Shown here: positions 1 to 64,000 of the stretch, piece after piece | Layout: every line of letters begins with the position of its first letter | Position numbering within the stretch: position 1 is the stretch's first letter | DNA from: Linanthus parryae | Taxonomy: Eukaryota; Streptophyta; Magnoliopsida; Ericales; Polemoniaceae | Direction: 5' to 3' | Assembly: GCA_023055425.1 (NCBI GenBank) | Contig: JALGPY010000007.1 | Location: forward strand, 15,820,001 to 15,884,000 | DNA: 64,000 bases | Program-made: the position numbers and the translations under genes | The notes under the pieces: model-generated | The model's database searches: none | What the model was told of the DNA's origin: nothing | What the model saw: only the letters and a program-made list of their open reading frames with translations

Positions 1-2
1 TG

Positions 3-614
3 AGTATGGTGAGCAGATATCAGTCCAATCCGGGTGAGAGTCACTGGATTGCTGTCAAGAACATCCTAAAGTACTTGAGAAGAACTAAGGATGTGTTCTT
101 GATATTTGGAGGAATGGAAAAGCTAAGTGTAAAGGGTTACACTGACGCAAGCTTCCAAACCGACAAGGATGATTACAGATCGCAGTCTGGATACGTGTTT
201 TGCCTGAATGGAGGAGCTGTGAGCTGGAAGAGTTCCAAGCAAGGCACAGTTGCTGATTCTACAACAGAAGCTGAGTACATCGCTGCTGCGGAAGCAGCAA
301 AAGAGGCAGTATGGATAAAGAAGTTTATCACTGAGCTCGGTGTGGTCCCTAGCATAGTGGATCCCGTAGAGTTGTACTGTGACAACTCTGGGGCAATCGC
401 ACAGGCGAAGGAACCAAGATCGCACCAAAAGTCAAAGCATGTACTTAGGAGATTCCATCTTATTCGTGATATGATCGATCGAGGAGATGTGAAGATATGC
501 AAGATTCCGACAGATGACAACGTGTCAGATCCGCTCACGAAACCTCTTGCGCAGCGAAAGCATGAAGGGCACGCCAGATCTATAGGCATACGAGATGCGC
601 CAGATTGGCTCTAG
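3..614 (+). CDS. Copia pol C-terminus: RNase H (partial)
   Basis: This is the end of a Copia polyprotein, open from the window edge to the stop at 612-614. RNase H degrades the RNA strand of the RNA/DNA hybrid during reverse transcription. Visible hallmarks are the YTDASF motif near residue 45, SWKSSKQ, the STTEAEYIA motif near residue 86, LYCDNSGAIA near residue 122 and SHQKSKH near residue 138, followed by DPLTKPL. These are the expected Copia RNase H blocks in order. No frameshift or stop is seen in this part. The LTR follows 14 bp after the stop, as is normal. The lineage is probably in the Tork/TAR/Ikeros group, judged from RNase H and the LTR start, but this is not certain. Confidence 0.9.
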   Translation, partial: SMVSRYQSNPGESHWIAVKNILKYLRRTKDVFLIFGGMEKLSVKGYTDASFQTDKDDYRSQSGYVFCLNGGAVSWKSSKQGTVADSTTEAEYIAAAEAAKEAVWIKKFITELGVVPSIVDPVELYCDNSGAIAQAKEPRSHQKSKHVLRRFHLIRDMIDRGDVKICKIPTDDNVSDPLTKPLAQRKHEGHARSIGIRDAPDWL

Positions 615-628
615 TGCAAGTGGGAGAC

Positions 629-2065
629 TGTTGGAATAGATGCCCTAGAGGCAATCGTAGATTTAGTATGAACAATGTTTTTGGCTAGAATATTCATTTA
701 TTATTTATGGCGATATTTAATATAATGAAGTCCTTAGATAAATTGTGTTATTTATCTTAAATATCCCTAGTCAATTATATTGATTAATAGGACAATCAAA
801 TATAGACTAGTATGTGGGTAGATTGATATGGAGATATCAAGTCTAACACATGGGTATGCATTAGGAGTAATGGCATACTGGATTGACCCACGACGAAAAG
901 GATACATTAGATTATGTGAAGTCACAATCGCTTTTCGTGGTGCTAATATTATTGCAATCCTTGGACTTGAAGTCACTAGATACTCTAGTTGTGAAATATT
1001 GCGCTTTGATGTTATCAAACGTTACACCGTAACTGGGTAATCATAAAGGTGGCTATCGGGCGTGATAGGAAGCAAGCTTAGAGATCGTAGTGATGTAGAT
1101 AGGATTTGTCCCTCCTACATAATAGGGGTAAATATCCACGGCCACTCGAGGGATGAGGCTTATTGAATGTCTGGCCAGACTCAGATAAATTAATATGGAG
1201 ATATTAATGTTATCTGCAAGTATAAGCATATTCCCAGGATCGAGGAACTATGGATTGGATATACGAGTGTGACTATTTATGTCTCGTGTCCAATCCGGAT
1301 ATGGAGACAAAGGGATATTGCAATATGACATATTGGGCACAAAGGTTTGTCGGGATCACTGACTATTTCTATTGGTTGGGTTGCATGGATGTGTTGCTAG
1401 ACACCGCTCCATGTTAGTAATAGTTACTACCAACTATATAGAAACCTATGGGGTCACACGTCAAATAGAGTAGAGCTAGATTTGGGATTAATTAATATGG
1501 ATTAATTAATAGAAGGATCATTGTGCAACACCTTGCAAACTTAGTAGGACTAATTTGCAATGAAGGGAATAGTTCTAGTCCTACTAGAATAAGAAAACTC
1601 TTTTATGGAAACAACAAGGAGTTGTTGGAGTATATAAAGGAGGCTCTAGCTTCCTTCCCACTAGATGAGTTATTTGTCATAACACACAAGGAGTGGGAGA
1701 GAGCAAAAGAGAGAGCAAGACAAGAGCTAGGGCCGAAACCCTAGCCCTGTCCGCCCCCCTACCCGACGGCAAGAAGGGAGGCCGCCCCTCCTTTGTTGCC
1801 TTGTTGCTTGGTTGCTTTGATCTTCATCCCTCTTCCTCCAAGGTTCAAGCTAGCACTTGATTGAAGGAAGAATCTAGATCTCACCTCTAGACGTGGATCA
1901 ACCGTAGAGACGAGGACATCATTCTTCGTGTGATCTCACAAATCAAAAGGTACACATCTTCTATGTCCTTAATCATGTTATGATGTCTCTTCCTGTGATC
2001 CTTGGTGGGCTTTGAGTAGGATTAATTTTGTTATTCCGCTGCGTTACCTACGTCAAAACCCAACA
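629..2065 (+). repeat. Copia 3' LTR (1437 bp)
   Basis: The LTR begins TGTTGGAATAG directly after a purine-rich tract and ends ACCCAACA, a TG...CA pair with short inverted ends (TGTTGG / CCAACA). The end was fixed by comparing the right flank with the uninterrupted homologous site near 30268. Short reading frames inside it look like chance. The last 38 bp contain an ATG at 2028 that is in frame with the interrupted PMD exon downstream. Confidence 0.88.
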
Positions 2066-5000
2066 GACTCGCCCAGTTAACTCAGCCTTGCTCGAGTTGG
2101 TTGGCTCCGAGGATGTGGTTCGATTAGGGATCGAGAATGGGCACTTCCCATACACTGCGATTTCTACTCAGGCGTTCGTCCAGAAATTGGACTATATGGA
2201 TGAGTGGATTGACCACGTGTTGGATCATCACGCCGAGACTCTCAATGAAGCCGGCGTATACTTTGCTATCCGTGCTATGAAGGGTGCTGCCGTGAAGTTG
2301 GATCAATCCATGCTTCTAGACCTTCTATCCCGTTACTCGCCTGCGACTCACACGTTTCATTTCGCTGAGTTCGAGGCTGCCCCCACGCTCGAGGACGTTC
2401 AAATGCTGTATGAGCTTTCCCCCATGGGCGAGGTGGACCCCTTGAGTCACTTGAGGACATCTGCGGAAATGGCCTTGTACGCGCAGATGGAGGAGTGCCT
2501 AGCAGAGGTAAAGAAAATCTCCACTCGGTGGACCACTACAAAGCCTCTTCCGAACTGGCAGCTGGTTGATACGTCTGCGAAGAATACCTGGAACAAGTGG
2601 TTGCAGTACTTCTTCCGAGACTATGCGAACAACAGCATTACTAAGCAGCTTTTGAGCGAGAACCCGGAGGCCGAGAATTACGTAGAGGGCAAGGGTTATC
2701 ATTTGACCCTTTGTGCCTTTCTCTGTGCTTGGCTGTCGAGGTATCTGATTGATGGTCACCCCCATGACGGGGTCTTCTACCATGTGCTGCCACTTGCCGT
2801 GAGGCTCGCTCTTGGCCAGAGAGTCGCACTCGGACCCTTGGTCTTGGGCACGCTATATTATAGGCTGGATCAGCTGGTTCTGGCGATGAGGGAATCGCGT
2901 GGCCGCCTCGATGTTCTGACCTTTGTCAATATCAGCTTTTTGACAATGTGGGTTTTCGAGCGCTGGCTGTCTTATGCTCCAACTCCCCTCCCACTTGATA
3001 AGTGGTGTCCCCCAGGCGAGACAGAAGCGCGCAACAGCGGAAGGGCTGCGAGATGGTTTGGAGCAAGCAACACCAAGTGTACTTGGAGTTTGATATGCGA
3101 CAAACGAAAGGAGTTTACTGCCAGGCCCTATGCCACACGTGTCGAGAATGTGCGGTGGTTTCCAAAGCTATACCCTTCCAAAGGTATGGTCTTGTCAGAA
3201 GAACTTCTCTTTGAAAAGGGGCCGCATTTCCACGAGCGCTATCGTGAGTTCTTTTGTTGGTGTCTGCGAGGTTCCCTTCCTGCCCTTGCAGAGCATATTC
3301 GTGAGCTCGCGCCAAGGTATGAAAGGCTTACAGTGGATGTTGACCCCACTCGGGTCTCTCCTCAGTTTGGTTTCGATGCGGTGGCCCCATCGATCTGGCC
3401 CCAGTCTATTATCAGAGGGTGCTACAAGCGTTTGCTGACAAAGGAGTGCAAGACGGTCTTCATGAGCAATCTTCCCTTTGAGCAGCCTGCGGGAACTCGC
3501 AAGGGTGGTTGTTCCCAGAACTGGCTCGCATACTGGGTTGCCCAGCAAACGAGGATTGAGACGGAGGCGGCGGCGCAGCCAGGAAGGGCCCCCTTGATCA
3601 AAAGAAACTCTTTTCCGTTTCGCCCCAATTGCAGTTTGAGCGAGTCTGAGTATGGTTGCTACTCGCTGTGGGACCGCGAGAACCATTTGTGCCCCGATTT
3701 CATTCTGAAGGAGCAAGTCGACGCAATCAAGAAGGGCGACACGCATGTCATCAAATATAGCAAGGCGTTTGCTGAGGTAAGCAAATTTCTTTGTGTGCTT
3801 TAAGCTTTTTGATTTCCTTGCGCTGATGCTTTTCGTTCTGTACTGTTTCAGTGTCATGTGCGGAGGTTCGCAGCTGGTGATCGCTCCAAATCGCTGGTGA
3901 ACACCATTGTTGCCACCAGAAGGAAAGGGGAGTCGTTCCGGCTAGCATGGAGGATGGATGCCGAGGTTGAAACAAGGGTTCGCGCAGTCATGAATACTTT
4001 TGCTGACTCGCTGATAGACAACCCTCCGGCTCCGTCTCCTCCTAGAGATGACCCATCCCCTCCAGCGACTGCGGCGCCGAGAGTGAAAAGACCTAGGCAA
4101 AAGGGAATTACGATTTCTTCCCCTAGGAGTGCTCCAGCTTCTCCCCCAGTGAGGTCCCTTTCCATCAAGGACAAAGGCAAGGGTCGTATGCCCAGCAAAG
4201 TGCGAAAAGATCTCGCAGTTGAGACTTTCGTTCCATTCAACCAAGAGGAAGAGGAAGAGAGGCAGGAGCCCCAGGTAAGTGATGAAGAAGAAGAAAGAAC
4301 AGTTGTGATGCGCGAGGAGGAGTCAGGAGGTACTTCCGTCGCATCTCCTTGCCCTTTATCATGACTTCTTTGCAGTTCTTTTCTTTGAACCAATTATGTA
4401 TTCGCAGATGATGATGATGAAGCCGTTGGTGGCCTTGTGGCCAAGAGGCAAAAGAGAGATGCCCATTCTGGCATTTCAGATGATCCTATAAGCGAGGATG
4501 TTCTTGCTGAGTCCCGGAAGACAGCCGCGGAGGCTGCTGAAAGAAGAAGGCAGCGAGAGGAAGAGGAGCTCGAGCGTGTGAAACAGCGGAGCCTCGAAGA
4601 GCAGCATGTTGACGACTTAGTGCGTCCAGTTGGCGAGGAAGACGAGCTTCCCGAAGAAGTGGCTCCTCATGTGGAGGAGGAAGATGAGGTTCCCGGAGAG
4701 GATGCAGCAGAGCTAGAGCAAGTCCAAGCGGACTTCGAAGAGATCGCAGGTGGCAATAAAGGTGAGATCTTCAACCTCGCAGTTACTTATAGAGATGTAA
4801 TTGTGGGTGCGTTAAAGCACGGTGTGTCAAAGCCTGACATTCGCCGTTGGTTGGTAAGCAAATGCGGAGAACCCTCAGGTAATTATTTTGAGTGATATGC
4901 ACATACTAGGCTGTAGCCACTTGAGGCAAAATCATGACTGGTTTACTCGCATCCCAGGTCACGCTTCTCTTAAAGATTTGCTTAGTGAGGACACACTGAT

Positions 5001-6187
5001 AGGGCACGGTTCCACGTCCCTAGTGTACGGTGAGGATACCTCAATCCCACCTTCGCGTGGAGGTGCTTATTCTTAGCTTTAGTAAAGATAGAGAAATAAC
5101 TCATAACACAAGTTACCTCACATTATCGCATTTGGTATCGCAGGTCATGTTGAGGAACCTGAGCTGGAGCAGAGAAGTCAGCCTTCTGCATCCCATGTTC
5201 CAATTCCGAGCTCCCATACCGAGAAGCTCGTCGCAGCTGCTGGGCACATAAGCGAGCCTCCCGAAGATGTCATCGAACTTTCCGATGATGTCGAAACTGA
5301 TGCTGTGCCGATGGACGAAGGTGTCCGTACCGGTGGTGAGGAAGAAAGGACAAGTGATGCTAATGTTTTCGCATCTGGGATTGTCCTCCGCCCAGCGACT
5401 TCGGCTGTCCCTTCGCCTCCGGCGATGACTGAGCCAGAAGCACCTATTCCTGCGTGGAGCATTTGGGGCTCGCAGGTTGGGAATGCAGTCGCAGCTGGTG
5501 CGGCCTACACTCTTCCTCCTGACTATGAGAGGTTGGAGATCGCAGCTGATAGGAGAGCCATGGAGCGAGGGCAGTCTTCGAACAACCCGGTGGCCCGCAT
5601 CCCTTCTCTTCATGAAATTCTGGAAGGCACTGGTAAGTAAAGATTTACCGTTCGCACGTCGCATTATTTGCTTGCGAGTTTTTACATTATAACTCATTTT
5701 TGATGTCTCAGGTTTGAAGCAAACCGATGTAGACTGGGTGGTTCGAATGCGTCTCAGATACCCCCGATCGTTTGTGAGATCTCTGGAGATCGCACCTTTT
5801 GACAGGAGGCTATTCCTTACTGAAGCCATCTGGATACTGGAGCAGCTGTCTGCGGCTACACCTGCGACCATTTCGGCCCAGAGTGCTGAATTGCTGTGTG
5901 GCATGTGCCAAAATCTCTTGTTCAAAGTCCAAGGCAGACTTGGTTTCAAATTCCTCAAGGACAGAGTTACACTGATTCGCGCAGCTGTAACTTTGAAACT
6001 CGGTCACCAGAATCTCGCAGCTGAGATGCAGAAGGTGGAGCAGCAAAAGCAAAAGGTTGATGAAGCTTTGAAGCTGTATCACGAAATGAATGCCAAGTGC
6101 GAGCTACTGAAGCAAGAAGTGAAACAAGTGGAGAAGCTGAGCGAGCAGTTCGAGCCCCAAGACTCCTTAATCAAGAATTTGTTTTGA
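2066..6187 (+). CDS. Antisense PMD-domain gene, copy 1 (six exons, 5' end interrupted)
   Basis: This is the homologue of the intact gene in element 2. Exons by GT-AG sites and conserved frame: 2066-3776, 3852-4329, 4408-4878, 4958-5062, 5144-5632 and 5712-6187; introns are 75, 78, 79, 81 and 79 bp. The first 170 coding bases are missing because a Copia element is inserted in exon 1. Exon 1 carries a plant mobile domain (PF10536-like, aminotransferase-like family): the block ATHTFHFAEFEAAPTLEDV corresponds to the family core. Exon 2 is Ser/Pro-rich then acidic. Exon 3 begins with an Asp run and a basic KRQKRD stretch, then a charged helix. Exon 6 ends in a coiled coil. No stop or frameshift is seen in any retained exon. 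Host PMD proteins such as MAIN and MAIL1 act in gene and transposon silencing; the role of this element-borne copy is unknown. Confidence 0.82.
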
Positions 6188-7689
6188 CTTTTCGAATTTT
6201 GAAAAGAAAACAGGACAATGGCTGAGACATTAATGTAATGTTTTGAAACATTAATGTAATGTTGCTAGGGTTTCTCCCCCCTCTTTTTTTTAACAACAAA
6301 CAATGAGTTTGCCCGTTTTGCCCTTTTCGGGATTTGATTGGACATTTCTGTGCATATCCAATTATGACATCAGCAATTGATTCTCTGCTTGATTTTCGCG
6401 CTAATTTCTCGGCAGATAAGCACGCTTCCGTTGGGAAGTCCATCCGAATCATGACTATCCGTCATTTATTAGGATACGCAACTGAATCGTCGTAGCCTTT
6501 AGTAGGGTAATTGATTGTTACCGCTTTTCAAGGCGTAAGTGATTGAACTTACCCTCTTTTTGAATTTTGCTGACTCATCTTAGGCAACCGAAGAGTCTCC
6601 ACAGGGTCTATATAAACCCTGTCTTTGTCATTTGGGTTCTTCATCCCAAACATGTGCTTTGCGGTGAGTCCTTACGACTGCTGGCTTCAACGCTTGTTTT
6701 TCGTTGATTCATGGCAACTTCAAGTTTTGAATCCTGAGTTTGCGCTTTGTGCTATAGAAATAGTTTCCAAGATCCACTTTATGAGGCTTGTTGCTCTTTA
6801 TAACCATCATAAAGAGGATGCAGATAATATCTCATGTGTGTTCGAAGAAATTTCTTCGTGTATTATGCGTGCAGGTCATGTTTCCGGCCGCCTCGTGGCA
6901 AGGTGCAGCGCCGAAGTGACCGTGCTACCGTCTCGTAATGAACGGCGGGATTCTTCTTCAGCATCTCCGGGGAAGAATCCGTCGCCCTCACATTTGTGAG
7001 GTCGGGGTGCTCGTCAATGCCCTTGTCCAACATGACAAGGAGTCCATCACCAGAGGAATGACTGCTTCGCCTGTTTTGCAGAGTAGCATCTGTCGGCACA
7101 GGAAGCTCCTCCGGCGCCTATCTTGATCAGACAGAGGCTTTTGTCATTCCTTGGGGTCTTGGGCGTATCGCATCCCCGACCTTGCTGCTAGGGATGTAGC
7201 GAATGACAAGTAGATCTCTTCGCGGCAGCATCCCTTTTGCTATAGATCTTTGGCCGCAGATCTGCGTGCTACACTGCCGGTGTTAGGACCGGTGGGTTCT
7301 CTCTTTTCTTAGCCGGGAGTTCCCTAGTGTGTCTCTGGCTTATCAGCCATTTTTCGAATGTATTGTAAGCCATGTTGGCTGCGTAGTTAGATTCGAGCTT
7401 TTCGCTTGTAAGCTGTTATCTAGATAGATAAATTGTAAGTCATTTGACTCATAATGATATATAGCTTTTGTATTTTCTGCCCTCTTTGCAACAAAATACA
7501 ATTTCGCATGCGTTTCGGCTTGTTTTGCCTTGCATAATGTCATGTAATGATTTCACATATGCGATGTCAATTCGCAGATGTTTCGCTAGATCGTTCGAGA
7601 TCGTAATTTCGCAGCTGTGCCATCTTGACGGATGGGCTTGTAGTTGGTCGTTGTAAATCATATGAGATCATGTTCACAACTTTGTTATC
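6188..7689 (+). other. Spacer between PMD gene and hairpin array, element 1
   Basis: This stretch is about 1.5 kb and well conserved with 34392-35849 of element 2. It holds the PMD 3' flank with a repeated CATTAATGTAATG motif (about 6227-6262), a TATA-like box at 6609-6616, and beyond it a GTGAGT donor-like and a TGCAG acceptor-like site. Short open frames exist (for example 6625-6999) but their frames are not clearly conserved. I see no protein family here. Confidence 0.5.
6609..6616 (+). promoter_or_regulatory. TATA-like box downstream of the PMD gene, element 1
   Basis: TATATAAA lies in a CTATATAAACCC context. It is conserved at 34810-34817 in element 2 with the same flanks, and would direct + strand transcription toward the array, antisense to pol. 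There is no expression evidence. Confidence 0.4.
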
Positions 7690-8632
7690 GTAACAGATAG
7701 TTTTTAACAGATCAATTAAGATCGTTGAGTGGTGCGAATTGCTATCATAGAAGATAGGCTTTATTAGAGAATCGCTTGAGATCGCTTCTCGCATAAATTG
7801 CTATCGCAGCAGATAGACCTTTAGAAGATCCAATAAGATGATTCTGCACTTACGTTGCCACCGTAACAAACGGGCTTGGGTGATCAACTAAAATCACTTT
7901 GCGTATAAATTGCTATCGTAACAGATAGGCTTGAGAAGATCATATAAGATCGCATTTGTATAAACCGTTATCGTGAGAGATAGGCTTTAGATGATCGATT
8001 GAGATCGTTTTTGTATTTCGCTGCTATCGTAAGAGATAGGCTTTGGATGATCACTTAAGATCGCATTTGCATTGGCTGCCATCGTAAGAGATAGGCTTTA
8101 GATGATCAATTAAGATCGTATTCGTGTTGACTGCTATCGTGAGAGATAGGCTTTGATGATCACTTAAGATCGCATTTGCGTTTGGCTGCTATCGTAAGAG
8201 ATAGGCTTTAGATGATCGATTAAGATCGCATTTGCATTTGGCTGCTATCGTAAGAGATAGACTTTAGATGATCAATTAAGATCACGTTTGTATTTGGCTG
8301 CTATCGTAAGAGATAGGCTTTAGATGATCACTTAAGATCGCGTTTGTATTGGCTGCTATCGTAAGAGATAGGCTTTAGATGATCAATTAAGATCGCGTTT
8401 GTATTTGCTGCTATCGTAAGAGATAGGCTTTGATGATCACTTAGGATCGTGTTTGTATTGGCTGCTATCGTAAGAGATAGGCTTTAGATGATCAATTAAG
8501 ATCGCGTTTGTATTTGCTGCTATCGTAAGAGATAGGCTTTGATGATCACTTAGGATCGCGTTTGTATTTGCTGCTATCGTAAGAGATAGGCTTTGATGAT
8601 CACTTAGGATCGCAGTTGTATAAATTGCTATT
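7690..8632. repeat. Hairpin tandem array of element 1 (unit about 54-57 bp)
   Basis: Each unit has the inverted repeat CTATC-N6-GATAG, then a GCTTTAGATGATCA block and GATC-N6-GATC, then a T/G-rich linker. The clearest units are at 8020-8620; more diverged ones extend left to about 7690 and traces to about 7575. The array lies between the 3' end of the PMD gene and the 3' end of pol, which converge. Tandem repeats in the 3' region are known for Retand/Tat elements and can seed satellite DNA. It is not a CRISPR array, because linkers as well as hairpins are repeated. Confidence 0.9.
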
Positions 8633-8699
8633 GCAGCGAATAAATCATTGTTAACAGTAATAACAAATTAAATAGAGCAATATAAACGGCTAGAAATAT

Positions 8700-8785
8700 G
8701 AACTTCTCATTTGGGAGAATTCTTTTATTATAACGCTCTCATATGGGAGAGATAGGATTACAATCCTCTCATATGGGAGAGGAGA
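8700..8785 (-). terminator. Candidate 3'-end region of gag-pol RNA, element 1
   Basis: Three short palindromic motifs (TTCTCATTTGGGAGAA, TCTCATATGGGAGA and CCTCTCATATGGGAGAGG) stand in a row just past the pol stop. Between the first and second lies AATAAA on the - strand (8724-8729), a possible poly(A) signal. The same arrangement is seen at 37290-37375 in element 2. Function is inferred from position only. Confidence 0.35.
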
Positions 8786-8851
8786 TTGCGTCGATCATAG
8801 CCACATGATACATTAAGCAACGTTATCATAAAACGTATGAAATAAGAGAAG

Positions 8852-10205
8852 TCAGGGATAGTACTTCTTGATCCAGCGCATGTTGACTGAGCTTGGAGTT
8901 GAGGTTGTGCCGTGCAACCTTCGTATGCTGCAGTAGCCACTATCGAAGACTTCTGTGACTTCGAAGGGTCCTTCCCAATTAGCTGCGAACTTTGGGTGAG
9001 TTGCTTCTCGCATGCAGTGGTCAGATGCGCGCAAGACCAGGTCGCCAACTGCGAAATCCCGTCGCTGGACTGTCTTGTTGTAGGCGCGAGCGATTCTTTC
9101 TTGGTACCGCTTGTTAGTCCTTTTGGCTTGTTCTCGCTTTTCTTCCAGCAAGACCAAGTCATGATCGCGTTGATTTTCGTAGAGTGCATGGAAGGCCAGC
9201 CTTGCCGAATTGACTCTGACCTCCGCAGGTACTACAGCTTCGGCCCCATAACATAGTAGAAATGGCGAGGCCCCTGTGGGTGTCCTTGGAGAAGTTCTGT
9301 AGGCCCACAGAGCTATGTTAAGGGAGTCGGCCCACTTCTTGTGGTCATCTGCGACCATCTTGCTCAGAATTCTCAACAGCGTTTTGTTAGTCGCTTCGGC
9401 TTGTCCGTTTCCCTTTGGATAATAGGGGGTAGAGCATATCTGCCTGATATTGTACTCCGCGAGTTTCGTAGCTACCTGGCGATTAACAAAAGGAGTACCG
9501 TTATCTGAAAGAATGGTATTTGGGATTCCGAACCTGCATACGATGTTTTCCTGGATGAAGTTGACCACAGCCAGCGCGTTTGCCGTCTTCAGTGGTATTG
9601 CTTCCACCCATTTGGTGAACAGCTCGGTTGCGGTGAGAATGAAATGGTTCCCATGTGACGTTGGTCGGATGGGGCCGATGAAGTCCAAAGCCCATGTGTG
9701 AAATGGCCATGGCGTCCCTAATGCATGTAGATCCACGGCGGGAGCGTGCACTAGGTTCCCTTTGAATTGGCATTCTTGGCAGCGTCGCACCTTGGTGCGG
9801 CAATCGACTTCCATCGTGGGCCAGAAGTATCCGATTGAGAGGAGCTGTCTGCATAATTTCGCACCTCCCTGGTGTTCCACCTGATGAGAAAGGTCCATGA
9901 CTTCTTGTGCTTCCCTGCCGTCTAAGCATCGCAGCAAGTTGCCCTCGTGACCTTTTCGCCAAAGTAGGTTTTCCTGAACCACATATCGAGACGCTTTTCT
10001 CTTCAATTTGTCGGCTTCTTTTCTCGATTCGGGTACAGTGCCCTGGGTGAGGAATTCAAACAATGGCTTCCTCCAGTCTGTGTCGTCATCGGTTAGAGCG
10101 ACGAGTAAAGAATCTTTGATTAGTGCGCAACTTTCGCACTTCCCTTGTATCAGGGCTGCAGCTGTTGACATGCCTGGCCAATGAATGCCATATCTCTGAG
10201 CTTTC
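8852..10205 (-). CDS. Gypsy (Tat) integrase with C-terminal domain, pol fragment
   Basis: The open frame encodes the end of pol. In order it has the end of the linker after the second RNase H, a zinc-binding HHCC module (HQVEHQGG ... CQEC), the integrase core with its three acidic residues (WALDFIGP, LSDNGTPF and the E in PKGNGQAEATN), and a C-terminal part with NWEGPFEV of the GPY/F type. Integrase joins the new DNA copy to the host chromosome. The fragment matches 37439-38790 of element 2 closely. On its N-terminal side the frame stops being pol at about 10205, where it is fused to the leader next to the LTR. Gag, protease, RT and RNase H are absent, so this is a remnant although its frame is open. 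Confidence 0.9.
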
Positions 10206-10207
10206 GA

Positions 10208-10228
10208 TTCACGTCGGGTTCACCAAAA
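10208..10228 (-). other. Conserved leader / primer-binding region, element 1
   Basis: Directly inside the 5' LTR, the - strand reads TTTTGGTGAACCCGACGTGA. The same motif follows the LTR in elements 2 and 3, so it is the expected primer-binding site. I could not assign the tRNA with confidence. Confidence 0.6.
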
Positions 10229-10854
10229 TGTGCACAAGAGATTCCGGCAGGGAGACCTCCGTGTACACCGTGCGTAGTGGATCAGGGATCGCACAGGAAG
10301 AGTAGGGGTGTGTGTAGGGAGAGAGTAAGTCAGTAGCAATGTCTGAGAGAGAGACAGAGGTTTGGCAGAGCTTCCGCGTATGGCAGTGTGTTCTCCCCTG
10401 TATGGAAAGGGTAACGATCTATATATACTGGAGAACATGACCGTTGTAGTGTGGTTAATGCGCCCATTAATGGCGGCTTAATTAGCTTAACCATAACGGC
10501 ACGTTCGTCCGAGTATATAGGAACCGTTAGAGCACGTGGTGCGCGAGTACCGGAACCGTTACGAGGTTGACCGGGTTTGACCGGATTGACCGGGTCTAGG
10601 GAGCTCGTGCCATAGATCTCTCAAAACAGTTACTAAAGGTCGCGCGCGGGCTTGGCTCGCACGCGACAGGGCTTACTCTAGCCTCCAAACCACTAAGTCC
10701 CTACAAGTCCCGTGCAGTGGTATGCGAGGGCTCTGTCTCGCAGCCCCCACATGGATCAGCTCGGCTGGTGATCCTGTGTGTGTGGAGCACAATATGGTGT
10801 GCTGGATGGTTGCCACGTGGCCAAGATCTGTCATGTCAGAAAGCAGTATCTACA
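10229..10854 (-). repeat. Tat element 1 5' LTR (626 bp)
   Basis: In + orientation it begins TGTGCACAAGAG and ends AGTATCTACA. It aligns along its full length with the two LTRs of element 2, with scattered differences, for example around 10380-10440. On the - strand it reads TGTAGATACTG ... TGTGCACA. Confidence 0.92.
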
Positions 10855-11175
10855 ACCCCCTAACTTATGCTTTAAACACAATTATGAAATCAATATGCTT
10901 CTTTAAGACGAATTGCATTGATAAATAAACGTTTCACATACAAGTTTACTACTTGGACTTTTTTTAGGGAATTACTACTTGGACTATGTCGTGTATCCTT
11001 GGAACAAACTTAATTGAAACCGAGTTATACTGCTTGCTTAGATCCTTAATGTCCTTGATTTTTGTGGCAATTCTAAAAAAATTGGAGATTTCGAGGAAGT
11101 TTTCGGCTATCATATGTGAGTACCACTTTGTATCTTCTCTTTCACTACCCTCCCCCCCCCATTTGACTTAATATT
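10855..11175. other. Non-coding flank of Tat element 1
   Basis: AT-rich sequence with no convincing gene. A C-run stands at about 11152-11160. Short frames here have no recognisable similarity. Confidence 0.4.
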
Positions 11176-11520
11176 GACTCGTATTTGGATCACTTTGACC
11201 GGGTTACTTGGATTGTAAAATGATGTACTTTTGATAATTTTTTCACTGTGTTATAGGAGAAGATATTGAATATCACGGGAATATGGATGATGTGATATCA
11301 CGAGGCACCTTAAGTGGTTGGTCATATTAATGTATGAAAATAATCACATAATCAACCAATTAAAGTATCCCGTGATACCACATCACCCATATCCCCGTGA
11401 TATTCAATCTTTTCTCGCGTTATATAGCAATTTTCACTCTACAACACCATGAAAAATTATCAAAAAAATTGCACCATTTTCTATTCAAATCACCGGGTCA
11501 AAGCTGTGAAGTGTACCCAT
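11176..11520. mobile_element. Stowaway-like MITE (decayed), hosting a second MITE
   Basis: The arms carry CACTTTGACCGGGTTACTTGG on the left and the reverse-complement-like ATCACCGGGTCAAAG on the right. These match the inner arms of the better preserved MITE at 20013-20272. The outer ends are eroded, so the boundaries are approximate. Confidence 0.5.
11256..11419. mobile_element. Foldback MITE inserted in another MITE
   Basis: The left arm (AGATATTGAATATCACGGG, then a GATGATGTGATATCACG block) is mirrored by the right arm ending CCGTGATATTCAATCTTTTC. TTATA flanks both sides (11251-11255 and 11420-11424), a 5-bp target duplication. About 164 bp, no coding capacity. Confidence 0.7.
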
Positions 11521-12040
11521 TAACAACCATCTAAAACGCCTTGGATATTTTGTGAATGTCTCTTGTAAAGGAGAGTCAATTATGAAGCTGCCATGATATG
11601 TCTTGTTATGTGAGCCGAAGAAAATCTAAACTGCCACCAGTGACTTTTCCTGCTTTCAGAATGCATACACCACAAAAAGGTTGGTTAATACTATGGTGGT
11701 CTATATTCCAAGATAGATTCACTGAAGGCGGAGAGGAGTATGGTGAAACTTTCATATGGAAATTAGGAGGAGATATGAGTGGTTGGTGGATCCCTTATTC
11801 GCTCGACCTAGGGCTCCAATAGAAGCGTTAAAGTTGTGAAGCTATAGTTCATAACTAGAGAGTTTTGTGGTGCCGCGTTGTGAGGAGGAGAAAAAATCAT
11901 TCGCCATATTAAAAAGAGTCATATAAAGATTGCAATAAAGTTACTATAGAAGCACTATGACATGTCTAGAACGTAAGCCCCCAATGAGCTATAGTCCAAA
12001 TAACTCATGAAGTATCAAAAAACAAACAAATGAAAAATGA

Positions 12041-12118
12041 CTACAACGACAACGACCACCACAACAACAACGACGACGACAACAACAACAACAACAACAA
12101 CAACAACGATAACAACAA
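12041..12118. repeat. ACA/ACG trinucleotide microsatellite
   Basis: Imperfect (ACA)n with ACG and ACC interruptions, followed by about ten pure ACA units. Confidence 0.85.
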
Positions 12119-12256
12119 GTCTATATATGCCTTAGTAATGTTAGAACTTGTACACGTCATGTAATGAGATGTCAAATGTCTCCATTAAAGTGTATCAAGG
12201 ATTTGAAGAGTGTTAGAGAGAAATTTCCATCCGAAGCAATTTATTTTTGCTTAGGC

Positions 12257-12517
12257 TTAAGCTTGATTATAAATCTTCCACAACTCTAAAGTTGTGTTGT
12301 CCATGTTTGTGAAAAGATCAAAATTAGATTTCTGAATAAGATGATAACCTGAATTGACTGTAAAAATTTCATCTTGGGTTTGGGGCAAGATGAGTGAGTT
12401 CCTCATGTTGCGTATTGGGTAATTAAATAGATGAATTAGTGTTAAATGTGCTATCTTGGTAGAATTGGTGAAGGATCTGCAATTGTTAGGATATGTTGTA
12501 ATTGTCGACGAAATCAC
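12257..12517 (-). pseudogene. LINE ORF2 remnant (region after RT)
   Basis: The - strand frame contains PQTQDEIFTVNSGYHLI followed by ELWKIYNQA. This resembles the block between the LINE reverse transcriptase and the zf-RVT region, where plant LINEs have a W..G.FTVKSGY....LWK pattern. It is short and isolated, with no RT or endonuclease beside it. A chance match is possible. Confidence 0.4.
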
Positions 12518-13261
12518 TACCTTGCGCGTGGGATAGAAACTTTCGAGGTCGGGATTTAAATTCCAGCTGAAGTACTATTAACAAATGGGAAGTAAATTAT
12601 GGCAACTTATCAAAAAAAAAATCAAAGTTATATGAAAAAATGTGTTTAGAATAATTAATTTAATATTTTGTGTTACCACGTGGGGTTCTCACATCTTTCA
12701 TTATTGCTCACACTGTCACAAAATGTGTAAGCAAAGAGTTCAGATTCTTTATATCATTTGTGTGTATCATTCTCTGTATCTTTACTATGACTGGTCCATA
12801 TCATTTTTTATTCAATTTAGTTGTTTCAAAATTCTATTAAAATTGATGTAATTAGGCCGCATTTGAATTGGGAGTGTCTAGTGTACGTCCAAGGGGGGTG
12901 GGTGCAATCCAAAAAGTTGTGGTGCCCCCCACTTGAAGACAAAAAAATGCGGAAATTCATGGGAAAGTGGCATGTTGTAGCAGGTCACCACCCCCAGTAG
13001 ATAAAAAATCGCTGAATCGGATAAAAATGCAAAGAAACGGATTCATAAATTATCAAAATTTTACAACAGTGTAGAATCAGATAACACACTAAAACATCGG
13101 ACAAAACAGACCAAATAACGGATAAAAATGTCAAGGTACCCAACAAAATATGCACATATTTAATATAGTCCTTGAATAAATTAAACTCGGTCATCCCTAA
13201 CACCCCCGAAAGAGTATTGGTCACTCGTTCCCCTGACCAGTTGTAATTGGCATTGGAAATC
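12518..13261. other. AT-rich stretch without a recognised feature
   Basis: I see no gene, tRNA or clear repeat. There is a poly-A run near 12610 and a C/G-rich patch at 12890-12930. Confidence 0.4.
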
Positions 13262-13800
13262 CTAGTTTTTTGCGACGCTTGCAATTGCGATTGGCCGTCA
13301 TCTTGACCAGAAACACCAACTGGAGGATTCGGGCATGTAGTTCGATTGTGTCCATATTCTTGACATCTCCCACACTTCTTTCAAACATTTTTGAAGCTCC
13401 TTTTGGATTTTGTATCCCCTTTAGATGGAGGCCTTACGTGAGCATACTCTTGCGAGTTGACATTAACCACAAGCTCTTCATTTTTTTGCTTCAAAATAAT
13501 GTTCTTAAGACTCCCTATCATCAAGTCAACATGTTCTCGCCAATAGTCGTAACTCTATTGTGATGTTCAACCCAAGTCACTAATCAACTCCATTATTCCC
13601 AACTAAATGCATGGGTTTTTGGATCGTCACATCGTCTTGTTTTCGGTTCCTTCATAGCTGGATCATTCATTTAGAAGTCACTATATGTCTTTTGTCATCG
13701 TTTCGCTAACAACATTTCTGGAATGAATTAAACTCTTTTTTTGAAGAGCTCAAAAATAATGTAGCCACAAACCATCGGTGATGACTCAAACCTCATGCAG
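13262..13800 (-). pseudogene. FAR1/FRS-like (MULE-derived) protein, C-terminal remnant
   Basis: Reading the - strand from about 13800 gives MRFESSPMVCGYIIFELFKK followed by FIPEMLLAKR. This resembles the SWIM-type block of FAR1-related proteins (FES.G..CGYII...F..V..IPE.YLL.RW). Further on, at about 13374-13333, a zinc knuckle CGRCQEYGHNRTTC is followed by PNPP. FAR1/FRS proteins and MuDR transposases share this layout. Stops and frame changes lie between the blocks, so the gene is dead. Whether it was a host FRS gene or a transposase cannot be told from this piece. Confidence 0.5.
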
Positions 13801-16800
13801 AAACAGTAGAGCATGCTATTATCTTGTTGACAGAGAATGGTGTGATGACATAACAAAATTCAAGCCACTCAGATATTTCATTTGACATTTCAGACAGAAA
13901 CATTAAATACTTAGAAAAATAAACTAGTACTGGAAGAAACTGCTCAGTAAACAAAGGACACCAGATATTTCAATTGTAGTTCTGGAAAGAAACCTAAAAC
14001 GAGAAGATAAAATTCTAAAGTGATAATAACATGTAGTGTATTGTATGAACTTACTAGAGATGCCATTTCCTTCTCCCTTGTGACATAGATTGCATCTATT
14101 TCATATTCAGGTAATTGTTGAATGTCAACATATTTGTAGTGTTTTACCTTCATTGCTTGCTCCTTGAATTTTGCATACACGATCCTAGTATAGAACATGG
14201 CTGCATTCGAAAATTCTTGACTTTATTGGTTACGGCTCAAGGCCTAATAATGAGCATAAACACGCGAAACATAGTTAACATTGATTTACTACAGATAAAT
14301 GTTTAGACACTTTGGATATTATTCAAGAACTTCCAGATAAAATACTAAACAGTCCAGAGAGTACATTTGACATGGTTTTATATAATGTTGTCCTTCTCGT
14401 TCAAAATAACAAAGAGATATGTATGTGTGATATATTTTGGTCAATAAACATCTTTACGAAGATGTTCTCAATTAACAACCCCACAAAATGCAAGGCTTAT
14501 TATACATTGTAATGCAAACATGAATCTTCCATACATGCAATACAAGACATTGTAATGCAAATATGAATCTTCCATATATATGACAAGTGAATACCATATG
14601 TAATGTACTTATGATAGCTATGGGTCAATGACCATCCGTATGAGGATGTGCTCACCTAACACTCCAATCACCACTTAGAAATGATTGTCAATTATAATAC
14701 AAGGATGAAATTTACATACATATACTATACAACGCATTGTAATTCAAGCATGGAAGCGGATACAATAATATTTAAGTGTGATGGAATTTGGTCAATGGAT
14801 CCTTCCCATAATATACAAGTGTGATAGTACCATACGCAAGTGGATGTCATAACCAAGTATCTAGTATAGCAATACTACAATATATAATCAATGCCAATTG
14901 GATGATACAAGTGGATACTACCAATTTATAGTGTGGTACCTTATGTTCAACGATATTGCATATGAAGTGATCTTCAACTTTAGCCCTGTGAACCACATAA
15001 GTATGATTGTCCACTATAAGAGTGAAGGTAACCGGTAATATTGTGTTACCTATCTCCCGGAACAAGATATTTCCATTTGGATGATTGTGGAATTCATGTG
15101 TTTCGTCACATCTTCACATATAACGTATTAGACTACGTATCCAAGTTTTGTAATATGTATTTTATTTTAATATTTTCACAAAATATTTATACATTAAATA
15201 TTTATAAATATGTGGATACATGTATTATACCCCAAATACCCCAAACTTATACTATAAGTCAAATGTAAAGGACAAACAACCATGTTCACATAGGCTAAAG
15301 ACAGATATTAGTCTTCAGCCTTTGGTTAACCTACAAGAGAAAACATATTGTTGTGTAAACATTATTGAGAATCTCCCAAAGTTTATCAGTGTGAAATATT
15401 ATAGTTATTCTCATGTTGGAGAAGCTCACTTGTTCTGAAATGTGTTATGATACAAATTGTACAACTTCAAGAATTTAAACTCATGTTAACTACAATTTTA
15501 CACAATATGTTTGTCACAAAAAAGTCAAATTCATTCAATCCCCACAAAGCTCAATCTTAATCATAAACCTAGCTAGTAACATGGTCTGTTTTAAAACTAA
15601 GAAGTGAAATATAAAGCACATAATCTGTAAACCATAATTGGATAAAACCCTAGAGCACATAAACCCTAACTCTATCTGAATAAAAACTTAAAGCACATAA
15701 ATCCTATCTAGATAAAAGCCTAAAGCGCCCAGCTAGGATTCATAACAGTCTTCAACGGTTTGCAACCTGTATTACACATTGTTTTGTATATTATGTTATG
15801 TCTTGTACAATCTGATTATCTATTATATCACTTTGTTTATGTGAGTGTAGGCCGCACCCAACAAGCCTTCACCCAAGTCTCCAGTTCAAGTATCTTCAAC
15901 TCCAGTCAGGCCTAATCATGCATCACCCAAGGTGGATGCTTCCCCACCCATCAGTCATGCTCATGGATCACCCAAGGTGGCATCTTTTACCCTAAAAAAA
16001 CAATGTCAGTACAATAAACAGAGGAGGAATAGGGAGAGGGAGAGAGAGACTTTCAAGGGGCCAAAAAGAACCTCCAAAGAGTAAGGATACAGGGTTAGTT
16101 TGGTTTATGTTGCCAAGAATTCGGGAAGTCGAATGAATGCTTATTGTATTTCTACATGAGCCGTGAGACTATTCCAGGCATGTCAACAAAGTCAGACATG
16201 AGGGTACCTTTTAAAGAGTGCGCATCCTTTCTACTTTATAATGTTTCTGACCAATCAAACTATCAATCTTATTCTTTTATAGGTTTTTTCAGTGAAACAA
16301 CACTGCATATCTTGTTCATATATCCAATGGAGTGGCTACTATAGCTAAGAATTTTTCATGGCAGCTTGAGGCTCCTTGATTCTCGGGAGAAACGATAAAT
16401 TATTTTCTTTATGTTCTTCGTACACATTCAATGTTATATTGTTGCACTAAAATGTTTACGTAGGTTTCTATTTGTTTTACGTTTTTATCCTATTGGTTCT
16501 CTAAACTATCTACAAATGATTGACTTCATATCCCAAATGAAGATTACCTTATGATTGAGGTTGCCAATTTCATTGATCGTTCTGTGTACAACGACCTTAG
16601 GAAAATCCTTCTTGCGGATATGAACAACTTCAAATCTCAAGAAAACAATGAGTAGCAATTCGCCAAGAAGTACATGAAGATACATACGGTCCATACCTCT
16701 TATTTCGGTAGTTACATTTGAGTGAGGCAGTCCATCATTTTCATCTCTTTTGTGGTTTTGTGTTTGTTTTGAAAAGAATTGACTAGTTGCTGTTGAATCA

Positions 16801-17285
16801 TTTGGGTGGTGCAGGATATTGTGAATGTAATGGTGAATGTGGTTTCAAAAAAAATTAACTTGTGTGATTTTTGTTCAAGAGAGTTGACAAGGTTTTCTGA
16901 TGGTTTATCAATTCTGTTTGTCTGCTTTACTCTTTTATCTGTTATTTTGGCACATTAGTTTATCACTTCTGACCACATTCATTGCTTCCTTCCCTGTTAC
17001 TCAACTCAGACTTGCTCTTTGGTTACAGAGTAGTCAAACCTGTCATTATGGACAATTTACTCCTCATTTATGTCCAACAATAAATCACCCATTCACTTAT
17101 TCTACTTATACACCAACCCCCTCTTACACAATCAGATCTGCCATTTACACATCCTCTCTATCATCTTATCCTCCTCCTAATATCTCCAACTTCTCATTAC
17201 CACCATGTCACATACCTACTTCAACTCCTCCTTCCACTAATTTCGCCGTAACACCGAGTCTCGACCAAGATATTGTAACTCTAGA
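13801..17285. other. AT-rich intergenic DNA, no confident gene
   Basis: About 3.5 kb with only short frames. Patches such as 15860-15990 (Ser/Pro/Lys-coding) and 16540-16660 (+ strand, IEVANFIDRSVYNDLRKILL) look once-coding, but I cannot assign a family. One short direct repeat is listed separately. Confidence 0.4.
14504..14590. repeat. Two-copy tandem repeat, period about 43 bp
   Basis: The block ACATTGTAATGCAAACATGA with the following CTTCCATACAT is repeated with a few changes at about 14547. A weaker third trace (GCATTGTAATTCAAGCATGG) is near 14733. Confidence 0.6.
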
Positions 17286-17460
17286 AGGATACGAGTGATG
17301 AAAACAACAGGTCATCACACAAAGAACCCAGGTAGAGATTTCTTCCGGTGCCCACTACCTCAGGGGTCTCAATAAGGCTACTTTGTATGGGCCGATGAAG
17401 AACCTCCATGCTTTTTGCGAGGAAATAATGCAACGATGGTCCACAATTATTTCAAAACGA
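17286..17460 (+). pseudogene. zf-GRF domain remnant
   Basis: The + frame reads TTGHHTKNPGRDFFRCPLPQ, then a TAA, then GYFVWADEEPPC. This fits the GRF zinc finger (TS.T..NPGR.F..CP......CGYF.W.DE). The Cys expected just before GYF is replaced by the stop at about 17374. GRF domains occur in DNA-processing proteins and in many small plant proteins and transposons. No intact gene is seen around it. Confidence 0.55.
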
Positions 17461-19333
17461 GGCAACATGACTGAAAATGAATAAATGCTAAAGAGTTAAA
17501 GGATAGCACACAAATGCATCACCATTCTTGCATTTGCGTTACTTTTCGCGATACTTGTTATTTTGTTGGGTGAAACGACCGTCGCAAGGTGTGCTTATGT
17601 CCATTTCTTATGTATCACAAATTCTATATCTTTTTTTTAAGCTTTGTTGCTTCCAAATCTGCTGTAATGGCTTAGTTGTTGAGCACTGTTTACGTTTATA
17701 TCTGATTCATTTCAGTTTCGTCAATTTCACTCCAGTTTTGTCCATTTTTAAATATTTTTATCTTTGGCTTTATCTTAAACTTTACAGTTTTATCCATTTT
17801 CTTTACATTTCTATCCGAGTTTCTGATGACGGCGCCCTGGGGCCCATTTTTTTGTCTTTTTGCTGGTAAAACCGTAATTACGGGCCAAAACCGACTAAGC
17901 CGGTTTATTAATTGTGGGGCCAGGACGTACTGTAGCCACCACCATTTGAATTATTAGACCAGTAACAAAGTCAACCAAACAGTTGACAATCTATTTGGCC
18001 CATTTCTTGTAACCCTAATTAATCATACATCCCCATCTTCTCATCTTCCTTGTTTTCTTCATCTCAGCCGCCTGAGAGAGATATGAGATAAAAAGAGAGG
18101 GAGGGTGAGGGAGAGCAGATCGGTTCGTATAGGAGAAGGGAGGGAGAGAGAGAGGCGAATGGTAGAAGACCGACGCTGACTTCATCTCCATTTCTCTGTC
18201 TCTCTTTGTCTTATGCGGAACGAAAGCGAGCGGCGGCTATGGTGAGCGGTAGATCGGGTAAGTCTTCTTTGCACTTCCTCTGTTCTTATTATGTTCTTCT
18301 TCTTCTTCTTCTTCATCACCTGCTCTTCATCTCTACCTCCTCATTTGTTTTGTGTTTGATTCATCACCAGATCTGATTCTTTCTTCCTCTCCATATCTCT
18401 TCCCCGGTTCTGGTTCTCTCTGACCTCGTTCACCTTCACAAACCGAGACCCATCTGGCAGGTTGCGGTGTTCAATTCGAGGTTCAAATTGAGATTAAGTT
18501 AAGTTCAACAGGGTCCCCGCCGATAGATTTGTATACTTTTATTAAAAAATCTTAGGTGGAGCTTTGGGACATGTTTTGGGTGTAATGATTTTCATGATTT
18601 CAGATTTGTAGTCATGGGTTCTCTTCTCCCTTCTCCGGAGGTGGATTTGTTAGGACTTCTTTGTTGATTTTTTTTGTTTTGTTGACGATAAATTTGGCAA
18701 TCCAAAATATTATTGATTTTTGTTATTTTTGTTAATTCTTGATGTTCTTGTTTGTGTGTTCATCCAGAGAGAGAGGCGAAAATGGTGAAATTTATGAAAT
18801 GATGAGGGGTAATGTTGTCCGATCCACCCCTATTTTTAATAAAGAAACTTTCTCCTCCTTTCACCTATCTAGACAAACGGAGTACCGGTATATAATAAAA
18901 GATGGTGTGATTCTTATGTTTTTGAAATGACTTTTGGTCCATTAGGTCAAATTATGAAATTAATTTGAATATTTGGATGCAACTCTTTTGAAGAAACTTT
19001 TTGAAAAAGAATGAGGGGGAAGAGAAATTCATGCCATAAAATCATTTCTCTAATCACTTTTGTAATAATTTTTTTACCCTACTTGGATGTTTGAATTTCA
19101 TTTCTACTAACATTACAATGATTTTAATTTGAATACTTAAGTATGTATTTCCTCTTGCTGATATTTATTTTCATTTTTTTATTTTATAAAAACGAGAATA
19201 TTGTCGGCCAAAAAAAGGAAAGTGGAAAATGTATTTGCGGACTGAAATAATGTAACGATAGGAGTAAAAAATCCATTGATGCTACAACTTTATTGTTTTG
19301 TGACTTTACCAATTATGGTATAGATTTTTTAGA
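17461..19333. other. Non-coding stretch with a possible 5' exon
   Basis: At 18060-18260 there is a GA-rich leader-like segment. It is followed by an ATG at 18239-18241 giving MVSGRS and then a GTAAGT donor at 18258, with CTT repeats (18296-18322) after it. This looks like a first exon and intron start, but I found no downstream exon, so no gene is called. The rest is AT-rich. Confidence 0.25.
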
Positions 19334-19758
19334 ACTTTTGACAGAAACCTCCTTGGAGTTTCGCTTCGCTGACACTTAGCTACATGCAATACTTGTTTTA
19401 CCACTTATCGTCTTTGTAGTTTGTAAAATTACGACACTTAGATTAAAATGGACTAACACTGTTAACTTCCATTAGATAAGTGAGTGGCATTTTAGTAAAT
19501 TAATACTTCAAAATGGGCAATGTGATCTTTTTCCTTTGTTTTTATTTTTTGTTTTTTTCTCTTCCAATTTTATTTATTTTTTTTCTTTTTCTTTTCTATT
19601 CTTCATATTTATTTAACGGAAGTTAACAGTGTTAGCCCATTTTGACCTAAATGTCACATTTTACAAACTGCAGAGATGGTAAGTGGTAAAAGCAATATTG
19701 CATATAGCTAAGTGTCAGCGAGGCCAAACTAGGAGGGGATTTTCTATCAAAAGTTCGA
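19334..19758. mobile_element. Foldback element with long terminal inverted repeats
   Basis: The left arm (about 19334-19480) contains GCTGACACTTAGCTACATGC, then ACCACTTATCGTCTTTG and GGACTAACACTGTTAACTTCC. The right arm (about 19612-19758) is its inverted copy, for example GGAAGTTAACAGTGTTAG and GCATATAGCTAAGTGTCAGC. Arms are about 140 bp with mismatches. The T-rich middle has no coding capacity. Confidence 0.75.
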
Positions 19759-20012
19759 ATTTTTATTACAAACTATAATGTTGGAAATAAGCTATAGTTA
19801 CTTTGTATTACTACAAAAAGTGATTAATTTTTTCGTGTAATATCTTTTTTTTTACTCCTTATGTTGATATCTCTTGAAAAATCAGGTGTAGTAATTAATT
19901 TCAAGTTACAGATTTATCTAATAGAATAATAACTTTTGACTTTCAAAAATATTTACCGTATTTGTAAGGGATACCATGGACATGTGAGTTGATCATTTTT
20001 TGTTATCTAATA

Positions 20013-20272
20013 CTAGCTCCGTTTCTTCGCTATCACACCGGTTTGAATTTTTGGCTCGTATATGAGTCACTTTGACCGGGTGATTTGGATACCAAAACGA
20101 TGCGATTTTTAAAAAAAATGTTAACCGTATTATAAAATAACTTTTACTCTACAATACCATGAAAAAGATATCAAAAAATTAGATTGATTTTCTATCCAAA
20201 TCATCGGGTCAAAGTGACCCAGTGAATAATGACAAAAGTCAAACTGGTGTGATAGAGAAGAAACGGAGGTAG
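20013..20272. mobile_element. Stowaway-like MITE
   Basis: The ends are CTAGCTCCGTTTCTTCGCTA and, inverted, CTACCTCCGTTTCTTCTCTA, flanked by TA on both sides. The element is 260 bp, with inner arms TCACTTTGACCGGGTGATTT and AAATCATCGGGTCAAAGTGA. TA target and a CTCCGT terminus are Stowaway (Tc1/mariner) traits. Confidence 0.8.
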
Positions 20273-21170
20273 TACTCAAACAACAATCTCACCCAAAATT
20301 ATTCTAATATTGATACATTTTTCTAAGGTAGTGCCCTCAGGGCAGGGACAATTTCCTAATACAGAGACAATTGAGAAGTGTTTTGTGGTTGCAGTTTACA
20401 CACACAGCAAGATTTTTTTTTTTTATTATTATTATTATTTAATCATCCTTCAGTTAGTGTTAATGGTTGTTGGTGGCATTGCATGTGGAGGGACTTGGAC
20501 ATGTGGATGTAGTAACTCTTTCTACTAACCTATTTGGACCACCATTGCTAATACTATTCGTGGTACCTAGAGTTTGTTTTCGTTCTGATTTGATAGTACA
20601 ATGCTTATATTTTGAAATTGTTGTAAATCAAGTCTGAAATCATAGTAGACATTCAGATATTGTGACAAATTTATTCGAAATAAAATTTTACCCTTCCGCT
20701 TATCCAATGTTTTACATTATTACAATTTTTACCTCTAAAAATAAACATAGACCCAAAAATTGAAATAAGAAAAGAAGAAGGCACCCAAATCAGTTAACAC
20801 CCAAACATTTGTAATTATGTTTGTGTTTATTTCTAAGGATAAAAGTTGTAATTATGTAAACTTTGGATGAGAGGGAGGGTAAAATTGTACTTTTGAACAA
20901 ATATGTTGCAATTTATGAATGTCCGTTAGAGTTGAGTATTTGATGTACAACAACTTTAAAGTAAGGGTATCGTGGACGCTGCAATTGAAATTATGAGTAC
21001 AAATTCCGCACAACGACAAAACTATAAGTACCACAAATGCAAATTTGCCTTTTTCTTTACTAGGAGCTTTTTTTTAGATCAACTTTACTAAGACTTATTA
21101 ATTGTTTCATTAGCAGATATTGAAAAAGTTTATGACAATTGACAAAGAAAATTTATAATGTTTGTTGTTT

Positions 21171-21609
21171 TTATTATGTGTTCAGCCTGTGATTGAAACT
21201 AGTCCCTTAGCCTTAATTCCCCCCCCCCCCTCCCCCGGCTGTCCCAAATGAAGATGCTTCCGTGTTTGGTTTTCCCACCACTGACTCTGAAGAGGCTGGA
21301 TTGCAGCTCTTCCGTTGCCTACCAGCTCAGTTTCCTTTGATGCAATTGTTCCCTATTTAGAGTAGTCTCTTCATTTTCAGTTTGATATTTGGACTTGTTT
21401 ATAGATGTAATCTTTCTCTTTGTGTTCTGGACTTGGTTTGTTGGTTTTGTGGTCTTATGGGTGCTCTTTGCCTCTTTGCAATAGAGCTTTGTTGCTTGTT
21501 TTAGCTTGTAGGTTGTTTTCATGGTGGTAGTTTCTTGAATGTTTATATGTGTACCCATGTCTATATTATCTATCAATAAAGTTCTTGGTGTTTGCCAAAA
21601 AAAAAATAT
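21171..21609 (+). mobile_element. Retroposed fragment with poly(A) tail
   Basis: The segment ends GTGTTTGCC followed by an A-run (21598-21606), with CAATAAAG 25 bp before it. TTTATAATGTTTGTTGT occurs just left of it (about 21154-21170) and again just right (about 21633-21650), consistent with a target duplication. It may be a 5'-truncated LINE end or a processed copy. A remnant frame at 21205-21355 is not identifiable. Confidence 0.45.
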
Positions 21610-22020
21610 TTGTTGTAAAATGTTTGTTGTAAGTTTATAATGTTTGTTGTAAATTAATATTTAATGTGTTTAGTAAATAATTATATATCTACTTTCTTGG
21701 TACATCAACTGGTTTTACACTACAACCTTTGATAAGCAAGCGAGGTCTTTGCTTTTCTGAAGCCGTCCTTTGATAATTTTGTTAATTGATATTGTTACCC
21801 ATAGTAAATTAGCAATGAATTAAAAATTACCCATTTAGTTGTATTGAAACTCCATATGGTCTCACTTTGTCATTTCGATTCTTTCAACAAGTATAAAAAA
21901 TAATTACCACTCTGTTTATTCTCTTTATCCCAATAAAAGAGTGTCACAAGAAATCGTTGTTAAGTTTTACAGCTCCGTTAATATCGGAGATAACAGAAGG
22001 GCGACGGGAAACCCTAGACC

Positions 22021-23329
22021 ATGGAAGCTACGGTGAAGGACGGCGGCCTACAACGACCTTTATCGGTAGAGGAAGAAGAGGTTGTTCAACTAAACACTAC
22101 CAGATGCAAGGAGGCAATCAAGAACTTCGAGTTCTGTTTGGTAGGATCGTTCATGTTGGGAGGAAGGAAGAACACTTAGGCCATGAAACTTCTATTCCAG
22201 AAAATATGGATGGATGGGGACAAGATCTTCATCAACGAAAACATACCGAACGTCTTTGTCATCAGCTTTCCCTCGAAGCAATCGATGGATCGTGTGCTTA
22301 ATGGAGGTCCCTGGGTTTTCGATGGCGATGTCTTGCTATTGAAACCTTGGACAGTTAGGGCTACGGTGGGGGAAGTGAGTTTCAACTCTATAGACGTCTG
22401 GATTCAAGTTCTTAACTTGCCTCCCTACTGCCTCACTCAAGAGGATGCTCGTGATGCATTTCAACGTTTGGGTCCAATCTTGGATTCGGATCCGCGAATA
22501 ATGTCAGGTGACGCTGGGGATTACATGAGGGTCAGGGTTCGTATTGACACCTAAAAACTGATTTGCCGAGGTGGGTTTGTAATGGCAATAGACGAAAAAA
22601 GTGTGGCTGGATTACCGTTATGAGCGCATATCCCACGTATGTGAATGGTGCGGATGTTTGAATCACTATAGTGATGCTTGCATGAGGAAACCGGTGGACT
22701 TATCAATGGCGGAACCAGGCTTTGGCCCCTGGTTGTTGTTCAAACCACCACCTCGGAAGAAAAAGTGTGTGTTCACAGGGGAGTTTCAAACCGAACCTGG
22801 AGATGCAAAAGAAAGGGTAGATACTGAGAGTTATTGATCCGACAAGAGCACTGAAGGAGACTTTGTTGGGAGTGATTTGGAAGACACGGACTCGGACATG
22901 GTGACAGATGAACCAAAAGACGATCCAAGTGTAAGGAAGGCGCAGGCGATTCTCATTCACGATAACCCAATGGCCAGTGATAGCCAGAGTAAGTCAGCGA
23001 AAGCACAGTTGCAGGATAAAGGAAAGGGGATTAGTGTTCCGACGACAAAACCTAGAGATCAGAAGCCGAAACCAAATCATGTCTCTCCAAAGAAGCAACC
23101 AAACAAGAGGAAGATGCGCGATGTAGTTGTAATCCCATTACCGAAGGAGAAACCAAAAGTTCCGAGATCTCGACAACGCCAAGGAATGAGCAGAACCAAT
23201 GACAAGGAGGAAGGTAGCAACACCAACCCGGTTTCTGATATTCAGATTCCAAACTTGGAGGAGGGCGCCGCAAAGACCCTAAATGCGAAATTGGCAGTGG
23301 CTGTAAAGCAGCACTGCCAGGCACAATAA
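22021..23329 (+). pseudogene. LINE ORF1: DUF4283-like and zinc-knuckle protein (broken)
   Basis: ORF1 proteins bind the element RNA. From the ATG at 22021 the frame reads MEATVKDGGLQRPLS, hits a TAG at about 22177, and continues in frame with FVISFPSKQSMDRVLNGGPW, the DUF4283-type fold of plant LINE gag-like proteins. After a frame change at about 22555-22600 comes a CCHC knuckle, CEWCGCLNHYSDAC (about 22640-22681). A Lys/Pro-rich tail follows to the stop at 23329. The usual order (DUF4283, knuckle, basic tail) is kept, but at least one stop and frameshifts break it. Confidence 0.8.
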
Positions 23330-26300
23330 TGTTTGGGAACCCCCGAAATGTTCTATCTCTTCGCGACCTCGTGAGGAGAAAGAAGCCCATAATGGTCTTC
23401 GTTATGGAGTCCAGATTGTATGAAAAGGAGATGGAGAAAGTCAGGTGTAAATTGGGTTTTCCGAATGGTTTTTTTGTGGATTGTGTGGATCGACGAGGGG
23501 GCTTGGGACTGTTTTGGAGCGATGATGTTTCTTTCACCCTTCATAACTATTCTCGGTTCCACATTCAGGGTTTTGAAAATAATCATGGGTCTGAGTAAAC
23601 TTGGGTTTTTACGGGATTCTACGGCGACCCAGTTCGGCGGGAACGTAGGAACTCTTGGAAGTTGTTAAGAAAGCTACATCCCAAAAACCTTGCCTGGTTG
23701 ATTGGTGGGGACTTTAATGCGATCACGTCATCTGATGAAAAGGAAGGTGGAAGAGAAGTCACTTTCGGACAGACAGAGGACTTTCGTAGAGTTATCCAGC
23801 AATTGCAACTTCGGGATTTCGGTTTTACAGGTAACAAGTTTACGTGGGCAAATAACAGAGAAGATGGAAGTTTTATCAGAGAACGCATCGATCGTGTGTT
23901 AGCGACAGATAGTTGGATTACTTTGTTTGGTTGGCCGAGAGTTAACCACTTGATTGTCGACTCCTCGGACCATGTACCTGTAGAGGTAATCATGAACCCT
24001 AAAGTTGTTGACCGACGAAGAGCAAAGCGACAGTTTCAGTTTGAATCCATTTGGCTACAGGATGAAAGATGCAAGGAGGTGGTAAATGAAAAATGGACGG
24101 GTACCACCAGTGGAATCCGTGACAAGCTCACTAATGTTGCCACTGCCCTCACTTTATGGGATAAGGAATGCTTCGGTAATGTTAGATATAGACTGAAAGT
24201 GTTGCGCAATCAGGTGTCTGCGCTGACTAGCGGCCCCCAAACTGCTCGGACAGTAGCAGCGACAAATGAGCCAAAAACAGAAATAGCAGTCCTTTTAAAA
24301 CAAGAGGAAATACTTTAGAGACAACGATCGCGTATGCTATGGTTGAAGAATGGGGATAAGAACACCAAGTTCTTTCATAGGAAAGCGAGCATCCGACGGG
24401 CACGAAACTGTATTAGTGGAATTGAAAATAATTCAGGGGAGTGGAAAGAAGATGAAGAGGAGATTACAAAAATATTCGAAAATTATTTTTCTGATATTTT
24501 CAAATCCACTAACCCGTTGCATGCAGATATGGAAGATCTTATGAACCTAATTGAGGAGATTCTTAGCTCCTCAAGTAGATCTTGGTTGGATATTCCGTAT
24601 TCTGCCGAGGAGATTGTGGCGGCCTTGAAGGGGATGGCGCCGGAAAAGGCCCCAGGTTTTGACGGATCTCCTCCTCTCTTTTATCAAAAGTTCTGGCCCA
24701 TGATTGGAACTGAAGTGACTGAGATCTTCTTGAAGGTTCTGAATGAAGGGGGTGATATTTCAGAGTTTAATCATACACTCACCGCTTTGATTCCGAAAGT
24801 AAAACAGGTACGGAAAGTTGCAGATTTACGACCTATTTCGCTTTGTTCAACGATTTAGAAACTGGTTACCAAGGTCTTAGCAAATAGACTGAAAGTGATT
24901 TTGTCTGAGTTAATATCAGGGAATCAAAGCGCCTTTTTACCCGGGCGTTTGATTAGCGATAATATTCTAACAGTTGCCGAGCTTTTGGATTCTATGAAAA
25001 AGAAGAAGGGGCGTGTTGGGTTTGCGGCACTTAAACTGGATATGAGCAAGGCATATGATCGCGTGGAGTGGGATTTCTTACGTGCCGTTATGGAGAGGAT
25101 GGGCTTCAGCTTCAGATGGATTGACGTTGTTATGCGGTGTATTTCCACAACTACTTACAATCTTATTATTAACGGCAAGGTCGAGGGCCATATAACTCCA
25201 GAAAAGGGATTTCGCCAAGGTTTCCCTTTATCGCCTTACCTTTTCCTTCTGGTTAGCGAAAACTATCCAAAAATCTTCCTAGCGCCGTTCAGGATGGATA
25301 CATTTTGGGTGTTACAGTTTCGAGAGGAGGTCCGGTGGTTTCTCATCTTTTCTTCGCCCACGACAGTTTGATCTTTACAAAAGCCATTGTAAGTGAATTG
25401 TCCCATTTGTTAAATTTTCTAAACACCTATGAGGTTGCCTCGGGACAGTCTCTGAATTTTCCGAAATCATCCGTAGTGTTTTCGAGCAATGTTAGTGTGC
25501 TAGATCGACAGTGCCTTGGAGGACTTTGCGGAGTCAACGTGGTGGAGTCACATGATACGTATTTGGGGCTGCCTACCATTTTCGGTAGGGAGAAAAAAGC
25601 CCTTTTTCAGAAAATTGTGGAGAGGATTAGTGCACTTCTAAAGGATGGAAGGAGAAGACCCTTTCAGCGCGGGAAAGAAATACTCATCAAATCAATATCC
25701 CAAGCCATTCCGAACTACGCGATGAGTTGTTTTTTATTCCCAAAGGGCCTTTGTGATGATATGGAAAAACTAATTCGGGGTTTTTGGTGGTGTGATACAA
25801 CAGAGATGAAGAAGTTGCACTGGATAAGTTGGGAGCGTTTGAAGGAAGAAAAGAAGGTCGGAGGTATGGGCTTTCGCGACGTACACAAATTCAATGTTGC
25901 TTTATTGGCCAAACAAGCGTGGAGATTAGCACACAACCCGAGTTGTCTCCTAAACCGAATTTTGTAGCACAAATATTATAGGGGAGCTTCGATAATGGAT
26001 GCTAAACCGAAGGGTGCGATTTCTTATGGCTTTCATGGTATTTTATTGATCTGGTACAAAAGGCACGTTCTGGCGTTTGGGTAATGGGACAAAAATAAAT
26101 CCTTTTCACGATAGATGGATAAGGAGGCCGAACAGCTACAAAGTTATCACCCCTTGTCCCGAATCTACGACACTCAAGTGTCTGATTTTATTGTTAATGG
26201 CTCTTGGCACGAAATGAAACTCCGAACACATTTCTGGGAAATTGACGTCGAAGAAATTATGAATATGCCTATTTCATCGAATGGAGAGGAGGACACTAGT

Positions 26301-27394
26301 TGCTGGCTTCATACGGAAACGGGGGTATACTCAGCTCTTACTGGGTATACACTCCAAAATCTCTTAGTTCACCAACTCAAGAGTCTTCTACGGGGTTGGA
26401 TAGGAAGTGGTTACGAAATCTGTGGGCATTGAAAATTCCAAAGAAAGTGATATTCACCTCATGGAGGTTGTGGAACACCTCTCTCCCAGTGGTGGCAAAG
26501 CTCCGTCAAAGGGGAATTTCAGCTCCGGGGGATTGTTGTTTCTGTGAAGCGGGTTTCGAGACGGAGGATCATCTCTTCTCCAACTGTTCAGTTCTTGATC
26601 AATTCTGGAAACTCGTGCTTGGTGAAGGGATGTTGGGTAAAGAAGGCCTAAATGCCAAGGGATGGATGGAGACAATATTTACCGTGGCAAACACGGAACA
26701 AAGATAAAGATGGGCAGTGGGTGTATGGGTGACTTGGTACGCAAGGAATGCCATTCGGTTCGGGTGAGAAGACTATACGGTCCAAGGCATGATGGATAAG
26801 GTGGAGGAACATTTCAGTTTTTTCAAACAAGTGGAGGCGAAGAAAGTTTTTGCGCAACCTGAGGAGGACTCAAGTCCGAAACGCTGGTCTCCACCCCCTG
26901 ATGGTTGGGTCAAGATCAACAGCGACGCGTCGTTGCAGAGGACGCCGGAGGTAGCAGGGTTGGGCGTTGTTCTTAGGGACGCAACTGGAGAGTTTATCGC
27001 TGGTAGATGCAAGCGCACGGATCCTCATAGGTCAGTACTAAATTTGGAACTCTTCGCAATACAGGATGGCTTGAACCTGGCATCTGATGCGGGTTGCTCT
27101 CGAGTCACAGTCGAATCTGAAAACTTGGTGGCTTTAAATTTGATCCGGGGCTGGAAAACCAGGAGGAACTTCGATGATGTTAGCCCTCAAATCAAAATGT
27201 TGATTGATGAGATTATAAACCAGATTTCAGGTTTTGAGGACTGCTTGGTGCAACACATTTACAAAACTGGGAATGAGTTCGCGCACCTCTTCGCTCAGAA
27301 GGCACTTGATTCTAGTTTAGTGCGTCTATTTACTCAGAAACCCGCTTGGGCTATTGATGTATTTGCTAAATACTTAGAGCCTTTTGGCTTCTAG
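23329..27394 (+). pseudogene. LINE ORF2: endonuclease, reverse transcriptase, RNase H (broken)
   Basis: Domains in order: an APE-type endonuclease (about 23340-24000, with IGGDFNAI, RIDRVLATD and SSDHVPV, the metal-binding and catalytic blocks); a reverse transcriptase (about 24600-25400, with APGFDGSP, LDMSKAYDRVEWDFL and FRQGFPLSPYLF); a zf-RVT zinc region (about 26410-26620); and RNase H (26880-27390, with INSDASLQ and LELFAIQDGL). The RT active site reads FAHDSLIF near 25352, so the first catalytic Asp of the FADD box is His. In-frame stops lie at about 23596, 24316 and 24857, with frame changes near 25290 and 25970. The protein is dead. Confidence 0.9.
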
Positions 27395-27439
27395 TAATAT
27401 AATCTCTTTCCCTAAAAAAATAAAAAAAATAAATAAATA

Positions 27440-27982
27440 AAAGAGTGTCGCAAGTATTAAGAAACATGTGCCAAATGGAAAATGCCCTCCCTTGATGCAT
27501 GAAGCATTTTGCTAAAATTCTCAACTGTTTCAGAAAGACTCTTTCATCCAAAACGCGTAATAAGGGGAATAATTTTACGGATTTGGATCAAACCTTATAT
27601 TATTTGACTAGAATCAACGTTTTAAAATAACTCGTGACTTGTCATAAGTACCACTCTAATTCGGACAAATTCGTCTGTTTAACGGGCCAAAATAATCACT
27701 TTTGATATTTTACTTTCAATGTCAATTGGGATCTACTTCTAAACTCGGTTGAGATGAATACTTTTTATGAGTATTGTTTTTATTTTATAATTATAATTTT
27801 GGATACTTTGGGATTTTTTTTCATACTTACCAAAATAAAGTTTTTCACCTTTTTAATTTTAACTTGTAAAATGATTCCATAGTTTATTGATCATTGAGTT
27901 CATTTCAAAAAATTGGAGAGATGTTCTCTCATTTTCTTCCACTCATTCCCTTTGTGTTTGTTGCTTGATGACGCCTGTACGG
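27440..27982. other. Non-coding spacer between LINE and Copia
   Basis: AT-rich DNA with no recognised gene or repeat, apart from the right LINE target duplication at its start. Confidence 0.45.
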
Positions 27983-27987
27983 TAATC

Positions 27988-28184
27988 TGATAGATGTATA
28001 TGAGATAAGTTGAGGGGTAGTTTCTGTAAATATCAGGAAGTAGTTTGTTATGTTTGTTATGTTTGTTAGAGTTGTTAGATGAGCTATTGACAGTTGTAAT
28101 GGAGTATATATACTCACTGATACATAATTAGTCAAAATGGGAATGGTTTAATCTTCATTTTCTTTCTTCTTCAGTATTGCGTTA
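27988..28184 (+). repeat. Copia 5' LTR (197 bp)
   Basis: Begins TGATAGATGTATATGAGATA and ends TATTGCGTTA directly before the primer site. GAGTATATATACTC near 28102 contains a TATA box. It has one extra 9-bp TATGTTTGT unit relative to the 3' LTR. Confidence 0.92.
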
Positions 28185-28197
28185 TGGTATCAGAGCC
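28185..28197 (+). other. Primer-binding site (initiator tRNA-Met type)
   Basis: TGGTATCAGAGCC directly follows the 5' LTR. It is the classic plant Copia site complementary to the 3' end of initiator tRNA-Met. Confidence 0.93.
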
Positions 28198-28260
28198 ATC
28201 GCCTCACGGCTTTGGTCTCTTTCTTTTCGTCCTCTTGCTTTGAGCTTTTCATTCTCAACA

Positions 28261-28785
28261 ATGGCGGAATCATCCTCCGATCTTCCTTCTAGTTTGAGTT
28301 TCCTCGTCGCAAATCTCAAATCCTTGGTCCAGCTCATGCTCGACTCCACCAATTACATGGTCTGGAAGGCACAAATGGTCACCGTTCTTGAATCAAACGA
28401 TCTTCTCGCCACCGTAACAGAACCACCGCCGCCGGAAACTATTTCTACTCCGTCGCAGTCGTCTTCTCCGAATCCGGCACACCGTGACTGGCTTATTGTT
28501 GATCGCCATCTCCGGTCTTGTTTAATTGCGTCAATTTCACCATCAGTGTTGCCTCTTGTTCTTCATTTGACTTCTGCAAATGCAATTTGGCTCACGCTCG
28601 CTACAAGGTTCACATCATCATCTCGTTCTCATGTTCATCAACTCAAGAATCAACTCTGGACATTAACGAAGGGTTCGAAATCTGCTTCTGTGTTCTTAGA
28701 TTCTTTCAAGCACATTGTCGATCAGCTTTCACATATTGGGGAATTTATTACGGATGAGGATTTGATTCTCTTCATTCTTCGAGGT
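28261..28785 (+). pseudogene. Copia gag, N-terminal part (split by insertion)
   Basis: From the ATG at 28261 (MAESSSDLPSS) the frame covers 175 codons of Copia gag. It includes LDSTNYMVWKAQM, the conserved start of the UBN2/DUF4219-type gag region, SSSRSHVHQLKNQLW and DEDLILFILRG. It stops at Tat element 2 and resumes at 44459 in the same frame with LPSEFN, the expected continuation of LRGLPSEF. Gag forms the virus-like particle. An open frame running to about 28893 is only read-through into the LTR of the inserted element. Confidence 0.9.
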
Positions 28786-29410
28786 TGTGCACAAGAGATT
28801 CCGGCAGGGAGACCTCCGTGTACACCGTACGTAGTGGATCAGGGATCGCACAGGAAGAATAGGGGTGTGTGTAGGGAGAGAGTAAGTCAGTAGCAATGTC
28901 TGAGAGAGAGACAGAGGTTTGGCAGAGCTTCCGCGTATAGCTGTGTTGTTCTCTTTGTGTGGAAAGAGTAACGATATATATATACTGGAGAACGTGACCG
29001 TTGTAGTGTGGTTAATGCGCCCATTAATGGCGGCTTAATTAGCTTAACCATAACGGCACGTTCGTCCGAGTATATAGGAACCGTTAGAGCACGTGGTGCG
29101 TGAGTACCGGAACCGTTATGAGGTTGACCGGGTTTGACCGGATTGACCGGGTCTAGGGAGCTCGTGCCATAGATCTCTCAAAACAGTTACTAAAGGTCGC
29201 GCGCGGGCTTGGCTCGCACGCGACAGGGCTTACCCTAGCCTCCAAACCACAAGTCCCTACAAGTCCCGTGCAGTGGTATGCGAGGGCTCTGTCTCGCAGC
29301 CCCCACATGGATCAGCTCGGCTGGTGATCCTGTGTGTGTGGAGCACAATATGGTGTGCTGGATGGTCGCCACGTGGCCTGGATCTGCCATGTCATAAAGC
29401 AGTATCTACA
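28786..29410 (-). repeat. Tat element 2 3' LTR (left copy)
   Basis: Starts TGTGCACAAGAG and ends AGTATCTACA on the + strand. By eye it differs from the right copy at two sites only (28984 region, TACTGG/TATTGG, and the GCGCCC/GCGTCC site near 29020). Confidence 0.95.
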
Positions 29411-29424
29411 TTAGCCCCCTTTCT
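29411..29424 (-). other. Polypurine tract, element 2
   Basis: The - strand reads AGAAAGGGGGCTAA directly before the 3' LTR start (TGTAGATAC). This is where plus-strand DNA synthesis would start. Confidence 0.75.
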
Positions 29425-30097
29425 GCGCGTGAAGGCTCGTAGCTGTATAGGCTTCTATGCGCGGAAACCAACATGCGCGTCGTCGCCACGCACCAATTCA
29501 AATACGGGTAAGTTCAGCCCCCATGCGTGTCATTATGACCTAAAACCCCTAGAGTCGTGCCGTCTGACCTTTAGGGTTTTAGGCGTGACGTCAGCCCGTC
29601 CTGTGATTGCGCGACACGACGGTGACGGTTGCGATTCGACTACTGAAGGGACGCAACCCCTCATTCTTTTGGATAAATACCTTGTATCCCATTATTGCAA
29701 AGCATCACTTCTTTCTCTTAAAGTGAATGGTACCCGGAGATCTTCAAGAGCAGATCCAGATAATCAATCACCAGTTCAGAACTGCAAATCGTATTCTTCA
29801 ATTGTGCATATCCAAGCAGGCTTCAAGGAAACAAGGTTGGCCTCGTTTACTGTTTGATTTTAGAATACCGGCGTTTGCCTTGAACTGCGTTGAATCTGTA
29901 AACCCATCAAATCTGTGAAGAGGCTTTGATCTTTAAACTTGCTTCGTTTTAATCTTTCAACGATATTGGGTCTTGCAAATCCCCAATTTCTGAAATCGGC
30001 ACCGGAACTGTTTGCTTTCCTTTGCATAGATCTCGAATTCCAAAATTCAAACTGAAGTGTGGTATTTCTCCCCCCTTTTTTTTGCCCTTTCGCAGGA
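29425..30097 (+). promoter_or_regulatory. Putative promoter and 5' UTR of the PMD gene
   Basis: About 670 bp between LTR and first ATG. A TATA-like ATAAATA lies at 29673-29679. The sequence just before the ATG (pyrimidine run, then CTTTCGCAG at 30088-30096) looks like a 3' splice site, suggesting a 5'-UTR intron; a possible donor is AAG|GTTGGC near 29834. All of this is inferred from sequence. Confidence 0.45.
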
Positions 30098-33000
30098 ATG
30101 GCCAAAACAAGAGTAACCAGACCCGTCAAGGAAGATGAAGAGATGCCGGAGCTTCCGCAGGCTCTGTGGCGAAAAGCCCCCTTTCTGGGTGGGAAGGATT
30201 TTTACCACGCAAGGGTGAAGGCGAAGAGAATGCCTGATCCTGTTCCAGTTGAGCGGTTGTTAACACTGACTCGCCCAGTTAACTCAGCCTTGCTCGAGTT
30301 AGTTGGCTCCGAGGATGTGGTTCGATTGGGAATCGAGAATGGGCACTTCCCATACACTGCAATTTCTACTCAGGCGTTTGTCCAGAAGTTGGACTATATG
30401 GATGAGTGGACTGACCACGTGTTGGGTAATTACGCCGAAACTCTCGATGAAGCCGGCATTTTCTTCGCTGTCCGTGCTATGAAGGGTGCTGCCGTGAAGT
30501 TGGATCAGTCCATGCTTCTAGACCTTCTGTCCCGCTATTCGCCTGCGACTCACACGTTTCATTTTGCTGAGTTCGAGGCTGCCCCCACGCTCGAGGACGT
30601 TCAGATGCTGTATGAGCTTTCCCCAATGGGCGAGGTGGACCCCTTGAGTCACCTAAGGACATCTGCGGAATTGGCCTTGTACGCGCAGATGGAGGAGTGC
30701 CTAGCAGAGGTAAAGAAAATCTCCACTCGGTGGACCAGTACAAAACCTCTTCCGAACTGGCAGCTGGTTGATACGTCTGCGAAGAATACCTGGAACAAGT
30801 GGTTGCAGTACTTCTTCCGAGACTATGCGAGCAGCAGCATTACTAAGAAGCTTTTGAGCGGAAACCCGAAGGCCGAGAATTACGTAGAGGGCAAGGGTTA
30901 TCATCTGACCCTTTGCGCCTTTCTTTGTGCTTGGCTGTCGAGGTATCTGATTGATGGTCACCCCCATGACGGGGTCTTCTACCATGTGCTGCCACTTGCG
31001 GTGAGGCTCGCTCTTGGCCAGAGAGTCGCACTTGGGCCCTTGGTCTTGGGTACGTTGTATTATAGGCTGGACCAGCTGGTTCTGGCGATGAGGGAATCGC
31101 GCGGCCGTCTCGATGTTCTGACCTTTGTCAATATCAGCTTTTTGACAATGTGGGTTTTTGAACGCTGGCCGTCTTATGCACCAACTCCCCTCCCACTTGA
31201 GAAGTGGTGTCCCCCAGGCGAGACGAAAGCGCTCAACAGCGGAAGAGCTGCGAGATGGTTTGGAGCAAGCAACACCAAGTGTACTTGGAGCCTGATATGC
31301 GACAAGCGAAGGGAGTTCACTGCCAGGCCTTACGCCACACGCGTTGAGAATGTGCGGTGGTTTCCAAAGCTATACCCCTCCGAAGGTATGGTCTTGTCAG
31401 AAGACCTTCTCTTTGAAAAGGGACTGCATTTCCACGAGCGCTATCGTGAGTTCTTTTGCTGGTGTCTGCGAGGTTCTCTTCCTGCACTTGCAGAGCATAT
31501 TCGTGAGCTCGCGCCACGATATGAAAGGCTTACAGTGGATGTTGACCCCACTCGGGTCTCTCCTCAGTTTGGTTTCGATGCGGTGGCCCCATCAATCTGG
31601 CCCCAGTCTATCGTCAGAGGGTGCTACAAGCGCTTGCTGACAAAGGAGTGCAAGACGGTCCTTATGAGCAATCTTCCCTTCGAGCAGCCTGCGGGAACTC
31701 GCAAGGGTGGTTATTCCCAGAACTGGATCGCATACTGGATTGCCCAGCAGACGAGGATGGAAACGGAGGCGGCAGCGCAGCCAGGAAGGGCCCCCTTGAT
31801 CAAGAGAAACTCTTTTCCGTTTCGCCCCAATTGCAGTTTGAGCGAGTCTGAGTACGGTTGCTACTCGCTGTTGGAACGCGAGAACCACTTGTGCCCCGAT
31901 TTCATTCTGAAGGAGCAGGTCGATGCAACCAAGAAGGGTGACACGCAGGTCCTCAAATATAGCAAGGCGTTTGCTGAGGTAAGCAGTTTCCTTGTGTACT
32001 TTTAAGCTCTTTGGTTTGCTTGCACTGATGCTTTTCGTCCTGTATTGTTCAGTGTCATGTGCGGAGGTTCGCAGCTGGTGACCGCTCCAAACCGCTGGTG
32101 GACACTATTGTTGCTACCAGAAAGAGGGGAGAATCGTACCGGCTAGCATGGAGGATGGATGCCGAGGTCGAAACAAAGGTTCGTGCAGTCATGAACACTT
32201 TCGCTGACTCGCTGATAGACAACCCTCAGGCTCCGTCTCCTCCTAGGGATGACCCGTCCCCTCCAGCGACTGCGGCGCCGAGAGTGAAAAGACCTAGGCA
32301 AAAGGGAATTACGATTTCTTCCCCTAGGAGCGCTCCAGCTTCGCCCCCAGTGAGGTCCCTTTCTGTCAAGGACAAAGGTAAGGGTCGTATGCCCGGCAAG
32401 GTGCGAAAAGATCTCGTAGTTGAAACCTTCGTTCCATTCAACCAAGAGGAAGAGGAAGAGAGGCAGGAGCCCCAAGCAAGTAATGAAGAAGAAGAAGAAG
32501 AAGGAACAGTTGTGATGCGCGAGGAAGAGTCAGGAGGTACTTCCGTCGCATTTCCTTGTCCTTTATCATGACTTCTATGCAGTTCTTTTCTTTGAACCAA
32601 TTGTATATTCGCAGATGATGATGATGAAGCCGTTGGTAACTTTGTGGCCAAGAGGCAAAAGAGAGATGTTCATTCTGGCGTTTCAGATGATCCCATAAGC
32701 GAGGATGTTCTTGCTGAGTCCCGGAGGACAGCCGCAGAGGCTGCTGAGAGAAGAAGGCAGCGAGAGGAAGAGGAGCTCGAGCGTGTGAAGCAACGGAGCC
32801 TCGAAGAGCAGCATGTCGACGACCTAGTGCGTCCAGTTGGCGAGGAAGACGAGCTTCCCGAAGAAGTGGCTCCTCATGTGGAGGAAGAAGACGAGGTTCC
32901 CGGCGAGGATGCAGCAGAGCTAGAGCAAGTCCAAGCGGACTTCGCAGAGATCGCAGGTGGCGATAAAGGTGAGATCTTCAATCTCGCAGTCACTTATAGA

Positions 33001-34391
33001 GATGTAATTGTGGGTGCGTTGAAGCACGGTGTGTCAAAGCCTGACATTCGCCGTTGGTTGGTAAGCAAATGCGGAGAACCCTCAGGTAATCATTTTGAGT
33101 GATATGCATGCACTAGGCTGTGACCATTTGAGACAAAGTCATGACTGGTTTAATCGCATCCCAGGTCACGCCTCTCTTAAAGACTTGCTTAGTGAGGATA
33201 CACTGATAGGGCACGGTTCCACGTCCCTAGTGTATGATGAGGATACCTCAATCCCACCTTCGCGTGGAGGTGCTTATTCTTAGCTTTAGCAAAGATAACG
33301 AAATAACTTACAACACAAGTTACCTCATATTATCGCATTTGATTTCGCAGGTCATGCTGAGGAACCTGAGCTGGAGCAGAGAAGCCAGACTTCTGCATCC
33401 CATGTTCCAATTTCGAGCTCCCATACCGAGAAGCCCGTCGCAGCTGCCGGACACGCAAGTGAGCATCTCGAGAATGTCATTGAACTTTCCGATGATGTCG
33501 AAGCTGATGCCGTGCCGATGGACGAAGGTGTCCGTACCGGTGGTGAGGAGGAAAGGACAAGTGATGCCAACATTTTCGCATCTGATAGTGTCTTCCGTCC
33601 AGCGACTCCGGTTGTGCCTCCGGCGATGACTGAGCCAAGAGCACCTATTCCTGCGTGGAGCATTTGGGGCTCGCAGGTTGGGAATGTACTCGCAGCTGGT
33701 GCGGCCTACACTCTTCCTCCTAACTATGAAAGTTTGGAGCTCGCAGCTGATAGGAGAGCCATGGAGCGAGGGCAGTCTTCGAACAACCCGGTGGCTCGCA
33801 TTCCCTCTATTCATGAAATTCTGGAAGGCACTGGTAAGCAGAGATTTTACCATTCGCACGTCGCATTATTTGCTTGCGAGTCTTGACATCATGACTCTCT
33901 TTTTTGATATCTCAGGTTTGAAGCAAACCGATGTAGACTGGGTGGTTCGAATGCGCCTCAGATACCCCCGATCGTTTGTGAGGTGTCTGGAGATCAGTCC
34001 TTTTGACAGGAGGCTATTCCTTACTGAAGCCATCTGGATACTAGAGCAGCTGTGTGCGGCTACACCTGCGACCATTTCGGCCCAGAGTGCCGAATTGCTG
34101 TGTGGCATGTGCCAAAATCTCGTGCTCAAAGTCCAAGGCAGACTTGGTTTCAAATTTCTCAAGGACAGAGTTACACTGATTCGCGCAGCTGTAACTTTGA
34201 ATCTCGGGCACCAGAATCTCGCAGCTGAGATGCAGAAGGTGGAGCAGCAGAAGCAAAAGGTTGATGAAGCTTTGAAGCTGTATCATGAAATGAATGCTAA
34301 GTGCGAGCAACTAAAGCAAGAAGTGCAACAAGTGGAGAGGCTGATCGAGCAGTTCGAGCCCCAGGACTCCTTAGTCAAAAATTTGTTTTGA
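30098..34391 (+). CDS. Antisense PMD-domain gene, copy 2 (six exons, intact, 1299 aa)
   Basis: Exons: 30098-31978, 32053-32536, 32615-33085, 33165-33269, 33351-33833 and 33916-34391. Introns are 74-82 bp with GT-AG ends, phases 0,1,1,1,1, and the exons sum to exactly 1300 codons including the stop. The start MAKTRVTRP at 30098 follows a CAG acceptor-like site. Residues about 50-560 form the plant mobile domain, with ATHTFHFAEFEAAPTLEDV near 155-175. Residues 628-790 are Ser/Pro-rich then acidic. About 790-850 has an Asp run, a basic KRQKRD (possible nuclear signal) and a charged coiled coil. About 1225-1290 is a second coiled coil. The gene is antisense to gag-pol. Related antisense extra ORFs are known in Tat/Retand elements. 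A nuclear DNA- or chromatin-related role is inferred, not shown. Confidence 0.85.
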
Positions 34392-35849
34392 CTTTTCGAA
34401 TTTTGAAAAGAAAACAGGAAAATGGTTGAGGCATTAATGTAATATTTTGAAACATTAATGTAATGTTGCTAGGGTTTCTCCCCCTTCTTTTTTAACAACA
34501 AACAATGAGTTTGCCCGTTTTGCCCTTTTCGGGATTTGATTGGACATTTCTGTGCATATCCAAGTAGGACATCAGCAATTGATTCTTTGCTTGATTTTCG
34601 CGCTAATTTCTCGGCAGATAAGCACGCTTCCGTTGGGAAGTCCATCCGAATCATGACTATCCGTCATTTATTAGGATACGCAACCGAATCGTCGTAGCCT
34701 TTAGTAGGGTAATTGATTGTTACCGCTTTTCAAGGCGTAAGTGATTGAACTTACCCTCTTTTTGAATTTGCTGACTCATCTTAGGCAACCGAAGAGTCTC
34801 TACAGGGCCTATATAAACCCCGTCTTTGCTATTTGGGTTCTTCATCCCAAACATGTGCTTTGCCGTGAGTCGTTACGACTGCTGGCTTCAACGCTTGTTT
34901 TTCGTTGATTCATGGCAACTTCAAGTTTTGAATCCTGAGTTTGCGCTTTGTGCTATAGAAATAGTTTCCAAGATCCACTTTATGAGGCTTATTGCTGTTT
35001 ATAACCGTCATAAAGAGGATGCAGATAATATCTCATGTGTGTTCGAAGAAATTTCTTCGTGTATTATGTGTGCAGGTCATGTTTCCGGCCGCCTTGTGGC
35101 GAGGTGCAGCGCCGAAGTGACCGTGCTACCGTCTCGTAATGAACGGCAGAATTCTCCTCCAGCATCCCTGGAGGAGAACTCATTGCCCCCACGTTCTTGA
35201 ACTCAGGGTTGTAAACCGCTGTGTTCATCCCCGTCTACAAGGAGCCCTTGCCCGTTGGAGCTTCTGCTTGCAGCTTGATCGCCGGAACCGGTGGTTCCTT
35301 GGGCAAATGTTATGGGGAGCGTATCTGACAATGGTCTTGTCGGATAGCGGAATGTCGAGCGTATGGTTTCATGTGGCTCTTTTTAGAGCGAGATCCCCTT
35401 TGCTACAGATGTCACCCACAGATTCGGGCATCATGTAGCCGGCGCTTGAAGCCAGGGCGATTCATTCTTTGCAGTCCGGGTTTCCATACCGTGTCTCTGC
35501 TGGCTGATCAGCCATTTTTCGAATGTATTGTAAGCCATGTTGGCTGTGTAGTTAGATGCGAGCTTTTCGCTTGTAAGCTGCTATCTAGATAGATAAATTG
35601 TAAGTCATTCGACTCATAATGATAAATAGTATTTGTATCATCTGTTATTTGCAACAGAGTACAATTTCGCATGCGTTTCGGCTTGTCTTGCCTTGCATAA
35701 TGACATGTAATGATTTCACATACGCGATGTCGATTGCAAATGTTTCGATAGATCATTCGAGATCGTAATTTCGCAGCTGTGCCATCTTGACGGATGGGCT
35801 TGTAGTTGGTCGTTGTAAATCGTATGAGATCACGTTCACAACATTGCTA
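34392..35849 (+). other. Spacer between PMD gene and hairpin array, element 2
   Basis: It matches 6188-7689 of element 1, including repeated ATTAATGTAAT motifs near 34433-34463 that may help 3'-end formation, and the TATA-like box listed separately. From about 35140 to 35500 the two copies differ strongly, then match again. No protein family is recognised. Confidence 0.45.
34810..34817 (+). promoter_or_regulatory. TATA-like box downstream of the PMD gene, element 2
   Basis: TATATAAA in a conserved context. About 50 bp downstream is GTGAGT (34865), and at 35071 TGCAG, a donor/acceptor pair kept in both copies. This may mark a second + strand transcript that crosses the array. Confidence 0.4.
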
Positions 35850-37225
35850 TCGTTCCAGATAATTTTCCAGAGATCAATCAAGATCGTTGAGCTGTGCGAA
35901 TTGCTATCATAGAAGATAGGCTTTGTATGAGATCGTTTCTCGCATAAACTGCTATCACAACAGACAGATCTTTAGAAGATCTAATAAGATAATTCTGCAG
36001 TCGCGTTGCCATCATAACAGACGGGCTTGGGTGGTTAATCAAAATTACTTTGCATATAAATTGCTATCGTAACAGATAGGCTTGAGAAGATCACTATAAG
36101 ATCGCATCTGTATAGCCCGCTACCTCAAGAGGTAGACGTTAGATGATCGATTGAGATCGTTTTTGTATTTCGCTGTTATCGCAAAAGATAGGCTTTGGAC
36201 GATCATGTAAGATCGTATTCTCGTTTGGGTGCTATCGCAAGAGATAGGCTTCAATGATCACTTAAGATCGCATTCGTATTTGATTGCTACCATGAGAGAT
36301 AGGCTTTAGATGATCACTTAAGATCGCATTTGCGTTTGGCTGCTATCGTAAGAGATAGGCTTTAATGATCACTTAAGATCGCATTTGCATTTGATTGCTA
36401 TCATGGGAGATAGGCTTTAGATGATCACTTAAGATCGCATTTGCATTTGGCTGCTATCGTAAGAGATAGGCTTTAATGATCACTTAAGATCGCATTTGCA
36501 TTTGATTGCTATCATGAGAGATAGGCTTTAAACGATCACTTAAGATCGCGTTCGTATTGGCTGCCATCGTAGGAGATGGGCTTTAGATGATCACTTAAGA
36601 TCGCGTTCGCGTGTAGCTGCTATCGTAAGAGATAGGCTTTAGATGATCGATTAAGATCACATTTGTATTGGCTGCCATCGTAGGAGATGGGCTTTAGATG
36701 ATCACTTAAGATCGCGTTCGCGTGTAGCTGCTATCGTAAGAGATAGGCTTTAGATGATCGATTAAGATCACATTTGTATTGGCTGCCATCGTAGGAGATG
36801 GGCTTTAGATGATCACTTGAGATCGCATTTGCGTGTAGCTGCTATCATAAGAGATAGGCTTTAGATGATCGATTAAGATCAGATTTGTATCGGCTGCCAT
36901 CGTAGGAGATGGGCTTTAGATGATCATTTAAGATCGCATTTGCGTGTAGCTGCTATCATAAGAGATAGGCTTTAGATGATCGATTAAGATCAGATTTGTA
37001 TCGGCTGCCATCGTAGGAGATGGGCTTTAGATGATCAGTTAAGATCACGTTTGCGTTTGCTGCTATCGTAGGAGATAGGCTTTGAATGATCGATTAAGAT
37101 CACGTTTGCGTTTGCTGCTATCGTAAGAGATAGGCTTTGAATGATCGATTGAGATCGCATTTGCTATCGTAAGAGATAGGCTTTAATGATCAATTAAGAT
37201 CGCGTTTGTATTTGCTGATATTGCA
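35850..37225. repeat. Hairpin tandem array of element 2
   Basis: About two dozen units of about 54-60 bp with the stem CTATC-N6-GATAG and a GATC-N6-GATC block. At about 36540-37030 two unit types alternate (stem CTATC/GATAG and stem CCATC/GATGG), giving a higher-order repeat of about 118 bp. The array is longer than that of element 1 (about 1.4 against 0.95 kb), showing expansion or contraction within the family. Confidence 0.92.
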
Positions 37226-37289
37226 GCGAATAAATCTTTAACGGCAATAATAAATTAAATAGAACGATATAAACAGCTAGATATATGAA

Positions 37290-37375
37290 CTTCTCATTTG
37301 GGAGAATTCTTTTATTATAGCATTCTCATATGGGAGAGATAGGATTACAATCCTCTCATATGGGAGAGGAGATTG
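37290..37375 (-). terminator. Candidate 3'-end region of gag-pol RNA, element 2
   Basis: Three palindromic motifs (TTCTCATTTGGGAGAA, TCTCATATGGGAGA, CCTCTCATATGGGAGAGG) and a - strand AATAAA (37311-37316), about 120 bp past the pol stop. The order is the same in element 1. Confidence 0.35.
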
Positions 37376-37438
37376 CGAATACCGTAGCCACATGAGATAT
37401 TAAACAGCGTTATTATAACACGTATGAAATAAGAGAAG

Positions 37439-39743
37439 TCAAGGATAGTACTTCTTGATCCAGCGCATGTTGATTGAGCTTGGAGTCGAGGTTGTGCCGT
37501 GCAACCTTCGTATGCTGCAGTAGCCGCTATCGAAGACTTCGGTAACTTCGAAGGGTCCTTCCCAATTAGCTGCGAACTTTGGGTGAGTTGCTTCTCGCAT
37601 GCAGTGGTCAGATGCGCGCAAGACCAGGTCGCCAACTGCGAAATCCCGTCGCTGGACTGTCTTGTTGTAGGCGCGAGCGATTCTTTCTTGGTACCGCTTG
37701 TTAGCCCTTTTGGCTTGTTCTCGCTTTTCTTCCAGCAAGATTAAATCATGATCGCGTTGGTTTTCGTAGAGTGCGTGGAAGGCCAGCCTTGCCGAATTGA
37801 CTCTGACCTCCGCAGGTACCACAGCTTCGGCCCCATAACATAGTAAAAATGGCGAGGCCCCTGTGGGTGTCCTTGGAGAAGTTCTGTAGGCCCACAGAGC
37901 TATGTTGAGAGAGTCGGCCCACTTCTTGTGGTCATCTGCGACCATCTTGCTCAGAATTCTCAGCAGCGTTTTGTTAGTCGCCTCGGCTTGCCCGTTTCCC
38001 TTTGGATAATAGGGGGTAGAGCATATCTGCCTGATATTGTACTCCGCAAGTTTTGTAGCTACCTGACGATTAACAAAAGGAGTACCGTTATCTGAAAGAA
38101 TAGTATTCGGGATTCCGAACCTGCATATGATGTTTTCCTGGATGAAGTTGACCACAGCCAGCGCGTTTGCTGTCTTCAGTGGTATTGCTTCCACCCATTT
38201 GGTGAACAGCTCGGTTGCTGTAAGAATGAAATGGTTCCCATGTGACGTTGGTCGGATGGGGCCGATGAAGTCCAAAGCCCATGTGTGAAATGGCCATGGC
38301 GTTCCTAGTGCATGTAGGTCCACAGCGGGAGCGTGCACTAGGTTCCCTTTGAATTGACATTCTTGGCAGCGTCGCACCTTGGTGCGGCAATCGACTTCCA
38401 TCGTGGGCCAGAAGTATCCGATTGAGAGGAGCTGTCTGCATAATTTCGCACCTCCCTGGTGTTCCACCTGATGAGAGAGATCCATGACTTCTTGTGCTTC
38501 CCTATCGTCTAGGCATCGCAGCAAGTTGCCCTCGTGACCTTTTCGCCAAAGCAGGTTTTCTTGAACCACATATCGAGAAGCTTTCCTCCTCAATTTATCT
38601 GCATCTTTTCTCGATTCGGGTACGGTGCCCTTGGTGAGGAATTCAAACAATGGCTTTCTCCAGTCTGTATCGTCATCGATTAGAGCGACAAGTAGAGAAT
38701 CTTTGATTAGTGCGCAACTCTCGCACTTCCCTTGTATCAGGGCTGCGGCTGTAGACATGCTTGGCCAATGGATGCCATATCTCTGAGCTTTCCTGTAGAT
38801 TGACACCTCGCTTTCTCCGCAAGCGTGTTGGTGAATCTTTTCCAGCAGCTGTTGTCCCTCTTGCTCGGAGACGCATCGCATGAGTATTCCTCCGGGACCC
38901 TTGTAGTAAAGGGTGTTGTCGTGGATACAGTATCCTTTCGTGAGTGCCCAGCTCTCGCTACTGGTGCCTTTCGCAATAGCTTGCAGGATTGCTTTTCGCC
39001 AGTCCGCGTCATCCATGTGTTCGTCGTCGCACGCATCTTCTGTTAATGCCGACGAAGTTCGCACTTCGATGGAAATCCTCGCGGGGCATTTGTCTATGCT
39101 GACCTTAGATCCTAGGGTTGCTAAGGCGTCTGCATGCCTGTTGTCCGCTCGGGGCTTGTGCTCGTATTTCACGTCACAGAATTGCTGCATCAGCTTTTGC
39201 ACCAGAGTGCGGTATGACAGGAGGTTGATTTCCTTTAAACCATATTCGCCCGAGGCTTGCTTAACAATCAGTTTGGAATCTCCCATGACCGTTAAGTTGC
39301 TCACTTCTAAAGCTTTCGCTGTACGAAGCCCTGCGATAAGAGCCTCGTATTCCGCCTCATTGTTCGTGACTGCGAAATTGAGTTTTGCGGACATCTGTAT
39401 GACTTCCCCGTCGGGCTTTGTCAAGACTATCCCAATGCCCCCGCCTTTTCTGGTTGACGAACCGTCGAAGTGGAGGGTCCAATAGGGCACGTCGATCGCG
39501 TAGATTTCAGGGCCTTCGAGCTCTTCCTCGATCACGGGTTCGTGACTGTTGTCGGGGAACTGTGCCAACAGATCTGCTACCGCCTGCGACTTGATCGCTC
39601 TTGGCCTTACGCATGTGATGTCGTATTGAGAGATGGTCATATACCATTTCGCCAATCTCCCGCCCGGAGTAGTGTGAGTTAGCAAGTATCTTATGGGGTC
39701 GCTTTTGGTGACCACCACTACTTTGTGCGATGCAAAATAGTGT
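37439..39743 (-). CDS. Tat pol: RNase H end, archaeal-type RNase H, integrase
   Basis: Continuation of pol after a frameshift near 39744. It starts in the tail of the first RNase H (TPGGRLAKWYMTISQYD). It then has a second RNase H of the Tat type (about 39080-39490: WTLHFDGSSTRKGGGIGIVL, NNEAEYEALIAGL, DSKLIVKQ, NRHADALA). Next come the zinc-binding HHCC module (HQVEHQGG ... CQEC), the integrase core with DFIGP, SDNGTPF and the E of GNGQAEATN, and the NWEGPFEV C-terminal module ending in WIKKYYP. All integrase catalytic residues are present. It is part of one long polyprotein with gag, protease and RT in the next entries; the frameshift means it could not be made from the RT frame. Confidence 0.93.
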
Positions 39744-41174
39744 CAACTTCTCTATCACAAAGAATAAAGCAAGGCAATGACGTTCGATGTCTGTGTACCT
39801 TGATTCAGCAGGCTGCACAATGCGAGAGATGTAATAGATAGGCCTCTCTTGACCCTCATATACCTGGGCCAAGAGTGCTCCTATAGATCTCCTTGTTGAT
39901 GTAAGATATAGCAGCAGCGGTGATCCCAGTTGAGGCGCGATCATAATCTTTGGGGATGTAAGTATCTCCTTTAGTTTTCCAAATGCGGCTTCGTGGTCAG
40001 GAGCCCAGTTGTATGCGGCGTCCGTCTTGAGAAGAGTGCTGAAACAGCATGTGATTTCGGCGATTGCTGGGATGAATCTCCGCAGATATGACAGTTTTCC
40101 CAAGAATGTTTTCAAGGCACTTTGGTTGTGAGGTGGCGTCATGCTGGTGATGGCTGACACTTTCGCAGGGTCAGGCTCGATCCCTTGGCGATGGACCACG
40201 CACCCCAAAAACTTCCCCGAGGTCACGCCGAATGCGCATTTCATAGGGTTCATTTTCAGTTGAAAGCTCCTGCATCTGTTGAACACTTTTCGCAGGTCTG
40301 CGAGGTGATCTGCTTCATGCCTGGATTTGACTACCAGGTCATCCACATAGAATTCCACTTCTTTGTGCATCATGTCATGGAATAGAGCCATCATGGCTCG
40401 CTGATAGGTCGCGCCTGCGTTCTTGAGACCGAATGGCATTACCGTGTAGTTGAATACCCCCACGGGAGTGATGAATGCAGTTTTCTGTGCATCTTCGGGA
40501 TCCATCTTGATTTGATTATACCCACTGAAGCCGTCCATGAAACTGAACATGCGATGGCCTGCCGTCGAATCGATGAGCAAGTCGATGTTAGGCAGTGGGA
40601 AATCATCCTTAGGGCAGAAACGGTTGAGATCGCGGAAGTCCACGCAGATGCGGAGCTGTCCGTTCTTCTTCACCACCGGCACGATGTTGGCTAACCATGT
40701 AGGATGGTGGTTTGGCTCTATGAACTTGGCGTCCAGGAGCTTGACAATCTCCTGTTTGATCTTCACGTTGAGCTCTGGCCTGAAGCTTCTGGTGCTTTGC
40801 TTGACCGGTTTAGACCCTGGGATGACGTCTAAACAGTGCATGGTGATGCTCGTGTCCAGACCCGGCATTTCATCGTATTCCCATGCGAATACATCCTTGT
40901 ACTCAGTTAGGAGCTGCAGCAGCCCTTGTTCCTCTTCGCTTGTGAGGTCCGCACTCAGGAAGACTGGCCTCCTCTTTTCCTCGTTCGGGCTGAGGAACAC
41001 TTCCTTTAGCTCTTGCTTTTGTGGTCTTGGCCTGTCTTCCATGCATTCGGGCGCTTCTTTGAGTTTCTCGTCTGAAGCGATCTGTGTTGGCTCTTCTGTC
41101 AGCGCAACTTGTTTGGTTCGATTGATTTTCCCAGGGACACCCCCATGCCCGTGTGAGGACGTCCCCGCGCACCT
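39744..41174 (-). pseudogene. Tat pol: reverse transcriptase and first RNase H (frameshifted at its end)
   Basis: The RT has KPVKQSTRSFRPE, WLANIVPVVKKNGQLRICVD, FMDGFSGYNQI, TPVGVFNYTVMPFGLKNAGA and the active-site box FYVDDLVVKS (about 40330-40357). The connection and RNase H follow (FLGKLSYLRRFIP, PLLLYLTSTRRSIGALLAQ, SRYTDIERHCLAL). At about 39744 the frame is lost: pol homology moves to another frame, equal to a loss of 2 bp or a gain of 1 bp. The sequence after that in this frame (to 39507) is out-of-frame. The segment is in the same frame as gag and protease, from which it is separated by a TGA at 41175-41177. Confidence 0.9.
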
Positions 41175-41177
41175 TCA

Positions 41178-41675
41178 TATGCGATAGCATTTCTTCCCGT
41201 TGGCGTAGAAGCTCTCTATCTCCTTACCCTCGGGGTCATGCTTTGCAATCCTCTTCAGGGTATACACATTTTTCCGATGGTATGCGATACGCGGCGCCTC
41301 TTCGTATGTAGGCGGCTTTTCGTTTGCATCTCCCCTTGTTACCATCACACCTGCAGGTGACTGGTCCTTGATGTCCTCCCAAAGAGGTAAAGGAGTAGGG
41401 TTGAATGGTCCAGGTGTTTGCTCGTCGGCCATCTCGGTGAACCACACCGCCTCGCTGAGATGTGCTTCGTCCAAGTTGAATGGGTTGGTTGAGGCCGGTA
41501 TTTCGACAATCCTGTCGTTCCAGATAGCTTTCATCATCTGGTGAGCCGTGGAAGGGATTGCGTCGAAGCAATGAATCCAGGCTCGACCGATGATCATGTG
41601 ATATGTGGTGTTCGCATCTATGACGTAGAATTTCGCCGAACACTTGATCTTACCAATCTGAACGCCTAGGCGGAT
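41178..41675 (-). pseudogene. Tat pol: protease C-terminal part and linker, between two stop codons
   Basis: The segment is in frame with gag upstream and RT downstream, but is bounded by TGA at 41676-41678 and TGA at 41175-41177. It begins with IRLGVQIGKIKC and contains TYHMIIGRAWIH, the typical end of a Tat-type aspartic protease, then a linker of about 120 residues. Both TGA codons could come from CGA by C-to-T change at a CpG, which is common in methylated transposons. I cannot exclude programmed read-through, but two such sites would be unusual. Confidence 0.75.
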
Positions 41676-41678
41676 TCA

Positions 41679-43787
41679 TCCGATCGTCATTCTAGAGTCG
41701 CTTCCGAATCCCACCAGCGGGGATGGACGCTTGACCACTTTGTGCTCGGGGATCCCTGCTAGCTTGAGTGTGTGGAGGGGAACAACATTGACCGCTGCTC
41801 CTCCATCGACAAACGCTCGCTTGAATTCGACGCCGTTGATGATGGCGGTGACGTACAGGGGCCTCTGGTGGCTCGCATCTGTCTTCTTGTCGCTGGCAGA
41901 AAAGGTCATAATCTTTTCTGTGGGACGGGACGCCCTGATGACTTTCCCGTTGGAGACTACGAGCTCCTCTTCGTAGTCCTCCGCTATCCTTAAGATTGCT
42001 TTCGTCATATCCGCTCGGCATTTTTCTGAGAAGTTCATCTCATCAAAGAATTTGCTGAAGCCGTGCGACCCTTTCATGCGATCGGCACGCTCATCCTCTG
42101 TGTCCATGTTGTAGTCTTCCTCTTCATGGACTTCAGCGATGATCGGTAGACCATCCTCTGCGACTTCTTCTAAGTCTACTATCGAGATCATGGCGACCTC
42201 TTTGCCCTTTGAGCCCGAATCTGTATGGGCAGGCAGCGGGTTGCTGCGCACGTCTTTCCGGTGGTCACTGACGATGAGTTCGCCATTCTTCATCTTCTGG
42301 TCGAACGCGAATCTGAGCTTCTTGCACTCGGCTGTAGGATGCATGATCTTGCCGTGGTATTCGCACCACTTAGGGTCTCTCGTCATCTCCTTGGAGGGTG
42401 TTTTCTCGAGCGGTGGCAGGACGCCGTCCTTGCGCCACTGTCTGCAGAGATCGCTCGCTTCCTCCACCGAGCATGGCAGAGGCGGTGCGTCGAAGTTTGT
42501 AACCCTTGCTTGCTTCTGGGGCGAAACTGCGTTGACTTCAGCTTCGCGTCCTCGCTTGTAGCCGAATCTGCCGATCTTGTAGGTGGTGCCGCTCGCAGGT
42601 CGTTCTGGAGCGCTCTTCTTTCTCTGTCTCTCGACAATGGGCTCGATGTTCATCGTGCACTCGATGAGCTTTGAAAACGTGGGCGTTTGCAAATTGATCA
42701 GCATGCTCTTGTATTCATCTCGCATGCACTGCAGGCATATCTCCACGAGCCGGCTTTCGAGCATGGGGTCCTTGCATTCCAAGGATTTCGCTCTGAATTT
42801 CTTGATGAAAGTGATTCCATCTTCCTCGCGTTTCTGATACATCCGCGAGAGGTGGATCATCGTCACCTTCTCTTCCATCTGGAAGAACTTGGTATAGAAC
42901 TTCTGGACCATGTCGTCCCAAGTCTTCACGGATCCGGCTTCCAACGTCCGGTACCATTTGTATGCTACATTCCCAAGAGTCTTTGGGAACTCTCGCATCA
43001 GCAGTTTGGGATCAGCTCCGTATGGACCCATGACGTCAATGAAACGCATGACATGCTCATGAGCGTTCCCGTTGACGTCCTCGAACTTATCCCATTTAGG
43101 AGCCTTGTACCCCGCCGGGTTAGGCATGAGATAGATCTCTCGTGGAATGGGTGGATCGTTGTCTAGCTTCGGGATGATGGTATCCGCGAGCGACTGATGA
43201 GCTAGGATGGAGTCCACGCGCTTCTGCAAGGACGTCATGCATTCTGGGAGGCTTCCCTCGGTAGCTGTCGGAGGGATTGCCGTAGGCGGTGGCGACACAT
43301 ATGCCGCCGGGGGATTGGGATTATATTGACTGCCCGCGTTTCCCCAAATCGTCGCTGGTGGAGGCAGAGTGTACTGCAAAGTTGGGTTAGACGCCAAAGC
43401 CGTGGGCTGAGAGGCGTGAGCGGCAGGGGGTAGCATTTGCGCCGTTGACCCTTGGACCGAAGGCAGCTGCGCGGCTGACGGTGGAGTTTGCAGGTGAGGG
43501 TTGGGAGGCGTGGCCGACACTCCCAATCCCGGAGCGGTAGGGGTTCCTCCTCCCTGAGGGATGGCGGTACCTGGTGGAGGATTTGGCGCAAGGGTGCCCA
43601 GAACGGCCAAGATTCGCTCCAGCTGCGCAGATTGAGACTTGAGAGTTTTTGCCTGACTTTGGACAGTGGCGTCCAAAGACTCCAAAGTTGGTGCCTCGCC
43701 GGGAGTCGTCGGAGTACGGCGGACTTCTTCTCCCGAGGGAGTTTCGGCGGAAGGCGATCGGTTGCTGACATCATCCTCCTGAGACAT
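41679..43787 (-). CDS. Tat gag with protease N-terminus (703 aa)
   Basis: Starts at the ATG at 43785-43787 (MSQEDDVSNRS), 41 bp from the LTR. Residues about 35-65 form a short coiled coil (TVQSQAKTLKSQSAQLERIL), followed by a Pro-rich region. The capsid-like gag domain (PF03732-like) is at about 220-390: PKWDKFEDV, YKWYRTLEAGSVKTWDDMV, FYTKFF, RAKSLECKDP. A zinc-knuckle-like CEYHGKIMHPTAEC with one Cys replaced by His, as is usual in Tat gag, is near 475. The start of the aspartic protease, with DGGAAVNVV, is near 668. Gag packages the RNA and the protease cuts the polyprotein. The frame ends at a TGA inside the protease. Confidence 0.92.
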
Positions 43788-43808
43788 GGTTGCTTTTGCT
43801 GGTAAGTT

Positions 43809-43828
43809 TCACGTCGGGTTCACCAAAA
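43809..43828 (-). other. Leader / primer-binding region, element 2
   Basis: The - strand reads TTTTGGTGAACCCGACGTGA directly after the 5' LTR, as in elements 1 and 3. The tRNA primer is not identified. Confidence 0.6.
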
Positions 43829-44453
43829 TGTGCACAAGAGATTCCGGCAGGGAGACCTCCGTGTACACCGTACGTAGTGGATCAGGGATCGCACAGGAAG
43901 AATAGGGGTGTGTGTAGGGAGAGAGTAAGTCAGTAGCAATGTCTGAGAGAGAGACAGAGGTTTGGCAGAGCTTCCGCGTATAGCTGTGTTGTTCTCTTTG
44001 TGTGGAAAGAGTAACGATATATATATATTGGAGAACGTGACCGTTGTAGTGTGGTTAATGCGTCCATTAATGGCGGCTTAATTAGCTTAACCATAACGGC
44101 ACGTTCGTCCGAGTATATAGGAACCGTTAGAGCACGTGGTGCGTGAGTACCGGAACCGTTATGAGGTTGACCGGGTTTGACCGGATTGACCGGGTCTAGG
44201 GAGCTCGTGCCATAGATCTCTCAAAACAGTTACTAAAGGTCGCGCGCGGGCTTGGCTCGCACGCGACAGGGCTTACCCTAGCCTCCAAACCACAAGTCCC
44301 TACAAGTCCCGTGCAGTGGTATGCGAGGGCTCTGTCTCGCAGCCCCCACATGGATCAGCTCGGCTGGTGATCCTGTGTGTGTGGAGCACAATATGGTGTG
44401 CTGGATGGTCGCCACGTGGCCTGGATCTGCCATGTCATAAAGCAGTATCTACA
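43829..44453 (-). repeat. Tat element 2 5' LTR (right copy)
   Basis: 625 bp, two differences from the left copy over the full length by eye. GAGGT target duplication follows at 44454-44458. Confidence 0.95.
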
Positions 44454-44458
44454 GAGGT

Positions 44459-47400
44459 CTTCCGTCTGAATTTAATATGTTCAAATCCACAATCTGAAAC
44501 CGAGAATCTCCAATTTCAATCGCTGAATTCCAGAGCCTCTTAATCATTGAGGAATTGCATCTCAATTCCACAAACGATTCGTCTTCCTCATTGATTGAAG
44601 CCACATAAATGTTCTCCGCCATGCACCTCAACAAGAACCCTAAACCCAACCGATTCGGGCAAAATAATTGCTCTCACAATTAAACCTCAAAACCTGGTGG
44701 TTCTGGTTCGTCTAGCCCTCAATTTCATGGATCTGGTACCTATCGACCTTCATTTCCAGGTTCACCCTCTGGTGGTTCACGCTATAAATCAGTACAACAA
44801 TGCATCCTCCATTGTCTGCCAAATCTGCAACCGATCTCGTCACTCGGCGTGTGACTGCTGGTATCGTCTTGATCCTACCAAGTTTCAGAGCTCCAAACCA
44901 TCAAAACAAGCTTATCTCGCATCAAACATGGCATCAGGTTCTGCTAGTTCATCTCATAAACCTTGGTGTGTGGATAGTGGTGCTTTACACCATATCACTG
45001 GAGATTTATCTGCATTTGCTCAGACTACTCCATATGCTGGTTCTAATACAGTTTCAGTTGGCAATGGAACTACATTGCCCATACACAATTCAGGACATGG
45101 TATACTCTCTCTTTCTCCTTCTTTCTCCCTATATTTGCACTCCATGCTTCATTCCCCTTATGTTTCTGCCAATCTATTGTCTGTCTCTAAAATCACAGCT
45201 GATAATAATTGTTCCATTCTCTTTGATGAAAAGGGCTATCTTATTTTGGACAACACCACACAAAATGTTCTTTTCAAGGGCCTTTGTGAAAATGGTCTCT
45301 AATTGCTGCCCTCCTCCATGTCTCATCTTCATCAACCTCCATCACTTTCCATTCACAAAACAGTTCTGCATCATGTCCCTACTCCTTCTTCATGGCATGT
45401 GAAATTGGGACACCCCTCTATCAGTAGCTATAATAGTGTGGCTAGGTTGTGTAACTTTCCTACTGTCACTAGTTGTCTTTGTGAAGCTTGTAATGTTGCA
45501 AAAATGCATAAGCAACCATTTCATGTTTCCAATTCTGTTAGTACTATATGCTTTCAGTTGATTCACTCTGATGTCTGGGGTCCTTCCGCTTTACCCTCTT
45601 TTCAATAATATAGATACTACATTCTGTTTCTTGATGACTTCTCTAGGTTTTGCTGTATTTATCCCCTTAAACTTAAAACTGATGCTTATGCTGCATTTGT
45701 TCATTTTACAATGGTCACACTCAGTTTCATACCTCTATTCAACTTTTTAGATCTGATAATGGAACTGAATATGTCAACTCTGCCTTTGGTTCCTTCTTAC
45801 AAGGATTGGGTGTTGTTCATCAAACAACTTTCCCTCACACACCTGAACAGAATGGAAGAGCTTAGAACATCTTGTTGAAACTGCCTTGGCTCTTCTCCAT
45901 AATGCCACATTACCTTCCTCTTTCTGGCTTGATGCACTAGTCACAGCCAACTACCTTATAAACAGACAACCTAAGGACATTTTAAGTCACAAATCTTCCT
46001 TTGAATGTATTTTCTCTAAAAAGCCTGATTATCACTCCCTTCAAGCATTTGGCTGTTTGTGTTTTCCCTGGATCAAACCATACATAGAACACAAACTGCA
46101 AAACAGGTGTACCAAGTGTGTATTCCTTGGATACTGTGCCAATACCAAAGGCTATAGATGTCTTGACCTTGTTACTCACAAAGTGATCATTTCCAGACAT
46201 GTTAAATTTTATGAAAATGTTTTTCCATACTCCTCAAGTGTTCAATCATCCCTCACCCCATCACCACCTCTTACTGCATCAAAATCCTTGTTTCCCACCT
46301 TATTCAACCCCAACCCTGCATCTTCTTATCCTCTTGGTTTAACACCTCATTACTCTCACCCTCATACTCATAACTCAACTTTATCTTCCCCAACTCCTTC
46401 CTCACCTTTATCTTCTTCTACTTCCACCATTCCACCTGAATCTTTCTCTTCTTCATAACCTTCACCACCATCAGCTCCTCAACCCCACTCTATGACCACA
46501 AGACTAAAAAGTGGCATAGTCAAACCTAACCCCAGATATCACCTCTATTCTGTATCTCTTCTTACAGAACCCTCCTCTTATAGTGAAGCATGTCATATTC
46601 CTGAATGGCAACAAGCTATGTCAGAAGAATTCAATGCTCTTCAAGCTCAACATACTTGGACTTTAGTACCTCTCCCACCTCACAGAAAGGCTATAGGCCA
46701 CAAATGGGTCTTCGGGGTTAAGAAAAATGCATATGGCACCTTATCTAAGTATAAGGCCAGATTGGTTGCTAAGGGGTATCATCAACAAGAAGAAATTGAC
46801 TTTGATGAGACATTTAGTCCAGTTATCAAGCAGCAAACAGTAATAGTAGTGCTTACTCTGGCTCTTCATTTTGGCTGGTCTATTAGACAAATGGACATTT
46901 CAAATGCATTTCTTCATGGAACACTCAATGAAGAAGTCTACATGACTCAGCCTACTGGTTTTGTTGATCCTCAACATCCCACCTTTGTATGTCATCTCCA
47001 CAAGTCTCTCTATGGGCTCAAACAGGCTCCCAGGGCCTGGTACTCTATGTTCTCTCAGTTTCTTCAGTATTAAGGGTTTTCTGTCAGCAGTGCAGATGCT
47101 TCTTTATTTGTCAAGAAGACTGGGATTCACATTACTATCTGTTTGGTATATGTTGATGACATTTTGGTCACTGGTTCTCACCCAGAAGAAATTAATCATC
47201 TTCTTGATGCTATGAATATGACCTTTGCCCTCAAGGATCTGGGTTAGTTATCTTACTTTCTTGGTATAGAACTCAGAAGAACTTCTGTTGGAGGTCTCTT
47301 TCTTAATCAGCAGAAATATGCCATGGATCTTCTGTGCAAAGCAGGAATGCAGGATTGTAAGTTTCTTGACACTCCTCAATCATCTAAGTACAAATCTATT

Positions 47401-48125
47401 CCACCTAGTGCTTTGGAGCCTTTTCCTGATCATTCTTTTATAGAAGTATTGTTGGCAGTCTTCAATATCTGACTATCACTAGACCAGGTATTCAATTTGG
47501 TGTTAATTCTCTTTGTCAACATCTTCATGCTCCAAGAATCGTTGACTTTCAAGAGCTTAAAGATTGCTCAGATATGGGAAGGGTTCTCTGCAACAAGGAT
47601 TGCATTTTAAACCCAGTACAGCTCTTAATGTCACTACATTCACAGATGCAGATTGGGCTGGTGATATTGTTACGAGAAGATCCACAACTGGGATTTGTGT
47701 GTTCTTAGGTTGCAATCTAGTATCTTGGTCATCCAAGAAACAAGAAACTGTTTCCAGATCTTCCACTGAGGCTGAATATAGAGCCCTAGCAGACACAGTT
47801 GCTGAGCTTAAGTGGTTCAAATTTCTGCTAAAAGACTTGCACATTTCTTCTTCATTATCTCCTCATATATGGTGTGACAATACATCTACAATTGCTCTGG
47901 CCTCTAATCCAGTTCTGCACTCAAAAGCTAAGCATATTGAGATTGATCACAGGTTCATCAGAGAGCAGGTACTTAGCAAACAAATCACCATAGCTCACAT
48001 CTCTTCCTCTGATCAAACTGCTAATATCTTCACCAAAGCTTTGCCAGCTTCTCAGTTTGTGTTTCTCAAAATCAAACTTGGTGTGCACACTTTGGATTCT
48101 ATTAAAAAGGAAACAGAAAGTAGGG
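44459..48125 (+). pseudogene. Copia gag-pol continuation after the nested element (broken)
   Basis: Order of parts: rest of gag with zinc knuckle CQICNRSRHSACDC (about 44815-44857); protease with the catalytic DSGA of WCVDSGALHHIT (about 44965); integrase zinc module (HVKLGHPS, CEACNVAKMHK) and core (HSDVWGPS, SDNGTEYVN, HTPEQNGRA, about 45400-45870); RT (46600-47250) with [32 protein letters not shown] and VYVDDILVTGS near 47150; RNase H (47640-48120) with TDADWAGD, SSTEAEYRAL and KHIEIDHRFI. In-frame stops lie at about 44490, 45300, 45606, 45864, 46456 and 47071, with frame changes between. This autonomous-type element has decayed. Confidence 0.92.
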
Positions 48126-48129
48126 GGTG

Positions 48130-48317
48130 TGATAGATGTATATGAGATATGCTGAGGGGTAGTTTCTGTAAATATCAGGAAGTAGTTTGTTATGTTTGTT
48201 AGAGTTGTTAGATGAGCTATTGACAGTTGTAATGGAGTATATATACTCACTGATACATCATTAATAAAAATGGGAATGGTTTAATCTTCATTTTCTTTCT
48301 TCTTGAGTATTGTGTTA
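48130..48317 (+). repeat. Copia 3' LTR (188 bp)
   Basis: Begins TGATAGATG after the purine-rich AGTAGGGGGTG and ends TATTGTGTTA, followed by the TAATC target duplication. Confidence 0.92.
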
Positions 48318-48322
48318 TAATC

Positions 48323-49819
48323 CCTACCTGCCAGACATCAATATTCCCATTCCACAAAAATGGCCTCTGTCCCTCTATCTCTCTCTGCCTCAACAGTCTC
48401 TCTATCACAAAATGGTTAGCAACAACGACGACGACAACAACAACAACAGTATGCCGCAACCACCACCGCCAGTCAGCCACCAACACCAGAAACAACACCA
48501 CCACCAACTTAACAGAGCATGCACAACAAATAAACTATCTAAAGTAAGAAAGACAAACAAATACAGAATAAAAAAATTGCAGATCTTAGCGAAAATAATT
48601 AGAGATGTTAACAGAAAAATACAATAGGAAGAAGAAGAAGAAGAAAAATCTTAAAAAATCGGAAGAGCACCGCCAACAACGCCAATGCCGCCTCACCACC
48701 GCCAAGATTTCGAACTCTTTATGCGGAAATGAAGCATATATTGAATACAAAAGAACATGTCTATCGATGGAGAGGCTAAAAAAGAAAAACATAAAGCCAA
48801 TTTAAGGATGCTTTTGCTGTCAGCACAACTACTTTTTGACATCAGAAACAATTTTTAGTTGTTTGGTAAAAATTAAACTTTTAATTTTTAAACAATTTAT
48901 ACTTTCCCACGACAACTTTTAGGAAGCATTGGAGATGCTTTTGCGGAACATGCTTTTGATTAATCTACCTACAGACGATTTTTAATCTTATAATATTTTA
49001 GAATTTTAAATATATATTTTAAGGACCTGATAATCAACTGATGCATGACATATATTTTTGTCATTTTACTTTCTCATAGTAAGTTCCATATTGATTGTAC
49101 TAAACACAAATTACTATATTAATACCTCAAGTAGCTTTTACGTTATTTTTACCAAATAACATTTTATCTAAATTTTTGCAGTGACTTTCCCACAGTGATT
49201 CTCGCACAACAGCTTCTAGTACCGCCACGACATTTCCAAAATAGCCCGTCCTTCATTGCAACCCAACTATTGTGAAAAATAACAGTAATCTTAACATACA
49301 TTCTTCCTGATTAGTAGTTGCATTTTTTAAGACTGATTTTACTTAAAAAAAAAGGACCTGACTTTATTAAAAGAATTTTGAATTGTTTTTAATAGAAAAT
49401 AAATAAATATATTTATATGTACTCCATATTACTAGTAGATTTCCTATCACATGGCATGTTGCTGTGCGTTGGTGCTTAAACTAAACTTTCTGAAGGTGAT
49501 TTTCACGGACCACCAAACAATATCTCATTGGAAAAAGAAGTGAAAAAGAAATCATCAATTAATGTTAATGTGGTGTGTTTGTGTATGAGGCATGTGTTAT
49601 TTAATGAACATGGCCCCTGTCTGATACCACTGTGTTCAATCCCTGGACACGACACATTCTTCTAAGAAATTGAAATATCAATTGATCAAATATTTTTATC
49701 GATAAAATTCAATAGGAATATAGTGAATCAATGTCGTAGATATTGTTGTAGTAGTAACAAGTTGGTGTCTAGAGTGGGACCTAGCGTGTCATATGCAACA
49801 CACACAACTTTTTAATTTG

Positions 49820-49870
<51 letters not shown>

Positions 49871-49958
49871 AAGAAAATTTGATACAATTTCATCCGCGGA
49901 GAGTCGGGGAGGATGCCTAGAAGAGTCGGGAGGATGCCCCTATTGTCAATATGATCTA
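48323..49958. other. AT-rich stretch without a recognised gene
   Basis: Contains a CAA/CGA-rich simple-sequence patch (48420-48510), a GAA run (48628-48645) and an (AT)n tract. Short frames over these patches are low complexity. No family is seen. Confidence 0.45.
49823..49865. repeat. (AT)n microsatellite
   Basis: About 21 uninterrupted AT units. Confidence 0.95.
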
Positions 49959-50223
49959 CTACTTCCGTTTTCTCTGAATCTTCATCTTTTGACTTTTTCT
50001 TTTATAATTATTAACTTTGACCCCATAATTTGGATAGCCAAATGATGCAATTTTTTTTGATAATTTTTTATGGTACTATAGAGTGAAGTTTACTCTCTAA
50101 CATCCTGAAAAAATTATCAAATTCTTGCATCGTTTTACTAATTAAATCACCGAATTAAAATAATTCAGTGAATAGTGGGGAACTGAAAAGGGTGAAGATT
50201 CACAGAGAACAAAGATTCGGAAG
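49959..50223. mobile_element. MITE related to those at 11176 and 20013
   Basis: The ends (CTTCCGTTTTCTCTGAATCT and, inverted, CTTCCGAATCTTTGTTCTCT) share a TTCTCTG(T)GAATCTTCA block. The inner part (TTGACCCCATAATTTGGATA, CACTC/GAGTG arms) resembles the other two MITEs. Exact ends are uncertain. Confidence 0.6.
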
Positions 50224-51209
50224 CTCAAGCTCTCGCATATTGCTCTATTCAGAAAGTGAATCGTGATGTAGTTCACATTGCTCAATCACTTGCCCGAGAT
50301 GCTTGTTATTTATCTTCTGCTTTATCTAGTTATGGTGCGGCTTGTACTATAGTAGGGCTCTTGCCTGCCGCGTGACCACATATAGTCGTTTTTCTGTACA
50401 TTTACTTATTTATCTGACTTGGAGCTATTCCGTTCATTTAGTTCTATTTGATGATAAGAAAATAATAATATGCGGAAATGTGAACAAGGTCCTCCTTTCG
50501 GCCGATCTTCTTCATGATGACAAAGAGAGGATGTTTAAAATTGTGTGTGTGTGTTGTGGGGGGGGGGGGGGCATTTGGGGTCTCAAGATTCCGGAAAAGT
50601 AAAAATACCTCATATGAAAATGTGTCCATGAAAAGCTCCCAACCATGCTCTTTCTAAGTCTGCGCTTCAAAACCAGTGATGACATGTATGGAATTTGCCA
50701 AAGTGATCACGAATAAATGGATCACTTATTTTTAATTGCCACGAGACCTCTTAGCTTTGGCCTCGAGGAGGGTTTCATCCATCTTCATCAAAAGCTTTAA
50801 AGAAATCTCCATTATATTATTGCAAGTCGCGAAACCAGTACTATCCACACTCTTTGGGCTATTTGGAGAGGAAAATGTAGTAAAGCCTTCATCAACGAGA
50901 CCTTATCTATTCATGCTATTCGGGGTATCATGGAAAACGAAAAAGTGTTTCCTCTCCCAAATCATCTTGGATACTCCTCATTGTGTTCATCAAGATATCA
51001 TGACCATAAATGTCGATGAATTTTGCAACGATTGCTCCCTCTATTCCTCACCTGGCCTTCATGCAGTAGGGGCGGACAACTCATATTGGATCACAAGAAT
51101 AAAAGCAAACGCGTCCAGTGCTTTACAATCACATTGTAACTCATATTGGAGCACAAAATTAAATTTTCTTTACATCATAACATTCATTGTATTCATATGA
51201 ACATTGACT
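50224..51209. other. Unassigned stretch with once-coding look
   Basis: 50224-50390 on the + strand reads HIAQSLARDACYLSSALSSY and onward to a stop; a gene fragment is likely but the family is not recognised. A G-run (about 50556-50570) follows. 50736-51200 is one open frame without known similarity. Confidence 0.3.
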
Positions 51210-53143
51210 GCTCCTTGGCTTTATCATTATTTTATGGGACGAGTATGTCAACCCACCAGGATGCTCCTATTTCTTGCCAACATTAAGGGAGCTATTGATC
51301 ACCTCACCTATTGCAGCATGTCCAAAGTCCCTCGTGTTGCGGTTGCCAAAGGCCAAAAGGCTGCAAGAATGGAGTATGCAATGAATGTCTCGTACCACAA
51401 CCACTGTTTGTGAATGGGAATGTTAGCTCCATTTCCGACAAGAATGGAGTCAGAACTGTGATAAGTAGCCTGAGATAGAGATAGAGATCCAATAGCACGG
51501 GTGATATGGTTAGTAGCACCCGTTCCCAAGACTAGTTGTGAAGGAATAGAGACTCCACCAGAGGCTTGTGCAGTGAATGCCTGTTTGGGAGGTCTTTTTC
51601 TCTGAAATCTTGAGGTATCATACCTATACCAGCAATCCAGGGGCACTATGACGTGTTCGGTTGTAGATTTGACAGACAATAATCAAAGCAGAATCATGAG
51701 AAGGACCAAAAATTTAGGTCTATATGATGATGCAGGTATCGTGTTCAACGAAATGCCATGACTAAAATTAGAAGAGTTGTACGTTTTCTGTGGACTTGAT
51801 ATGTACTTCATGATGCAGGAGCAATTTTGAAGAAACATCTATCAACTTCAGAAAAGCTGTTTCGGTTAAAATGTAGAATTAGGGGCAGAATTGAAGGATG
51901 TCGGATACGAGCAAAGTCATACATTATTTTGAGTGGAAACGACGTTCTAAAAATAATTCGTGACAAATCGCGAGCACTGCCCTGATTTGGTCAAAATCGG
52001 TCATTTAAAGGTCCAAATAGTCAGTTTCTATTTTCAGTCATATTTCTTTATGTAATTAGGGTGTTAATTTTATCCCGATTTGGGTAGTTCTTCAATCTGA
52101 GCATTTCATTAGGTTATAATTATTATTTACCATTAATTTTAAGTCTTTTACCATATTTTGAATAAGTAGACGTTTTGGCAATTTAAGTCCGGCTTGTAGA
52201 CTGATTTTCATATGTTATGCAGTATTGAATTATATTCAAACATTAGAGACGATTTCTCTCGGTTTATGCCTTTTTTTCGTTGCTTCTTGGTGCTCCCAAA
52301 AATGCCAAATTCAGTTCGGCGTCACTGCAGCATCAGAATTGAACATGTTATTGGAGAAAAATGATTTTCCTCTATTATTGTAGCCAATAGAGCCTCGTCG
52401 TTGTGTTTGCAGAGCTGTAAAGACATCAGATTAAAGAGTTTCCAGAGCTAGAGATGATGAATGTTTTGGTGATGTAACATGAAGTTCTTCATTTATTAAT
52501 AGATTCTGGAACTCAAGAATGCTCATAGGAGTTGAATAAACACGAATATTGGACTTGAATATATCATATTAGAAGGTAAGACTCGTAGAATGTAAGGAAT
52601 GAGATCATCATCGGCAACAAATTCATTAACCTGAGCAAGTTTGTGGAGAAGGAGCTTCACAGAATCAAGATAAGTCGAGATGGACGCATAAACTTTAGAG
52701 ACACTCCACATGTGAGATTCCAACTGATGTATATGTGAACGAGACAGAGAAGTGAATCACGATTCAAGAGTAGTCCAGAATTTGATTGGAAGATGTGAGG
52801 TGCAGAACCAGTGGAAGAATTGGTGGTGAAATCGAAGCTATCGGGCAGCTACAAAGATGCATATCAAGTGATTTCCACTTCAAGAACACTAGATTTGTAA
52901 TGATGGAGTCGCTGAAAAAATTGATGCCGGAAGAACAGTTGCAGATAACACATGATCAAACAGGTGACTGACTTCAAGAACATCCTTCATTTGCTCGTGC
53001 CATAGAAGGTTGTTAGCAGAATCAAGCTTGAGCTGAACTAGATGATTGATATTGGAGACAAAGAACTTGAGATCCGGCGAGATGTCGCCGGAATCTGGCG
53101 AAACAGGTTGAGCTAAAGTGGAGCTACGACAGTGATGCTTGCA
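51210..53143 (-). pseudogene. Decayed Copia element, gag-protease remains
   Basis: On the - strand, starting from the primer site: gag start with SPDLKFFVSNINHLVQLKLD and LLWHEQMKDVLEV (about 53090-52975); gag middle LDSVKLLLHKLAQVNEFVADD and YILRVLPSNM (about 52660-52550); the end of a zinc knuckle with DCWYRYDTSRFQ and a protease with GTGATNHIT in place of DSGASNH (51679-51530), so the catalytic Asp is lost. Integrase, RT and RNase H are not seen. 51700-52480 holds no recognisable coding and may be another insertion. Confidence 0.75.
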
Positions 53144-53156
53144 GGCTCTGATACCA
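53144..53156 (-). other. Primer-binding site of the decayed Copia
   Basis: The - strand reads TGGTATCAGAGCC, the initiator tRNA-Met type site, and fixes the border between LTR and internal region. Confidence 0.85.
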
Positions 53157-53641
53157 TAAAGAAACTCATAAGTAGTTGTAAAATGTATTTCTCATCTTGT
53201 TCAATTACATGTAGACTATCTATATTATAAAATAGCATGGTTTAACAAACTTTTGAATTTTCAACCCTTAGATTAAATCAACTTCATTCCCACCATTAGA
53301 TCTCACCTACTTATTACATTTCTAACTATCCACTCTCCTTGGACATGCCTAACTACTCACTTTCCTTGGACATTCCTAACTAATATGAGAGAGATTTTTC
53401 TCAATTACATCCCTAACTTGGAAGTTTTTTTTTCAACACAATTGTAAATTTAATTTTTAGATAACACATCTAAATTTATTTAAAAAAACGCCTCTAAATT
53501 AAAATACTATCAAATTTAGGAATAGTGCCCTCGGACACGGGTAATACTCTAGTAGCTATATATAATGCAAATGCACTTCTAACAAACTAACTAATCTGCT
53601 AAGTAATCTGTAACAAACTTTATATGATAATTGCACTAACA
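53157..53641 (-). repeat. 5' LTR of the decayed Copia, interrupted by a Helitron
   Basis: On the - strand it begins TGTTAGTGCAATTATCATAT at 53641 and runs to the primer site. Without the Helitron it is about 151 bp, a usual size for short-LTR Copia elements. I found no matching 3' LTR in the window. Confidence 0.6.
53219..53552 (+). mobile_element. Short non-autonomous Helitron
   Basis: The 5' end TCTATATTATAAAATAGCAT and 3' end ACGGGTAATACTCTAG fit plant Helitrons (TC ... CTAG). It is inserted between A (53218) and T (53553) without target duplication, as expected for rolling-circle insertion. A weak GC-rich hairpin (GTGCCCTCGGACACGGG) precedes the 3' end. 334 bp, no coding capacity. Confidence 0.7.
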
Positions 53642-55010
53642 TTCCTCCTATCTTTATCTTATTACATTAATGGTTTGATTTATATACATTGTCACTTATA
53701 GGCTAAATTGGGATAGATAAACAATCCTCACTCTTCCCTCACATCTAATGCGAGACACTTTTACATTCCGAAAATGAGAAACGTCCAACTTCAATGGCTA
53801 ATTTCTCATTCACCACTCGGTGGTTTTTGACGAGTAAGATTTTAAATCAATCTTCTACTACTGGATACGTGTTTGTTAAAGTGAACTCTCAAGCTAGCTC
53901 TCCCTGAAACGGATTCAAAAGTTGGGTCAAAAACATATTTTCTCGGACAGATGGTACCCGATCTTAAATAAGTGGATGAATCAAGCAAAGCTTAAGGGGG
54001 ACAAAGCAACATTTGTGTCTGCTGATGAAAGCTTCTAGCAATCGAAAAAGGACTATTTCTTGCTTTTTCCTTGCATGAATCAAAGTCACCTAGCTGCAAA
54101 AGATGTACCACTCTCGGAGACTCGGACTGTTGCATGGATACAGCTAGAGCGTTCACTTGTTGCTCAGTAGCTAAAATCGCGACTCATTAAAAAAAAAGTA
54201 CGAGAAATAAAAAAGTGAAGGTAGAATTGTTAATTTAAAAAAAATGTTAAATAAGAAAAATAGGCTGAAGGAGAGGGAACGGCCGAATAAGAAAAGTATG
54301 CTCATTAAAAAGAAACCGAGGAAGTATATCGGAACTGCATGTACCCCGTCTATCTCCTTGAGTAGCTTCAGTTGCGCTAAATATTGTGTGTACTTTCTTG
54401 ATAAATATTGTTTGTACCGTCTTCTGTTTTTGTTTATTTTGTAAACTCTGCATTTGATACCATAGTGTGTTTTTATTAATGAAGTTATATATTTATCGTG
54501 TAAAAGGAAGAGTAAGTAATACTACCTCTGTTACTACTGAATTTTCTCAGTATACTATTCATATGATCACTTCGGTTTGGTGAGTTGGTTAGTAAAATAA
54601 TGCAAGAATTTTATAATCTTTATATGGTGTTGCATCGTTTTACTAACCGCTTTAAAATTAACTGGAAAGATTCAGGAGAAACAAACTAAATATATCTTAA
54701 AGCATGATGTCCAAAGCATTCAATGACAAAACTCACTTCGCTGATCCTTTCGCCTCGAAACGATTAATATCTAACTACCGGTAAGATGCCATGTTTTGAT
54801 ACAGATACACGTTCTTGTGGTTTGTGGATGAAAAAGTATTTTGCGATACCATCTTTAATTTATAGATAGACGCCCGTCGTATTCAATCCGCTTCACAAAA
54901 AACTATAATAAAACAAAAGGGTGATGGTCAGGAAAAAATGTAACAATACTTGTTGCACCTACAATTGGCCATTGTAGTTTTCCTTTTCTTCCTAGCCCTT
55001 TTTGATTGCT
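53642..55010. other. AT-rich stretch without a recognised gene
   Basis: 54523-54680 resembles half of the MITE family at 49959 (CTACCTCTGTTACTACTGAA, TTGCATCGTTTTACTAACCG). Otherwise I see no gene or strong repeat. Confidence 0.4.
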
Positions 55011-55518
55011 TAATTTCATTTACACCCCATCAACTTTGGTTGATTTTCACTTACACCCTTCCGAGTCTGGAAAATTTTACTTACATCCCTTATGACTACC
55101 AAACTTGTTATCACTTACACCCCTTATGTATATTCACTATGGTATCACTTACCCCTTAGTAACTTTTCAAAGTTATTTTTTTCTGACACATTTACCGTTA
55201 CAGATGCTGCAAAGGTCATTCCACCCCAATGTGTATATTTCACATTTCGCATATTTCGTATGTGATTTTGAACATGGTGCAGCTACTACCAGCAAAAAAT
55301 GGACAAACTCAAGGTGGGGTTTACGAAATTGGGGGTGGATTGGCCTTTGCAGCCTGTGCGAGGGTAAATCTGTTCGGAAATTCAAATTTGGAAAGATAGG
55401 GGTGTAAAGTGGGTACGAGTTTGGTAGTCACAAAGAATGTATGTATAAATTTTTTCAAACTAAGAGGGGCGTTAGTTAAGATCAACCAAAATTGAGAGGG
55501 CGTAAGTGAAAATTACCT
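55011..55518. mobile_element. Foldback element upstream of the MYB gene
   Basis: The left arm (CAACTTTGGTTGATTTTCAC, then TTATGACTACCAAACTTG, about 55030-55110) is inverted in the right arm (about 55400-55518: GAGTTTGGTAGTCACAAA, GATCAACCAAAATTGAGAGG). Arms are about 110 bp and diverged. It ends only about 115 bp before the TATA box of the MYB gene. Confidence 0.72.
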
Positions 55519-55633
55519 CTTTTAATTGGCTTGCTATTCCATCACAGTGTCGCTTAAACCAGAGAGGCAGAGCCTTCATAGACTACTACTATTGTCTTCA
55601 TTTTCATTTAATTTCACAGACAAAACAAGCACA

Positions 55634-55639
55634 TATATA
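55634..55639 (+). promoter_or_regulatory. TATA box of the MYB gene
   Basis: TATATA lies 52 bp before the ATG. A GA-rich microsatellite (55653-55680) follows in the presumed 5' UTR. CT/GA tracts in 5' UTRs are common in plant genes. Confidence 0.55.
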
Positions 55640-55690
55640 GAAGAAGAGAAGATCAGAGAGAGAGAGAGAGAGGGAGAGTGAAAGTGATCA

Positions 55691-56063
55691 ATGGGGAGGC
55701 CACCTTGCTGTGACAAAGTGGGAGTGAAGAAAGGACCATGGACTCCAGAAGAAGATATCACGTTGGTCTCTTATGTTCAACAACATGGTCCTGGCAATTG
55801 GAGGGCTGTTCCTTCTAATACAGGTACATCTTCTTCTTATGAGTATCTGTATACTTTTGGGTGATCTTTGTTTTTTTTTCCTTCTACTTCTACAAATGTT
55901 TCATTAATTAATGGTGGGATTTTTCTATCAGAGTTAAGGAGGTGCAGTAAGAGTTGCAGGCTGAGGTGGACTAATTATCTGAGGCCAGGGATTAGGAGGG
56001 GTAGCTTCACAGATCAAGAGGAGAAGCAGATCATCCAACTCCAAGCTCTTTTGGGCAACAAGT

Positions 56064-56104
<41 letters not shown>

Positions 56105-56547
56105 TTGATGGATCAGGTTCCCAGGGTTTGATTTTGAACTCAATAAGAAAAATTAGGATTAAAACAAGTCTAATTATATATGTGTGTGGCTTGGATCTTG
56201 TCATCTCTATCAATTTCTGCTGAGAATCTCTTCAAAGAGTTGTAATTAAAATTATGATTTTTTTTAGATAATTAAAATTATGATTTTATTCTTCGACTTC
56301 AATTATTTTTTATCAGATTATTGAGATTCAGTTCATGCTTGGCATTTCAGAATGCGATCCAATTGCAATAAGGATATGTTCTTTTCAGCCAATAATTCAT
56401 GATGCATAACCCAAAAATTTAAGCTGAAAATTTGTAGATTTAATTAATTTAAGACAATTGTAGGATCTCCCATAATACATATTTGCCGGTGAAAATCACA
56501 AAAAAAATATAGAAAGTGCTTCTACTAGCGAGTTTTAAAAACTCTAT

Positions 56548-56581
<34 letters not shown>

Positions 56582-57553
56582 TGGATTGAATATATACCGA
56601 GTGATCTATAATTTAATCTCATACCTACAAAATAGATTTTACTCTTTAGTTCATCTACATTTAATCACTCAAATTACTTTTCATATGACCTTTTAGATTT
56701 TCAGCTGATACCATACAACTTCCATAGCCCCAAACATAGATTTTCATCTAATTATATTCACATTGTATTTACGCACAAGGGAGAATAACAAAATCAATCA
56801 CCCATAAAAATTGCCATTGCATATTGAAATTTACTTTTATTATTCTAATGTGAATTCCATTTTTGTTTTTTTGTGTGAAGATGGGCAGCAATAGCATCAT
56901 ACCTACCAGAAAGAACAGACAATGATATCAAGAACTACTGGAATACCCATCTGAGGAAGAAGATCAAGAATCACCAAGAAGATCATGAGAATCAACCCAA
57001 AGTTGAGTCCTCCATCACCAAAGGACAGTGGGAGAAGAGGCTACAAACAGATATCCACAAGGCCAAGAGAGCTCTCCATGATGCCTTATCCCTGGATAAC
57101 ACTATCCCTATCCCTGAATTAATCCCATCTAGTGGGAACAATGATCACTATCCTTCCAAAACCCCGATCCAAACATCCTCAACGTACGTGTCGAGTACCA
57201 AGAACATAGCTAGGATGCTCAAAGGGTGGACAAAGAATAGTCCCAAGGAGGAACAGTCTCAATCTTCAATCACTGATCAGTGTTCTATCAACAAGAGTGA
57301 TTCTCCCTCAAGTACTGAACAAGGAGGGGCTCCAATTGAGAGGAAGATTGACTTATCCGAGGCGTTTGATTCGTTGTTTGGATTTGATTCTTCGTCAAAT
57401 TCTGAATTTTGTCAAGGAGAGAGCAAGCCAGATATTCTTGGTGGCAAAGCTTTTACCATGCTTGAGGAGTGGTTTCTTGGAGACGTTAATATTCATGAGG
57501 AGAAAGAAGATTTCCCTAACTTGTCTTTCGATGGGAATGCGCCGATCTTCTAG
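55691..57553 (+). CDS. R2R3-MYB transcription factor, subgroup 1 (MYB30/60/94/96-like)
   Basis: Exons 55691-55823, 55932-56061 and 56881-57553 (311 aa); introns 108 and 819 bp at the two positions usual for R2R3-MYB genes. R2 (residues about 14-62) starts [20 protein letters not shown] and R3 (about 67-112) contains [20 protein letters not shown] then [20 protein letters not shown]. The C-terminal part has [18 protein letters not shown] near residue 190, the subgroup-1 motif, and LEEWFL near the end. Subgroup-1 members control cuticular wax, stomatal or defence responses as nuclear activators. No bHLH-binding signature is seen in R3. Odd: where the family has a Gly-Leu after NT in R2 this copy has Glu-Leu, and an Arg replaces the next residue ([10 protein letters not shown]). 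A poly-T run and CT repeat lie in intron 2. Confidence 0.92.
56065..56102. repeat. (CT)n microsatellite in MYB intron 2
   Basis: About 19 CT units starting 3 bp after the GT donor. Confidence 0.95.
56551..56579. repeat. Poly-T tract in MYB intron 2
   Basis: 29 uninterrupted T, possibly the tail of an old - strand retroposed insert. Confidence 0.9.
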
Positions 57554-57965
57554 ACAAATCGAGAAGTTCTCCTAGGTTTAAGCGCGAATGGTTGGCAATT
57601 CGGTATTACTCTTTCAAGGACGATCAAATTATAGTCTGGTTTTGAATGAAATGTATACGGAGTGTTGTTATCTATTTTAGGATTTTGTGAAATCATGAGC
57701 CATGAATTGATAATTTTCCAATTCATTGCCCATGAATCACTTTGAAGTTGCAAATTGCGCATGTCATGTGCTCATATTACATGAGATTTCAATTCATTAT
57801 TTTGTTAATTTCTAGTCTCCACACTTATGTTTTAATGTTCTTTAATTCATAGTTCGTGTTGCACCATTATACGAAACAAATCATCAATCAGAACTATCAT
57901 AACCAGAAATGTCGTGTACGTGTAAAATTACTTTTATGTAGTCTATCATTTATCTTATGGGTAAT
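57554..57965. other. MYB 3' flank
   Basis: 3' UTR and downstream DNA. AT-rich; no clear poly(A) signal could be chosen and no other gene is seen. Confidence 0.4.
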
Positions 57966-58094
57966 GATTCTTATAAAGCAAAAAATGATCATTACAAAGT
58001 CACTAATTAATTTGACATGTAAACTAATTTTTCCTTTACATGTAAAATTACTTAGTGGCTTTGTAAGGATCACTTTTTGCTTTGTAAGAACATC
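57966..58094. mobile_element. Short foldback MITE downstream of MYB
   Basis: The left arm TTCTTATAAAGCAAAAAATG with CATTACAAAGTCACTAA is inverted in the right arm (TTAGTGGCTTTGTAAGGATC, TTTTTGCTTTGTAAGAAC). About 129 bp, arms about 55 bp, almost no loop. Confidence 0.78.
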
Positions 58095-58429
58095 TACCTT
58101 ATGTTTTTCCAAATTTTTGTCATGTAATTTGACAAAAAAGGGCAGAAACCAATGCATGTGCTTCTAGTCCTAGCAATTACTACTATGGGGGTGTTATCTC
58201 TATCATAGCAAGTGAGTCTTTTTCTTCTGCCTCATCTTGATCAGTGTGGGTGGGTGTGTTTATTGTTGGGGGTGGGCCAAAACTAGTGTGCATACAGCTG
58301 CAGATTTGCGGGTTTACCTTTGCAGAGGATTGATGAAGATTGTGTAGTACCAGTCAGGACTCTTCAATGCTCTTTCTAATTTCTAGTGAAATTATCTGTT
58401 TGGGTTGGCAAACTTGTCAACTCCTTTTT
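58095..58429. other. Non-coding spacer
   Basis: No gene or repeat recognised. Confidence 0.4.
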
Positions 58430-59343
58430 GAGTTAAAGACACTTTCACCCCTCGACTGAAGCACACTTTCACCCCTTCCAGTTTCGAAAAGGACACTTTC
58501 ACCTTTTTAGTGTGCCGAACTTCAAAAAACTTAACACACTTTTATCGTGACACTGTTAATCTGGAGTTGTGTTGTGTCACTAAATTAGTTGTTGGGAAAA
58601 AATTGCTCCTATAAAATGTGAAATATGCGAGTTATTCAAGTGTACAAATTGAGGGGCGGATCCAGCAATTAGTCACAGTGGGGGCTAGAAAAAAATTCAA
58701 GTTTAATGACATATCTTTCGCTAAATTTTGAATTATTTATAGGTTAAAATGATGATGTCAATAGACCGATGAGATGAATATGTAATATGAGTGAGGGCTA
58801 AGGTAGTCAAATTAACAAACTATAAGATAAATATTGTAAATGTCAAAAATTGAGTGAGGGTTAATTTAATTATATGTACAAAATATAGGAGAGAAAATGT
58901 AAATTTCAAAACTTGAGTGGGGGCTAGAGCCCCCACTTTGTCTTCCAATTGGTGATGGACCCAAGCCGAGACTAACGGGGTCCCAAATACAAACTACAAG
59001 TTAATTATTTTTTAAACTAATGTATGGTGCTCTCATTGAGGATTGTCGGAGCTTCTTCAAGGCTTCCAACAAGTTAAACTGAATTGGTGTCCACGGAAGG
59101 CTAATGTAGTAGCCCAACAAGGGGCGCAGTTAGGACGTCTCTTAGACATACCAAAAATTTTGGATGAATTGTAATCCGAGTTGAAATGGCAGTGTTGATG
59201 TAGCTGGATTGGGGGCTTTTGCCCACGTTTAATGAAATTTCTCTACAATTTTCGAAAAAAAAAAAAAAAAAAAAACAAAAAACCAGAAGGGGTGAAAGTG
59301 TCTTTTAGTCAAACTAGAGGGTGAAAATGTCTTTTACGTCTCC
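58430..59343. mobile_element. Foldback element with nested insertions
   Basis: The left end AAGACACTTTCACCCCTCGA with CACTTTCACCCCTTCCAG is inverted at the right end (CCAGAAGGGGTGAAAGTGTC, AGGGTGAAAATGTCTTTTAC). Inside are a GGGGGCTAG-flanked segment (about 58655-58975, with diverged inverted ends near CGGATCCAGCAATTAG and CCAATTGGTGATGGACCC) and a LINE tail. Confidence 0.65.
59020..59275 (+). mobile_element. 5'-truncated LINE tail
   Basis: The + strand carries IEDCRSFFKASNKLN and, after a frame change, a PRKANVVAQQGAQLGRLLD block. This is like the C-terminal end of LINE RNase H (PRKAN.VAH.LA). A short non-coding tail and an A-run (59256-59275) follow, typical of 5'-truncated LINE insertion. 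Confidence 0.65.
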
Positions 59344-60085
59344 CTTTTCACTCATTGTTCATTGCTCCATGCATCACAAAATTGCATGCATTTGCAGTTA
59401 TATCCGCCAATAAAATTTGACACATATGCAAATGTATTTGAATCTAATCTGATTAATCTAGAACTGATACTTCTATCATGTCAGATTCATAAATCGTTTG
59501 GAAGGATGTTTTGGGGTTATTTTCTTAGGTTGATGAACTTCCTAAACGTTAAACTTAATAGAAAACTTGTGAGGGTCAAATGGTCATAAATGAATACACA
59601 TGTTGGAGGCTTTTATAATAAGTGTGAACCCATTGGATCGTGATCATGGAAAAAGAATTGGTCTGTGAAGGCATGGGCTGAGCTGCAAGCTTCTCATGAC
59701 TACCATAATCGATGGTCTAATTCTAAAATTGAACCCCAAAATTCACAATTTATTTTATTTGTTCTTTCCATACTCCACACTTTAATATTTGTCTTTGTTT
59801 CCTCAAATATACAAATATATCGTATTTGGTCACACACACATATTGTATCCAGACTTAACATCTTTTAGATGCCCGTATTCCGCTATTGTATTCATACTAC
59901 CATTCCATTCTCTTTATTGTAAAACTATTTCAGCGACTACATACTTAAATGTTCTTGATCGGTCATAATCTTATTTGGTCCTGCTAATATTCAGGGGTCC
60001 ATGCTTCAAGGGGTGCTTTATTGCGCGGAACACTCAATTCAACTGTGATATTAAACACATTTTGTGGTCGAAATGTTGCACTGTC
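59344..60085. other. AT-rich stretch without a recognised gene
   Basis: No feature recognised. Confidence 0.4.
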
Positions 60086-60364
60086 GGAACATCTCCAACC
60101 ACATGGAGGGAGGGGGAGGGGGGGGAACTTATAAAAATAGGGTTGGAGTCCAACTCCATGAGGGGATGGGGATAGGGAGGGGGTGCTATGGAGAGAAATT
60201 TTGCCTTGGGTGCGAGCATGTCCGTGGAAAAATTACCCCTAACCATCTCACACCCAAGACAAAATTTCTTCCCATAGCACCCCTCCCCCTCCCAGTCCCC
60301 TCATGGGGTTGGACTTGAATCATCTTTTTATACGTTCTCCCCATGTGGTTGGAGATGCCCTCAT
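60086..60364. mobile_element. MITE with CATCTCCAACC termini
   Basis: CATCTCCAACCACATGG at the left and its inverted form at the right, with inner inverted blocks (GGGTGCTATGG / CCATAGCACCC; GAAATTTTGCCTTGGGTG / CACCCAAGACAAAATTTC; GTTGGAGTCCAACTCCATGA against TCATGGGGTTGGACTTG). About 279 bp, strongly foldback, no coding. Confidence 0.75.
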
Positions 60365-60782
60365 AATCAAACACACTGTTTGAAAACATCTTCTAATTAA
60401 AAAAGTTGTGCTATTATAATCAGAAACAACCGATTAGACACACATTTTTTGAAATAACACATTAAATATTCTTTAATTTGTTATAAATAAGGTCAATCTC
60501 CACCAGATTTCACCAGTTCAATCAATCATAGCTTCATGAAGACTTTTAAAGCTGACATCATACTGCTGACTATGAATGGAAAGTTTGTTGTATTTTGGAT
60601 GCTAATTGCCAGAATTTGACAAAAAAAGTTTAGGCAATTAATCCCCTAAAGTCTATTGACTAGGCGGTCCACAGAGGGTGCGATGCCACAGTGGGCGGAT
60701 CGCTAGGGTTTTGGCAGCTTGCATTTAACACCTCCTCATGTGATTGATTATGGTTAGGTTTTATTCGTAATAATTAGTTGAT
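60365..60782. other. Flank of Tat element 3
   Basis: No gene recognised. Confidence 0.4.
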
Positions 60783-61383
60783 TGTAGATAGTGCATTCTG
60801 AGCACACTGATCACTATCACGTGGCGGCCATCCAGCACACTTAGCTATGCTCCACACACACCGGATAATTACCCATGCTTATCCACGTGCGGGCTGCGAG
60901 ACAGGGCCCTCGCGTACCAACACGGGACTTGTAGGGACTTAGTGGTTTGGAGGCTAGGGTAAGGCCTGTCGTGCGTGTGCGACAACCAAGCTCGCGCGCG
61001 ACCCTTTGTAACTGCTTTGAGGGACTTAATGGCCAAGTCCTATAAACCCGGCTTGACCTTATAACGGTCTCCGATATGTACGGTCAGGTGCCTAACGGTT
61101 CCTATATATACGGTCGAACGTGTCGTTACGAGGGCTACCATTAAGCCGCCATTTATGATGCATTAACCCCCTCACAACGGTCACTTCCCCACTATATACA
61201 GGATCGTTAGCCCTCCATTGCGACGGGCTGATCCATATCTGGTTCTATACTAGCTATTAAGCTGTCGCACTCTCTCAGTTGCAAGTGCTTACCCTCCCTA
61301 CACACACCCTACATCTCTCTGTGTTTCCATTCTCTCCTCTTGGCGTGCATCTGAATCTTCCTCAAAGGATTCTCCTGTACACA
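60783..61383 (+). repeat. Tat element 3 5' LTR (601 bp)
   Basis: Begins TGTAGATAGTGC and ends CTCCTGTACACA. It aligns as reverse complement to the LTRs of element 2, for example GGACTTGTAGGGACTT, GGTTTGGAGGCTAGGGTAAG and AACGGTTCCTATATA, with many differences. Confidence 0.85.
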
Positions 61384-61402
61384 TTTGGTGAACCCGACGT
61401 GA
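61384..61402 (+). other. Leader / primer-binding region, element 3
   Basis: TTTGGTGAACCCGACGTGA directly after the LTR, identical to the core in elements 1 and 2. Confidence 0.6.
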
Positions 61403-61443
61403 ACACCCATCTTCAGAGTTTCAATCCTTCGGAACCTACAAAA

Positions 61444-62676
61444 ATGTCTTCCGATGGAAACGTTCGTGATGGTGATCGGTCCCTTTCCAATGACGAAACC
61501 TCAATGGAAGAAGGACCACTTAACACTGTTGTTAACACCAATGTTCGTGCTCAAACAGCTACCGGCAGTGGACCCTATCTAGAGGCGCTCCAAGCCACAA
61601 TCCAGAGCCAAGCCCAGATTATGCATGCTCAATCCACCCAGATCGCTCAAATCATGACGATCTTGGGAAGGTTGGCCCAAAACACTGTTACGGGGGCTTC
61701 AGTCTCGGCCCCGACCGCCCAGCTACCTCTACCGGTGGCAGCAACCACATCCATAATGCACACATCTGTTGCCCAATCCTCTTTTTCCAGTGGCACTAGG
61801 CTTCAGGCGCCGGGGCTCCCATCGAGTTCGTCCCTGATAACGGCAGGAAACCCTACGCCATACTCGGAAGTGCCTTTTCACGCTAGTGGAGCTTTAGGGA
61901 GCCATGCACTCCCGCCACCACCTCCCTATGATCCAAGCATGCCCTACATCCCGGGCTTTGCAGCTTTGGAACAACGCATAGACAACATCATCGCGAACCA
62001 GAGCTTCGCAGATACCGTCATCCCGAAGGTTGACAGCACGCCTCCCATTCCGCGGGACATTTACTTAATGCCCAACCCCCGCCGAATACAAGGCACCCAA
62101 GTGGGAGAAATTCGACGAAGTCGGTGGGAATGCGCACGAACACGTGATGCGATTCGTTGACATGATGGGCCCACATGGAATTGACACCAGACTGTTGATG
62201 CGCGAATTCCCTAAGTCTCTGGGGGCCGTCGCATACAAATGGTACAGGACCCTGGAGGCAGGATCTGTCAAGACATAGGAAGACATGGTGGAGATATTCT
62301 ACACCAAATTCTTCCAAGTGGAAGAGAAAGTCACCACTATCCACCTCTCCCGCATGTACCAGAGGCATGTAAAGAGGGGGTCGTCTTCATTTAGAGGTTC
62401 AGGGCCAAGTCCTTGGAATGCGTCGACGATGTCTTGGAAAGACGACTGGTGGAAATATTCCTTCAGGGCATGCGTGATGAATACAAAGGTATGCTAATCA
62501 ATCTGAACATACCTACTTTATCCAAGTTGATCGATTGTGCAAGGAACATTGAGCCCATTGTGGAGAAGCAAAGGAGGGATTTCTCACACGATCGCGCACC
62601 CGCAAGCTATGGTTTCAACCCCTTGCCATCCCATTCAGAGAGAGAACCAAAAGGAAGAGAAGTAGCTATTGCATGA
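61444..62676 (+). pseudogene. Tat gag, broken (element 3)
   Basis: From the ATG at 61444 (MSSDGNVRDGDRS) the frame matches element 2 gag in layout: a coiled coil ATIQSQAQIMHAQSTQIAQI near residue 60, a Pro-rich middle, and NIIANQSFADTVIPKVDSTP. A C-run at 62076-62080 has an extra base and shifts the frame. The gag core continues in another frame (HEHVMRF, YKWYRTLEAGSVKT) to a TAG at 62276-62278, and again out of frame after about 62367. Near 62600 the text jumps from EPIVEKQRRD to NPLPSHSEREPKGREVAIA, skipping the zinc-knuckle region present in element 2. The stop is at about 62676. No functional gag is possible. Confidence 0.88.
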
Positions 62677-62821
62677 TCTCGTGACGTCATGGAATTGCGA
62701 CACTCCCAATCCGATTCACAAGCGATGATCTACTTCAGTGGATAACCTATTGAAGAGGTATTGCCCTTAAAATATTTCTTACTACATAATCCTATCTCAT
62801 ATGATAGCAGTAATGAAAATT

Positions 62822-63720
62822 TAAAGCCTATCTCATATGATAGCAGCAATACGCGAACGAAAGCCTATCTCATATGATAGCAGCAATACGCGAACGTAAG
62901 CCTATCTCATATGATAGCAGCAATACGCGAACGTAAGCCTATATCATATGATAGCAGTAATGCAAATTCAAATCCTATCTCATATGATAGCAGCAATACG
63001 CGAACGTAAGCCTATCTCATATGATAGCAGTAATGCTAATTAAAAGCCTATCTGTCTAGATAGCAGCCAAACGCGACAAAGCCTATCTGTCCAGATAGCA
63101 GAAAAAACAAAAGCCTATCTGTCTTGATAGCAGCTAAATGCATAATTCTAAGCCCATCTGTGTAGATGGCAGCCAAATGCATGATTCTAAGCCCATCTGT
63201 TTAGATGGCAGCCAAGTGTATAATTCTAAGCCCATCTGTTTTGATGGCAGCCAAATGCGCAATTATAAAGCCTATCTGTCTAGATAGCAGCCATGCTCGA
63301 TAAAGTCTATCTGTTTAAATAGCAGTGCTGCTCAATAAGCCTATCTGTTAAGATAGCAGCAAAATTCTCGATAAAGTCTATCTTTCTAGATAGCAGCTAT
63401 GCTCAATAAAGCCTATCTGTCCAGATAGCAGCGATGCTTAATAAGCCTATCTGTCTGGATAGCAACAAAACTCAGTATAAGCCTATCTGTTCAGAAAGCA
63501 ATCACGCTCGACCAGAGGCCTATCTGCCCAGATAGCACCGAGGCACGAACTTAAGACTATCTGTCTAGATAGCAGCCATTCTTAATCAAGCCTGTCTTCT
63601 TGGACAACAGCAATATGCGGTTTAAAGACCACCTTTTTGGATGGCTACGATATTTTAAAGCATTCTTCTTAGACAGTGGCAATACGCGATTGAAAGCTCA
63701 TCTATTTCGATAAAAGCAAA
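62822..63720. repeat. Hairpin tandem array of element 3 (unit about 37 bp, then variable)
   Basis: The first units (62827-63030) are about 37 bp, CCTATCTCATATGATAGCAG plus a CAATACGCGAACGTAAG linker. Later units (to about 63600) have the stem CTATCT-N4-AGATAG or CCATCT-N4-AGATGG, with linkers of 15-25 bp. From 63600 they decay. The unit is homologous to the reverse complement of the arrays in elements 1 and 2 (CCTATCTCTTACGATAGCAG plus ACACGCGAACG), consistent with the opposite orientation of the elements. Confidence 0.9.
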
Positions 63721-64000
63721 AGCACTTCTTCATAAGAAAAATTCAGATGCACATAATTTTGTTTAAGGCCTTACAGAGGTTCAAACTACAAAAGCCACAA
63801 AGTGATTCAAAATTCATGCATTCAAAAGATTCCAACTACAATCTGCGAGAATCGCAAAGCTAAGCTATCGGTCTTCCTCAAACAAATCCTTTGTAGTACA
63901 ACTTAAAACCATCATTTAAGTCGATGTTGCCCCATGGGGGCTAGGGTTTTCGAACTCGATTCGAATTGATTCGAGAATCTGCGTGAAGCCATACACGATT
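63721..64000. other. Internal sequence of element 3 after the array
   Basis: No gene recognised. A TCGATTCGAATTGATTCGA palindromic patch lies at about 63957-63975. The rest of the element is beyond the window. Confidence 0.35.

Follow-up and report, generated by a model that had tools for sequence, protein, structure and literature searches.

A predicted six-exon PMD gene, apparently under purifying selection, antisense to gag-pol in a Tat-clade retrotransposon of Linanthus parryae

Results

The Tat element and its surroundings

The window, by which we mean the whole stretch of 64,000 nucleotides of Linanthus parryae DNA that was analysed, contains a Ty3/gypsy LTR retrotransposon with gag-pol on the minus strand and, on the plus strand, a predicted six-exon gene for a PMD (PF10536) protein (Table 1). 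The LTRs have the termini TG and CA, and the two differ at 2 of 625 aligned sites, which bears out the original prediction of a young insertion. The insertion interrupts a Ty1/copia element (28052-48318). Repeats of this element are found on both sides, at 28052-28185 and 48185-48318, with its gag before the insertion and its RT after it. Several TTGACC motifs in the LTR at 28786-29410 are, we presume, WRKY-box-like.

Elsewhere in the window, a third, more distant Tat-like element in opposite orientation, with LTR and gag pieces about 74-77% alike and tandem repeats at 62787-63578, extends over 60818-64000 and probably runs off the end. A probable LINE-like remnant, in which parts of an endonuclease and a reverse transcriptase occur in disrupted frames, occupies 22000-27400, and a piece of a Myb DNA-binding gene, perhaps part of an ordinary MYB gene, lies at 56879-57553 on the plus strand.

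Table 1. Coordinates of the Tat element, the PMD gene and the second copy of both within the 64,000-nt window.
Feature	Position	Strand	Remarks
Ty3/gypsy Tat-clade LTR retrotransposon	28786-44453 (15,668 bp)	gag-pol on -	LTR pair, target-site duplication, domains
LTR at gag-pol 3' end	28786-29410 (625 bp)	-	2 mismatches to 43829-44453
LTR at gag-pol 5' end	43829-44453 (625 bp)	-	pairs with 28786-29410
Target-site duplication GAGGT	28781-28785 and 44454-44458		flanks the Tat element
gag and, by position, start of protease	41679-43808	-	Retrotrans_gag, E 6.7e-7
gag-pol frame stretch ahead of RT	41178-41675	-	protease continuation by position only; without Pfam match
Reverse transcriptase and first RNase H	39510-41174	-	RVT_1, E 1.2e-29; RT_RNaseH_2, E 1.5e-18
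Second RNase H (aRH) and integrase	37442-39742	-	RVT_3, Integrase_H2C2, rve; frame differs from RT part
Tandem repeat array, ~55-nt unit	36062-37221		between pol and PMD gene
Possible promoter and leader of PMD gene	29674-30097	+	TATA-like site at 29674, a weak match, to consensus only
Exon 1	30098-31978	+	627 codons; PMD (PF10536) at residues 127-498
Exon 2	32053-32536	+	basic NLS-like KRPR at residue 706; acidic tract starts
Exon 3	32615-33085	+	acidic tract ends; NLS-like KRQK at residue 801; charged stretch
Exon 4	33165-33269	+	alternative donor 6 nt upstream
Exon 5	33351-33833	+	
Exon 6	33916-34391	+	predicted C-terminal helices, one of 69 residues; stop
Unusually conserved, apparently noncoding block	34494-35088 (copy B 6292-6887)		between PMD gene and tandem repeats
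Second, truncated element of the same family (copy B)	2063-10854	-	one LTR, 10229-10854; gag-to-aRH stretch absent
Second copy of PMD gene	2063-6187	+	about the first 56 codons missing; PMD, E 2.7e-26
Exons of second copy	2063-3776, 3852-4329, 4408-4878, 4958-5062, 5144-5632, 5712-6187	+	

Tat elements are recognized by two RNase H domains and a polyprotein with the reverse transcriptase before the integrase, and an aRH between RH and INT is the mark of the angiosperm Tat elements Ogre and Retand (PMC6317226). The domain order found here is RT, RT_RNaseH, RVT_3/RNase_H and rve, with RT-RH followed by aRH and INT, in agreement with the earlier assignment to the Tat type; the antisense position of the PMD gene is likewise evident from the strands. 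The word “intact” of the original prediction holds for the PMD gene, whose frame is open, and fails for the element. The gag-pol frame carries in-frame stops at 41676-41678 and 41175-41177 and changes between the RT part, which ends at 39507, and the aRH-integrase part, which starts at 39742. Because the stop at 41175-41177 precedes RT, where some elements naturally split their frames (PMC6317226), we count as clear damage the stop at 41676-41678 and the RT/aRH frame change.

Within the lineage, the PMD points to Ogre. The size of the LTRs, the antisense location of the gene and the presence of tandem repeats point to Retand instead, and these three features fit the descriptions of Retand rather than the Ogre extra-ORF case. 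In the survey of Neumann et al. 2019, 57% of Ogre elements had a PMD and 23% of Retand elements had Transposase_28 (PMC6317226); their Ogre elements are, like ours, Tat-lineage elements with an extra ORF carrying PF10536, there described as single ORFs, in contrast to our spliced gene. Retand is characterized by antisense extra ORFs, which Vicient 2025 found in representative elements of all clusters, with Transposase_28 in 97% of clusters (PMC11963269). As here, the Retand antisense gene lies between pol and the 3' LTR, often with tandem repeats in that region, and the average LTR of 635 bp resembles the 625 bp of our element. On the other hand, the pol-3' LTR region measures 2,933-6,566 bp in Retand and 8,028 bp here, and the available excerpts of that survey name mostly Transposase_28 and do not list PMD, the domain found here (PMC11963269). 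Transposase_28 (PF04195), a common but not universal antisense ORF domain of Retand, gave no match in exons 1, 2, 3, 5 and 6, the scan covering all but the 35 codons of exon 4. The primer-site region may resemble the 3' end of tRNA-Trp. The primer site described for Ogre is that of tRNA-Arg (PMC9289625).

Gene model

The PMD gene (30098-34391) joins its six exons in one frame of 1,300 codons including the stop, for a predicted product of 1,299 aa, across five GT-AG introns of 74, 78, 79, 81 and 82 nt in phases 0, 1, 1, 1 and 1. When the GT and AG sites near the five junctions were combined, 2 of the 16 combinations gave fully open frames, and these differ by the 6 nt at the exon-4 donor (1,299 or 1,297 aa). 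Retention of any single intron leads to a premature stop (5/5), and the introns have a GC content of 0.33-0.42 compared with 0.49-0.55 in the exons.

We also determined the longest spliced-open path over the 4,294-nt stretch, allowing at most five introns of 60-150 nt and making the start codon optional. This path measures 3,962 nt on the plus strand and 2,060 nt on the minus strand, and in 15 dinucleotide shuffles it ranges from 944 to 1,556 nt; the minus strand too lies above the shuffles, by a smaller margin. A chance frame is ruled out by the comparison with the shuffles and with the opposite strand, and by the second copy described below. Splice enumeration, shuffles and second copy all agree with the original prediction of a 1,300-codon frame with five GT-AG introns.

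Upstream of the gene, a single ATG (29727) occurs within 29690-30097, and CAG directly precedes the start codon. Together with the TATA-like site, and like it a consensus match only, this CAG hints at a promoter within the element and perhaps at an intron in the leader. Its location between pol and the 3' LTR, its orientation opposite to gag-pol and its conservation in two copies place the gene with the antisense accessory genes of the aORF-3R kind.

Second copy and selection

Comparison of the Tat element with the rest of the window revealed copy B, which includes the tandem repeats, the integrase and the part of the PMD gene that follows from about codon 57. In this copy, the primer-site region is directly followed by the gap from gag to aRH, and unrelated sequence on the left cuts the PMD gene near codon 57. 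Each copy has one array of the ~55-nt unit (7911-8621 in copy B), and the copy numbers of the unit differ.

All five splice-site pairs (donor GT, acceptor AG) are kept between the copies, which upholds the conserved gene structure claimed at the outset. Differences affect 227 of 3,727 exon sites and, at about twice that rate, 48 of 391 intron sites (p = 1.7e-5); intron 2 differs least (5/78), not above the neighbouring exons. There are two exon indels, both of 6 nt and in frame. Among the introns, intron 1 has an indel of 1 nt, intron 5 has one of 1 nt and one of 2 nt, and introns 2-4 have none. Differences at codon positions 1, 2 and 3 number 49, 44 and 136, respectively. Over 1,241 codons, dN/dS is 0.192 (codon-bootstrap 95% interval 0.144-0.256), a single estimate from one copy pair that includes the unselected time after each insertion; by part, it is 0.094 in the PMD and 0.384 in exons 4-5, where selection is weaker. 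These ratios rule out a functionless passenger.

The kept splice sites, in-frame indels, intron excess and low dN/dS together point to a coding gene that is kept by selection in the element family, which we regard as the most likely reading, in preference to a chance frame or a passenger. The gene appears to be under purifying selection as a protein, its splice-site dinucleotides being kept across both copies. It is this selection between two diverged copies that is the stronger evidence; intactness in a young insertion is weak by itself.

Could the antisense transcript itself be what matters, pairing with the genomic RNA to give small RNAs by which the element is tuned or silenced, with the frame secondary? 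Antisense transcripts have been discussed as a source of dsRNA (PMC7264820), and 175 PHAS loci have been reported at PMD genes of the tea plant (PMC10673657). However, the differences between our two copies track codons and splice sites, a pattern that an RNA-only role does not predict, and we judge this explanation to be quite improbable.

The integrase of the two copies (450 codons) has a dN/dS of 0.056 and a dS of 0.174, close to the 0.176 of the PMD gene, so gene and element diverged together and the gene was not picked up lately. A host PMD gene recently captured and carried as a passenger would account for introns like those of an ordinary gene, and the transduction of host sequences by retrotransposons has been reviewed (PMC7264820). 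Such a capture is nevertheless extremely improbable in our estimation, because the gene is common to two diverged copies with the dS of the integrase and a low dN/dS, and because PMDs of Gypsy elements form clades of their own: according to Ikeda et al. 2017, PMD-A1 and PMD-A2 are encoded only by Gypsy elements and are widespread in angiosperms (PMC5418596).

Predicted protein

Exon 1 matches the Pfam PMD profile with an E-value of 4.5e-26 and 92.3 bits against a cutoff of 34.9, and the second copy does so with 93.0 bits, which supports the PMD identity that had been proposed for the product. Given the published PMDs of Gypsy and Ogre elements, such a match is expected for an element of this kind. 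Exon 1 also matches DUF7745 weakly, below its cutoff. The acidic tract noticed earlier spans residues 759-798 with a net charge of -18, and both NLS-like motifs that lie on either side of it occur in the translation of copy B as well.

The C-terminal coiled coil of the original prediction, which places another putative one in exon 3, is consistent with a structure model of exon 6 (157 aa) from a two-sequence alignment, in which a single helix runs over residues 78-146 (69 residues, mean pLDDT 73.6). We place moderate confidence in this predicted helix; nine weak coiled-coil-type Pfam matches in the exon are all below their cutoffs. For exon 1, which contains the PMD, the two-sequence model was unusable (mean pLDDT 29.4). 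No credible sequence relative was found among solved structures, the three chitin synthase matches having an E-value of 0.13. In a protein database presumed to be poor in plants, none of the 7,998 scored candidates reached an E-value of 0.001, and six peptide patterns had no match in viral contigs presumed to be similarly poor in plants. Rfam yielded no matches at gathering scores.

The NLS-like motifs, shared by the two copies, would suit a nuclear factor that serves particle import, integration targeting or copy assembly instead of silencing, in the manner of accessory retroviral proteins, and such roles have been raised for other antisense ORFs (PMC7264820). We consider them unlikely here, though worth keeping in mind: the five exons scanned (all except exon 4) contain no particle- or integrase-related Pfam domain, and host PMD relatives act in transcription and silencing (PMC5418596, PMC7156037). 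The latter source also describes a “DOWN” promoter motif.

A conserved block downstream of the gene

The block between the PMD gene and the tandem repeats differs from copy B at 15 of 595 sites, compared with 48 of 391 in the introns (p = 1.9e-9) and a dS of 0.176. It seems to be noncoding. A second plus-strand gene, at 34853, was rejected as a conserved coding gene since its first 80 codons contain 6 differences, 5 of which alter the amino acid. The block holds TATATAAA at 34810 on the plus strand. When the 337-nt piece 34494-34830 was folded, 0 of 100 shuffles were as good for the sense strand (z = -2.97) and 17 of 100 for the other strand (z = -1.17). The LTRs are likewise similar between the copies, with differences at 23 of 625 sites. 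Either cis-acting constraint or recombination between sub-lineages would explain the high likeness of block and LTRs.

Discussion

Our analysis makes it probable that 30098-34391 holds a genuine accessory gene of a Tat family, one that has introns and encodes a protein; its product would be a nuclear regulator that aids expression of the element. We propose that transcription of the gene starts at a promoter internal to the element, runs antisense to gag-pol and is followed by splicing, and that the protein, most likely nuclear, regulates transcription or chromatin to the benefit of the element's own expression. The antisense gene of maize Grande (gene23) is a close parallel, being an antisense accessory gene as well; its own promoter and nuclear product are described for Grande, while for the present gene both are inferred (PMC7264820). 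Antisense proteins like that of Grande are without clear database similarity (PMC7264820), in contrast to the PMD match obtained here.

The strand arrangement bears on how introns could persist in a retrotransposon. The genomic RNA corresponds to the other strand and so does not carry the splice signals, and each round of retrotransposition would leave the introns in place. Strand-specific intron excision is also the principle of retrotransposition reporters (PMC12786077).

Could the product act on the silencing machinery of the host? PMDs borne by Gypsy elements share ancestry with host silencing proteins including MAIN and MAIL1 (PMC5418596), and the present gene resembles PMD-A1 and PMD-A2 in being a PMD in a Ty3/gypsy element related to these host proteins. 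We put forward, as a tentative possibility, that the element PMD interacts with the PMD-phosphatase silencing module of the host (MAIN, MAIL1, PP7L) or competes inside it, and that the predicted coiled coil makes the protein oligomeric. An anti-silencing role is plausible by analogy with the VANC proteins of Vandal transposons. For these elements an extra ORF with such a role has been reported (PMC11728184); what they would share with our element is an encoded protein that relieves silencing, reported there and guessed here, although Vandal is a DNA transposon with a different protein and ours is an LTR retrotransposon. The kinship of the domain, which is the sole ground for an anti-silencing role, would fit a recruitment of silencing equally well.

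A broader and rather unlikely idea is that the Tat antisense strand serves as a shelter for intron-containing genes. Introns invisible to the splicing of genomic RNA would then allow an element to keep a full eukaryotic-style gene, the product would turn the host PMD-phosphatase module against itself, and host MAIN/MAIL and element PMD would descend from one ancestor through an arms race.

How much of this is new? PMD genes in Gypsy elements and antisense extra ORFs in Tat elements are already known. The original prediction held that the gene would be worth describing, which stands for its multi-exon architecture and not for the Gypsy PMD clades (2017, PMC5418596) or the antisense ORFs (PMC11963269), both already published. 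What we add is the spliced structure in several exons, backed by the comparison of two copies: the account of PMD-A1 and PMD-A2, as far as its excerpts extend, describes no antisense gene of six exons that includes acidic and coiled-coil regions (PMC5418596). Among the matches listed for the open-licence PMC literature, in which Steinbauerova et al. 2011 is cited as the original survey, no spliced PMD gene in a Tat element was recognized. Neumann et al. used getorf with ORFs of at least 250 codons (PMC6317226) and Vicient used ORF Finder with single ORFs (PMC11963269). As both surveys took single ORFs, spliced genes would probably appear in them as fragments, which suggests that such surveys break up genes of this kind.

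For the Tat family, the result is a gene model that is complete and apparently under selection, and whose junctions can be tested. A large spliced PMD gene is a useful test case for how such elements deal with host silencing, and should the protein act on the MAIN/MAIL1/PP7L pathway, one could directly test how that pathway arose.
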